A stretch of 64,000 bases of DNA, taken from the NCBI GenBank assembly GCA_963854835.1, contig OY978526.1:65448765-65512764 (forward strand). Direction: 5' to 3'. Of this stretch, positions 1-64,000 are shown piece after piece. Origin of the DNA: Megamerina dolium (lineage: Eukaryota; Arthropoda; Insecta; Diptera; Megamerinidae). The position numbers and the translations under genes are program-made. The stretch's first letter is position 1, and every line of letters starts with the position of its first letter. A model generated the notes under the pieces. The model was not told where the DNA came from and ran no database searches. It saw only the letters and a program-made list of their open reading frames with translations.

Positions 1-1679
1 AGGCCTGATCTTATACAATATAAAACTATGTTAAAAAGTTGAAAGGTAAAATTGGTTGGATGAAAATATTTAAAGTATCTAACAAGAAGATATTAGCCCT
101 ATCTTATATATTGGACAAAAATATTTTTACATGTAAAGAGAGAAATGCCAACCGATATCGTTCGAATTCAAATATCATTGCTTTTTTTCATTTTGGCTCA
201 AATATTCCTATTCAAATAACAATTTGATATATATTTTTTTTTAATGATAATGATTTGCACCAATTTTCTAAGAGTATACGAAATTTAGGTTCAAATGATT
301 TTTAATCGCTTCGTCAAATATGCAAAAATTTGCACATATCAAAATTGTCAAATGGCTACCAAAATATCTATGAAAATGGGTAATGAATTTTTCGACAATC
401 CGGTAATTTTTCTCTATTTTTGTATTGCATTCAAATTTTTGATTTCTGAATATGAACTCTATTTAATGAGTTCATTATTCGTTTGCATATTTAATGCTCA
501 TTATTATGATTATTAATTTGGTTAATTTTTTGTAGCTTTGGTGTTGTTGTATTATGCGGTGAATTTCTAAAGAAGAACAAGAAAAAAAAAATAATTTGAT
601 TGATACAGTGAAAGCGTAAATTATACTTATAATGGGTACATTTCTCACAGAATTTAAATTAAAAAAAAAAAAATAATAATAAAATTATAAAAATAAAAAT
701 CCCATGCAATTCGAAGCGTATAAAAATTCGGTCAAATTTAGAATTATTTATATCAAAATAAACTAACCATGGCTTTAATATATTATACTATATAAAGTAT
801 ATAAAATACAAGATGCCATAAATGCAGAAGCAACAACAAACTGGATACTGATACAGATATAATTCATTTTAAATTAGTCTACTCCATCTTTGTCTGTTGA
901 GTGATTATTTATACTTGTTTTTCCACCCCATATTATATTGTTCATCACCTTTTTTTATCTTATAAACTATTTGTTTTTGGCAATTATATATTCATTCATT
1001 AATGTTTGTAGTATATCAACATATACAGACAATTCTTATGTGGTTTAATCAATCAACTGTGGTTACGGAATGTGATATGTAGTAATTTTTTTTTCACAAT
1101 TTTTTCAATGATTTCAATCGATTCAGCATGATTGTTTCATGCAAATTTGTTAATTTGTTTCTGCTTCTTTGATTGAAGTTTATGTTTGAATAGATTTGAA
1201 TCTCACATGATTATTTAAATTTTACCTAATACATATATGCACTAATCTATGTATTTTATTTTATTGATACCCATGTTAAAGAGAAGAATTTAATTTAAAC
1301 ATTATTTTAGATATTGTTATTTTGGAATAAGCTGCCGGCATTTAATTTTCGCCGGAATTTTTGCCTGAAGAACAATGCTAACAAAATATTTGTACAATAT
1401 TCTTTCTACAGAAAATCCAAAATGACTTAATTAAGGGAATGTTGCGAAGTATAACAGAAGTCAAATTTCGATCGATTTAGCAGTACATTTCTAAAGAAAA
1501 CTGAAACATAAATAATTGTAAAACAAAAACAGAAATACCCGGAACTATTAGCTGGAAGAAATAATTATCAAATTTGTTCTTGCACTAAGATCAACCTTCA
1601 ACACCCTTGAATGTGGCAACTTCCTTCCTTTTCGCTTTAAGCAGGAAGGAAACACAAATGAAAATCGATAATTATCACA
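1..1679. other. AT-rich non-coding sequence, nothing recognised
   Basis: Both strands carry only short chance reading frames of no more than about 70 codons with low-complexity content. No splice-consistent exons, known protein motifs or RNA gene signatures were seen. It ends where the satellite-like units begin. Confidence 0.6.
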
Positions 1680-1915
1680 GAACTGCTAACCAGGAATCGA
1701 TAAAATGTCCGTTAGACAACATTAATTTTTCATTTCCAATATTTCCTTGAATATACCAACTTTTTATTATTCCGCTTGGGGTCTCCCATAGAAAACGTAC
1801 CGAAAAACAATTGAAAAGAGACAAATATCACCACAACTGCACAGGAATCGCTTCTATGGGATTGAAAAGTTAGCCTAACCTCGATTCAATTTTCTTCCCA
1901 ACACTTCTATTAACC

Positions 1916-2284
1916 GGGTGTCGTAGCTCAGTGGTTAGTCTGTTCGCCTTCTGATCTGTAGGTCGTGGTTCAATACCCGGCTGATGCATAACAAATTTTA
2001 TATCGAAAAGATTTTTCTTTCGAATGATACCCACCTGTCGGCAAGCAATTGGCAATTCTTCCGACAGTAACAACTTGCCATGAAAAAGCTTCTAAAAAGA
2101 ACTCTGTGACAAAGCTCAGAAAAAGTGATGTCACAAGTGTTCTGCCGTTCGGAACCGGCTAAAATAAGTAGGTCCATTCTAATACTGTCCAAAATTTAAG
2201 ACGCACAACAGTAATAGAAGAGAAGCTCGGCCAATGAGCCCTTTGGGGCTTTAAGTGCCACATATTTATTTTTTTATTATTTTT
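1916..2284 (+). mobile_element. tRNA-derived SINE with 13-bp target-site duplication
   Basis: The 5' end (GGGTGTCGTAGCTCAGTGG) looks like a tRNA head with a pol III A box (TAGCTCAGTGGTTAG). About 35 bp further comes a B box (GGTTCAATACC). A non-tRNA body of about 290 bp follows, ending in a T/A-rich tail. Perfect 13-bp direct repeats ACTTCTATTAACC flank it at 1903-1915 and 2285-2297, which identifies a retroposed insertion. A second copy with the same order and about the same length lies at 30494-30812. It is not a functional tRNA gene: the anticodon and acceptor stems do not pair well and an unrelated body follows directly. Confidence 0.85.
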
Positions 2285-2483
2285 ACTTCTATTAACCATA
2301 CTAACTACCTATCTTTACCCATTATGAGGGCTACCATACAAAATGAACCTAAAACCATATGAAAATCGATAAACAATCGGTTAGGTGTCCAAGAATCACC
2401 GTTAGAGCAATGAAATGTATGATCGACTGCTATTAATTTTACGTTCTGAATATTTTCACCAAACATATTTACTAGCTCTGCGT

Positions 2484-2934
2484 TGAAATTGTAATTGTGG
2501 ATTACAACTCGCACTCCTCTGCTTCCAAATGTTTGCATGCGGAAGCGGTAGAAGCTGCGACGAGCGCGCACCAGCCCAACAAAATCCTTAACGGAAGACC
2601 CCCACTTGTTGCCAGTGTGGAAAATTACTGCCCAGGAAAACAAGGTGCACCATGGCGCAACTCAGATCGGGATACAGTAAATTCCACAATAATTATCTTT
2701 CAAAAATCGATCCCAATATACCGGACGAATGCCCCGATTGCGGCCAATCACCGCACGACACTCTCCACTTATTCAATTGTCCCTTGCACCCCACAAATTT
2801 AATACCCATACAGCTCTGGCCACACCCTCTTGAGGTGGCCACATTTCTGGGACTTGACCTTCACGAGGACATGAGCGAACAATAAGCTTGGGATGCTGAC
2901 GACGACACAAATTGAAGTTGCTACAACAACAACA
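2484..2934 (+). mobile_element. 5'-truncated non-LTR retrotransposon (LINE) 3' end
   Basis: The + frame ending at 2885 encodes the C-terminus of a LINE polyprotein, with the Cys/His knuckle C-P-D-C-G-x4-H-D-T-x2-L-F-N-C followed by a Trp-Pro-rich tail. Upstream, the frame is shifted (a different frame is open at 2497-2802), so the copy is dead. The 3' end is a CAA-rich tail (acaacaacaacaa). Perfect 13-bp direct repeats ACTAGCTCTGCGT at 2471-2483 and 2935-2947 are the target-site duplication. Clade is uncertain, probably Jockey/R1-like. Confidence 0.8.
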
Positions 2935-3060
2935 ACTAGCTCTGCGTACTCGTTTAGAATGGCTTCCCTACAAAATGAACTGAAAACACTTAAAAGCACA
3001 AGAAATAATATTTTCTCCAAATATAAGGGGAGCCTCCATTAGGAAGGTTCATCTAATAAA

Positions 3061-6000
3061 ATTGATATCTTTATGAAATTGCCTTGCATGGTTTTCAAGT
3101 TGCCCCTAAAGTGACCAGGTAAATTACCAAACTTCTTTCATATTTTTCTTCCTAATATTTTTTCACAACATATTTACAGTGCAAAATTCAAAATCGATTT
3201 TGTATCCAAAAGCAAATTCATTTCTTTTTAATACGAAATCATATTTTCGCAAAAACTTTTTCATACCAATGGCATGCAGCAATTTAGAATGTCTTGATTA
3301 ATTTTTTCATAAAATTGAGTTAAAAAGTTAATTTCAATCCACGGTTTGAACGTGTTACGAGCTAAATAAAATTCTAAAAATGAAATGAGAGAAAAAGATA
3401 TAAATATATAAAAAAATCGTGCCATACTACAAGATATAAATCAGGGTGCAAATGAATTGAGAAGCATTCAAGGCAAATATTTTCGATTAAAGACATATTT
3501 TGCCATTTGACTCTTTTGTACATACATGTACATAAATATGTAACTACATAAATATGTAACAACAAATGCAAATAAATATACTGTCTAACAAGCTCTTAAA
3601 TATGTACATGAAAGCATATGCATATATGCACATAAGTGTTGCACTTGAAATGCATTGCACAAATGAGTTCGAATGAGTTGTAAATGTTTTCATTCAAAAT
3701 CACCATCTGAAGAATGTAACAGGTAATATAATGTATTCATGTGCAAACAACAAGCGGCCATAAATAAAAGGAACAAAAATACGAAATAAGAAAAAATGAA
3801 AAGAAATTCAATAAAGGAAGTTCCGCTTTGGAAATTTTAATTGCCATCACATTTTAGTCTAATGGCCATAACATCACAATATCAAGTACAATGAAATCGG
3901 GTGCGGGTAGATGCCTTGTATTACTCTTTCTATTTTTGTTATATTTTACTTATTTTTATTGTTGCTTATTTCGAATGCTGCCATCATCATTTTGCTATTG
4001 ATGACAGAAAATCAAATAAATTAGACAAAAGAAACATACACCCGACTATCGACCATGGACTTATTATTTACACACATGTAAGTAGTGCAAATAGTACACT
4101 GCACGTTTAATAGCCACATGCATTTTTCAAGTAAACAATAAATATCTGTTATCTTACGGTGACATTATGCCAACAATAAAATTCAATGCAGTTTGTTAAT
4201 TAACTTAAATAGATTGGTAAATACTTACAAAATTGTTGTAGGTAGACAATGTTGCTACTGTTGCTTCTGTTATCGTTTGCTATCGTTTTTTCTTATTTTC
4301 ACTGTAGTGAACTTTATGATTAAATAGTTAGCCTTTATTGTAATTGACGATGTTTTTTATTGTTGCTTTTATTGTTATAGGTTTGATTGTTATTGCAACT
4401 TTGATTTTATTATCATACTATCAACTTTTTTTTTTTTTGCTATTGAAGCAGCTTCCGGTGTATGTCGTTTTGTAGTATTTCTATTTTCCCAATTTGTCGC
4501 ACAATAATGAAACAATTAAGAAAGTATTTAAGAAAAAAGAAAAACAACAATAACATTGTTGATACAGTTTTAGTACAGCAAATTGCAAATGTTATTATAG
4601 CAAATTATTGTGATAAAATTTTTCAAAACCTTTCTTTCGTTACAGTGGCATTGACATTGTCATGGAGATGTGCATGACTTACATTTAAAAACTCAGGAAT
4701 AGATAAATATCAATTTATAAAACGAAAAAAATCATTTAAGTATTAATTGTTATTATAATTATTATTTTGACATTGTACATTCAAATTTTGATGTGACGAA
4801 AATTTTCAATAACTCTCTTTGTCCAATTTGTTACTCGTAAAATTCACTAGCACTAGCGAGACTAACTAATAGTTGAACACGAACTTATTCATAATGAAAA
4901 TAAATGCATTGACACAAGGCAACAACACATCTTTTGTATATTGAAGAAAATAAACAATGGCTCTTATAAATGCATTTTCAAAACTGTTTGCACAAAAGAC
5001 ATCAACACAAATCTGTTAGAATATAAAAATCATCACATTAATTTGTTACTATTATCATTAGATCAGAGCTCATTAATACAATTTTCAATAAATGGCAGCA
5101 TTGGCGACCAAAAACGATGATAACGATAATTTTTCACAGCGTCAGATATTGCTTACAAGCCATAGTAGAAAGATATGTTTTGGTATAGGAATTTTTGTGG
5201 AAAGCATTTTATTTGAAAATGTTAATTTTCATTTTGTTATACAACAACATTGCTTCAAGTGTAAATTAATACGAGTATTTGTAATAAATTTATAGATGTC
5301 TAAAGTAATAAGGACAACAAAATTTTTATAATGAATTTTCGGACGTCTAAAAAGATTAAAAACAACAACAAATTAAGGACTTCAACCTTCGTTTCTTCAA
5401 TATTTTTCCAATATCTGCTGAATGCTTCAAACTTCTATGACGAAAGATTTCCTTCAAGCTAAGTCCTTAACTTTTGTTACTCTCTTAAAACAAAAGAAAG
5501 CAGAAGCATTTTTTCAAAGCCTTGATGACCCATTTTAGAAAACTTATAAATTTGGTATTAACCCACGTCTATCTTTTGTTCAAAATGTTTTTAAAAAAAT
5601 TATTTTGTTTATTTTTGCAAAGTTTTGTCGCCCCTTTAGCGATATCGTCCGAGGCAAGCGCCTTAATCGCATCATCCCCACTACGGTTCTGTAGAGTACA
5701 AAAGAGTACTAAAGCAAAGTTTCATGTCTACTTGAGTACTCTGTCGTACTACGATATTAGTACTCTACTGAAAGAAAAGAAAAAATATGGACGCAAAATA
5801 GAAAAACAGCCGCCAGTCGGAAAATTGAAAGGATCTTCCAAACTAAGCAAAGTATAATTTTTATTAATTCTAGTTTTTAGTTAAATCATTTTTTTCAGCT
5901 CAGTTTTTTGTATTCTTATACTTCGCTGTACGGTCCTAAATCGTTTCGAAAAAGTCGTACAGCAAATCAAATATTTTTATACAAATCCATACAAAATTAT

Positions 6001-8530
6001 ATGCGATTTCATTCAATTCATGACTGTCTGCCAGACTTTGGGTTTTGCTATCTTTAAAAAATGTCAATGAATATTGAAAACAACATGTCTCATGGCTGTG
6101 ACTGCCTGCAAAACACCAGTCTATAGTTGTATGAATTAAGGCTGAAGTTATTTTCGAAATAATGTTGAAATATTTAATGCCCAAAAAGAACGCTGAGCAA
6201 AATGGTGAGTCTGGGTAACTTCCTAAATGCATGTTGCTTTGCAGTAATATAATATAATACTGTTGTCACGGATATGCAGAGAAAAGAAAATTATGCATTC
6301 ATAAAAATGTAGATGCAAAGTATTATAAAAGTAAATACACAATGTATCATTATAGTAATAAAACTGTATTGATACATTATAAACATACCTTTAGGTAGTC
6401 AGCCTGTATTTATTGCATAAATGTTGAACGAATTAATATCGAAACTTGTTAGCAATAATGCAGAACAAATTGTTATTGCCTTTTTGAACGATATTGAAAT
6501 AATGTCTAATAAAAAATTTTGGAAATTAAAATTTCGAATTTATTGCTATTTTTCCAACAGTATTGAAACGGTATTGAAATTATGTCGTTCTAAAAACGGA
6601 TTTTTACGATATTATGGCCAATGAAATTGAAATAATGTCGAATAAAAAATTGAGTTAAATAAAAATTGTGTATATATTGCAAAATTATTTGCTGAACTGT
6701 ATATCTTACATCAAATCTACCTTACGTCACAAATATAGATTTGGTGTGACTTGAATGGCATTTTGTCACTGTCATATTATTGACAATTTTTGGCAATATG
6801 AAAACTTAAAATTGATGACCCAGAAAAAATTGCATTAAGTAAAAAATTCAGGTTATGCTAATTTTCAAAGTTATATTGTGTCATTGTTAGAATTTCCTTA
6901 AAATAACAAAAAATGATTACTGTCATTCTTCACACATGATTTATTCATCAAATATGAATTATATTTCGCTTTTGAAAGAAAAATAATCAAAGCAGTAGTC
7001 TGATTTCATTTGATTTTGATGTTACCAATTACGAAATAAAAAAAAAATGTTTTTGTAATTAATCATTGTCATTAATTTATTCGACTATCAAAATAATTAT
7101 GTGATTATAATTATTATATTAAATGAATTTACAATATAATTATTATTTCTTCAAAAACAAGTTTCAAATTAAAAACATTTTTGATTCATTTATGAAAGAA
7201 TATCTGTTAAACAATTTTCAAAACTTTTCTTTTCAATAGCTTTATTGTCACAAAACTATTAGAATATTAAAATATGAGAATTTTAATTCACCTTACGTAT
7301 TTGTCACTAGAATTCATTAAGATGTGATAAACTATTTGATGAACTATTTCAAAATTATTATTATTAAAATTTGTATTGTAGCATTTAGTTCATTAAATGA
7401 CGATTACCAATTAATTGGCAACGCGATTATAGTTCAAAATTAATTGTTTTACCATGGAAAATATATGTCAAAAAATTACATTTAAGAAAAATAAAAAAAA
7501 AAAATTATTACTTAAATAAATTATTATCACTCATCTCAACATAAGTATTCTAATTATAATAATATAAATGTTCACTAACCAATTTATGTAGAATGTAAAC
7601 AGCAAAGAATTAATAATTCTCATACAAAAATATTGATTGTTGAATTTTCCTCCAAATTAAATTATTACACAATGTTCACATAAAAAATTGTCTTGTCATT
7701 TTTCACACTAATCATGTCCATGTACATAGATGAATGAATAAAATGTCTGAATGAATGCCTAGTGTCTTAATGTTGTTGTTGTTGTTCTTTTTTTTTGTCT
7801 TCAATTCTTTTTTCTGAGTATGTTTCACCTTTTTCTAAAGACCTTTTGTTTGATGTGTATTTGCTTTTAAAAGTTGTCCGCTGCTTGTTGCTTAGTTATG
7901 TTTCAGTAAGTAGGTACTTCTTCAATAACTACACCATAACTTAATCTTCATTATTTCTAAAGTCACTGCACCAAAGATAAATTTATAAATTGCTACTACA
8001 AAATCACAAGAAATATTTTTTTCTTCTCTTTATTTTGAGTTCTTTTTTTTTTGTGGTAGTAAGAATCACAAAATGATTAAGTAATTTTTTTTTTTGAACT
8101 TCGCGCAATCGCGTACCGCAAACAACTAATTATCCATGGAGTAGCGCATTTAACTTTTATTTGTGGTGGCGCTTTAAGTTGATGCCTCTGCATCTGCTGC
8201 TGTTGCTGCTGCTAGCACGTCTGTTGTCATTGCTTGTATCGTGAGTGCTCAAGTGGTTCACTGTTATTGTTTTTGTTGTTTGGTTTATTTTTTTTAATAT
8301 ATGAGTATATACTATCTTCCACGGCTCACGCTTCTTCTTTTCGTTACTACTCGATTCATTGCTAATATTGTTGCTACCAACTAATGCTGTTACTAATAGG
8401 TACGCTCATATATGTAGGCACCTACCTAGTATTGTTTATCACATTGTTGTTTAAAAGTTAATGCAATTTACCGCTAAATTTGTTGCTGTTACCGCTGTTG
8501 TTGTTGTTGTTGTTGCTGCTGTTTTTGTAT
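3061..8530. other. Long AT-rich non-coding stretch
   Basis: No coherent exon or protein family was recognised. Frames at 3901-4110, 5092-5295 and 5522-5857 are lysine/phenylalanine-rich chance frames in AT-rich DNA. A small imperfect palindrome of repeated GAGTACT/AGTACTC words sits at about 5690-5771. From about 8140 to 8530 there are CTG/TTG triplet runs. The stretch lies upstream of Syt4, so it may hold distal regulatory DNA or non-coding 5' exons, but nothing in the sequence shows this. Confidence 0.5.
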
Positions 8531-8920
8531 TATACCAGAGAACTTTTAATACCAGAGAAGTCCTACGTTGAGCTTATTTCTGATTACAATATAAGGGTCA
8601 CTTAACAGAGTTGCAGTATACAGAGCTTGAAGAGAGCAATGCCATGACCAGTAGAAAAATGCTGTAAATTAACATAGTAAATTAACATATATTGCAATAA
8701 GAGCCCATAATAGTAAATATTTTTATGAATGAATTTTATATATGTATGTGGAATAGAACTTTTTATGAAGAATTTTTACTATTTTCTCCTGGTCATGGCA
8801 TTGCTCGCTTCAAAATCTTTGTATTCTACAACTCTGTTAAGTGACCCTGATATTTGTAATCAGAAATAAGCTCAAAAGCCAAAGTAGGACTTCTTTGGTA
8901 TTAAACATTCTCTCATTATA
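8531..8920. mobile_element. Hairpin MITE with long terminal inverted arms
   Basis: The left arm (8531 to about 8660) and the reverse complement of the right arm (about 8783-8920) share long blocks: an AATACC-AGAAGTCCTAC block, GAGCTTATTTCTGATTACA, GGGTCACTTAACAGAGTTG, and GAGCAATGCCATGACCAG. The centre is about 120 bp of AT-rich sequence. Arms of more than 120 bp make this a foldback-like non-autonomous DNA element. No transposase is encoded. It is flanked by TA-rich sequence, so the target duplication cannot be fixed. Confidence 0.8.
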
Positions 8921-8941
8921 CTCTCAAGCACAAACACTGTG

Positions 8942-9682
8942 AGTGATTTGAAGCTTTACAAATTACCCTTTTTCTCATACATTCAGGTTTGTGTCTACAC
9001 TAAAACGCTACCCACTATTTGTTGAAACGTTTTTCAATGCATGACATATGTACGTTGCAAACTCCAGTAAGCGGAGATTATCACTGTGAAAAAATATATG
9101 AAAATTTCTTAAGACGATTTTCCAAGGTTTTGGATCATGGCGCCGCATCGAGGTCAATTTCAAATAGAGGAGTCGCCTGTGAAGGGAGAAGATGGAATTT
9201 TTTTGGAACATACTTATTTCTTAGATATGGAAGAACTTTTTATGAAATTCATTGTCAGAGCTCCCAGAATGCCTCTATGTTATGGTGAAAAAGTCTCACC
9301 ACCTATTATCGAGGATGCCTTGCAGCCAGTAAATGTCCAATGTGATATGAGGCGGTGTTGACACCGTATTACCTACAACTTTAACCATTTTGAGCGCAGT
9401 ATGCTTTCTTGTGTGGGTTCTTATGAAAATTTTAATTATTGTTTTCTGCCCAAAAATTGCATATACCACAACTTTACAAATTGCGATCAACCTTTGGACC
9501 CGAACAGCTGAGTACGATTCCGCTATCGCTTCATTTTGCATTAAATATTTTGTAAAGTTCCTGCCGCTCACTCCATTTCTAATATTAGATCGCTCAAATA
9601 TTCCTGTATATGAAAATTTGGGAAAGAATCTTAAAATCCTGTCCTTTATGGTTGAGTGCTTTGACGAGATTCCTTATAAAGT
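8942..9682. other. Unassigned stretch with open frames of unknown origin
   Basis: Plus-strand frames at 9137-9361 (75 codons, mixed amino-acid composition with several acidic and Cys residues) and 9390-9701 are less AT-biased than the surroundings. No family was recognised, and the frames are broken relative to each other. It could be remnant coding DNA from a host gene or transposon. It abuts the 3' end of the LINE-A copy. Confidence 0.3.
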
Positions 9683-12230
9683 CAACAGAATATCGATTTA
9701 GGCCGAAAATAACATGCTTCGCCAGCCATCTCTGTTCTTCGCTAGCTGGCGCCAGTTAGAAATCCCAAGCGCTGTCAGGTTCTCCAACACTTGGTCTTTC
9801 CACCGGAGGTTAAGTTTTAATCTTCTGCGTCGTCCTCCAGCAGGTTCCGAATATAACACCTTCTTAGCTGGAGCGTGTTCTTCTATTCGCTCGACATGAC
9901 CTAGCCAGCGCTGGATTTTAATGCGCTTTACTATGTCAATATCGGCATACAACTCGTACAGTTCATGGTTGTACCTTATTTGGTAATCGCCGAAAACTCC
10001 AAGCATTCGCTCATCCGAAGTGAAAATTGTCCAAGCTTCAGCGTCATATATAAGGACAGCCATGATGAGAGACTTGTAGAGTGTCGTTTTCGGTCTTCGA
10101 GAGAGGGCTCGACTTCTCAATTGCTTACTTAGGCCAAAGTAGCACCTGTTTGCAAGAGCGATCCTTCGCAATATCTCCGGGCTGTTAATACTGGTTCCTT
10201 ACTACTTCAAAAGTGTAGTTGTCAACAGTGACGTGCTGTCCAGGACGCCGGGACTCTTTGTTTGTTGACACTAGATACTTCGTCTTGCCCTCGTTCACCG
10301 TAAGACCCATTCGACGCTACTCTCTTTCCAATTCTTATAAAGCAGCACTGCTGCACTGACTGAAGATAATGCCATTATGTCTTAGACCAACAGATCGTAT
10401 TATTTTCTCCATAATAAAATTGAAGAAGTCGCACGATAACGAATCACCTTGTCTGAAACCCCGTTCGGTATTAAACGGTGCGGAGAGGTACTTCCCAATT
10501 TTCACTGCACAACAGGAGTTATGCAGTGTCATTCTATAAAGTCGAATGAGCTTTGCAGGAATACCGAACTCAGACATTGTTGCGTAGAGGTAATCCCTTG
10601 CCGGACTGTCGAAAGCGGCTTTATAATCAACATATAGGTGGTGTGTGTCGATCTGTTTTTCTTCGGTCTTCTCCAGGATTTGGCGCAGTGTGAAAATTTA
10701 GTCGATGGTAGATTTACCAGGTCTGAAGCCAGACTGATAAGGTCCAATCAGGTTGTTGAGCATGGGCTTCAATATTTCACACAATACGCTCGATAGGACC
10801 CTGTATGCGATGCTCAGAAGATTTATTCCACGGTAGTTGGCGCAAATTGTGGCGTCTCCTTTTTTATGTACGGGACAGAGAACACTGAGCCTCCAATCAT
10901 CAGGCATACTTTCATCCGACCATATTCTGCTTATGAGCTGGTGCATGCAGGCGAGCAGCTCATCGCATCCGGTCTCAAACAACTCGGCAGGCAGGCCATC
11001 AGCACCTGCAGCTTTGTTGTTCTTCAGCCTTAAAATGACCGTTTCAACCTCGTCATAGTCGGGTGGTGGAACATCAACACCATCATCTGTAATTGGAGTT
11101 ATCGGGCAATCTGCTCCACTGGCGGAATTGTTCGTAGCATCGCCATTCAGTAACGTGGAGAAGTTTTCCCACCATAGACTCAGTACACTCTGGACATCTG
11201 CGAGCAGATTCCCATTTCCGTCACGACAAGAAGAGGCTTCGGGATTTAAACCGCCACTCATACGCTTGATCTTTTCGAAGAATTTTCGAGTTTAATTCTT
11301 GTCGCTGCACATCTCTATCGAGATGTTGGATGCTGGAATCTGATACTACAAATTAGCATGTTTCATGCTGCGGCGAAGTCGATCAGCCTCACTCCGTTAT
11401 CGGAGGTGTTCTGGTGGGGGCTGAATTTTCCGACAGTTGGACCAAAGGTAGCTTCCTTGCCCACCCTGGCATTAAAGTCGCCAAGCACGATTTTGATATC
11501 GGGGCGGGGGCAGCGGTCATAAGCTTCTTCGAGGCGCTGAAAGACGCTATCCTTGGGCACATTGTCCTTCTCATCCGTGGGAGCGCGGGCACATTAAGGC
11601 TGATGTTAAAGAATTTTGCCTTAATGCAAGTTGTGGCCAGCCGTTCGTTCACAGGCGTGAAATGTGAGACAAGATGTTGTAGTCTCTTGCTGACCAAAAA
11701 TCCACATCCTTATACCTGCCTTTCAGCATGGCAACTTTCAGCGCCACAGGGCGCTCTTTTGGAGCAGCCCTGTTCCGTCCTTAGCGTTTCCTGGAGAGCG
11801 GTGATATCAGCCCTGTATTTCTCGAGGACATGACCAAAGTGGATAGAGGCACCCTCCCTATAAAGGAACCGGACATTCCAGGTGCATATCCGTAAATCAT
11901 GGTCCTTGTTTCGTTTGCGGGGGTCATCAACAAAGGGGGTAGTCTGTTTCCGAGGCATTTTTATGTTACTCACTTCAGCCTCCTCCCAGCGGGTGCCAGG
12001 AGGACGTTGCATGGTGGTCGCCACATGGAAGACCCCCATTAATAATGAAGGTGCCATCACACAGTAAGCAAGCTACCCCTCATCAACAAATAAAGATGTC
12101 ATCACATAGTGCTCAGAACAAACTACATGACAGCCAGTGAGTTGACTTGCGATGAGTTCAACAAGGATTGCGCTAGCCCCACCCGGTTGAGGCAGTTAGA
12201 CACGTTACCTTGCGAAAACACCACCAGACC
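9683..12230 (-). pseudogene. Degenerate LINE-A non-LTR retrotransposon (endonuclease plus reverse transcriptase)
   Basis: Read on the minus strand, the order is: an apurinic-like endonuclease start (frame at 11710-12060, with the W-N-V-R motif then L-Q-E-T); an endonuclease G-D-F-N-A-R-V-G motif (11363-11560); reverse transcriptase (10698-11261, with N-Y-R-G-I-N-L-L and P-Y-Q-S-G-F-R-P); a further RT block with R-G-F-R-Q-G-D-S-L-S-C (10335-10577); and the C-terminal R-W-L-G-H-V-E-R region (9698-10171). Stops and frameshifts separate every block. About 80 bp that hold the Y-A-D-D catalytic motif in the intact relative at 53996-54934 are deleted near 10335-10365. Its 3' end lacks the TAAG-repeat tail seen in other copies. 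The region 12060-12230 is probably its 5' UTR. Confidence 0.85.
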
Positions 12231-12243
12231 ACTCTACCAATTA

Positions 12244-12821
12244 TAATATATATTTTAGGGATTAGCCGAATCAGACCACTTATATGGGTCCCTTTTCGTC
12301 CCTCAAATCGTGTGTTAATTATTTGTTCGATTGCAGAATTCTTCTACTTCCTTCCTCATAATAACATCACGCGTTTCGAGTTCATCAATAAATTGGCGAC
12401 CCAGTGTGGACATCCTCCTGCTTGCCAATGCAGGACACTGGCACACTATGTGCGCCGCTGTCTCTGCCTCTTCCATGCATAATCTGCAAATATCAGCATC
12501 CTCCCCATCAACAAGACCCATCTTGCTGAGGTGGTACCTGAAATTGCCATGCCCAGTTATTAATGCAGTCAACCAGCTTAGAGTCATTCGTCCTAGACTG
12601 AGAGCCCTCCCCGATTCACTGCCCTTTGATAGCCTCAACGAAGCCTTTGCCTGTCTACAAGTAGATAAGTTCTCCCATCTCGTGAGATTAAGTTTCTTTA
12701 TCCACTCTTCGACCTTTGCCTTCACCGTCCCGCTGCTGAGAGCAACTACTGGTTCCGGTCCATAAAATTCAGCTTCAGATCCTTGTCTAGCCAAGGAGTC
12801 TGCAGCTTCATTCTGTTCTAT
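12244..12821 (-). mobile_element. 5'-truncated LINE fragment (C-terminal region) with 13-bp target duplication
   Basis: The minus-strand frame 12315-12794 encodes the end of a non-LTR retrotransposon polyprotein: L-I-T-G-H-G-N-F-R-Y-H-L followed by a C-R-L-C-x8-H-x4-C knuckle and a Pro-Ala-Leu segment. This family differs from LINE-A and from the 2484-2934 copy. Direct repeats ACTCTACCAATTA at 12231-12243 and 12822-12834 are a perfect 13-bp target-site duplication. It therefore inserted next to, or into, the 5' end of the older LINE-A copy. Confidence 0.85.
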
Positions 12822-12834
12822 ACTCTACCAATTA

Positions 12835-14211
12835 AATATTAAAGATTATTCAACATTTAAAAATTATTTCGTTTTATGCCATTCAGTTCCAATTTCTGAA
12901 CTGAATTTATTGAAATCCCTCGTTGAACGTACATGCGCCATCTTTAAGGAAAGTCAAAATAAACAATTCAAACTAAATTGGCTAGCCCTTATAGCAAGAT
13001 CGTCAAAAATATATAAATGAATATTTCAAATACGAATATACCAATATCCATTTAATAACAGGTATGCTAATTAAATACTCGTTAGTAAAATGCAACAATC
13101 ACCAGAGGAGTATGAATGACAACAGTTGAATAGAATAAAAAAAAAAACAATAACAAAATATGAAGTGTAGTGAATTATTACCAATAACATCGCAAGACAA
13201 CGAATCAAATTGCTATTTCTTATCATATGAGAATATCAAAAACACTGACGAGTCAAGACACATGCAACAGCAACATAACAATAACAATCATAAAATTGTC
13301 AATGTTTTTTCCCACATAAACAACGAATTAGTGAACTCGTTCATTATATCAACACACTTGAAACATGAGAACTCGTTGATGCATTCGGTACAATTATGCG
13401 ATAAAGCGCATGCGTTAATTTATGGATTTTTTAAATGTACAGACGACATTTGCTTCAGAACGAACTTACCTAGTACGAGTAGAAGAACTAAAAGTTTTCA
13501 GCATTAGCTGGCAATTGCAATTAGCAGTGAACGCAATTGATTGTAAAAAAATATTTAAATTCGTGTTTGCGCCTAAATATCATTTAGACAATTTTCATAA
13601 AATTTTCCAGTGATTTGAAAATGATTTCATTACAATTGCTAGAGCATTGTAATGTGGAAATCAAAATCGAATCTGTTAAAGTGAAAAATCAAAACGACTT
13701 TACATATATTGCGTAGTGAGGTGAAAATTAAAGTTACCATACTTTAGATGAAAATTTCTAATTGAAATTATATAAAAGAGATCATAAAAAATATATAATA
13801 AAAATTAAAAGAAATAAGAAAACCCCAACATAATTTAAATTCATATTTCATTGAACTTGAAAAATTATTCATCAACCAGCATTAGGTGCTGGTGTTGATA
13901 ATGGTGGTGGTGAAAAAAGTGATAGTATAGGAAAGAAAAGAATAAGAGCGAAAAAAAAAACAAAGTGTGATTCATACTTGTTTTCTAAGGATAAATATAT
14001 ACTCTCTTGCGCTTTCGCCCCGTTTGAGCATAGTCATTCCTCTCACTTTTTGAATCATCCATAAAGTGATTGTATAAAAAGTCCCTTCTTCAAACGTACG
14101 CAGCAAAAGCAGCAGCAGCAACAGCAGTGGAAAACATTGCAAAGTATTGTGGGGTAAATTCATCGATTTTATTTGCGGATTTTTTTAACACACACAAACG
14201 CACACACACAC

Positions 14212-14268
<57 letters not shown>

Positions 14269-14441
14269 ACACACTTACACGTATAACAATTGTAATAAAT
14301 TAAAAGCCAAATGAACAAATTTAGATAGAGCAAGAGCGACGACAAATGATATTCTCTATTAAAAAAATTTTTTTATTTACGAATTATTTTCTTCACACTC
14401 TCCAGTCTAACTAAGTTTACATTTTTGCTGTTGATATAATA
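12835..14441. other. Upstream region of Syt4, no gene recognised
   Basis: AT-rich sequence directly upstream of the Syt4 start codon. It contains a 115-codon + frame (13160-13507; Asn/Gln/His-rich, no recognised family), a GCA-triplet run near 14105-14130, and a mixed CA/TA microsatellite at 14189-14267. The promoter and any untranslated 5' exon of Syt4 probably lie here or further upstream, but no core promoter element could be assigned. Confidence 0.4.
14189..14267. repeat. CA then TA dinucleotide microsatellite
   Basis: A run of CACACA-type repeats (14189-14215) passes directly into an uninterrupted TA run to about 14264. It lies about 175 bp upstream of the Syt4 initiation codon. Confidence 0.9.
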
Positions 14442-17419
14442 ATGGGTGACGATTACAGCGTGGGCGGCAATAGCCCAATGGAGTCACGTAAGTATATACG
14501 CATATTTATTTATATATTGTATATTAGCTAAGCATATTGATATAAGAAAGAAAAACACTCTGCCTGAAGATATTCTATATATAAAAATGTATCATATTTT
14601 TAGGAATTTTCGCATTATGCTACATTACATCGTGACACTTTTGACGTCACAACATACTCACCTTTAAATGCAAATATTACACAGCAGGATATCAACGAAA
14701 TTAATTTTATTTTTCTATTATCTTCATTTGCCTTCCGCGAATGTTCATAGTATTTGCGATGATAACTTATTTAATTCAATTGCATTAATTGATATTGTCA
14801 ATTATATGTAGCTCGTGCTAAGACTGTAAACATTTAAATTATATTTTAAAGTGATTTTCTTTGCTTTGATATTGAAAATGTTGACATATTGTTGTTGCGT
14901 TGCATCTATTACGCTTCCTTTTACATTGCTGATTTTTCGATAAAATTTTCACAATTATCGCTCTCATAAGCTTTTAATTGTGTACATACCTATGTAATAT
15001 TTTATCAAGGATATCTCTCTTTTTCCGTCCTTGTGTTGAAGTTGAAGATACCCTTAATGATATAGAGGAAATATGTATTGTAGTACGGTGCATGTATTTC
15101 TTATTTACTAAACACTTCAAATTGAATAAGAATTTGTATACACAAAACTCTTCTTAAGTGCTAAATTAAACTCGTACTATGTCTTCAAACTATGACCATA
15201 AAATATTGATTATGATTATTTTAGAATAGGTTTCTCCTTAAGATGCAGAGTAACAGTCAGATATAATATATTGATGAATTCATCTTTTGTTTCTATATTG
15301 TTCTAGTTTATTTGATAAACATATGCGTGTTCCCTTGTACTCGTAAGTGCTCATGGTTCAACGAAAAATAATGTAGACTTTTATAAAAACATAATTTCTT
15401 ATTTCTGAGGAGCCAACAAGTGCCAAAGCGTATAGGCGCCAGACAATTTCTTACAGTATTTTTGCCGAGCTTATCTTCCAATATTGTTCTGCGTATTGGA
15501 TTTAGATAGTATTGAACAGAACAAGCTTATATTGGTCGATTCCGAATATTAGAATCTTTGTGAAATCACTTTTTTATAGCTTTGTTGCATAACTCTTTCG
15601 TAAATCTTTGCATGGCAAATGTCTCACATATCGAAGTAGCCATATTCTGTGGATTTTGGATCATTGAATCCGAATCCATTGTAGGTTTTTGTTTTTTGAG
15701 GTTAGAAAATAGCTCAGAGTGATGGCAATAATCTGACTACGCGTTCAGATTCAACGACGCAAAATCAGTCTATCAAACCATCGTAGTCACATTATATGGA
15801 TTGTATGGGTCGCTGAATCCGAATACGTGTGTGTTATTCGACCAAAATTTCTAAATTGACTGACTTGATATAATACGAATACCCAATCAAGAGCTAAATA
15901 AAAACCAATCTTATTATTTACCGTCATATTTTTTAGTGTTCCCAGCCATACTTGGGATCACCGCAGCCGGCATTATATTGGGTATCGCCTATGTGTGCGC
16001 CAAGCAAATGCAAGCACGTAACCGAAAACAAAATCATCATGATGCAACTTTCCCATTTCAACCGACACGACGTCCAACGGCTGTACGGTCACCAAGCGGC
16101 CAGCCATCACATTATCTAAAGAAATCACCATCGCCGACTGGTGGCAGCAAGCAGCCATTGGGCGGATCATCATTGCAGCCGATACAAAATCAAACTATTG
16201 AGGACGATAATGGGCAAGTGTTGCCAAATAATTTGGACATTGAACAACAGATGTTACCTGTCGAAGCTCAACAGTCTTCCGGTCCTCCGGTCATTGTTGA
16301 TGGACCGATGGTGAATAGTGCAATGACAGAATCGAATCATAGCTGCAATGGCATGGATATGTCGGCAACAACAATCGATCAATATGGCAGATTGGGCACA
16401 ATCTATTTCAAGTTACGCTATCTGGCCGAACGTAATGCGCTAATGGTCTCGATTATACGCTGCCGTGGATTGCCCTGCAAGGGTGGTGGTGGCGGGGGTG
16501 CTGCTGGTGACATACCGGTTGGCTTAAACGGTCGTACCCAAGCTGCTACCGATCCGTATGTGAAATTACAATTGCTACCCGATAAACAGCATAAGGTTAA
16601 GACTCGTGTGGTGCGCAATACACGCAATCCCGTCTACGACGAGGACTTTACATTCTACGGACTAATGGAGAACGATCTACAAAATATGTCATTACATTTT
16701 GTGATCTTGAGCTTCGATCGCTACTCGCGCGATGATGTTATCGGTGAAGTTGTCTGTCCATTGGCATCGATTGAAATTGGCGATATTTCGCGTGAAGCTC
16801 TTTCGATCAGCAAAGAGATACAGCCGCGCAGTTTGAAGATGCGTTCACAGGGACGTGGTGAACTATTGGTCTCATTGTGTTGGCAACCGGCTGCTGGCCG
16901 TTTGACGGTTGTCCTCTTAAAGGCACGCAATTTACCACGTATGGATGTTACCGGTCTGGCAGATCCATATGTGAAAATCTATCTACTCTACAATGGACAA
17001 CGTATTGCCAAGAAGAAGACACATGTCAAGAAGCGCACACTGAGTCCAGTCTTCAATGAGAGTTTCGCCTTTGATATACCAACAGATGATGTAAGTTATT
17101 AATTAGAAAGCTCACAAGCATAGAATTATACCAAACAAATTTTTACCAGGGTACCTCGGCCACACTTGAAGATATATCACTTGAACTAACGCTACTCGAT
17201 TGGGATCGTGTTACTAAAAATGAGGTGAGTCATATAGTCAGTTATACTATTATTTAGTTAGTCAACTAACAATAAATATACTTATTTGGATATGCGCAGG
17301 TAATTGGACGACTTGAATTGGGTGGAGAAAATTCTAGGGGTACAGCATTAAATCATTGGAATGAAGTATGCAATTCACCACGAAGACAAATTGCCGAATG
17401 GCATAAACTCAGTGAGTAA
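14442..17419 (+). CDS. Syt4: Synaptotagmin 4, complete coding region in four exons
   Basis: Coding exons 14442-14487, 15937-17090, 17150-17224 and 17300-17419 join in phase, with GT...AG at every boundary, to 464 aa. Short luminal N-terminus, transmembrane segment at about residues 17-38, then a low-complexity linker. C2A covers about 167-295 and C2B about 321-455. Syt4 is a vesicle protein that acts in regulated secretion and, in flies, in postsynaptic retrograde signalling. Evidence for Syt4 rather than Syt1 is the C2A motif [16 protein letters not shown]: Ser274 replaces the first Asp of the Ca2+-binding D-F-D, the hallmark of the Syt4/11 group. The C-terminus (N-H-W-N-E-V-C...W-H-K-L) also fits Syt4. 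C2B keeps its acidic residues, such as D-W-D. Odd feature: a run of six Gly in C2A loop 1 (about residues 198-203). The first coding exon carries only 15 codons and is inferred from the ATG, donor and matching phase. Confidence 0.95.
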
Positions 17420-19872
17420 ATAGAAAAGAAAAAACTACACGACGGATATCAGTGTTTAGTAATGCTTAGAAACAAAAAAATAAAAAAGTGTGGAAGGAGT
17501 AAATGGAAATTAAGAAAAAAAAAAAAAAACTTAAGGAGGAAAATAAGTATATTTATTTATAAGTAAGAAAAGAAAAAAAAAACATACGTATGAACATATA
17601 CTAAATATAATAATATGCATATAAAAAGAAATCATTCACACACATACATACACATATACAACGTACATATAAATATAAAGTTTGTATGCATGTTATTGGC
17701 AGTGCTTATAATAATATGAATAATAGTGAAATTCCCATGACAAATGTCAGTAATGGTAATGATACTTAGTGTAGTTATGCTTGATGATTGTTTGATCGGA
17801 TTGAGTGAGTGTTGGTGATAGAAAAATTATACAAAATGTATATTGAAGATTTTGTCAATAATTTGTTGGTTGAATTACGGTTGAATCTATTCTTCTCAAA
17901 AATTTTTTTTTTTTTATTCATTAAATTGCATTTAATTTTGACCAGTCCAATAATTTTAATCTTCCAAATACTCAGATGTAATGTGAAAATTTTAACAATA
18001 AAATTTTCCGGGCTCTTCTAAGAAATTTAGACTAAATTCTAAGGCATTTAGAAGATTATTTCGTAATCTGTTTAATATTCTAAGAATATCTAAGAAAGCG
18101 TATTCTTTGTTATTGAAACAAAACAGAGATTGAGCATTGTCTCCCGTCGCCATAATTAATCAATTTTTGAACACATATGACGTCAACATGCATACATTTT
18201 TGAAGTGACACTAATGGGCCTTCAATATCCTAAGAAAATCCGCAATACTACAAAACTACTAAGGCACTCCTAAGCTTATTCGTTATGATTGAAAGAAAAT
18301 ACAAATTGTGCATTGTGCCTTTCCATCATAATCGAAAAAAATTTGAGCACATATGACGTCATTACGGAAAATTTTTAAGGTGACAAAAAATGAGATGAAG
18401 AGTATTAAGAGTACAGTTATATTATATTCTATATATTTTTTAATACATTTTTAAAATATTTGATTGCATTTTTTATAAATTCTCTAAATAATAAAGTATA
18501 AAGGATGTCACTGAAGTGTCAGATACACTGTGAATATTTATCTGTATGTATGGAATAAAGTGCAAATATGTGTGTGTGTGTGTGTGCATTTGTACTGTAG
18601 CCAAAAAGCAAAATATTGAATTGTGTATCGAATATGGCATTCCGTTCGTCGTAAAAATAAATCCAAAATTCTAAATGATCGATTTTGGATCATAATAATT
18701 TGTACGAAAGTACACTCAAGCTCAGAGATTTAGTTTAGATGCTTTTTGAGTAGCAAATATTCAATTTGAAAAATGAAAAAATAATTCCGATAATAATTTT
18801 TATTAATTGTATGCCTTTACAAATTCAACAAAAAAAAAATGCTTATGAATACATACTTACTTACACTCCCTCTCTTGATGACTATACATTGCAAAAAACT
18901 TACAAGTCCTACGATTCTTTGAAGATATGAATTGCATAGTCAAGAAATCAGTTTTGTCATAAAATGTTAGTTTACTCCAATGTGCTGGTGGCAGTAGAGT
19001 ATGGGCTCCAAACGTGGCCCGTATGATGTTTTAACTACTGTGTTATAGTTTGTACATGGCGACATAACAACATTATGTTAGACAACTGTTTGGAGATAAT
19101 TTATGTTTAAGGTCTAAAAGAGGTCATTTAGAAATTGTGCACATATTTTTTAATGGAATGTTTTATTTATACAATATTTTACTTAAATAAACTTACTTAA
19201 ACTATTGATATTTTATTTTTGAATTTATTAATGGTTAATTTGTTATATTAAATGATGATTATTATTTGGCGCATGCAGTATAATTTTAAAGGACTAACAT
19301 GGACACAAACGCAATTAAACATAATCAAGCAAAGGCAAAAAGTAATAGTAATAAATTAATAAAATGAAATTCAAAACAATAAAAAAAATGAAATATATAC
19401 AAAAAACATATTTGTAAAAATATTAAATGTACGTAACAGTATATGTGCAAAATAAAAGAAAAAACAAAATACATATACATAAATACTCGTATAGACAAAA
19501 ACAGAAAAAATATAGTGAAATTCGCCTTATGATGCATATGGTCTTCCAAAAGGAGTACAAATATGCAAAATACTCTTGCAAATTTTGCAACTACAACAAC
19601 AAAATGTGCAGCTCTGCATTTACAATGCGTTTGTAAGTATGCAACCCTAAACGCTTATAGTATATATTTGCTATGAAACAGTGCTCAAACAGTGCATACA
19701 TTGTCAACAAAATTGATTGCAATGTATTTGAAATTGATTGCAAATATATGCTATTTGGCCATGTTGAAAGACCATATGCATTAAATCGTAAATAATGCTA
19801 ATATCCATAATTGAATTTCATTAAGATGTACTTGTATGCAGGTATCTATTAGCTAAATCTATAGTATAATAA
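17420..19872 (+). other. Syt4 3' UTR and downstream intergenic DNA
   Basis: AT-rich sequence following the Syt4 stop. Its first part (A-rich, with several AATAAA-like words) is probably the 3' UTR; the exact polyadenylation site cannot be fixed. A diverged tandem duplication lies at 18110-18390. The frames at 19325-19549 (minus) and 17809-18021 (plus) are AT-driven chance frames. Confidence 0.45.
18110..18390. repeat. Two diverged tandem copies (about 175-bp spacing) each holding TGACGTCA
   Basis: The block from TTGAAACAAAA (about 18115) to GAAGTGACAC (18213) is repeated in diverged form from TTGAAAGAAAA (about 18288) to AAGGTGACA (18384). Both keep a central GAGCATTGT/GTGCATTGTG part and the sequence CACATATGACGTCA. 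Confidence 0.65.
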
Positions 19873-19874
19873 TT

Positions 19875-20798
19875 AGGTGATTCACAAGGTGTCATCAAGC
19901 CATGTCATAACTTTTATTTGCTAACCGAAAATGTGTATGATACATGTGAGTAAATCCTGAGAATTGTGTGTACTATTTCAACACAAACACGAAGTCGTTA
20001 CGACGCTTTAGCATGGAAGCTAAGAACAAAAGCTTTCAGGTTATAGCCGTACGAAAAGTTGGTCTTAAAGCTAAAAAGCCATTTGAAGAATCAATTATTT
20101 TTATACAAAAACACATACAAATTTAATTTGAGTAGTCTCAATTCTTGTGAAATAACAGAATTTTAAGTTTTAAACAATTATTATTTTCATTTCCATTGTT
20201 CTTGCTACATCTCTTTCAAAAGAGAGTAGCTGAAACGAAACAGAAGACCACTAAGAGTATTGTTAAACAGTCAGTCACTTCAGTCAGGCATTCATTAATT
20301 TTCTACGATTTAAAAGAGTAGTATTTCGTTCGGTCAGTATTACGAATTTATATTTGTACTACCATAAAAGCTCGAAAGCTTATCCGATTTCAATTACCGA
20401 CTCTGAAAATATTATATAATTAGTTTCAGCACTTTCTTTAATGCCGGCGTTTATTTCGGAAAGTGTCGGAAAAATAATGCCCTTATAGAATGATGTGAGA
20501 TTATTTAAGATTTATTTCTGTAATATAAAAAATTTTTTTGGTAAAAAAATTGTATTTCTATATTACAAAAAGAGTCGATATTATTACAAAATGGTTTCAA
20601 CATTAATGCAGTTCATCGGCCTAACATCATAGCATATTTCTAGAACGTACAAGACATTTTGGCCCTTAAACAAAAAATGATCATCATTGGAAAAGGTCAT
20701 CATAGCGAAATGACAGCGGTCGTATAGTGAGCTATGATGAATGTATTAAAAATTTTTATAACGTAATGGCAATATGACTGACACCTTGTGAATCCCCT
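19875..20798. mobile_element. MITE-like element with about 22-bp terminal inverted repeats
   Basis: The left end reads GGTGATTCACAAGGTGTCA (19876-19894). The right end reads TGACACCTTGTGAATCCCC (20779-20797), the reverse complement with one mismatch. The interior of about 880 bp has no coding capacity. Shorter, degraded relatives with the same end motif lie at 61659-61925 and from about 52963, both in the 3' flank of the protease paralogue. Confidence 0.75.
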
Positions 20799-20800
20799 AA

Positions 20801-23800
20801 AAATTCATATAGATCCGTATACTGATATATCTATGATATTTTTTCAATGATAGAGAAAGGTAAAGTGAAAAAGCGATGAAATGAAATTAAAAATATTATA
20901 TATGATTTGACAAACAAAGATATTACGTAAATACTTGAAAAAAATAATGGCTCATTAATATTATATTAATAATGTTGACCCTAAGTATGGCAGACTTTCA
21001 GGGATGTTTCGAAATGTGAAATGATTTTTCTTTCTGGCATGTTTTCGTGCAATTACAAATTGAAAATCGGCATTAGAGTCTCAATTGAATTTGAACTATA
21101 CTCGTTAGGATCACAGAGGGTCATCATTGTAATTAGTTTTTTTTTTATAAGTAGGACTTATAGGATAAAATGTTGTATTTAACATGATACAAGGAGTTAA
21201 TTTGTTGCATTCATTATTTTATGATGGGGGAAAAAAATTGAGATATAATAAAAATAATAAAGAAACAAAACTTTTATATATTGCTACTATATAATTGATT
21301 TAGATGTTGTATTATATTTTCTATTATTTGTAAAATAGTTGAAAAAATGTGTTTTTTGTATTTTAATTTCCTCTAATCGATGTATTTGTAGTAAATAATA
21401 TTTAAATTATACATATACATATATAAGTATTTAAGTTAAAACAACAATTAGAAATATAGAAATTTTTGAAAAAACAAAACTCACAAAAATAATACAAAAA
21501 TATATAGAAATCCAACATTTATCAAGGAAATGGTAAATAAATGCATACAAACATACCAAACATATTCGTATATGCATATGCTTCAACACCAAAACATCAG
21601 CAAATTTTCCAAAATAAAAAAAAAATTATATAGAAATTATAGCATTAACAAAAAGCTCACAAACGAAATAATTTAATGTAAAGAAAAGAAAAAAGAAAAT
21701 CTTTAGAATGCATCTATTTAAATGCTTTCGAATACATTGTTCTCGCAAATGAAAAACCAAAAACCAAAAACTTTAAACAAAAACACGCTGCAAATGCTAA
21801 AGCACCAAAAAGCTACAAATTTCCCTAACCAAAAATGCAAAAACTTATGTATACAATGTATGTATACATATTGAAAGAATTCAAAGTCAAATATCACTTA
21901 CACTCCAATACTCACCCCACGCATTCCAATCTCAATAACTCATCAGTCAACCAACCTACGCCAATAAATCCGATCCAAAAATGACAGAAATCTTTAAAAT
22001 AATCAAATATTAACAAATTAATAAATGAAATTAAATACATACTCATTAATACATAAATAGCTCAAAATGATGGCATTTATACCTACATACATGTATTGAA
22101 TATTCTCGAAACACATTCAATGATTTATTCGCTTAATTAAAATCAAATAGTGTTTATGATTTCAAACCCACAAAAAAAAAAAAAAAAATAAACACCAAAT
22201 GATTTCCAAATATAAACATCCTAAAACATTGGAAAAGTCACCGGTTTTTCGATTTCATACTTCACCAACGAATTGAAAAATCGGTTCTATGTTAAAGATA
22301 ACATTAAAGAATTGATCTCCCTTTCTTTGCTCGCAGACTTTTCGGATGATTTAGTATATAAGCGCATATGCATTCCCTTAAAAAAAATCCTTCTTAACCC
22401 TTGTCATTATAACCCACTTTCCTTTAGCACTCATTAATGAAACATACATATATTTATATATAATTATAAGATAAATACATACATACTCATATATTTGTAT
22501 TGCTTATTTAAGCATTTTATCATACTTTTTGTCTACTATAATTGTTAATTAAATTCATATACTAATGTATTTGTATTATAATTCATTTAAACACTTTTTT
22601 TTTGTTCTAATTAAAATTTGTTTAATTACTTGCCAATTGTAAATATAATTATAATATGTAAAATTCTTATACTCATATAAATTTTTAATCATAACTAACC
22701 GAATAAATCGATGCCACCTTTACATACATACATCAGATATACTAATGTAATATTCATATTGATTTTTCTTTAGCATTCTTATGATGAATGAGTTAAAAAG
22801 AAGAAGAAAAACGAACATTTCCATAAAATGTCTTCAATAATATTCAGTTTTTATTTTTCAAATATTATACATTTTTTGGTTTTAAATTGCAACTTGCTGA
22901 ATTTCTAAATACTAATAGACTAGATAAAAAACGACATTAAACACTGGTTCACTGAAGGGTTAAAAATTGCAGAACGACCATTTGTTCTGCAATGATCATC
23001 TTTGATGCAGAGTTGCATGTAGAGAGCTATAAACATGATGACTACACGGTTGGATCAGTACACAATTGACTCAAGAATCAACAAACAATCTGTCAGGAAT
23101 GTATTACTAAACACTCTAAAATGTCATTCATTAAAACAATATCGTTGATCAAATATCACCATAACATCAACTAATTGATTTGATATGGGTGTCAGTGCAG
23201 ATCATACACCACAGTGGCAACGTGATAGTAGACATGGAAGCATAATTAGTAACAGAAGTACCTAACACGTGACCCTCTTCACTTTATGACGTCACAAAAC
23301 TAGACAAAAAATACGCGATAAAAGGCTGTTCGACCCTACTTCACGTGGAATGCTGGATTAAAACATACAAAAAATGCCTGATCTTCATCGGTCGATTTTT
23401 CTGAGAAAGGAAACAATGGACCAATGGCGTTGTAGTTACAAGCCATTTTGCTTTATTTAGAATGGGGCTAGAGATACTCGCAAGATATGAATAAGAAAAA
23501 TTGGACTGCAACGAAGTGCCAATCAAATATAAGCGCAAGCATATGCGGATGAACTTGCCTATCTTGTTACAGGCATTGCCATTGTGAATGTCTGCAGAAG
23601 TGTGGGGAGGATCTTGAATATGATTGAATGCGAGTAGACTATCGTTCGATCCAACTAAGACCGGTTTCGTCCACTTTGCAGAAAGTACAAAAATCGATAG
23701 TCTCATTAATCTTGCATGTACCAAAAGGATCCGCCTCTGTAGTACTCTCGTTCCAGTACTCTTTGTTAGGATCTGATGCTTTCGTGAAAACAAGCGTATT

Positions 23801-25859
23801 TCAGCTGTTTTCTGCACTTGACATGTAGAAGTGTATGCAATACAATTGCCTATTGACTATGTCATGAACAAGAGTTTGTCAAGGCAAGTCTATTTGAGTT
23901 TATAGTGAAAACCAAGTTGCGTTGCTGGCCTTGGATAATTGGCACTTTGATCTGGCACCATCAAGACCACGCTTAACAATTGGTCGGCGCTAGTCCATAT
24001 TTTGAATTGGCCACAAGCGAGCTGAAATCATACTTTACGCAAAGGGCATTGTAGAAAAATAGTCGGACTAATAGGTCCCCTTCTCTTTTAACTTGTCCGT
24101 ACTAGTTTTGGCTTCTTGATTACCATAGGACGTGAAAATATCTAAGCGACTGATTTATTGCTCGGAACAAAATGGTGCAATACAAACACTAATCAGCTTC
24201 CTAAAATAAATCAACAATAACTTGCATGGTATGCGTGATAGATTACTATTAACGACAGCAACAGCGACCAAGGACGAGTAAGCATTACTGTTTATAGTTC
24301 TTCATACCCTTTAGAAGCTTACTTCATATAAATTTTGGTGAAAAAAGTATGATTGACTGACCACCTGTGTCAAATAAAGTTATATCGAAGTGTTAATTTT
24401 TCTATTCTCGTATTTGAATTTAAACAAATTTAAGGGGATATTTGTTCGGCGCAAAATTCAACATGAAAATCTACTCTGGGATTCTCTGGATAGTCTGCGA
24501 TGGGTAGTGTGGGGGATGTGCACTAGGTTGCAATTGAAAAACCAAAAATGGTTGAACTGTATAACTGCAGATAAACAAAAAACAAGTAAAAAAAATCGAG
24601 TAATTTGACTATTAAAGCGATCTAATATAATGGGAATTAAAATCATATATGAGGCGCTCAGAGTAAAAACGAAACCCTTTTGCTATTTAGTTGTTCTATT
24701 ATTATTTTTGCATTTTAAGTAGTAGTTTCTCTTTCCTTTAGAAGATTTTACATCGGTATATACATATATCTCCAATATAAGTTGTCATATTACAAAGAAA
24801 TATTAATAATAACAATTAAAAGGTACTATTACAGTAGAAGTTAAGTTATCTTGATGATGGACTATATGATTGAAATTGTGAAAAGATATATGATTTGCGA
24901 TGATAAGAGACATACAAAAAAAAGGAAAATGTATCGTTGTTTTTTTACAATAAAATCAATAGAATAGAAATCACAATATATTGCTCTGGTAAAGGAGCAA
25001 AATATAACAAAAATCTCAATATCATAATTTGTAAAATTAAAACATGACATTATTAATTACCAATGTTCATTTATATAATTTATTTGTGAACGATTTCAAT
25101 TTTTTTTTTAATATCAATGAATACATATACGAACATGAAAATAAAAATATATGTATGTATACGTACTATAAATGCACAATAAATAATAATTATAAATAAA
25201 TATTTTAATGATATTGTATTTAATGTTTATTTGAGCATATAAACACACACGACACAAACAGAAATGAAATTTTTGAAATACACTCACTCAAAGTATGAAT
25301 TCTGATGTAAAGAAATTGCTGAGGATCATACAGACTACACGCATACATACATACATACATAGATGATAATTGCTAACAAGTAGTAGATAATTACTTGTAT
25401 CACAGAAATAACAACAAACGAGAATCCAACTTATAATCGAAAACATACTCATAATTATTTATTGTATATGTATGTATATGTAAAAATAAGGGAAATGATA
25501 ACAACTTGAAATAATATTAATATACCTATTACTATATATCTATGTATATCTATGTATATTAATATACATACATACATACATGCATCCATATATCCATGAA
25601 TATATATACATATTTAACAAAAAAAAAAAATAAAATAAAATAAATGAATAAAAAATACAACACAAAAAAATATAAAAAACTGAAACAATTTATAGTTTAA
25701 TTTATTTTCTGCATAATTTTAGTTAAATCTAAAAAGCATATATTTTCAATTTTTAATGGAGAATGTATGTTAACTTTTAGTATCAGATGCGGCTTGCACG
25801 ATACTTTCGGCAATTCGCTGCCTTTCTCGAAAAATAGTTGTCTCCAATACTACTTTCTT
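20801..25859. other. Long AT-rich intergenic stretch between Syt4 and the protease genes
   Basis: Nothing recognisable over most of its length. At 23000-24350 base composition is less AT-rich, and a 158-codon minus-strand frame (23341-23817) is open. It has mixed composition and could be a relic of coding DNA, but no family was recognised. At 24660-25780 there are many ATAC/TATG short repeats. Confidence 0.4.
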
Positions 25860-26165
25860 CGCCAGGCAACTCATTCGATAGCTGAGGGCAGATAAAAATT
25901 CTCTCCAGTACTTGGTCTTTTAACAGGAGGTTAGGTCTGCCTCTTCTGCGTCTTCCACCAGCGGGTTGCTAATATAACAACTTCTTAGCTGTAGCGTGTC
26001 CTTCCATTCGCTCAACATGTCGCACGATAACGAATCACCTTGTCTGAAATCCCGTTCGATATTAAACCGGCGGGGAGAGGTCCTTCGCAGCTTTCACTGC
26101 ACAACCGGAGCTATGCAGTTTCGTTCTACAAAGACAAATGAGCTTCGCAAGAATATAGAACTGCC
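25860..26165 (-). pseudogene. LINE-A fragment with internal deletion
   Basis: From 25860 to about 26019 it matches the C-terminal part of LINE-A (compare 9720-9898 and 26880-27040). At 26019/26020 it jumps to the reverse-transcriptase block around R-G-F-R-Q-G-D (compare 10432-10570), so about 500 bp of the intact order is missing. Many substitutions; non-functional. Confidence 0.75.
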
Positions 26166-26800
26166 AAACAAATCTCCCGTTAGAATCAATTCTCGATGTA
26201 CTTTGGCGTTCTCTTTGCGCCAATTCGTGTGCTGACAGTCCATGCCACCACCGAAGCCAATTTTTGATTTCGTTATGCCAACGAATGTTCGGAATGGAAG
26301 ATTTGAAATTGACTTTGATGAAGCAAAATTAAAGTACATATTCTTTTTAAAATCCATAATTTCTTTACCGAATCTCAAAAAAAAAAAATAAAAACAAAAT
26401 ATCTTATTGGTTATGAAAACAAAAAAGTTTGTAAAAAACTAGATTCTCCTAGATTCCAGTGTCGAGTGTACAACATGTTGTTGGTCAGTTGTTGGATGTT
26501 CGTAATCACCCGCCATCATCATAGCTGGAAAATTTCATGTTTTAAGGTTAAAAAGAAACGGTGAACTCAATGACTTTATTTTGGTAAGTTTCTCACAGCA
26601 AAAAAAAATATATTTTTTAATCTGATTACCGACAAAACAGAGTAGTCATATTTTATGGATTTTGCATTTTAATCCGAATCTAAGGTCAGATTTCCTTCAT
26701 TATCCTCAGTTTTCTTTCCTACTTCAAGAAACCTCCAAAAAACAGCCGAAAAACATCGGTTTTTGTAGGGTTAGACAAAAAAGTAAGTATGCTGGCGGAT
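26166..26800. other. AT-rich non-coding stretch
   Basis: No gene, repeat family or RNA feature recognised between two LINE-A fragments. Confidence 0.5.
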
Positions 26801-26810
26801 ATTGGAAAAC

Positions 26811-27496
26811 TTATTTACTTACTTACTTATGTGGCCATAACAACACGATATAGATTTAGGCCGAAGATAACATGTTTGGCCAGCCATCTCTAATCTCCGC
26901 TAGCTTCCAAGCGCCGTTAGGTTCTCCAGCACTTAGTCTTTCCACCGTAGGTTAGGTCTTCCTCTTCTGCGTCGTCCTCCAGCGGGTTCCGAATATAACA
27001 CCTTCTTAGCTGGAGCGTGTTCTTCTATTCGCTCGACATGACCTAGCCAGCGCAGCCGCTGGATTTTGATGCGCTTTACTATGTCAATATCGGCATATAG
27101 CTCGTACAGCTCATGGTTGTATCTTATTCGGTACTCGCCACCAACGCAAATAGGTCCAAAGATCCTGCGTAGGACCTTTCTCTCGAAAACTCCAAGCATT
27201 CGCTCATCCGAGATGGAAATTGTCCAGGTTTCAGCGTCATATGTTAGGACAGGCATGATGAGAGACTTGTAGAGTGTAGTTTTCGTTCTTCGAGAGAGGG
27301 CTCGACTTATCAATTGCTTACTTAGTCCAAAGTAGCACCTGTTAGCAAGAGCTATCCTACGCATGATATCCGGGCTGACGTCATTACAGTTGTTGATGCT
27401 GGTTCCAAGATAGACAAAGTCCCTTACTATTTTAAAAGCGTAGTTGTCAACAGTGACGTTCTGTCCAAGACGCCGGGACTCTTTGTTTATTGACAA
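26811..27496 (-). mobile_element. 5'-truncated LINE-A copy with TAAG-repeat tail
   Basis: The minus-strand frame 26933-27496 encodes 187 residues of the LINE-A C-terminal region, including A-L-A-N-R-C-Y-F-G-L-S-K and R-L-R-W-L-G-H-V-E-R. The 3' terminus (GTTATGGCCACATAAG followed by TAAG repeats) is the same as in the + copy ending at 54977, which defines the family's true end and tail. ATTGGAAAA at 26801-26809 and 27517-27525 may be the target duplication, with a reiterated GGAAATT filler at 27497-27516. Confidence 0.85.
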
Positions 27497-27525
27497 ATGG
27501 AAATTGGAAATTGGAAATTGGAAAA

Positions 27526-28280
27526 GAATGTGACTAATATGGTTCGTCGGACTGTTTTCTTTTTCTCAGAACCTCAAAAAACATTGTTTATGAGCTTAGA
27601 AAGCCTACTCCAAATGCGCAAGACGCAATCTTGTTCCTTAGATTTGAGGTTAATTTATGCTTGAATGTGTAAGAAATTGCTCTATCTTTCTCCCTATCTC
27701 TCTATCTCTCTCTTTTCTCTCTGTGGTTTAATTCAATTGAAATAATCGAATATTATAGTATTCTCAGTTAAAATTGAGTATATTTACTGATTGCCACTTT
27801 AGTTGGCATTAGTTAAACACGCAAGCATATAATGGCAGCTTAAATATGCTCTCTGTCTCTCTAATTTATCTCTTTAACATTCTGATGGACTAGTGGAAAG
27901 CAAAGCTTTGTTTTAATTCATTCATTTCGTGAATATTGTGCTATTAAGACTGCAGCGGTTGGACACTTTTTTTTTTAACTGATACATGAACAAGTTTAAA
28001 TGCATAAAATTGTTGTTATACTTACGTTGGGTATAGTGATTGTGTAAATGAATGTGTCGAATAAAAAGAACATATTGAAGAATATAAGAAACATTGTTAT
28101 ATGACAAAAATAATACAAAAGTGCCTTCCTATTTAGTTTCATATTATATTTCGATATTCTTTGATTTTTCCTCTTTTGCCTATCTTTCTTATTTAATTAA
28201 AGATTGAATTAAAGAGAAATTTGTTTCGTGTGAAATGCTAAATTTGATTTGGTGATTATTGTTGGTTTAGCTTAGTGCTA
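27526..28280. other. Intergenic stretch upstream of the ModSP-type gene
   Basis: Contains a pyrimidine-rich TCTC tract at about 27680-27725. No coding feature was recognised. Confidence 0.45.
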
Positions 28281-28282
28281 GT

Positions 28283-28290
28283 ATATAAAA
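28283..28290 (+). promoter_or_regulatory. Candidate TATA box of the ModSP-type protease gene
   Basis: ATATAAAA lies 53 bp upstream of the predicted initiator ATG at 28343. A start site about 25-30 bp downstream would give a 5' UTR of roughly 30 nt. Such words are frequent in AT-rich DNA, so position relative to the signal-peptide exon is the only support. Confidence 0.4.
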
Positions 28291-28342
28291 TCTCTTTGAC
28301 AAAAATCGGCATTTTGGAATAAGTTATGATAACAACTTCTCA

Positions 28343-31300
28343 ATGTATGTGTGTGAATATGTTTTGTTAATCATTCTTTTGATTTCGATTAATAATAAAG
28401 GTAAGTTTGTGTTATTACGATATAAATACCTGTTATTTGTAGATACTTATAATACTATGTAGAAGGATCACTTTGAAGGGGGAAGGTTTGTTGTTTGGTT
28501 CCATCGTAAATATAAATAATTACAATTTCTTGTTGATATTGATATTATTACATACACTTAAACATACATATACACTCTCTCGCTCTCTCGTTATCCCTCT
28601 TTCTCCATATTTACATGTCTATCCAGTACTTTGAGAGAGCAATTCTTAATGATAAGAATTAAGGTGGCCACATTTGATTATTGTAGGAATGCACCTAGTG
28701 AGAAAATATCAGAAATCACAAGGGAGGAGGTGAAAGAAAACATAATTTACACTGTGTCAATTATGCACAGTCAAATGATCCAGTACAATAATTCTTGTTC
28801 AATTCCACTTCAATAATTTCAATCGTCAGTAAAAAGTTAGATGCGGGTAACTATAGAATGGGACTGAAATTACCCCGTGTTTATATATTTCACTGAGCTT
28901 TCACGTTGAATAAGTCATAAACATTGAAAGTTATACATATAAATGAGCCTTCATCTTCACTACTGAAGATACGGTTTGACACCTTTAGATAATATGATGG
29001 TATAAAAATTTATTCATGCCATTTTTGAATACTCGGTAAACAAAGCATGGTAATATATTGTATAATAAATAGCAAAATTATTAATAAAATAATGTGAACA
29101 TATGAAACACATGCCTATCGCTTCAAAGAAAGAAACAGTTGCATTACCAAATTTCCCGCTGGGCATCGACCAAAAAGAGAAAGAGAGTGCGTATGAGTAT
29201 TTATGAGAGAAGATAACAATACTCTTCTATTTTCTTTGAAATGTTTAACAAAAAATCCCCGCACAAACTGGTTCGTAAAAGAGAGAGAGAGAGAGAGACT
29301 TTAAATTGAAAACAATTTTTTATTCGCTTGACTCCAGTTGATGCAGCATGTTCCAATGGTGAATGGAATTGCGATAATGGTGAATGCATTGATGAAGATC
29401 AATTATGCGATGGCGATGTCAATTGCAGAGATGGTTCCGATGAGATTGCAGAAAATTGTATACACCTCACATGTCCGACATATGCATTCCATTGTGCATA
29501 TGGTGCCTGTGTAGCAGGCAAATATAAATGCAATAATATTAAGAATTGTGCTGATAACTCCGATGAATTGGAAATGCTATGCAGTGGTGATCTTACACGA
29601 TTCTATACACAACTACAAGGTAATTGTAGGTAAGTTGAACTCATGCTTGCCATCTTTATTGAACTATTTGAAAAATATTCCATTTCTTGTCGCTGCAGTG
29701 ATGACAATTATATGCAATGTGGATCTGGTGAATGTATCGACAGGGATTATAGTTGTGATGGCACCCTTCATTGTCGTGATGGTTCAGATGAAACTGTTGA
29801 GCTGTGTTCGACAACAAATTGTCAATCGTATGCATTTCGGTGCGGTTATGGTGCTTGTATCGATGGTAAAGCCAAATGTAATGATAAAGCAGATTGTGCT
29901 GATGGCTCTGATGAGGCAGCTATATTGTGTGGAAGAAAACGTGGCACCACAATACCTCAGATACCATCACCAACTATGAGACCTACACCACCGCCCAGAC
30001 CTCCGCCGGTATCAGAAAAGCCAGCTGTTGGATTCTGTCGTATACCATCAGATTTGGGTAATGTAATAATTACACCGAAAATGATCAGTTCTGATGTGCC
30101 AGCTGGTACAATTATCGAATTCAGTTGTAAACGTGGTTATACACTGGTCGACAAAGTGGTAAATCGTCAAGCTTATTGTTCGCTAAAAGGCTGGAATAGA
30201 GAATTTCCCAAATGTTATCGTAAGAAATTGAATTAAAGTATTTTCCTTTTTCTATTTTATTGATATATTGCTATTTCCATTTCAATAGGCTATTGCAATC
30301 CAAGTAAATTACATCGTGGCTTCTCAACAGTTGTGGAATCATGTAGTTTTGATGGTCGTGATACTGATTGCTATAGACAAATACGTGTCGGAACAATTGC
30401 TACCATTAAATGTGCATCTGGTTTTGAAATGCCTGCAAATTTGGGGTACGAATCAAATTTTATTTTTATATATAGATCTATATTGACTACTGAGGGTGCC
30501 GTAACTCAATGGTTAGAGCATTGGCCTTCTGATCTGTAGGTCATGGGTTGAAACCCCGGCTGAAGTAAAGCTTTAATAACGAAAATATTTTTCTTTCGAA
30601 CGGTACCCCCCTGTCGGCAAGCGATTGGCAATTCTTCCGTTAGTAACAATTTGCCATGGAAAGCTTCTAAAAGTGATGTCGCAAGGGTTCTGCCGTTCGG
30701 AACCGGTTAAAATAGTAAGCCTCTTTACTCTCTAATACTGTCCAAAATTTCACCAACACAGCAGTACTGGAAGAGAAGCTCGGCCAAAGAGCCCTTCAGG
30801 GGATTTTAATATACGATTCCACCTATTTTGTGGGGAACCGTAATGAAATGTGTAAAGGAAAAAAAACTGGTGTGAGTGTAAATGGTGAGGTCAGGGTTTG
30901 AAAAAATGGTACGGAAAAATCGAAAATAACTTGTGGAGGAATCACCCCAAAAGTGACAATATCTATAACCGACCTCATTAATTTTTTCTGTATGTTCACT
31001 CTCCCAGCACTCTCAGTGTGCGGCATAAAATGTATGATCGACCCCCATTAATTTTTTCACCCCAAGGGGTGAAATTTAGGGCCGGCCTACGTTACTTTTT
31101 TTCGCAACATTTTTCCTACATATGCTTAACTTCCATATTCACCCCTTAAGGGTGCAGCATACAAAATGAACGACACAACATAAAAAATGCACCAAATAAT
31201 ATGGCAGCTTGCGCCCAAGAATCGTATTTAAGGGAATGATACGTAAGAACTTTATCTCCTCAATATTTTTTCCGAATATGCCTGCCCCTATTTCCAACTT

Positions 31301-33270
31301 ATGTAGGGGCGCACAAGCACAATAAACTTAAAAACACCCTGTCAATAGACAAATACCTCAGGAATCGCCTTTAGATGATTGAAATATAACATGGATCCTA
31401 ATCATTTATACCTTCCCAAGCATTGCCCGAGTACTCTTACCGGGTATCTCATCTGCTCTTCAGGGTCTGCCATAACAAATGAATGCAAACCCACTTAAAA
31501 GTCATACAAATCTATGCCAATGCAGGATATTAGATGTTTTGGTTAGGTCACCATTATTTGAAAACTTTAGTACGCACTCTTTCATTAAATTGGTTTCCTT
31601 TAATTATTAAGTTGGACTTTCATGTTTCAACTGCTTAACCGAATCGATAAACACCATACTATTTTTTTAAGAGAAAGCTAAAATGTGATATTTTAATTAA
31701 GAATTTTTGAAACACTTAAAAATTGCTACCAAAATCTTCTAATAGATCTCTGTGGCGAAACTTATAAAATTAGAGGCCATAAGTCGGCCGTTCAAAGTAC
31801 AGTTCCGATAACCTCTAATGGGTTCCGAATGCAACATTTTTTGAAATAAAGTTTCAAAGATCTAGCGCAGGAATTCTCTCTCGAAAACTCAAAGCAATAA
31901 TTTAGTTTGATGCTGACGCTTGACTTCTCTTGCCAAAGACCTTGTACGATATTGAAGAGGGGCACGAGTGGGGAAGAGATGCTTCCAAACTTCCACTATA
32001 CAAATGCTGTGTTATTATGCAAAGTCGAACATGCTTTGTTGAAATATCGAACTTGGGTATATTATTTTGTAGAGATAAACTCTCTTATCGGACTCATGAA
32101 TGGAGTCTCATTGTTTCTTGTCTTATATTTTAATTAAAGCATAAATAATATGTTATTTTTACATATTTATTAATTTATATTTATTTACATTTATATTGAT
32201 TTGTTTTTAGACCACGCTACGAATTAACATGCACGGATAAATTTGAATGGAGTCTAGATAAACGGCCCTGCCTTATGAAATGCGGTCATGTACAGGCACC
32301 AACAACAGAATTCTCCAGGGGAGGTGTTGATGTGAATATCACAGAGATGCCTTGGCATGTTGGCATCTATAGTCGTTTCGATGCAGAACGCTATAAGCAT
32401 AGTTGTGGTGGTTCAATAATATCACCACGTTTAGTTTTAACTGGTAGGTGAATATAATGTTGAAAGGCATTTTCAATCATACACAGATCTATGTAAATAT
32501 ATATATATTTTTTCTCATAGCTGCACATTGTTTTTGGGATCTTTCCAATCCAAATATTTCGACAATATATGATACATCATACTATCAAGTGGTAGCTGGA
32601 AAATATTTTAGAGATTACTACAGTGCTACCGAATATTTTCCAATACAACGACGAAATATATCGAAAATTTTGATACCACCAGAGTAAGTAGAAATGCATA
32701 CATATATCAATTCAGTTCATTCGTCTGATATGACTTTCTTTTATGTCTAGCTTCCAAAGTGCAGAGAATTATTATCAAGATGACTTGGCTGTACTGATAC
32801 TATATGAACATTTCATATTCACATATTTTATACGACCAGTTTGTATTGAGTTTTCTCATCCGAATGTGATCAGCAATATGCGTGGCACTTTTGCAGCTTG
32901 GGGTGCCGGTGATGATGCCAATATGGATGTGTTGAAAAGTATTGATATGTTTACATATAACTTTGATGATTGTAAGCGAACTCTTCAAGGAAAGACCACC
33001 AATTATAGATTAGCAAATGATAAATTCTGTGTGCACAATGATTTCGGTAATACAGCATGTCGTGGCGATAGTGGTGGCGGTTTTGTACTCAAAATGGAAC
33101 ACGTTGATCACGTCTATTATCGTTTAGTGGGCATTGTAAGTCATGCACCATTCAAGGTGCAGGATTGTAGCAAAGATGGCATTATAGCATTAACAAATGT
33201 TCAGAATTTAAAGGATTTCGTAGAGAAATATCGTTTAAGAGATTTACAAGATGCTCCGGATTTATTATAA
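28343..33270 (+). CDS. modSP: Modular serine protease (ModSP/HP14 type), catalytically competent
   Basis: Exons 28343-28400, 29338-29629, 29699-30219, 30289-30445, 32211-32443, 32521-32683 and 32751-33270 join in phase to 647 aa. Order: signal peptide (1 to about 19); LDLa repeats at 24-60, 65-101, 116-153 and 158-194, all with Cys/SDE patterns; Pro-rich linker; Sushi module (230-289); Wonton-like Cys-rich module (about 292-367); chymotrypsin-fold protease. The triad is visible: A-A-H423-C, D486-L-A-V, G-D-S582-G-G. Three residues before the active-site loop Cys-Arg-Gly, the S1-pocket position (189) is Thr, not Asp, so trypsin-like specificity is unlikely. In insects this family links recognition proteins (PGRP-SA, GNBP) to the Toll-activating and melanisation protease cascades and autoactivates in haemolymph. 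The first exon is inferred from a hydrophobic ATG segment, a GTAAGT donor and phase-1 match. The whole-gene resemblance to ModSP is strong; orthology is inferred. Confidence 0.92.
30494..30812 (+). mobile_element. tRNA-derived SINE, second copy (intron 4 of modSP)
   Basis: Starts GGGTGCCGTAACTCAATGG and follows the 1916-2284 copy through the B-box-like GGTTGAAACCC and the body landmarks CTGTCGGCAAGCGATTGGC, TTCTGCCGTTCGGAACCGG and GAAGCTCGGCCAA. It is about 50 bp shorter inside the body. No clear target duplication. It lies in the sense orientation of the host gene. Confidence 0.85.
30820..31420. repeat. Satellite-like units, second locus (intron 4 of modSP)
   Basis: Same unit landmarks as the array at 1680-3060: ATGTATGATCGAC followed by CATTAATTTTTT, CATACAAAATGAACG, AAGAATCG and CAGGAATCGCC. 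Starts fall near 30935, 31214 and 31363, consistent with units of about 140-150 bp. CACCCC/GGGGTG words form short palindromes. Confidence 0.55.
31790..32070 (-). pseudogene. Decayed LINE-A remnants in modSP intron 4
   Basis: Short blocks match the minus strand of LINE-A: GGGTTCCGAAT and CTCTCGAAAACTC (31815-31890), and a diverged version of the 10455-10565 RT block (31945-32060). Heavily mutated, with internal deletions. Confidence 0.6.
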
Positions 33271-33564
33271 GCAATTACAGTAAAATGTGAATACAATTTA
33301 TGATACGAAAATATAGGTTAATTCGAAAACAAATCGATGATTCATTTTAAGGGAATCCCATAAAAATACAAAAAATAAAAATGCATTTCTTCTTTAATTT
33401 TGAAAACAAAATAAAATCACTAAAATACTCATATCAAAATTTCTTAATTCTTCATGTTAATCAATGTAAGCACAACTACATACGTAAAGTTTTTTTTTCT
33501 TTTTTCAATTCTCACTTGAAAGCTTATTTGAGCTTTGTCTTTATCTCTCATTATTTGCTTCCCT
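33271..33564 (+). terminator. modSP 3' UTR with candidate poly(A) signal
   Basis: AATAAA at 33374-33379, about 100 bp after the stop codon, is the first canonical polyadenylation hexamer downstream. No further gene content. Confidence 0.45.
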
Positions 33565-33798
33565 GCAGTAAAACTAAGATCTATATATGATAGTCCGCAA
33601 AGAGCAAAAAATGGGAAAATTGTCAAATAATGTTAATGAAGAATGTGTACATGAGATTTAGAATGCAATGAATGAAAATAGATTGTGCAGTAATACTAAG
33701 ATCTACGTATGATAGATACATATGATAGGGAAAATTGTCAAATAATGTTAATGGAGAATGTGTACCTGAGATTTATAATGCAATGAATGAAAATATAC
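33565..33798. repeat. Two-copy tandem duplication (about 120-bp units)
   Basis: Unit 1 (33565-33686) and unit 2 (33687-33798) both start GCAGTAA-ACTAAGATCTA. They share GGGAAAATTGTCAAATAATG and GCAATGAATGAAAATA, with a short indel between. The second unit ends at the Harbinger-like element. Confidence 0.8.
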
Positions 33799-33799
33799 T

Positions 33800-34412
33800 A
33801 GGGCTGTTCAGAATCTTGTGCATTTAAGATTGCAAATTCGTGCAATTGTAAATATTTATCATCAATTGTGAACGACTTTTTTGTTTACTTTGCATTACTT
33901 GTTGCAAGCCAAGCTATCCACAGCTGATTGGTGAAATAGCAAATTATTTTGATGTTAAAATTGCGCACAAATTAGAAGAAATGCCGAAAAAAAGCTGTAA
34001 GGAGCAAATAGTCGACTCTTTAATTGACGAAGCTGCTGATGAAATTATGTGCAACGAAGGTATGAAATATTCTCTTCATAATTTCAGTAAATAACCATTT
34101 TTCATTCAATTAGAATTTGATGAGGATGCATTTTTTATTTATTTATTATTCTTTATTCTTTCATTCTTCATTTATTCTTTTTTTGATTTGTTCGCCTTCC
34201 ATTTTCAGTTTTTTTTTATTTTGTTGCTGATCAGCTGTTAGTTTGCAATTCAGTGTTGCATACATAACCTACGGGTTTTTGGTGTTGCGTCGTTGCAAGA
34301 GTGTAGTAAATGCACGACTGTATATTTTGTTAGTGTAAAGCAAAAATTTACTACACCATTTTGCAATTGCAATGATTTGCATCACCATTTGCACAAGATT
34401 CTGAACAGCCCT
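33800..34412. mobile_element. Non-autonomous Harbinger-like DNA transposon with perfect terminal inverted repeats
   Basis: The ends AGGGCTGTTCAGAATC... (33800-33822) and the exact reverse complement (34390-34412) form 23-bp perfect inverted repeats. ACT occurs on both sides (33797-33799, 34413-34415), a 3-bp target duplication as in PIF/Harbinger elements. Inside, at 33981-34051, a short frame begins M-P-K-K-S-C-K-E-Q and runs into a GTATGA donor-like site. This may be the first exon of a lost transposase or of its partner protein. The rest is AT-rich, so the copy is internally deleted and depends on enzyme in trans. Confidence 0.8.
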
Positions 34413-34780
34413 ACTGTTCTTCATTCTCTTAACGCGGTGAATCGACACTGCCTATAACATCGCCATGTTAAATTCGCCAGTTGTTACAAAGGAAAGTGGA
34501 TAGAAGTGGAACTAGTTCCGAACTAGTTTTTTAACTGCAGGGCTGTGACGAGCTGTACGAGTAGCTAGCTACACTGGAACAACGCTTCGTTTGATTAGAA
34601 GCGCAAACAAGTTTTTCAGTTCATATGCGAATTTCATTTCAAGTGGTCACTCGTACGCATCAAGATTTTTGATTAAAAAAGTAAAAATTAGAAAATTCAA
34701 AAGGAAATAAATTAAAAGTGAATAGAAAAAACATTTAACATATAAGAAATATTTTAAGACAATAAAACATTTTAATCATA

Positions 34781-37700
34781 ATGTTAAAATTAATACATCT
34801 ACAATTATTGCTGCTTACAGTTCTTTTAATTACTCAAAATGGTAAGTTTAAACAAAAGAAAAAAAAAATGTGTTTAACGATTTTGTTGGTCGTTTAACCG
34901 CTTCGCTGTAATATTTTGATGCTATGGCAATGGTGATGATTACAATATGATAATTATTGAAAATTACCCAAAACCGCAATCGATTAAATACAAAATTACC
35001 CACACAATGTATGAGTAGTATATTAATACGCTATAACACATATACATACATGTATATTTCCTCATATATATTTTTTTCTTTAGACAATCTTCAATTTCAT
35101 ATATACCCATGCTGTGATTCTAGATAATTAAAAAAATAGAAATTCATGGTATTGTTGTATTATTATGATTGTTATTATTATCTTGAGGATGGTTGTGAGC
35201 AGAACATCTTATTTTTTTAAATCAAGTGAAAATACAAAAAACCTAAGTTCAAAAAGTTTAACTTCAATAATACTGAAAAAACATTATATAGAATATACTT
35301 TTGTATGGGAGGTAGGCGTAGCTTTTATCCGATTACATTTTCAAATTCGTCTCTACCCAAGCAAATTATACGTTTACATTTCATCTTGTTACATTAAAGA
35401 GAGGTTTTGCGGTTGAGGGGTATGTGGGATAGGCATGGTTTTCATACGATTGTGTCAATTTTCGAGTATGATTATTAGTTAGTAAAAGTTATAGGAAAAG
35501 CAGAGCTTTAGCTTGATATATTGTGTTTATGTTTTCCCGCGCAAATTGTGAAAAACATATTAACAAAATCTTTTGTATGGGAGGTAGGCGTGGTTTTCAT
35601 TAGATTACACCTAATTTCTAATATATCCGTGCTGTGATCATAGTAAATTTAAATAATATGTGACAGATAGACATACATACATAGATCATGATTTTAGTGA
35701 ATGTTAATTATAATTATTTCAATAAATATATATTGTACTTTCCTAAATCTGTGATCTCTCCTTAGGGATAATTATAATGTTTGACCTATATGTAAAATGA
35801 CAGAACCCATTTATATTCGGATGCTCGAATTTTATCTCAGATCTATGTTTTTTTTTTGGCAAATTTACTTGGAATCGTTCCTCGATTTTTGTACTCTCGT
35901 TTTATGCTACACGATTTAAATACTATTTCGGGAAAAATTTATCTTACGCTAATTTTACATACATGAATACACAAATATACTTAATGATTACATTTTTTTT
36001 TTTTCTAAATAGAGAAATGAATCGAAATATGTTAAAGTGATATATTCCATACAAATTTGTAGATATTTTTTTAAAATAATCAAGATTTTAGATTAGGTAT
36101 ATGTTTATATCATATACCGCATGATGTATTCTGTTGAGGTGGTACTACATATATTGATGATCGAATATTTTTTAAATTTCAGAATTTCATATTGAATTTC
36201 TCGATTTCTCTATAAAAGTTGAACATTTTATATGGGTACTATATTTATTTATGAACGGAATTATTTTAAAAAATCTCCTTACAGTCGGCTGGGGCCGACC
36301 AAACTATACCCTGCATATGTAGATTTATATATAAAAAGGTTACTCGAATATCCAACTTTTCTTTTATTTCCACTTTTCGAGAAACAATTTTTGCATATAC
36401 TACTAATTTACACCCGAAATATGGTTGACTTTGACGAAGTAAAAGGATTTTAAGATAATTCCGAGGCTTAGTATGGGAGCTATATAAAAAGTGGGCGTGG
36501 CTTACCACTTTCTAGTAAATCCAATTAATTTTTCAATGTTAATCCACACCTTAAATTTGGTGTCCTACGTTGAATAGTTTCTAAGTTATGGTGGTTAACA
36601 TTTTTGTTTAATTTCCTCAACTTTGTATGGGAGCCACAATAAGAAGTGGGCGTGGTACGCAGATTTTTCGCCAGATTATTTCCGACTACGATATTAATTT
36701 AAGTGTCAATTATGGTTATTGTAGACATAAGATTGCCTAAGTTACAGCTGTTTCAATTTAAAATTTGTATGGGGGCTACGATAAACAGTGGGCGTGGTGC
36801 GCCCATTTCCTGTGAGCCTAGTTGCTCGTACAATACTAATCGACACCTTAAATCTCGTTATTCTACGCTGAATAGTTTGCAAGTTATAACCGGTAACATT
36901 TTTTTTAATTTCCGCAACTTTGTATGGCAGACCCAAAAAGGAGTGGGCGTGGCACATTGTTTTTCTATGCCATATTATTTCTGACTAGCGTGTTAATCTA
37001 AGTGTCAATTATGGTTATTTTAGACAGAAGATTGTAGAAGTTACAGCAGTTTCAATTTAAAAGAAGTACAGACACTTTGTATGGGAGCTACGCTAGAAAG
37101 TAGGCGTGGCTCATCCACTTTTGGTGAGGTTATATAGTAGTATAATATTACTCTATGTGCAAAATATTGTTGTCCCAGGTGGTATATTGTGTGAGTTATA
37201 GCAAGTTAAAGATTTTGAAAATTTCGAGGTTAGTCGCTTTGAATGCTTGGTGTGGGCGTGGTTATTGACCGATCATGCCCAATATCAATCCCCTCCGTAC
37301 CCTTGGATCATAGATTACTTATGCCAAATTTCATCGAAATAGCTCAATATTTACTCAAGTTATCGTGCGAACCAGCCAGGTGACAGACAGACGGACGGAC
37401 GGACGGACGGACGGACGGACGGACGGACATCGTTAAATCGAAAATTTAATCGACGCTGATCACGAATATATATCCATGTCTATATCTCCGGAGATTCCTT
37501 CAAGTGGACACAAACATCTGACCGAAATGAATATACCATGCATATTGCATTATGCAGGGTATAAAAATGCTGATACTCTCCATAAAGATTTTACTATTTT
37601 TGTTTATAAAATTGAAATATTTCTATAAAGGCTTTAATTTTTCACGATTTTTTTATCGTAAATTTATTAAAAGATCGACTTTGTAATTGGTTTTCTTATT

Positions 37701-40700
37701 TTTAGATTAAACTTGTCAGCTATCGTCAGCTACTTTATCTTGTTTTGGTGTAAAATTATTATTATGTGTATAGGAATATGCAGTGAAAAACAAAAAAGAA
37801 AAATCACACAATTGCAATATGTAGACTGAAAGATCAGTTATTAACAAATTTCATACCATGGGGAATGTACCGCATACTTGTTACTTAATTTGGTATGATT
37901 ATTATTTTAAAAGAATATTTTTGATAGAAAAAGAAATAGTTTTCCAGCATAATCCGAAAAATTCGAATTTATAAATCATACCCAATTCCAATGATAGATG
38001 ATTAAAAACTGACATGAAAACGAAAATCAAAGAAAAAGTGATATCACTTAATTTTGTTGTATTCCTTTGTTATTATAAATTCTGTGCTCTCGCATAATTT
38101 TGACATACTTACAATGTTACTATTCCCATACAGAAAATGAATTGTGAATTATGAATATATTCATCGTTGTGCTTTTAAGTTAATACTAACAAAACTCACA
38201 CCTACCCGCTAGTGTAGTCGGAAGCCAAATGCCACTAAACGACAAAATTGTCACCATACCTATCTACTTTACTATCCGCTAGTGATGCAGAGCTGTGCCA
38301 ATTCAATATCGAACATATCACGTCGTTCATAACGATTTCTGCAAATGCCGAAAATATGAAAAACGAACGCGAAAGGTATAGCTATTCCACTATTCGTAAC
38401 ATACTAGCTACTTTATTGTCTCCTAGTAATGCACAAATGCGCCAATTCAATGATATACATGCTCATCGTGAACTACAGTCGTTGAAAAATCGAATATGTT
38501 GGGCGAAAACCGACCATTCCTTTTGATACTCTATTTTTATTAATTTGCAGAATTGTTGAGGGGCGTAAATTTTACATGAGGTAGATTAAAATTTTAGACG
38601 TTGAATGCATATCGCGCATGTTTTACCATCGTTCGCTCGATTTCTGAAACATTATAACATCTATCACTTATTATGTATGTAACAATTTCTAAATCACGCA
38701 CAAATTGTATTATTTCTGTAATGGACTGTCAAATAACAGATAATGTTTGAATATTTTTTCGTCTTCGGAAAAAAAAGAATATATTTTTTCTCACTTTTCC
38801 GTAAATAGTTATTTCGTACAAGTCATTTGTTGGTGTTTTACAGCTCTCGAAATGGCTAGCGACAGTTATCTCCAAGGGAGACAATTAACATCATCCTAGG
38901 GCATGAACATGTTAAATTTGATAGTTGAAAGCAAAGAAAGAAGATTGAACAGAGACTAGCGAACTAGTGAATTCTATAGTTATAACTAGTGAATTCGGTA
39001 GTTCGTCGCTAGCTACTCTCACTGCAGGGTAACTTTAATTACCAATTTAAAAATTGCCACCATTCATAGTTGAATTTTTAGCATCTGCTAACTAGTATCA
39101 ACTTTGTAAAAAACTTGCATACTTTCAGGATAAACAGATTCTATTCATTTAAAATATTTTTAAGAATAGGAATATACATACCACCTTGATCAAAAAGTTC
39201 CCGGAATAACCACCGTGTGGCGCTTCCATCGTTCCAATTTGAGTTCTGTTTTTTTGTTAAGTTGGTACATCTGTTGTTAATATTCTCTCTAAATATTAGC
39301 GTAATAGCTTGACATTTACAAAAGTTACGTAGCCAAAAGTAGATTTATCTCAGTGCTTCCTGCGATTTCTACATTACTTCCTCTCGGCTGTTAGAACGCG
39401 TTCCCCGTAATGGTTTTTTGACTCGATTGAACAGAAAGAAGTCACAGGGAGCCAAATCAGGTGGATTCGGTGACTGTTGGATGGTATTCGTTGCATTTTA
39501 CGTCAAAAAATTACGAATAATGATGGCACTGTGCGACGGTGCGTTATCATGGGCACAATTTTTAGTTTAACCTCAGAACTTAAGATGTTACTTCAAACGA
39601 CTATGAATATGCGCAAATCACTTTTATGTCATAACGATATTTTATAATAACAAAAATTTCACACACACAGTGGTCTTTATGTGGACAGTACAAACAAACA
39701 TACAAGTTAATCATTCAATTTAACCTATACTCGTACCTAATCTACAACACATGGCAGTATTATTATTATGACATTCCATTCGAAAAAGAACAGAAAAAAA
39801 AGCAATAAGTTTCTCCCATAATGTAAAGTATACAAATTTTTTCTTATCAATCCGTATTTCCCTTATGTATAACATTGGCAATTTTGAGGCAATTGAAGCA
39901 ATTTTAATTCGGCATTTACATTTACGTAGTTACAGAACGACAAAATAATGGGCTGCATGAATAAAATTTAACATTTTGTGGTTTAAACAAATTATTCGCG
40001 GATTTAAATGTACGTATACAGTGAACCCTCGGTTAACGAACTCTCCGCTTAACGAATATTTCGCATTATGAACAAAATTTTTTGTTCAAGAATATTTCGC
40101 TCAAAGAACGCTGTATAACGACCAACAAAAAAGAACGAAAGAAGTGTTTAAAGCAAGCAAGGGCTGGTTCGAAAATTTTAGAAACATACTGGCTTTACTC
40201 TGCTTTTGTGTGTCAATTGAAGAGGAGATTTGAAAATAAAACCGTTCCTAATCTATCATTCAGAGAATCCACACACTTTCAAAAAGCATTTTTTTTTACA
40301 ATATCAGTCCAAGTGTCATATGGAGGTCCAACAGTAATGCATGGGTGACACGTGTCGTCTTTACTTATGGAGTCAATAAAGTTTATGCTCCGTTTTGAGA
40401 TGGATTTACCACTTCATGCCTTGGATGTTATGCACAACATCCACAAGAGATCTCATTGAAGAGCTCAAATTCATAAAAATTCACTTTTAGCCTCCTAACA
40501 TCTAACATCTAACATCATTATTTTAGCCTATGTACCAGCATGTTATTTCTAACTTCAAGAAGTTCTACAATAAAGAAGTTTTCAAGCGTTGCTTTGAAGT
40601 GATGAATGGAACCAATCTCACACTAAGTGTTTTGGAAAGATCTTTTCGACATCATTGCGTGTATCAAAATTATTGGAAAGGCATGGGAAAGTGTTACCAA

Positions 40701-43700
40701 GAGAATTCTCGAATATTCCTGGAAGAAATTTTGTGCTTTACAGGAGACGTACAGAAGACTTTATCAGACGAGGAGGTAACAGACGAACAACAACCTTCTA
40801 GCGCACTTAGAGTAATTCTAAAAGTGGCTGTGGCATCATAAGAAGCATCAACCCAATCAGACAGTGACTAAACCCCGCCACATATTTATTCAATAATAAT
40901 GCTGTGATGCATCTGCAACAAAATTATCTTAAGAAGCTTTTTGTTAAAGAAGAACTAGCTATTCATATAGGTATTATTAAATAGTTCTTTTTGCATACTT
41001 TTCGTTTGTTCCGCCGCAATTTTGTCTTATTTCGTCCTATACTCAGTTCCAGTTATTTTTTTTTTTGTATCTCTCATGGTTTTGGAGCTATACGAGTTAA
41101 ACACGTCCGTCAGATTATACAATTTGCAAACTGAGTTCCGATATTGTTTGACATTTTCCAAAAAAAACTATGCAATTTACCGAACCGATTGGAATTTCTT
41201 TTTATGTATGTAGAGTTGAAGGATTAAAAAAGTGACTGGAATCAATGTTTAAAAAAATATATATTTTTCTAAGGATTTATGGACAAATATGTGCGATGGT
41301 ACTAAGACAACAAATGTAAAAAAATTATCAGAAAAAAAAAAATTTCGCGTGTTTTCTTTTAAGACGGCCTTGGAGAATATATTGCATATTATAAAATTTT
41401 TTGAAAATATCACTCAGAGGACGTGATTTAGATTGGTAATACCTAATTTGATTTCATTTTTAAATATGTTACAATTTAAGAGGATTTTAACTGTATCCCC
41501 GTTTTGATATTTCATAGGTAACTATTTTGCCACCTAAATTTAATGGGCAGATGAAATGTTTCGTACGTGATTGGCACTTGAAAAAATATCAGTTGTCCTC
41601 AAAAAGCCATTTATATCAGCAAAATCTGCTTTCTCATGTTTGCTATTACCATTTTTAGACATTACAGGTTATGTTCCTTCGATTTTAAAACAAATGGGTG
41701 CTATGATTAGAAACAAAATGGTTTTAATGTGGTTCCGATTTTCAAAGCCTTGCCCATATGTGCCATATAATGAAATTTGAGTACTATTTCGACCTGGAAT
41801 GTATTATTTTGTTTTACATTGATTTATATGAGAATAATGGTTTTGCCTAATGAACGTTTCGCATTACGCCATAAATCAAAAAAATCCTAACTAAAGGCCT
41901 GTACTACTTTTTTTAAACCAATAGACCAATAGTTAAATAAAGGCATATGATGAATATAATAAAAGCTAAACATTCTTCTGCCTATAACTCGAAATTTAAT
42001 TTTCAAGTCTTTTAAAGATAGGTCTGATCTATGTATACTCACGTTTAAAAATATTGTGCAATAATAACTTGCAGAACGGAACGTAAGAGGAATACTTTTT
42101 ATTGCCATACGATTCCGCTTTGTTAAGTCTTAAGAAATTTCATTAGCAATAACTAGGGTAGATTTTTGACCGTTGTTCAATTTTCTATCGGCGTTTTTTA
42201 AGACTTTTCAAAAAAGGTACAAGAACTACCTCTTATGGGGGTCATAGAGAGTTAATTTGTTCCACAAAAATTTCCCCGTTATTTTCTCCATAAGATTGCT
42301 AAACAAACCCTAAATCTGAGAAGTAGGGAACACATGATTTCATATACAATATTTTGCCAAACGGTGCGTTTATTGAGAATTTTGGTATCATTAGCATACA
42401 TGTACATGGCAAGACTAATGTGACACAACACATTTTTGTTAAATTTTGTCACTGAGCCCTGGATGAAATATTGCCAATTGCTTCCGAAAATAAATGGCTG
42501 CCATGTGAAAGAACAAATTGCTTTGATATTGTGAAGAAATGTTGTTGAATTCGTCGAACCACTGGAAGTCAAATGCAAACAATTTTTAAGTCTTCAACAA
42601 TGTAAAGAATAAATTATCTCACTCTCTCGCTATCTCTCTCACTCTTTCAAGCACCGAGCAGAGCAAATGAATGCAACAGCAAATACCAATGGTGTTGCGA
42701 CAGTGGCGAATGTATAAATAGTGAGTTACGTTGTGATGGTATCAAACAGTGTCGTGATGGTTCGGATGAAATCGCCGAACATTGCATACATATGCAATGT
42801 CCAAAATATGCATTTCGTTGTGCATATGGTGGATGTATTACAGGTACATATCAATGCAACGGTCGACGTGATTGTGCGGATAATTCGGATGAGACAGAAT
42901 TTCTGTGTGTAAAAACGGAGTCGGAAATTGAACGAGAAATACGTGGAACTTGTAGGTGAGTCGAATGATAAACCTACTGTCAATGTATTACAATTTTTAA
43001 CTTGTAACGATTTCAATTGTATGCCTTGCAGTTCCCCCACGGCTTTGCAATGCAAATCGGGCGAATGCATACGCACCGAAGATAGTTGTGATGGCTTCGT
43101 GGATTGTCGTGATGGCTCCGATGAGACGGTTGAGCTATGCAGTCATCTCTATTGTCCATCGTATGCCTTTCACTGCGGCTATGGTGCTTGCATACGTGGT
43201 ACAGCTAAATGTGATGGTAATTTGGACTGCGCAGATGGCTCGGATGAAGCGGCCGAGCTATGCGGTTATCAGCGACGCAATATATCGGCAACTACGGACT
43301 CACCCCCGATCACGACAACGTCCACAGCTAAAGCACCAGCACGATTTGATGTCTGTATTATACCGTATAGTCGTAGGAGTCTGATTGTCAAGAATGATAA
43401 GACCGGAGAGATTATCGAATTGGGCGAGCATGTTACAGAGGGTACTAAAGTGAGTTTTGCGTGCGCAGCAGATTGGCAATTACGTGGAGCAAAGGATAGT
43501 GTATGCAATCGTAATGGTATTTGGTCACATCGTCTACCCACTTGTATAAGTAAGTAGGAAGGAGGGAAATTTTTCCATGATCGCTAATATTACTTTACCT
43601 CTGCTCCTCCCTTTTTTTATAGAATATTGCTCGGTAAATACATTGAAGCGTGGTTTATCGACTGAGGCAACTTGTTATCACCATAGGAAACCGGCAAATT

Positions 43701-44320
43701 GTTTATTACCTTTACCTGTTGGGGCTAAGGCACACATCACCTGTAGACCGGGTTATACGTTATTGCCGCAGGGAAAGCAACGTCTTCAGAAAGTACTCAC
43801 TTGTGATCCAGATGCCGAATGGGATTATCCAAAATTTCAATGTACGCCCGAATGTGGTACATTGGCCGATGACGCCGATGATGACTATTCATCTGCGACG
43901 ATAATGCCATGGGATGTGAGTATTTTTATGCGTACATTTGAACCCATATTTCAACGTAAATGCAGTGGTGCTATTATTTCACCAAAAATGATCATAAGTG
44001 GTATGTAATATAATGTGATAATATCGTATAATACATAATTCCCATTATTTATTGCACAATATATTTATCTCTAATACTCGTAGCTGCTAGCTGTTTTATA
44101 AGTAACGATTCGGATCATCCGCATAGTGCAGTATTCTATAATGTTGTCGAAGGTTATCATGTGAACGATTATGCGCAAGATCATCAAAACGCCGATCGAA
44201 TAGCGCATAATATATCCGAAATTGTACTATCCGAGTAAGTTACAGATGCACATTGAAATAATTAAAGCATGATCATTGAAAACATATAAACAAAAAAGTG
44301 TATCTAAAGAAACGTGGTAG

Positions 44321-44393
<73 letters not shown>

Positions 44394-46583
44394 TATATAA
44401 GTAATTTTTTTTCAACTTTATAGTCTGCTTGTCCAGGAACAATTGAATAACAGAAAATTTACAAACTAAGAACTAAGCCTGTCCAACTGAACGGAATTGC
44501 TGATGCAAACTTTTTGCTTATTGAAATAACATAAACATAAAACAGTGCCAGAGGTTTAATGTTACTTAGCTGTGACGTAACCACAAGTCAATGGCCGTCG
44601 CTTTGCTGGACGATAGCGTTAACTCCTCCCTCGTTTAAGTTAAGGCCGTCCTCGGCCTTCTTAAGACTGTCGATAATAGTTTGGACGTGGTATTGTTGAC
44701 GGGCTTTCCTCTTTTTTAAAGATAGTCTATGGAGGAAGAAACACACGAGAACGATGACAACTACGGCAGAAATGAACATCCAAGGTCTGGTCTTTAGCTC
44801 TTCTCTTATCTGACCGATATAGTGCAGGTTTTCGATGTTCATCCTTTGTAGGTACGGTAGGCTCAGTATTTCTTGATGTTGTGTAATATTTATTAAAGTG
44901 GATGTAGCTGAGGCTGGAGACCTTCTAACGATGTTTCTTTCGTTTCGATATAGTGATCCGTTGATTTTTACTTCGTCATTGAAGGTGAGCAAATATGTTC
45001 CGGAGACGGTTTTCTCGGTACCATCGGTGCTTTGTACTATGGCAGTTTCGTCGTTGATGATAATGACTCCATCGTCAACAATTGTTAGAGGGTTCAGATG
45101 GCTCGGTCGGGTGCTGCAGTGAGCGACACCGCCAGCATGAAGCTGTTGAGCACACGTCGGCCCAGGTATTTGTCTACAGAATGTTGTTGTCAGCGTTGCG
45201 CTGCAATTTGCGATTACTATCAGGCGATTTCCGCAGTCCGCGATAAGGTTACCTCCAGCAAAATGGAGAATTGTAGAGTTATGTAGGACAGGATATAAAG
45301 TTAGTTTCTTACAGACTATATCTGGCTTAGGATACTTAATAATAAAATGCAAAAATTGATTGTCTAATAAAACTTTTACATAGGAAACTTCTATTACATC
45401 CGCTACAGTTATATTTGCAGAGTGCTCATTGATTATAGTTTTCAAATCATTAGAGTCCAAAATTTGAGGGTTTGCCAATCCGATCTTCGCGAGAGTAATA
45501 GACAAAGTTAGGCTTTCTATTTCTGAAATCAAAATTCTGTCTCTTGCGAGCAGTGTTTCATACAAATGTTCTGTGTCAGTTTTTGTTTTTGTGCTATTTA
45601 GGATGATATTTACTGTGTCCGTCAATTTGTTTATTTGTTCTTGTGTCTTTGTATTTATAAGTACCTGTCTATTTTCTGAGTCAATTAGTTCTTGCTGACT
45701 AAATTTTATTTTTTCGAAGTCATCAAAATCTGGCGTCCCTGCAACTATTTTCAAAGCGGTGCCTAAAAAATTGATGCTTCTCGCATGTCTGTGGTGAACG
45801 TCCACAGTAGACAAAAGTGTCCTTATCTGTTCGATGTCTGAGTCCAGTATCTTTCTCATATGTGACTGAGGAAATAGGTTCGTAAGTCCTTTGGTTTCAT
45901 CGGCCATTTCTGAATACGTTGCGAGGTTTGATGTATGCCTTAGATATCCAAATTCCCGCCAGATCGTCACATCTCCATCTATTATTGGAATATAGTTCGC
46001 ATGGGAATAGTCGGTCAATTTAGCTGTCGATACCGCGGCGAAGAGAAGTACAATTATAATCCTAAACGAAATACCAAACTTTGAGTAGTGGAATATTAAA
46101 CTTAATTATCTTAAATTGTCCTTGTGAACCACCCTCCCTTTTATAAGAACTGTTGTTCCTAGGTCTGCTTGCACTGTTTCTTTGACATACAGGGGTGTAA
46201 GTTTATTTCCCAGCCTTCTATTTGTTTTTACCATTACCTTATCTCCTACCTGAAAATTTCTGTTCTTTCGGGTTTCATTAAGCTTTTGCATTTGGAGTTC
46301 TTGGGCTTTATGAACCCTATTTCTGATTTCGGTCTCTAATTCCAAGGGGGACGCATGGATTACGTCAATCGGACGTCTATTCGTGACTGAATGGATGGTT
46401 CTATTGTATTCTATGGTAGACTGGAGTATCAATTTTACTGTATCGTCAATGCATTTCCCTATTTTTAAGCATCGTGCGATCTCTAGGAGGGTACTGTGAA
46501 ATCTTTCCACTTGTCCATTTGACGTGCTATGGAGTGGTGGAGCGTTTATTATTTGCACATTAAACTGGGTCCGCAGTAATGAA

Positions 46584-46618
<35 letters not shown>

Positions 46619-49600
46619 TTGTCTATAGAAGTTAGAAAATATTTTTTGTCTGTTGAAAATATATCGATGTGAAGCATTTCGCCCACGTACGAAGGAATAG
46701 GTGTTTCGCCAAGGACATGCTTTTTCGGATGGCGATCATATTTGGCTTTTTGACAGATTTTGCAGCTTGCGACAACCCCGTTTGCTAGTTGGGTCATCTT
46801 AGGAAAAAAGTAGTCCTCTAAAATTTGCTTTGTGTTTTCTTGCGCAGCTCTATGAGCCCTATTATGTTCTGTAAGCACGATTTCTCTTTGCTCATCTTGG
46901 TTGAAGATGTCAACTACGAATTTTTTTGAATAACGAAAGGCCGTTGATGGGAATGTTTCAATTAGTCTATGTTGAATCAGTGCTAGCGTTGCAAGGTCGC
47001 AATGAATAGCATTTACTACGTCTTCTTTTACTGCGTCGCACACTGCTTCAAAAAGCGTTTTTCTATCCGAGAAATATATGAGATGCCTGGTTTTTTTTCC
47101 AAAAACTATAATAGTGCGCTATGATGGAATAGTGTCTTCCTTAATTATTATCTGGTTTTGAAAACAGTTGAGCGGTTTGTCAGTAGGCTCAACAGTGTAA
47201 GTTAATGACATTTCGCTGTGCATTGTGGCTAAATCAGATTGTGCATCCTCCTCGAGGGCATGAATATTTTGTCGTGACAACGCATCTGCAACATGATTTT
47301 CTCTACCTGGCTTGTAGAAAATCTGAACATTGTGCTCATCGATAAAGGCTTTCCACCGCTTTATTTTAGCGTTTGGATTTCGATCCGAAACCGCAAACGT
47401 AAGAGGCTGGTGGTCAGTAAAAATGTTTAGATTTTTAACGCCATACAAGTAGTTCCTAAGGCACTTTAGAGCCCACACTATGGCAAGCAACTCTCGTTCG
47501 TTGGTTGCGAAATTTGTTTCCCTATCTTTCAAGGTCCTTGAAATCATCGTGATTGGTCTTCCATCTTGAGACAAGACTGCCCCTAAACCACACGATGAAG
47601 CGTCTGTTGTCAAATCAAACGGCTTTTTGTAATCCGGATAGAGTAACATGACGTCTTCGGAAGTCAACACTTCTTTTAGTCTCCTAAAAGCTTGGTATTG
47701 ATTTTCGTCAAGGTTGATTGGTAGTTTCTTTGACTGAGTAGCGCTTATCTTGCCGTTTTCGCCTTTAAGTATGTCTGTTAAAGGTTTTGCTATTGTTGCG
47801 AAATCCTTAATGAAACACCTATAGTAGCTAGCCAGACCCAAGAAGGACCTTACGTTAAATAACGTAGTGGGTTGCTCGTAATTTTGAATAGCCTCAACCT
47901 TGCTAGGGCTCGTCGCGATTCCGTTCCGAGACACCATAAATCCCAAATATTCGACCTTTTCCTTGAAAAAGTTTGACTTTTCGCGAGAGACCCTCATGTT
48001 AGCTTCGTATAAGCTATCCAGGACCTAAGCGATATGTTTGACATGATCTCTCATGTTTTCTGAAAAAATAATTACGTCGTCAACGTAAACATAGCATGAT
48101 TTTCCTATTTGCTCTCTGAGCACATCGTCAATCGCCCTTTGAAAAATGCTAGGAGCATTTTTTAAGCCAAAAGGCAGCCTACAGAACTCGTATTTGCCAT
48201 TTCCCACTGAGAATGCAGTTTTTTCTCTGTCCCGTTCGGCGAGTAAAATTTGGTGAAAACCTGACTTGAGGTCAAGTGTTGTAAAATACCTTGATCTTCC
48301 TAGGTTTGACAATATAACGTTGACATTCGGAATTGGGTATTTGTCGGCTATAGTTTTTGAATTTAATTTTCTAAAGTCTACAACAAGTCGTTTTTTTTTA
48401 TTCCCGTATTCATCGGTGCCCTTTTTGTCTACTACCCAGATGGGATTGCTATATGGAGACCTTGATGGCCTTATTATGCCATCCTTTAATAAATTACTAG
48501 TTTCTTTATTAATAAAATCAGCCACTCCCATTGGATATGGGTATAGCCTTGAATAGACAGGGTCCTCATTTTCAGTGCGAATAGTTGCCACAATATTAGT
48601 ATTGAAGGGAAGTGCTTCATTTGGTTCTGCAAACACCCCCATCCGATTTCTCAACATTTTTCGGAACTCCTCTGATATTTCCTGAGGAACCTCTATATTT
48701 TCTAAACCTATGAAGTTTACATTTTCGCAATTAAGAAATTGTATGGGCTCTGGTCTTGAATTTACTCTCAACTCTTTGTTCTTAAAGTCCAGCGTTGCGT
48801 TTACTTGAGTCAATAAATCAAGGCCAATTATGCCATCGAATGTGGAGAGGTTGTGCAGTATAAAAAAGGTAGCATTTGTATTAAATAAATTTATAAAACA
48901 TTTTTGTTTAACGGTAGTAGACCCATGGATAGATTTTACTATAAATGGTTTTTTGGCTGATTTTATATGCTTTAATTCAGGCAATGGCTTAATATAGTTT
49001 TTCGATGCTCCCGTATCTACTAAAAATTTGATTACTCTCCCTGCGATCCTTCTCTCTATGTACGGGAGCAGGGAGTTTTGTCTAAAAAATTAATTTGGTC
49101 GTACTCAGCAAATTCATCATTGATATCCTCAAGCTCCGCACCTGCTTCGATTTGATAGCTCTGATTATTTTGGTCGGGTGGGGTCTGCTCTTGACCTAAA
49201 TGGTGAATTCTTTGTTGCTTTGGTCCCGTGAATCGTGCGGTCCCGCTATTTGGTCTCTTTACTGCCTGTTCTTGACCCTGATAGTTTTGTTGGGGTACCT
49301 GCCACTGATTATTTTGGTTTTGTGTGGGTAGCCTAAAGCGTGAAGATGGATCAACGTCCATTGGTTCTTGTCTTCGTTGATTTACATTAGAAGGTACCTG
49401 TCTTTTATTGAAATAAGGGTTTTTCCCTTGTGAATTTTCATTATTACTCCCAGCTATTTTCTTATCCCTAGGCTGTTGCTTAAGTTCGATTTTTTGAGCC
49501 CTGTCTTCTATACTCCTGGCATAATTGCTTGCAAAATTATATCTTTCATGATTTGCTTCGACCTCCTGGGCCAAAGCTAAAGCGGAGGGAAGATCCTTGG

Positions 49601-50899
49601 GCCTTGCTGAGAAAAGAACATCGCTAAGCGATTTTTTAGTTCCTGATATAAAGACACGCAATGCGTCCTGTCTGTATTTTTCATTTAGTGACGTGGCGAC
49701 AATGTTGTCGTATGTCATAATAGTCTTATTTGTAAGAAGAGTCAGTTTTTTTTCCACTTCATCGTAGTATTGAAGAAGTGTTAAATTCCCCTGACGAAGT
49801 GTGGCTAATTCTTGCTCGATCAAATAGATTGGTCTCTTATCAGCGTATGTGAAGTCGAGTCTATTTATAATAGCCTTGAAATTAAGTGGGGTATCGAAAG
49901 AGGCTAGGACCATATCGGCCGGGCCCCTTACTTTATTTCGTATAATACCGAGAGCCTGGTAGTGAACAGAGCTTCCATCGTAATTTTTATAAACTTTGTA
50001 CGCGGTGTTTGCCGCTTTTCTCCACGAGACATACGTCTCGTGTTTTCCTTCGAAGTCTGGTAGGGATTTCACTATATCCAGAGATTCTTTGCACGTTATA
50101 TTTTCCCTAATATCTGTCTCGCTAAATGTCTCTATTTCCGGCGCACTAACCGTTGTTTCCCTAAGACTCCTACTGACATTTTCTAATTTTTGTTCGAATA
50201 TTTTTTCCTGAGCTGCAAGTGCGCTGTTAACGGCACTTTCAATTATAACTTTAAGTTGATCAGGGGTTGCCATGTCAAAACTTTTTTTGTCACTGTTTAC
50301 GTTTAAGTTACCGAAATTCTTTAGCAGCGCATCTATTTCACTGTCACTCATTAGTCGCACAAATTCGGACGGCAAATAATTTTTTCTAAAACCATGTGAG
50401 CACTCTACTTACATTTCTTAATAGTTTTATCCTTAAAGCTATTTGTAACTATCGATGTTGAATATTCCGCTTTCGTCGGTCTGACGTGTATGATGCGTAG
50501 TATTAAATGCCGTTGCCGCTTTCGTCGGTCTGACGTATATGATGCGTAGTGTTTAGTGCCGTTGCCGCTTTCGTCGGTCTGACGGATAGCGTTGAGTTGT
50601 ACGAATACCCGTTGGGCGCCAGTAATTTTTATTCAACTTTATAGTCTGCTTGTCCAGGAACAATTGAATAACAGAAAATTTACAAACTAAGAACTAAGCC
50701 TGTCCAACTGAACGAAATTGCTGATGCAAACTTTTTGCTTATTGAAATAACATAAACATAAAACAGTGCCAGAGGTTTAATGTTACTTAGCTGTGACAAC
50801 GTTTGTTTGTTCAGCAGCGGCCACACATTCTGCTGACTGAGCACTGCAGTCACGTAACCACAAGTCAATGGCCGTCGCTTTGCTGGACGATAGCGTTAA

Positions 50900-50998
<99 letters not shown>

Positions 50999-52275
50999 TA
51001 TGTATAATTGAAACCATTATACCTTACGTATAGTTTTCATCAACCGATACATTTCGATTTACATTATGATCCTCGAATTATAATATCGAATTTTTATATG
51101 GAATATAATTTTTTCGACATTATTACAAAAAGATCGAAATCTTAATTATTTCCAAATTTCTTTTCGGCTTTAATGCAAAATTTTCAACAGTAATATTGAA
51201 AATATTATTGGGGGGTAAAATCAGAGGAACTGAATGTAATTTTTAAAGGGTTCGTGAAATGTGAAATGCATATATGAACGAATTATAGCCCTTTCTGGTA
51301 GGTTTTCAACCTTTAAAAGTCGGACAATTAACAACTCTGCTATGATAAAAATACAATTTTGGCGGTTCTAAAAGGGTTAAGGAAAAACTTTTTCTTTGTC
51401 CCGACAACGTTTGAATATAATCTTTTAAACTAGGGGTGAAATTTTGATACTTTTTTTCGTGATCCATCGTAGTATGCATACTTCTTTTTCCTCGACCCAA
51501 TGCAATACCAGATATAGTTTTTGCAAACCGATGTGATCACGTTATATGATCACTGAACCTTACACAAAAACACATGATGATCTTGCTTTATCAGTTCAGG
51601 CACGTTATCTATGTTTGCTAGCATCAGCATGATCTATTTTAGCGAACTGTGGCTATAATTTAATCCAATGCAATCTCAAGGAAATATAGTTATAGGAGAA
51701 TACGTCGTTGTCAAATGTCGAAAACGATCCAAAATATTCACATTTAATTTTGCCAAAGTGAAAATTGTCATTCTATCGGAATACATATTGGGCAATATAC
51801 AATATATGAACATAGATATACACTGAATCATGGTTTATTAAACTTAAACCAAAAATCTTTTTTAAAATTATAAACTAATTATTCTCATCATTTATCTTAC
51901 AGTTTCCTAAACAGCGATCGCACCACCGTAACACACGACCTTGCCATTTTAGTGCTGATTAATCATTTTCAATTTACACCATATCTTAAACCAATTTGTG
52001 TAGATTTTCTAAATTATAAACTTGGTAATGCCAATCAAGTGTTACAGCCATATGAAACCAATGAGCAAGTTTTAAGGGACACACAGAATATCACAGATAT
52101 TGGTTCAGCGATCGGTCATAGCAGTGGTAACAATGATGGCGTGAATGATCGTCATATGACATTAGTAAATATTGTTAGTAGGAAATATGAAAATAGTCAA
52201 ATCGGTTTAATCAATGTTCATGTATTTAGGCAATTTATCAAAGAACAATTAGCACGTTATAATTATCTGCTCTAA
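34781..52275 (+). CDS. ModSP-like pseudoprotease (serine protease homologue), tandem paralogue
   Basis: Exons 34781-34841, 42652-42955, 43032-43549, 43623-44000, 44084-44234 and 51903-52275 join in phase to 594 aa. The layout matches the upstream modSP gene: signal peptide (Leu-rich, 1 to about 19), LDLa repeats (first at 28-65, second 70-106, two more to about 195), Sushi, Wonton-like module, protease-like domain. The protease is dead: A-A-S423-C replaces A-A-H-C, and G-H-S-S-G (542-546) stands where G-D-S-G-G should be. About 33 residues between the middle strand and this loop, with their Cys and the W-G motif, are missing. Asp483 is kept. No stop or frameshift interrupts it, so it is probably a working non-catalytic protein, for example a binding partner or decoy in the cascade; that role is inference. 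It lacks the intron that splits the Wonton module in modSP. Intron 1 (7.8 kb) and intron 5 (7.7 kb) are full of transposons. Confidence 0.87.
35080..35690. repeat. Duplicated GTATGGGAGGTAGGCGT repeat (intron 1 of the paralogue)
   Basis: Two blocks about 275-500 bp apart share TTTTGTATGGGAGGTAGGCG with a TTTTATCCGATTAC / TTTCATTAGATTAC continuation. The flanks TGCTGTGATTCTAG (near 35110) and TGCTGTGATCATAG (near 35628) also repeat. Words resemble the larger repeat just downstream. Confidence 0.55.
36305..37563. mobile_element. Dispersed repeat with inverted termini, GGGCGTGG motifs and GGAC tandem run
   Basis: TATACCCTGCATA at 36305-36317 and TATGCAGGGTATA at 37551-37563 are perfect 13-bp inverted ends. 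Inside, four or five diverged units of about 150-200 bp carry TATGGGAG/GGGCTAC..AGTGGGCGTGG (near 36475, 36630, 36770, 36920 and 37080). Near the right end is a GACGGACGGAC run (37390-37428). This architecture is common in fly non-autonomous elements with internal subrepeats. It has no coding capacity. Confidence 0.65.
37566..39180. other. Intronic AT-rich DNA with a diverged internal duplication
   Basis: No gene recognised. At about 38262-38470 two diverged copies share TCTACTTTA / AGCTACTTTA, then TC-CTAGT-ATGCA and TGCCAATTCAAT. They yield an open + frame (38248-38526) with a weakly repeated protein pattern, probably chance or relic. Paired ACTAGT words near 34510 and 38955-39010 could mark the ends of an old element, but this is weak. 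Confidence 0.4.
39185..39660 (-). pseudogene. mariner-family transposase remnant
   Basis: Read on the minus strand, the region gives mariner C-terminal motifs in broken frames: H-D-N-A-P-S-H, then P-P-D-L-A-P-C-D-F-F-L-F, then K-K-P-L-R-G. The second block is the third part of the D,D34D catalytic centre. Stops interrupt it and the N-terminal half is missing. The end sequence GATCAAAAAGTTCCCGG near 39188 resembles a mariner terminus. Confidence 0.8.
40018..40870 (+). pseudogene. Tigger/pogo-type transposase remnant
   Basis: The left end CAGTGAACCCTCGGTTAACG (40019-40038) has the character of a pogo/Tigger terminus. The + frame 40530-40841 holds the C-terminal DDE-domain sequence P-M-Y-Q-H-V-I-S-N-F-K-K, in which Tigger proteins usually read M-D-Q-G-V-I: the last catalytic Asp is Tyr here. 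The N-terminal and central regions are mostly gone (one short frame at 40082-40348). No right terminus was found. Confidence 0.75.
40871..42651. other. Remainder of intron 1 of the pseudoprotease gene
   Basis: AT-rich sequence with no recognised coding or repeat family. The last 40 bp before exon 2 are a CTCTCT pyrimidine tract that fits a 3' splice site. Confidence 0.45.
44323..44399. repeat. TA microsatellite, left flank of the errantivirus
   Basis: Nearly pure TA run, interrupted once by TACATA. It continues on the other side of the insertion at 50902-50995, so the provirus entered a pre-existing TA array. Confidence 0.9.
44400..44624 (-). repeat. 3' LTR of the errantivirus (225 bp)
   Basis: Matches 50621-50901 apart from a missing 56-bp block after TTAGCTGTGAC and a few substitutions. 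The env stop codon lies inside it at 44588-44590. Confidence 0.92.
44588..46098 (-). CDS. env: Errantivirus envelope glycoprotein (env)
   Basis: An open frame of about 500 codons. A hydrophobic signal-like stretch (I-I-I-V-L-L-F-A-A-V) sits at its start (about 46030-46060). No in-frame ATG precedes it; in gypsy, env comes from a spliced mRNA, so the start codon is probably supplied by an upstream exon. Basic R-H-A-R (furin-type site) is followed by S-I-N-F-L-G, as in the F-type fusion proteins shared by errantiviruses and baculoviruses. A coiled-coil-like region follows, then a C-terminal membrane span (near 44745-44800) and a short basic tail. The frame appears uninterrupted and ends within the 3' LTR. 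Its role would be membrane fusion between follicle cells and germ line, or infection; function in this copy is unknown. Confidence 0.85.
44625..44635 (-). promoter_or_regulatory. Polypurine tract of the errantivirus
   Basis: On the minus strand CGAGGGAGG lies immediately before the 3' LTR start AGTTAAC, the normal position for plus-strand DNA priming. Confidence 0.75.
46106..49088 (-). pseudogene. pol: Errantivirus pol: protease, reverse transcriptase, RNase H, integrase (broken)
   Basis: Minus-strand order: protease with D-T-G-A (49009-49017); RT with F-R-K-L-N and Y-V-D-D (about 48076-48087); RNase H with T-D-A-S-S and the T-D-H-Q block; integrase with an H-x-H...C-x2-C zinc-binding region (about 46750-46870), C-terminus in 46106-46558. 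Breaks: a TAG codon at 48025-48027 just after RT, a TAG at 47119-47121 after RNase H, and loss of the integrase core between the first catalytic Asp region and the N-G-Q-V-E-R motif. That gap is filled by a TTA triplet run (46584-46618) and the frame shifts. Expression would normally follow a -1 frameshift from gag. It cannot make a working integrase. Confidence 0.9.
46584..46618. repeat. AAT/ATT triplet microsatellite inside the integrase region
   Basis: About eleven uninterrupted AAT units on the + strand, read as poly-Leu on the minus strand. It lies exactly at the junction where the integrase core, including the second catalytic Asp, is missing. Confidence 0.9.
49056..50351 (-). CDS. gag: Errantivirus Gag protein
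   Basis: Open frame of 431 codons from the first ATG at 50351. The N-terminal half has the helical capsid-type character of gypsy-group Gag (around Y-K-N-Y-D and L-R-Q-G-N-L-T-L-L-Q-Y-Y). The C-terminal third is rich in Gln, Asn, Arg and Pro. There is no CCHC zinc knuckle, which is usual for errantiviruses. It would assemble particles and bind genomic RNA. A longer open frame reaches 50375, but without an ATG. It appears intact. Confidence 0.88.
   Translation of the reverse strand: MSDSEIDALLKNFGNLNVNSDKKSFDMATPDQLKVIIESAVNSALAAQEKIFEQKLENVSRSLRETTVSAPEIETFSETDIRENITCKESLDIVKSLPDFEGKHETYVSWRKAANTAYKVYKNYDGSSVHYQALGIIRNKVRGPADMVLASFDTPLNFKAIINRLDFTYADKRPIYLIEQELATLRQGNLTLLQYYDEVEKKLTLLTNKTIMTYDNIVATSLNEKYRQDALRVFISGTKKSLSDVLFSARPKDLPSALALAQEVEANHERYNFASNYARSIEDRAQKIELKQQPRDKKIAGSNNENSQGKNPYFNKRQVPSNVNQRRQEPMDVDPSSRFRLPTQNQNNQWQVPQQNYQGQEQAVKRPNSGTARFTGPKQQRIHHLGQEQTPPDQNNQSYQIEAGAELEDINDEFAEYDQINFLDKTPCSRT
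49083..49089 (-). promoter_or_regulatory. Candidate -1 frameshift slippery heptamer between gag and pol
   Basis: On the minus strand the heptamer T-TTT-TTA lies in the gag frame about 27 nt before the gag stop. Slipping back one base there leads into the open pol frame that reaches the protease D-T-G. The overlap and frame relation fit; no downstream structure was assessed. Confidence 0.65.
50459..50598 (-). repeat. Tandem repeats (about 60 bp) in the errantivirus leader
   Basis: GCTTTCGTCGGTCTGACG occurs three times (near 50468, 50518 and 50568), followed in the first two by T-TATGATGCGTAGT and GCCGTTGCC; spacing is about 50 bp. They lie between the primer-binding site and gag, the same place where gypsy carries its reiterated insulator sites. 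The sequence does not obviously match that insulator motif. Confidence 0.85.
50608..50621 (-). promoter_or_regulatory. Primer-binding site of the errantivirus (tRNA-Lys type)
   Basis: Minus strand TGGCGCCCAACG directly follows the 5' LTR. It is complementary to the 3' end of tRNA-Lys (…CGTTGGGCGCCA), as in gypsy. Confidence 0.85.
50621..50901 (-). repeat. 5' LTR of the errantivirus (281 bp)
   Basis: Begins AGTTAACGCTATCGTCC (minus strand) and ends AATTACT beside the primer-binding site. It contains the 56-bp block absent from the other LTR. Confidence 0.92.
50902..50995. repeat. TA microsatellite, right flank of the errantivirus
   Basis: Pure TA run of about 94 bp directly after the LTR. 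Confidence 0.9.
50996..51902 (+). other. 3' part of intron 5 of the pseudoprotease gene
   Basis: AT-rich with no recognised element. It ends in TTATCTTACAG at 51892-51902, the acceptor for the last exon. Confidence 0.5.
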
Positions 52276-53100
52276 AAAATAAGTGCACACTTAATTATGA
52301 GTGATATACAGTAATATATTCAGGGCATTTAATTTTTGATTTTATTATTAATTATAATATTTATTTGTAATACTTTTTACTACATATTTATTGACGTACA
52401 TATGAGAATGTAAAAAAAAAACTTTTTTTCAAGAGATTTACATAAATACACACAAATAGCAGCTATAAATATAAGTATAGTATGTACTATAAGTATAGTT
52501 TTATGTATAAATTTAATTAATGCCATACTGATAATGTTTTAAGTACAAATAACTACTTTTGTAAAAAACATAGTATATAGAGTTTATTCTTGCAATAATT
52601 ATTCTTAAATTAACCTTTTTGAAAATACTCGTATTCATATTTTTATAATGAAGTTCTCTTTAACAACATACATATAACTATTTTATACATAACATAATAT
52701 AGACAATTATAATATAATTAAATGAATTTCTTATTTGTGTATTTATTAATTTTATTTATGGACTAACTCATAGATTGTAGTTAGCATACATAAGAGAATA
52801 CACCATTTAATGAAGAATTTATCATTAGGATATACACTATATATAGTTCATTTTTAGTTAAATAGCAATTGCTTAAATTACAATTAATATTTAATTTTAA
52901 AAAATTTTCGCTCAATTGGTTCTGCATTAGACCATGCCAATAGTATTAATATGTATATTAAGGTGTTTTACAAGGTCTCATAAAGACATGTGTCATAAAT
53001 TTAGGTTGTAAGAAGGCAACAGTTACAACAAACCAGAAATATAGCACGCAGAGCTGTATTGGTATAACATTTAATTTAATCGCTATCAGAGATGCGGTTA
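52276..53100 (+). repeat. 3' flank of the pseudoprotease gene, duplicated downstream
   Basis: Aligns in order with about 60770-61800: CACACAA-TA-CAGCTA-AA, AGTATAGTTTTATGTATAA, CATTAGGATA-A, TTTTTAGTTAAATAGCAATTG and AAGGTG-TT-ACAA-GTCTCAT. It contains the end of a MITE relative from about 52963. The 3' UTR of the gene lies in its first part. Confidence 0.75.
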
Positions 53101-53104
53101 TGAC

Positions 53105-53635
53105 CATGAAAGCCGCCATGTTTATTTTTTGGTGCAGCTCCACCACCAGGACCGTCCATGTTGTTGAGGCACTTTCCTGCTGCTGGCCCCCATGTTGCTG
53201 TTACTGTTGTTGCTGCTCGCGCTGTTGTAGTTGCAATTGTGGTATATCCAAATCAACTAACAGTAGAGGTCGCCGCTGTCCAGTCGGGGTCGCCGCTGCC
53301 ACTCTACACGCTGTCATCACAACAAACATTTGGAAATTAGCAGAATCACCAGCGCCACCTGTCCCACTTGCAAAGGAGGCAACAATCAGTGGTCTCATCA
53401 GAGATTTCTCTCGCTTATACGATTTACCACAATATTGATAAATGTGCGATTGCACAAGGTTCGATTCTGTATGCTCAAGTATGTGCTCTTGTAGTGAGGG
53501 CTCATCGGAGAATCATTTACAACAGGATTTGAATATGAAGGGTTTATCCGTTTGATGGTACCGCGAATGACATTGCAAATTACACACTTGTGAAAATACC
53601 TTCGACAGCCGCGATATTCACATATATAAAAAAAA
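53105..53635 (-). pseudogene. C2H2 zinc-finger protein pseudogene fragment
   Basis: Read on the minus strand from about 53610: S-Q-V-C-N-L-Q-C-H-S-R, H-Q-T-D-K-P-F, then S-D-E-P-S-L-Q-E-H, then Y-Q-Y-C-G-K-S-Y-K-R-E. These are typical C2H2 finger and linker pieces. Several key Cys/His are mutated and in-frame stops occur (for example after K-S-C-C-K). A low-complexity Ala, Pro and Gln-rich tail follows in the same frame. It looks like a copied or decayed piece of a Krüppel-like factor; which one is not clear. No intron is visible, so it may be a processed copy. Confidence 0.65.
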
Positions 53636-53922
53636 ATATATAAAAAAAAAGAATATATAATAAAAAGAATATATAATATATAAAAAAAAAGAAGAAATAT
53701 GTATATATTTAAGTGAATATATAGACCAAAACGTAATATATATATGAAAATATATAAAACAATGAAATGTGTGTATATAAGTGAATATATACGTTAAGAA
53801 AATATATATGGGAATATATAGAAATGTGTATATAATATATATGAGGATATATTAAAGGGAACTATGTCGTGAATATACATATATACCAAAATTAAATAAC
53901 TATATGAAAATATGTATATGTA

Positions 53923-53995
<73 letters not shown>
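53636..53995. repeat. TATATGAAAATATA-type minisatellite and TA array
   Basis: Irregular units of TATA plus AAAAAGAA/GTGAATATA pass into a pure TA run up to 53993. Similar units resume at 58024-58075, suggesting one array split by later insertions. Confidence 0.75.
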
Positions 53996-53996
<1 letters not shown>

Positions 53997-54976
53997 GGAA
54001 GGACCTCTCCGCACCGTTTAATACCGAACGGGGTTTCAGACAAGGTGATTCGTTATCGTGCGACTTCTTCAATCTTATTATGGAGAAAATAATACGAGCT
54101 GCTGATCTACGACATAATGGCACTATCTTCAACAAAAGTGTCATGCTGTTAGCGTATGCCGACGATATTGACATAATCGGCATGAACACGCGAGCAGTCA
54201 GTGCAGCATTCTCAGAGTTGGAAAGAGAGTCGCGTCGGATGGGTCTCACGGTGAACGAGGGCAAGACGAAGTATCTAGTGTCAACAAACAAAGAGTCCCG
54301 GCGTCTTGGACAGCACGTCACTGTTGACAACTACGCTTTTGAAGTAGTAAGGGACTTTGTCTATCTTGGAACCAGCATTAACAGCAGTAATGACGTCAGC
54401 TTGGAGATCATGCGTAGGATAACTCTTGCTAACAGGTGTTACTTTGGGCTGAGTAAGCAATTGAGAAGTCGAGCCCTCTCTCGAAGAACGAAAACTACAC
54501 TCTACAAGTCTCTCATCATGCCTGTCCTAACATATGGCGCTGAAGCCTGGACAATTTCCACCTCGGATGAGCGAATACTTGGAGTTTTCGAGAGAAAAGT
54601 CCTACGCAAGATCTTTGGACCTATTTGCGTTGGTGGCGAGTACCGAATAAGGTACAACCATGAGCTGTACGAGCTGTATGCCGATATTGACATAGTAAAG
54701 CGCATCAAAATCCAGCGGCTGCGCTGGCTAGGTCATGTCGAGCGAATGGAAGAACACGCTCCAGCTAAGAAGGTGTTATATTCGGAACCTGCTGGAGGAC
54801 GACGCAAAAGAGGAAGACCAAACCTCCGGTGGAAAGACCAAGTACTGGAGAACCTGACGGCGCTTGGAATTTCTAACTGGCGCCAGCTAGCGAAGAACAG
54901 AGATGGCTGGCGAAGCATATTATTTTCGGCCTAAATCGATATTCGGTTGTTATGGCCACATAAGTAAGTAAGTAAG

Positions 54977-54977
<1 letters not shown>
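53996..54977 (+). mobile_element. 5'-truncated LINE-A copy with an open frame
   Basis: The frame from about 53996 to 54934 is open and encodes the second half of the LINE-A reverse transcriptase and its C-terminal region: R-G-F-R-Q-G-D-S-L-S-C, the catalytic Y-A-D-D-I-D-I-I-G, Y-L-G-T-S-I-N-S, and R-L-R-W-L-G-H-V-E-R. The endonuclease and the first half of RT are missing. The 3' UTR ends GTTATGGCCACATAAG plus TAAG repeats (54960-54977). It sits in the TA array, so its target duplication cannot be read. It is the best-preserved LINE-A in the window. Confidence 0.9.
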
Positions 54978-55008
<31 letters not shown>

Positions 55009-55014
55009 TATGTA

Positions 55015-55069
<55 letters not shown>

Positions 55070-55088
55070 GTATATATACATATACATA

Positions 55089-55180
<92 letters not shown>

Positions 55181-55184
55181 TATA
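54978..55184. repeat. TA array between LINE-A and the Tc1 element
   Basis: TA repeats with TACATA/TATGTA interruptions. Confidence 0.9.
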
Positions 55185-55210
55185 CAGTATGTCAAGAATG
55201 AGTTTACACA

Positions 55211-57109
55211 TTGAAAAAAAATTCACTCAAAATAGACTCAGCACTCAAAAAATTCAACCAGCTGCTCTCATTAGCTCTCAGCTCAGCCACCTGCACAAAG
55301 GTATGCAAGCAATCAAACTATAGCCCATACACACCAGCCGATATTGAATTGCTAGTAAGACAGAAAAGAAGACTCCGAAGACAATGGCAAGAATTCAGAT
55401 CACCGAATCTGAAAACACAGCTACAGCACTGCACTCGAAAGTTAAAGCAAGCCTTAAAAAATAAAAACAACAAAGAGTTAGAAGAGCACATAGCGAAATT
55501 AACACCTGGTGAAGCGTCAGACTACTCTTTGTGGAAATCAGCAAAAAACTCAAATCTGCCAATTCTCACTGATTCCTCCATCCGTTTGAGTGACGGTAAT
55601 TGGGCTAGAAGCAACTGTGAGAAGGGTTTGGTTTTTGCAAACCACCTAAAAAGTGTGTTTACACCCAATCCACCCTCTTCACAGTCCTCATTACCAAAAT
55701 TAACTTCTCAACCTTGCTCAATAATGCTCAAATTTAAAAAAAAGGACATATTCAAAGCAATTTATAAAGATTTAAACCCAAAAAAATCACCTGGTCCAGA
55801 TAAAATTACCGGTAAAATGATAAAAGAGCTACCTCCGGCTTCAGTAATTCAGCTGATGCACATTTTCAATGCTATCCTTCGTATTAAACACTATCCCAAA
55901 TGCTGGAAAACTTCAAAAATTATTATGATAGCAAAACCAGGAAAAGACCCTACAAAAGTTGCATCGTACAGACCTATCAGCCTCCTGCCTCTACTTTCTA
56001 AAATATTCGAAAAGCTACTTGTCATGAATATAACTCCATTTATTAGTCTCAACCAACTGATTCCTCAACATCAGTTTGGATTTAGAAAACAGCACGGCAC
56101 AATAGAACAAGTCCACCGCATTGTAACTCTAATAAGGAACACTTTTGAAGAAAAAAAGTATTGCTCAGCTGTCTTTCTTGATATCACTCAAGCTTTCGAT
56201 AAAGTATGGCACGATGGCCTTATTTACAAACTCAAACTATTACTGCCTGCAAATGTCTCCTCATTGCTTAGTAGCTACCTCACGAAAAGACAATTTCTCG
56301 TACATCACAAGGATTACACAACAAATCCATTGGATATTCACGCTGGCGTACCTCAAGGAAGCGTTTTGGGCCCCTTACTGTATCTCTTATACACTACAGA
56401 TATGCCCAGCAATAACCATACATTTATATCGACCTTTGCAGATGATACGGCAATATTGTGCTCTCGCTCTAACCCTATAGAAGCTACTAAACTCCTGCAG
56501 ACTCATATCGATTTTCTCGAAATCTGGCTAGCAAAATGGCGTATAAAAGTCAATGAATCAAAGAGCGTACATGTAACCTTCACGCTAAGGCCAGATACAT
56601 GTCCCCCACTTAAAATTAATGGCCAATCAGTTCCACAATGTTCCTCAACAAAGTACTTGGGTATTCACCTCGACAGAAGGCTCACCTGGAAAAATCACAT
56701 AGAGGCAAAGAAAACTCAGATCAAGCTTAAAATTAATCAGTTATGGTGGCTGATACACAAAAGATCAAAGTTGAATCTCGAATACAAAGTGCTATTATAT
56801 AAAGCAATCCAGAAGCCAATCTGGACTTATGGTATTCAGTTTTGGGGAACCGCATCTCCCTCAAATATCGAAAAATTGCAGCGAATACAATCCAAGTGTC
56901 TGCGAATTATTGTAAACGCGCCTTGGTATATGAATAACGTTAACATCCATCGAGATTTAAATGTACCCACAATTTCTGAGGAAGTTGCAATGTCTTGCAG
57001 AAGCTACATTCAAAAATTACACAGTCATCCGAATCCCCTTGCTAGGCAATTGTTGCTGAGCACGGGGCATCGTCGATTAAAAAGAAAAGACACACTGAAT
57101 ATGCTGTGA
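55211..57109 (+). CDS. Jockey-clade reverse transcriptase (endonuclease lost)
   Basis: An open frame of 632 codons; the first few come from the Tc1 inverted repeat, so there is no genuine start codon. RT motifs in order: [49 protein letters not shown], and the catalytic F-A-D-D-T-A-I (about 56437-56457). The C-terminal part Y-L-G-I-H-L-D-R follows. This is the layout of Jockey/TART-like elements. The endonuclease domain normally upstream is absent because of 5' truncation, so self-mobilisation is not possible although the RT frame is unbroken, which suggests recent insertion. Confidence 0.88.
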
Positions 57110-57275
57110 AATTGCTATACCTCGCGACTCACCAAATTGTGATGGAACATAGGGAATATCACATAATTTTATTTAGTTTGTAAGATTTGATTACTTATTG
57201 TTAGTTTCTAAGTAATTTAGAAAGATCCAATAAAGAAAGCTTGTTAGAAAAAAAAATAAAATAAAAATAAAATTT
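55228..57275 (+). mobile_element. 5'-truncated Jockey-type LINE nested in the Tc1 element
   Basis: Begins just inside the left Tc1 inverted repeat and ends with an A-rich tail (AAAAAAAAATAAAATAAAA, 57249-57268). A poly(A) signal AATAAA lies at 57231. It has one long open frame. Exact boundaries are approximate because no clear target duplication could be read. Confidence 0.8.
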
Positions 57276-57852
57276 AATCAGTAGTGCGAAAAAATTTGCG
57301 TTCATCAGAGAGGGTAAACCGCATTTCAAATTTTATCAAGATAATGACCCAAAGCACAAGGCGAGTAGGGTAGGCTTCTTTATAACTTAACTCTATTGAA
57401 AATCTGTGGGTCTACTTAAAAAAAAGTGGCTAAAAGGCAATCTAAAAACCGTACTTAAAACTGCTATATTGGAAGAGTGGCAAAATAAAAAATTGGTTTA
57501 TTCTATGAATAAACTGGTACAATCCGTGATAGATGCAAAAGGTGGCCATACTATATACTAAATATTTTACTTGATCAAATTTTAACTAATAAATATTATA
57601 AAAGAAAAAACTTTGTATCGTTTGTGAAAAGAGTTTCTTGACACTTGTAAAATTGAGTAATATTTCATTTTGTTGTATTATTCTTTTCTTTTGCGTAGAA
57701 CTAGCAATTTTTTTTCATGAATCTTTTATAAATACTGTAAATATCTGTAACTAATAAAAAAAAATGTGTATATGGAAATAAAAGTTAATGTTTTTGGCTA
57801 AAAAAGTTGAAAATTTGAATTTTTTTCAATGTGTAAACTCATTCTTGACATA

Positions 57853-58080
<228 letters not shown>

Positions 58081-59108
58081 AAAAATTGAGAAATTTTAAA
58101 CGATTTTGGGAGTTTAAAATTCAATATGTGCAAATGAAAATTGTTCTTATCTGTGTTACTGCTTACTGCTGCTGGTGGTAATAATTTGCTGTCCTGTTAT
58201 TATCGTTGGTTCTTTTTCTAAGTAAAAAAAAACTTTTTCTTTTAATTTTCCTTTTATTTTTGAACCACACTAATGTACTTTTCAAATTTCCAATTATTTA
58301 TGTTTTAATATTTATATATGAAAAATTTGATTTAAAAAAATTATTATTTGAGCCGCACTAATGTACACTTTAATTTGCCGTTTGTTTATGTACTATTTTT
58401 TTTTTGTTTTTATTGAACCATGTACATGTTTGTATTATGTATTCACTGACACTTCTTTCTTTTCTTTAGTTATGTACACATATGCCTATGTAAATACATA
58501 TATATCTAGAGTGTTTTTTCTTTATACAAAGTGGTATATACATAAGAAACAATTAGTTTGCAATTTACGCGCTTTTCTCTATCGTCTCAATACGGAATTT
58601 GTTCCGACAACGAAATTAATTGAATAAGTTAAAATTTGATTTAAACATATATCTTGAACAATGGCATTGGCCACCAACGAAAGGCTTAACAATCTAGAAG
58701 CTGATAAAAGGTGTGCTGATGCAAATACAACAGCAACAGCAAGTAGCAGCAGCACCACCATCACATCAACCGTAACAATAACAACAACAATTACTCAAGC
58801 AGAACAAATAGAAGAAAATCACCGACAACAACAACAATATTTGACATCAGTTATCAATAGCCAAGTCTGATATTGGAAAAGATGAAGACGAAAAATAATA
58901 TTACCAACGCAACATCAACAACAGCAAGAACACTAGCAACAAGTAGATTTATATTTTTATTATGTATTATTCTCTTATTTAAAACCGATTAATTTAAAAA
59001 TAACTTTAGTTTTATTAGAAAGCAAGAAGCAGTCGGTAATTGAAAACACAGTACAACTCAACCAATGTATGAGCCCACCGGCATCTCTATCACATACACA
59101 TATATGTA

Positions 59109-59139
<31 letters not shown>

Positions 59140-59142
59140 ATA
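58081..59142. other. Non-coding stretch with a small open frame
   Basis: Mostly AT-rich. A + frame at 58661-58870 (69 codons, Thr/Ser-rich then Gln-rich) has a good ATG and balanced codons, but matches no family I know. It could be a relic exon or chance. CAA/CAG triplet runs occur at 58725-58940, and TATG repeats precede the LINE-A piece. Confidence 0.35.
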
Positions 59143-59652
59143 TGTTGACAACTACGCTTTTGAAGTAGTAAGGGACTTTGTCTATCTTGGAACCAGCATT
59201 AACAGCAGTAATGACGTCAGCTTGGAGATCATGCGTAGGATAACTCTTGCTAACAGGTGTTACTTTGGGCTGAGTAAGCAATTGAGAAGTCGAGCCCTCT
59301 CTCGAAGAACGAAAACTACACTCTACAAGTCTCTCACCATGCCTGTCCTAACATATGGCGCTGAAGCCTGGACAATTTCCACCTCGGATGAGCGAATACT
59401 TGGAGTTTTCGAGAGAAAAGTCCTACGCAAGATCTTTGGACCTATTTGCGTTGGTGGCGAGTATCGAATAAGGTACAACCATGAGCTGTACGAGCTGTAT
59501 GCCGATATTGACATAGTAAAGCGCATCAAAATCCAGCGGCTGCGCTGGCTAGGTCATGTCGAGCGAATGGAAGAACACGCTAAGAAGTTGTTATATTGCC
59601 AGAGAACACTGAGCCTCCAATCATCAGGCATGCTTTCATCCGACCATATTCC
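59143..59652 (+). pseudogene. Chimeric LINE-A fragment: sense C-terminus joined to antisense RT
   Basis: 59143-59597 is almost identical to 54324-54776 in the sense direction, with a 6-bp loss. It then switches to about 55 bp (59598-59652) that read as the reverse complement of the RT part (same strand sense as 10873-10925 of the minus copy). The tail and everything after are missing. Confidence 0.85.
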
Positions 59653-59915
59653 AAGAATATATGTTCCTGAATTTTTTATAATGTCTTCCCAATGTTTAGG
59701 CAAATTTTTAATTCCCTCCTCAAAAAATTATTTGTCTTTGGAGCCAAAATACGCGTCGATATCCCTTTTTATAGCTTCTTTTAAGGTGTAGTTCTTATTA
59801 CTTAAATGGGACTGTAGTTCGAGGAAAAGGTGATACACCAATATGCAATATTCGGAGAGTATGGTGGATGCGGATTAGCTCCCATGTGAGCTCGTTCAGC
59901 TTGGTCTGTCTTGCG
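59653..59915 (-). pseudogene. mariner-family transposase C-terminal remnant
   Basis: Minus-strand reading shows P-H-P-P-Y-S-P then, after a frame change, L-Q-S-H-L-S-N, E-A-I-K-R-D-I-D, and E-G-I-K-N-L-P-K-H-W. These are the order and spacing of mariner transposase C-termini. There are several frameshifts and stops. It differs from the copy at 39185-39660. Confidence 0.7.
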
Positions 59916-60499
59916 GTCTTTCCACTTTTATAAAAAAAAAAATACAAAATATGCCTGTTATACTCGTTCGAAGATTCCATTTTATTTTTTAACAACGCGT
60001 ACTTTTTTCTGCGATTAAAATCACTTGTTGAATGCACAATACATCAGAAAAAATAAAAATAGTTCCTTTATCTCCCACGAATCATTTTTGTACGCAAAAA
60101 GCGCTTACTGTGAGACTATTGAAAAAATAACGCACGAACTTATGGGCTGATCTGATACTTAAAACTATACTGAGATCAATTTTAAAACATAATACAGTCC
60201 AAATTACTCAGTATGAGGTCAAATATACCGGTCTTTTTTTTTTTGCATATAAGAACTCTTTAGCAAGCATGCTATTGTTTATTTAGGGATGAGAGCTGGC
60301 AAACTATTTTGATAGCTTCAAAAAGACAATTTGAACAACATTTGTCGGAGCTTTACTAATTGTAATTGAATAAAATTGTAGTAAACCCTTGTGGTGTTAC
60401 AGCTAATTTTCTTCAGATCGGGAGGAATAAAAAGATGTGGCCAATACATAACTCACACTCAAAAAAGTAAGTATATATCTTAACAGCATGTTTTAAATC
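59916..60499. other. AT-rich non-coding stretch
   Basis: No gene or repeat family recognised. Confidence 0.5.
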
Positions 60500-61655
60500 A
60501 ATTTTTGTAGATTTTCAAAATTAAGTATAAACGTAGTAATGGCAATCAATTAATGCAACCATAACAAACCAACCAGCAACTATTAAGGGATACACAGAAT
60601 ATAACTGATATTGGTTTAGCGTTCGGCCGTAGCAGTGGTAATAATAATAGCGCGGATGATTGATATGCGACATTAGCAAATATTGTTAGTAGGAAATAAG
60701 TCAAATCGGTTTAATCAATGTTCATGTATTTAGGCAATTTATCAAACAACAATTAGCAATTAGAAATAAGTGAACAATTAATTATGATCATGTATTTGAG
60801 ACATTTATTTTTAGATTACTTTATTATTAATCATAATTACGATTATTTTATTTGTTCATTTTTAATTAAATATTGATTTTATTTAATTTTAATAAAACTT
60901 AAAACATTTATTGACACCATTATCATATAGTGTATATATCGTACATATATCATCATTATCATATTCATTTTACATACGAGTATGTGTAAATATTTAAAGA
61001 TAGATTGTTTATAGAGATTTACATTTTACATAAGTACACACAAGTATCAGCTACAAGTAACTCTAAGTATAGTAAGTACTATATGTATAGTTTTATGTAT
61101 AAGTTTAATTAATTTAATGCTGATGATGTTTTGAAATAGGAGTAACTACTTTTTAAAAAATCATAATAATACATTTTTTTTGCAATAATCATGCTTAAAT
61201 TAGTCTATTCAAAAATACTCGCATTCATATTTTTGTAATCAAGATGTTTTAGATTTTGTAGCACTAATGTGCTACCCTAACTATACATATAATATAATAT
61301 AGATTATTATAATATCGTTAATTAAATTTTATGTTTTTCTATTTATCAATTTTCAATTAATAAACTTGGTTTTTTTTTTCTTTTTTCTCTACTTACATTA
61401 CCTTTGCATTCACTTTTAGTTTCATTGTCATACTTATTTATGTCCTGCTCGTATAGTTTAGTATAAGTTTATATAGTAAGTATGTAGTAGTGAATTCATC
61501 ATTAGGATACATTAAGTTCGTTTTTAGTTAAATAGCAATTGTTTGAGTTACAATTAATTTTGATTAAAAAAAAAGATTATATAAAACAATGTTTTTCGTT
61601 TAATATATGCCAAAATTAATTTCTCCATGGGCCATGCCAATGTTTTCAAAATATA
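60500..61655 (+). pseudogene. Broken duplicate of the pseudoprotease last exon plus its 3' flank
   Basis: 60500-60770 aligns with 51991-52275: GTAGATTTTC, AAGGGA-ACACAGAATAT, GATATTGGTT, GTAGCAGTGGTAA, TTAGTAGGAAAT and TCAAATCGGTTTAATCAATG are shared. Frameshifts and in-frame stops (for example TGA where the copy has CGT, near 60658) destroy the frame. Homology continues into the 3' flank up to about 61800. No upstream exon is present, so only the 3' end was duplicated, or the rest was lost. Confidence 0.88.
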
Positions 61656-61658
61656 TTA

Positions 61659-61925
61659 AGGTGATTCACAAAGTCTCATCAAAACATATGTATGTCATAA
61701 TTTCAAGTTTTAGGAAAATATGAGCCATGTGAAGACACCCTCATAATTGCCTGTACTAATGGGGTAGACAAGAGGTACAACAAGCCATAAATATAGCAAG
61801 CAGAGTTGTATTATGCTGAACTGCTTTTTATGGGAAGAAAAAAAAAACATTTTCTCAACGATGGGCAAATTGATAACATTGTGACAATATGATACATCTT
61901 ATGTCATCTTGTGTAACCCCTAGAT
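61659..61925. mobile_element. Degraded MITE relative of the 19875-20798 element
   Basis: The left end AAGGTGATTCACAAAGTCTCATC and the right end ATGTCATCTTGTGTAACCCCT match the inverted ends of the larger element with several changes. The interior is only about 220 bp. Confidence 0.6.
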
Positions 61926-64000
61926 GTGGAATACAGAAACTTTTGATCCAAAATGACCATTACTTTTTAATTCGTTTGTACCAGAATGCGGAAAAAATGT
62001 ATACACACATAAAATGAACGATAATTCGTAACCGATTATTCGCAACCATGAGCGTTAGTACTAAAAATCATTGCATGCAAACGAACATTCGGTTTTTTTT
62101 TTGTATTAGCGAACGTTCTTTTGGTTAAGCATAAAAATAAAATACAATCGAAAATGAGCTGAAGTGAGAAAGATCGTATTTTTAATCGATTACGAGCGTA
62201 TTTAATTTTATCTTCATTTTCTAAATTTAATGTTTGTTATGAAACATATGAAGTGAATTAATTTTTTAATATAATATAGACTATTACTATATAAAATTTT
62301 GTTTTTTAATAGGAATAATATTAAAAATCAATTTTTCACTGTAATAGCGGAAACGCGATCGGTTAAAAATGCATTTTTCTCAAATGAGTTACTGATTGAG
62401 TTTACCAGTGAACGCTCGAAATAAACGAACGATCGTGAGAGATCGTACGGACGACGCTGGCAGCGATGGCTGATCGTTCGTAATTTTAAAGAACGTTGAC
62501 GTTGACGTTGAGCGCTCGAAATATATCGTAAATGCTTTCGTTCGTTTCGTAACTTTTTCGCTCGCAACAAATTGCCAACATCTAATTTCGAGCATTGATT
62601 AATTGTGAGAAATATCATATTTTGACCGTTCTCCGCACCCTGGTTTGCACCATTCAAGAACTGAACCAAGATTACCATTCGCCTTTTAATCGACTACACC
62701 ATTCAAGAACTGATTTCAAATGTATTCAGTGGTTAAAGAAACAGATTCACTCACAGTCTAAGAAGACGGTTAATTTTTGAAGAGCCTGGACGGATCACGT
62801 AAACTTTTTCATATCATGGAATTATCAACTTCAAGCTCTCGCGTCAGAAAAAAAACAAATGATTTGAATACGAAAAGTAGATAAATAATATAAAAAACCA
62901 TCAATTTTGTTTCGACAAAGTAAGATCACAAAAAAGGCATGGCAGAAAATCTGTAATTTTTAGTGATCATGGCCCTATAACTATAATGATCAATTCTAAT
63001 CTGTCGATTGAATTGAAAAATCGATGAGCTCTACCATATGCGACGTTAGACAGAGAAATCAAAAAATTTTGTACATTCAACATAGATCCCCTTCACCATA
63101 TCGCATTCAATCTGTCAATGCGATCTCGGAAAATCCTCAAAATATCCATTAATTTGCACTTCAATATCCTTATTCGAACTTTTGTTTGTGAATAATTTTC
63201 CTTTGTTTTGATTAACTCGAAATTTGAGCTTTTTTGTATTTTCAAAATTACAAAAAACTTTTCACTGAAGTCTGTAATTTGTGGCAGTTGTTATGCCTTG
63301 ACATATGTTTTCCCATCATAAAGCAAATGAACGTAGAAGAAACGGACAGATAAAGGATGGTGCACGCTAATATTTTGGATCCAAATATAACATTACTTAA
63401 CAAAATGTAGTAGATGCAGTTAAGAAGAATAGTTTTTCATTTAGCCGAGTCACAATCTTTCACGAACCAACTTCATATTTTGAAAAGGGCTGAAAATTCC
63501 ACATTATTTTTTGAAAATTGAATATAAATCTGACATTTAATATATGATTTAATACTGAAAATTTTAAATTGATAGGTCCTATTCGAAATACTGCCATAAA
63601 ATGCATTAATGTAATTAGAGATTCCAAGGCGCAAAAGAACACTTCGACAAGGCCCTAAAACTAATTAGGTTGGATGTAGTGAGGCCCTCCTCTCAACAGA
63701 TTCAATAGTAATCTATTGAAATAAAATTTTGAAATTGGAATTTATATTTTCGTTCATTTATCAGTCTTTAGACACAAAAAAAAAAAAATGAAAGAAAAAT
63801 ATGTTTCGTTTGCTTTTTATATAACACTTTTACGCTTAAATATCTTAAACTTGTGGTTTCCATTTTTCTTCTTCTAAATATCGTATATTCTCTTCTTTTT
63901 GCAATAATCGTCACTAAATAATTACTTATATATGTATTTCCTTATTAGTTAAACTATTTTTATTTCGTATACATGCATACGAAATAGAAAAACTTTAAAA
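61926..64000. other. AT-rich non-coding stretch to the window end
   Basis: No gene recognised. At 62395-62560 the sequence is locally CG-rich with many CGTTCG/CGAACG words and a triple GTTGAC-type repeat (62490-62512), giving an open but repetitive minus frame. A short direct repeat CACCATTCAAGAACTGA occurs at about 62649 and 62697. Confidence 0.4.

What the first reader, a model, noticed from the sequence alone, without database searches (positions are those of the whole stretch)
34781..52275. Initiator protease gene duplicated into a pseudoprotease that keeps all recognition modules
The paralogue keeps the four LDLa repeats, Sushi and Wonton-like module of ModSP/HP14, but has Ser in place of the catalytic His (A-A-S-C), G-H-S-S-G at the active-site Ser loop and about 33 residues removed before it. 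The frame is intact across six exons. Non-catalytic clip-domain homologues are known as cofactors in insect immunity. A dead version of the apical modular protease, sitting in tandem with the live one, would be a candidate decoy, scaffold or recognition-only subunit. The role is inference.
Basis: partly seen in the sequence, partly recalled or inferred. Interest (0 to 1): 0.78.

Follow-up and report, generated by a model that had tools for sequence, protein, structure and literature searches.

The report
Ancient catalytically dead ModSP in flies
Next to the fly gene for the enzyme that starts the Toll immune alarm lies an old sister gene whose protein keeps the sensing parts but cannot cut; related dead copies occur in several fly families, so it is probably a working regulator and not a broken gene.

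Summary
Gene B (34781-52275, + strand) is an intact six-exon, 594-residue paralogue of the ModSP-type protease gene A just upstream, with a ruined protease domain. Dead ModSP relatives occur in Tephritidae, Diopsidae, Calliphoridae, Muscidae, Glossina and Drosophilidae and form one clade (22 rows, 100/99) inside schizophoran ModSPs. They share a shortened activation segment (11-18 residues against 22-24), loss of the Ser195 stretch and, in 28 of 29 rows, loss of His57. Structure models of two relatives keep the S1 fold. LDLa2-4, Wonton and, where present, Sushi are nearly as conserved as in live ModSPs; the protease tail is strongly relaxed. Corrections: 'GHSSG' is probably not the catalytic loop, and the clade does not keep every module (calyptrates lost Sushi, tephritids doubled LDLa x4 plus Sushi). 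Caveats: no transcript evidence, no orthologous DNA for dN/dS, a young gypsy-type provirus in intron 5, an inconclusive local codon test, and recognition modules that alone do not recover the clade. Best guess: a secreted pseudo-initiator competing with ModSP for the recognition complex; a positive cofactor is the main rival.

The parts
34781..34841 (+). gene B (dead ModSP) exon 1, signal peptide
   Evidence: ATG, hydrophobic stretch, GT donor, phase 1
42652..42955 (+). gene B exon 2: LDLa1, LDLa2
   Evidence: AG/GT borders, Pfam Ldl_recept_a
43032..43549 (+). gene B exon 3: LDLa3, LDLa4, linker, Sushi
43623..44000 (+). gene B exon 4: Wonton-like module and start of the protease-like domain, shortened activation segment
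44084..44234 (+). gene B exon 5: A-A-S-C at the His57 site
51903..52275 (+). gene B exon 6: T-H-D-L-A (Asp102 kept), truncated protease tail, stop codon
44400..50901 (-). gypsy-type (errantivirus-like) provirus in intron 5 of gene B, antisense; LTRs 44400-44624 and 50621-50901; RVP/RT, RNase H, integrase zinc-binding and env-like pieces in separate frames; flanked by TA repeats
   Evidence: LTR comparison (2 mismatches in 227 aligned bases, plus about 55 bases present in one LTR only); Pfam on pieces; flanks
60480..61716 (+). decayed partial copy of gene B exon 6 and its 3' flank (source 51973-53014): two stops and frame-shifting indels in the exon part
28343..28400 (+). gene A (ModSP-like, intact triad) candidate signal-peptide exon
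   Evidence: the one candidate printed by a scan of 15001-29330 for hydrophobic phase-1 exons
29338..30445 (+). gene A exons 29338-29629, 29699-30219, 30289-30445: LDLa x4, Sushi, first part of the Wonton-like module
32211..33270 (+). gene A exons 32211-32443, 32521-32683, 32751-33270: rest of the Wonton-like module and protease domain with A-A-H-C, D-D-L-A, G-D-S-G-G-G

Best explanation
Gene B encodes a secreted, non-catalytic homologue of the apical Toll/melanization protease ModSP, a member of an old schizophoran clade of pseudo-initiators. Shown here by sequence comparison: descent from ModSP, a shortened activation segment and loss of the catalytic apparatus across the clade, retention of LDLa2-4 and Wonton, and a predicted S1 fold in two relatives. 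Inferred: through its LDLa/Wonton (here also Sushi) modules it still docks on the recognition complex (PGRP-SA/GNBP-like) or on ModSP itself, but it cannot be activated by the usual cleavage or cut anything, so it takes ModSP's place and limits ModSP crowding and autoactivation, a competitive brake like vertebrate MAp44/MAp19 against the MASPs.
For: Intact six-exon frame; the five introns shared with gene A have the same phases. Dead relatives in six fly families. The clade of 22 rows has support 100/99 in a 48-row tree, nested inside schizophoran ModSPs with the syrphid outside (16 rows, 99/98). In a 62-row alignment all 29 dead rows have gaps at the Ser195 columns (five are fragments) and 28 of 29 lack His57; of the 33 other rows all keep His and Asp and 31 keep Ser. 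Activation segment 11-18 residues in 22 of 22 dead rows, 22-24 in 29 of 29 others. Mean identity over 36 species pairs, live/dead: LDLa4 0.580/0.560, Wonton 0.323/0.325, LDLa2 0.609/0.542, LDLa3 0.539/0.486; protease tail 0.337/0.184, lower in 36 of 36 pairs; Sushi among the seven species that keep it 0.347/0.325 (21 pairs). Two relatives' models keep the S1 fold. ModSP autoactivates with peptidoglycan, PGRP-SA and GNBP1 (PMC10732536, passages); MAp44/MAp19 may compete with MASPs (PMC4451739, passages).
Against: No transcript, binding or genetic data. Recognition modules alone do not recover the dead clade (0% of 200 bootstrap trees), though they do not reject it (AU p 0.275). The codon test of exon 6 against its decayed copy is not decisive (omega 0.75, interval 0.37-1.83; differences at codon positions 18/11/13). 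Calyptrates lost Sushi, LDLa1 is relaxed (34 of 36 pairs lower), and among the seven Sushi-keeping species Wonton is lower in 16 of 21 pairs (0.358/0.314), which weakens 'same docking surface'. G. morsitans keeps His. No melanogaster-group dead member was seen among the named rows of the 97 hits, so the function may be dispensable there.
Confidence: 0.42

Rival explanations
1. Positive cofactor: the dead protein is a scaffold or allosteric partner that helps ModSP autoactivate or present its substrate.
For: SPHs are known as promoters: PMC5718610 (passages) says that activation still occurs with GD mutants lacking a catalytic residue and that Sphe is needed to fully activate Toll; two clip-domain SPHs act as a cofactor for PPO1 activation in Drosophila (PMC10540698, title in a search listing). 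The S1 fold is kept in two modelled relatives.
Against: Nothing in the sequence tells it from a competitor; the best-kept parts are sensor modules, the protease tail is the most relaxed part.
Confidence: 0.25
2. The clade left the Toll cascade: an LDLa-rich secreted binding protein with another ligand (microbial, lipoprotein or reproductive).
For: Sensor modules remodelled by lineage: doubled LDLa x4 plus Sushi in five tephritid members, Thr-rich linker in place of Sushi in calyptrates; in D. tropicalis the dead and live proteins come from contigs of different length, so linkage to ModSP is not universal.
Against: The module order of ModSP and a foldable S1 domain are kept; in Teleopsis, Cochliomyia, Eurosta, Calliphora and D. 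sulfurigaster dead and live members sit on contigs of the same length.
Confidence: 0.18
3. In this species the gene has just died: the provirus in intron 5 stops correct splicing, and the frame looks intact only because too little time has passed.
For: LTRs differ by 2 of 227 aligned bases; weak codon-level signal in exon 6; a partial copy of exon 6 downstream is decayed.
Against: The insert is antisense and inside an intron; all splice sites of the model are intact. Would not apply to the other species.
Confidence: 0.12
4. Gene-model artefact: the exons do not form one gene.
For: No transcript was available; introns 1 and 5 are about 7.8 and 7.7 kb.
Against: Phases match throughout, and the whole-length architecture is the same in annotated relatives.
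Confidence: 0.03

Closest known systems
ModSP (Drosophila) / HP14 (Manduca), apical modular serine protease
   Same: Signal peptide, four LDLa, Sushi, Wonton-like module, S1-type domain; same phases at the five introns shared with the neighbouring gene A
   Different: Activation segment shortened, His57 replaced, Ser195 stretch missing and the part after P-I-C 50 residues shorter than in gene A, so no protease activity is expected
Insect serine protease homologues (SPHs), e.g. clip-domain SPHs and Spheroide
   Same: Serine protease fold without a complete catalytic triad, in or near immune cascades (PMC5718610, passages)
   Different: No clip domain found by Pfam; derived from the apical modular protease, with an LDLa/Sushi/Wonton sensor part; large deletions, not only point changes
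Vertebrate MAp44 and MAp19 (non-enzymatic relatives of MASPs)
   Same: Recognition part of an initiator protease without its enzyme, which may compete with it (PMC4451739, passages); the best-ranked structural matches of both models are MASP/C1r/C1s CCP-SP fragments
   Different: Those arise by alternative splicing of MASP genes and lack the protease domain (recalled); here a separate gene keeps a folded dead domain. No homology of the sensor modules is claimed

Membership tests
ModSP/HP14 family (by descent) | four LDLa, Sushi, Wonton, S1 domain in this order | tested here: met
   Pfam: 4 LDLa, Sushi, Trypsin over cut-off; Wonton by position and cysteines only, no model of it was used
ModSP/HP14 family (by descent) | groups with ModSPs in a tree | tested here: met
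   full-length tree: clade of 22 inside schizophoran ModSPs, 100/99; recognition modules alone leave the deep forks open
ModSP/HP14 as an active initiator protease | catalytic His, Asp, Ser | tested here: not met
   Ser at the His site, Asp kept, Ser stretch missing
ModSP/HP14 as an active initiator protease | zymogen activation segment of normal length | tested here: not met
   18 residues from Cys1 to P-W in B, 23 in A; 11-18 in 22 dead rows, 22-24 in 29 others
ModSP/HP14 as an active initiator protease | binds PGRP-SA/GNBP complex and autoactivates | not testable with these tools
   needs protein
Serine protease homologue (SPH) | lacks at least one catalytic residue | tested here: met
Serine protease homologue (SPH) | keeps the serine protease fold | tested here: inconclusive
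Serine protease homologue (SPH) | expressed, secreted protein | not testable with these tools
   signal peptide judged by eye only
Decayed pseudogene | stops, frameshifts or broken splice sites | tested here: not met
   none in B; 0 of 2000 neutral runs at distance 0.10 or 0.18 stayed free of stops, 50 of 2000 at 0.05

The most novel reading that the evidence does not exclude
Flies evolved, once and early in Schizophora, a dedicated gene-encoded pseudo-initiator that sits on the pathogen-recognition complex in place of ModSP and sets the threshold of Toll and melanization, an insect counterpart of MAp44; its sensor half is rebuilt in each lineage (doubled in tephritids, Sushi traded for a Thr-rich linker in calyptrates), as expected of a part that tracks microbes, and it may be missing from the melanogaster group, which would explain why it was overlooked.
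Probability: 0.3. Interest if true: 0.8.

Novelty: new variant of a known kind. Interest (0 to 1): 0.6.

Why it matters
How the first protease of the insect Toll and melanization cascade is kept quiet is, as far as I recall, little known beyond serpins such as Necrotic (which inhibits ModSP; PMC10732536, passages). A conserved dead copy of that protease, here encoded beside it, would be a natural brake or cofactor and can be tested in the existing reconstituted cascade. Databases name these proteins modular serine protease(-like), LRP2-like or sortilin-related receptor-like, so immune-gene counts in pest and vector flies may include enzymes that cannot cut.

Tried and rejected
Recent local duplication: rejected. 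A-B synonymous sites are saturated (dS 1.8-2.6, or not computable for the protease N half) and relatives are spread over fly families. dN/dS across sister species: not possible, no orthologous DNA was at hand; A-B pairwise ratios (LDLa 0.13, linker plus Sushi 0.61, Wonton 0.41, tail 0.57) rest on saturated dS and are not used as proof.

Exon 6 against its decayed copy: in the exon 42 of 277 aligned bases differ, in the flank 208 of 727 (Fisher p 6.5e-6), in line with constraint on B, but a gappy AT-rich flank can inflate its count, the last part of the exon is nearly identical (conversion is possible), and the codon pattern does not support strong constraint. Reported as mixed.

Recognition-module tree: does not show one origin, does not reject it. 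The full-length clade may draw much of its support from the protease columns. The shared truncations argue for one origin but were noticed after seeing the alignment.

G-H-S-S-G as the Ser loop: MAFFT and HMM alignments place it elsewhere, but such a short degenerate tail cannot be registered with certainty.

Module comparison: the Sushi figure (0.312/0.241) is unsound, because the Cochliomyia and Glossina dead rows have a linker there; one search repeats four modules with the seven species whose dead member keeps Sushi.

Other copies elsewhere in the genome: the whole-genome protein search did not complete, so unknown. tblastn of A, B and two relatives on 154 kb around the genes (E up to 1e-4) found only A, B and the exon-6 copy. 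The Pfam trypsin search of the genome scored 150 of 497 candidates exon by exon and does not settle it.

Literature: ten searches gave listings, several of them capped (for instance 30 of 54, 15 of 128, 12 of 136, 15 of 1,088 papers); no listed title or abstract start describes a non-catalytic ModSP paralogue in flies. Read as passages: PMC10732536, PMC4451739, PMC5718610, PMC4555219 (no match for ModSP, HP14 or LDL). The library holds open-licence papers only.

Rows dropped: the 62 rows are hand-picked, nearly all dipteran, out of 224 listed proteins; the listings themselves were capped at 120 of 1759 and 120 of 1260. From the trees and module counts I left out Hermetia 993, Musca 781, Episyrphus 558, Ceratitis 581 and 589, D. 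palustris 1105 and short fragments; tephritid members were cut to their second LDLa half. For D. palustris 1105 (a probable fused gene model) only the first 530 residues were used.

Full report
What is there. Gene A (28343-33270) is a ModSP-like gene with an intact triad: four LDLa, Sushi, Wonton-like module and a protease domain with A-A-H-C, D-D-L-A and G-D-S-G-G-G. Pfam missed Sushi in the full-length protein A but finds it in the segment alone (34 bits against 20.7). Its first exon is a candidate only. Gene B (34781-52275) lies head-to-tail after it: six exons, all with GT-AG borders, 594 codons without a stop. The five shared introns have the same phases; gene A has one further intron (30446-32210) inside the Wonton-like module. 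In B, Pfam finds four LDLa, Sushi and a weak Trypsin match (26.9 bits against a cut-off of 20.6; 96.7 bits in A). The finding's coordinates and module list are right.

How dead the protease is. The His site reads A-A-S-C; the Asp is kept. A profile of 22 dead proteins was aligned with one of 29 others. The comparison gives three lesions. First, the stretch from Cys1 to the conserved P-W, where zymogens are cut, has 18 residues in B and 11-15 in the other 21 dead rows, against 22-24 in 29 of 29 others; in five tephritid rows P-W is missing and I used a neighbouring anchor. Second, in the 62-row alignment His57 is missing in 28 of 29 dead rows; Glossina morsitans keeps it, and in Eurosta the site is a gap. 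Asp102 is kept in 4 of 29 (B, Calliphora, Cochliomyia, Lucilia). Third, all 29 dead rows have gaps in the Ser195 columns, though five are fragments too short to tell. Of the 33 other rows all keep His and Asp, and 31 keep Ser; the exceptions are an Episyrphus isoform that lacks the segment and Glossina fuscipes with Arg.

An old family. The homologue search with B (1759 hits, best 120 listed), one with an alignment of 16 dead rows (1260 hits, 120 listed) and one with two Drosophila members (97 hits) gave dead relatives in Tephritidae (Bactrocera, Ceratitis, Zeugodacus, Rhagoletis, Eurosta), Diopsidae (Teleopsis), Calliphoridae (Calliphora, Cochliomyia, Lucilia), Muscidae (Musca, Haematobia), Glossina and Drosophilidae (innubila twice, virilis, montana, nasuta, sulfurigaster, busckii, palustris, tropicalis, Zaprionus). 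A full-length tree of 48 rows holds the 22 dead rows as one clade, 100/99, inside schizophoran ModSPs and with the syrphid Eupeodes outside; an earlier set of 45 rows gave 99/98 for 16 dead rows. A tree of the recognition modules alone leaves the deep forks open and does not show the clade, but holding it together is not rejected (AU p 0.275). In Teleopsis, Cochliomyia, Eurosta, Calliphora and D. sulfurigaster dead and live proteins come from contigs of identical length, which suggests the same chromosome; in D. tropicalis the lengths differ, as they do in Rhagoletis, Lucilia cuprina and D. busckii, where different assemblies or short scaffolds may be the reason (inference). Among the named rows I saw no melanogaster-group dead member; cluster representatives can hide names and three related rows are unnamed, so loss there is only suggested.

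What is constrained. Mean identity over 36 pairs of nine species, live then dead: LDLa1 0.589/0.452, LDLa2 0.609/0.542, LDLa3 0.539/0.486, LDLa4 0.580/0.560, Wonton 0.323/0.325, protease N half 0.377/0.302, protease tail 0.337/0.184 (36 of 36 pairs lower). Sushi has to be judged without Cochliomyia and Glossina, whose dead members have a linker there: 0.347/0.325 over 21 pairs of seven species; in that set Wonton is 0.358/0.314, LDLa4 0.589/0.573 and the tail 0.359/0.201. The pairs are not independent, and for Bactrocera and Glossina the live and dead rows come from different species. The family remodels its sensor half: five tephritid proteins carry LDLa x4 plus Sushi twice, calyptrates have a linker, often Thr-rich, in place of Sushi.

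Is B itself alive. A partial copy of exon 6 and its 3' flank lies 8.5 kb downstream (60480-61716). It has two stops, a 4-base insertion and a 7-base deletion in the exon part, while B's exon 6 is intact. Exon divergence is 42 of 277, flank 208 of 727, p 6.5e-6, but codon positions differ little (18/11/13) and omega is 0.75 with an interval of 0.37-1.83. At neutral distance 0.10 or 0.18 none of 2000 simulated copies of the B frame stayed free of stops; at 0.05, 50 of 2000 did; 0.18 is half the corrected flank distance of 0.36. Against this stands the provirus in intron 5. Its LTRs differ at 2 of 227 aligned bases, so it is young, and decay after its arrival would not yet show. It is antisense to B, lies between TA repeats, and leaves the splice sites untouched.

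How it may work. ModSP autoactivates on peptidoglycan with PGRP-SA and GNBP1 and starts the cascade to Toll and melanization (PMC10732536, passages). That the LDLa/Sushi part of HP14 binds the glucan recognition protein is recalled, not read. A protein with the sensor half, a shortened cleavage segment and no active site could occupy ModSP's place without firing. The vertebrate parallel is MAp44/MAp19, which may compete with MASPs for MBL and ficolins (PMC4451739, passages). A positive cofactor role is about as easy to imagine, since inactive homologues promote activation elsewhere (PMC5718610, passages). The sequence does not decide between them.

Novelty. Dead serine protease homologues are a known kind. 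A conserved dead clade of the apical modular initiator is not described in any title or abstract start listed by ten searches, several of them capped, in a library of open-licence papers only. I call it a new variant of a known kind.

Noticed in passing
44400-50901 (-): Young gypsy-type provirus with an env-like frame (Pfam Gypsy, PF07253) in intron 5 of gene B; LTRs differ at 2 of 227 aligned bases, and about 55 bases are in one LTR only.
   Followed up: partly
60480-61716 (+): Decayed partial copy of gene B exon 6 and 3' flank; a possible neutral yardstick.
   Followed up: yes
42652-42955: LDLa1 of gene B has an extra Cys (C35-C36), giving 39 Cys in all, an odd number; an intermolecular disulfide is conceivable.
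   Followed up: no
30446-32210: Extra intron in gene A inside the Wonton-like module, absent from gene B.
   Followed up: no
P0033, P0037: The Glossina fuscipes ModSP row reads G-D-R-G-G-G at the active-site Ser, G. brevipalpis G-D-S-G-G-G: the fuscipes protein may itself be inactive, or the sequence is wrong.
   Followed up: no
P0222: A further Ceratitis ModSP-like protein reads E-G-H-S-G-S-G (Asp194 to His) and comes from a contig of the same length (525363) as the dead P0002.
   Followed up: no
P0001, P0003, P0006: Dead tephritid ModSPs are named LRP2-like, Lrp2_3 or sortilin-related receptor-like in databases.
   Followed up: no
53900-54934 and 55202-57109 (+): Reverse-transcriptase frames just downstream of gene B.
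   Followed up: no
15864-17099 (+): 412-residue frame with two C2-domain stretches (Pfam PF00168), probably a separate host gene.
   Followed up: no
G000:C2:65572473-65573009: Trypsin-domain match about 60 kb downstream of the window.
   Followed up: no
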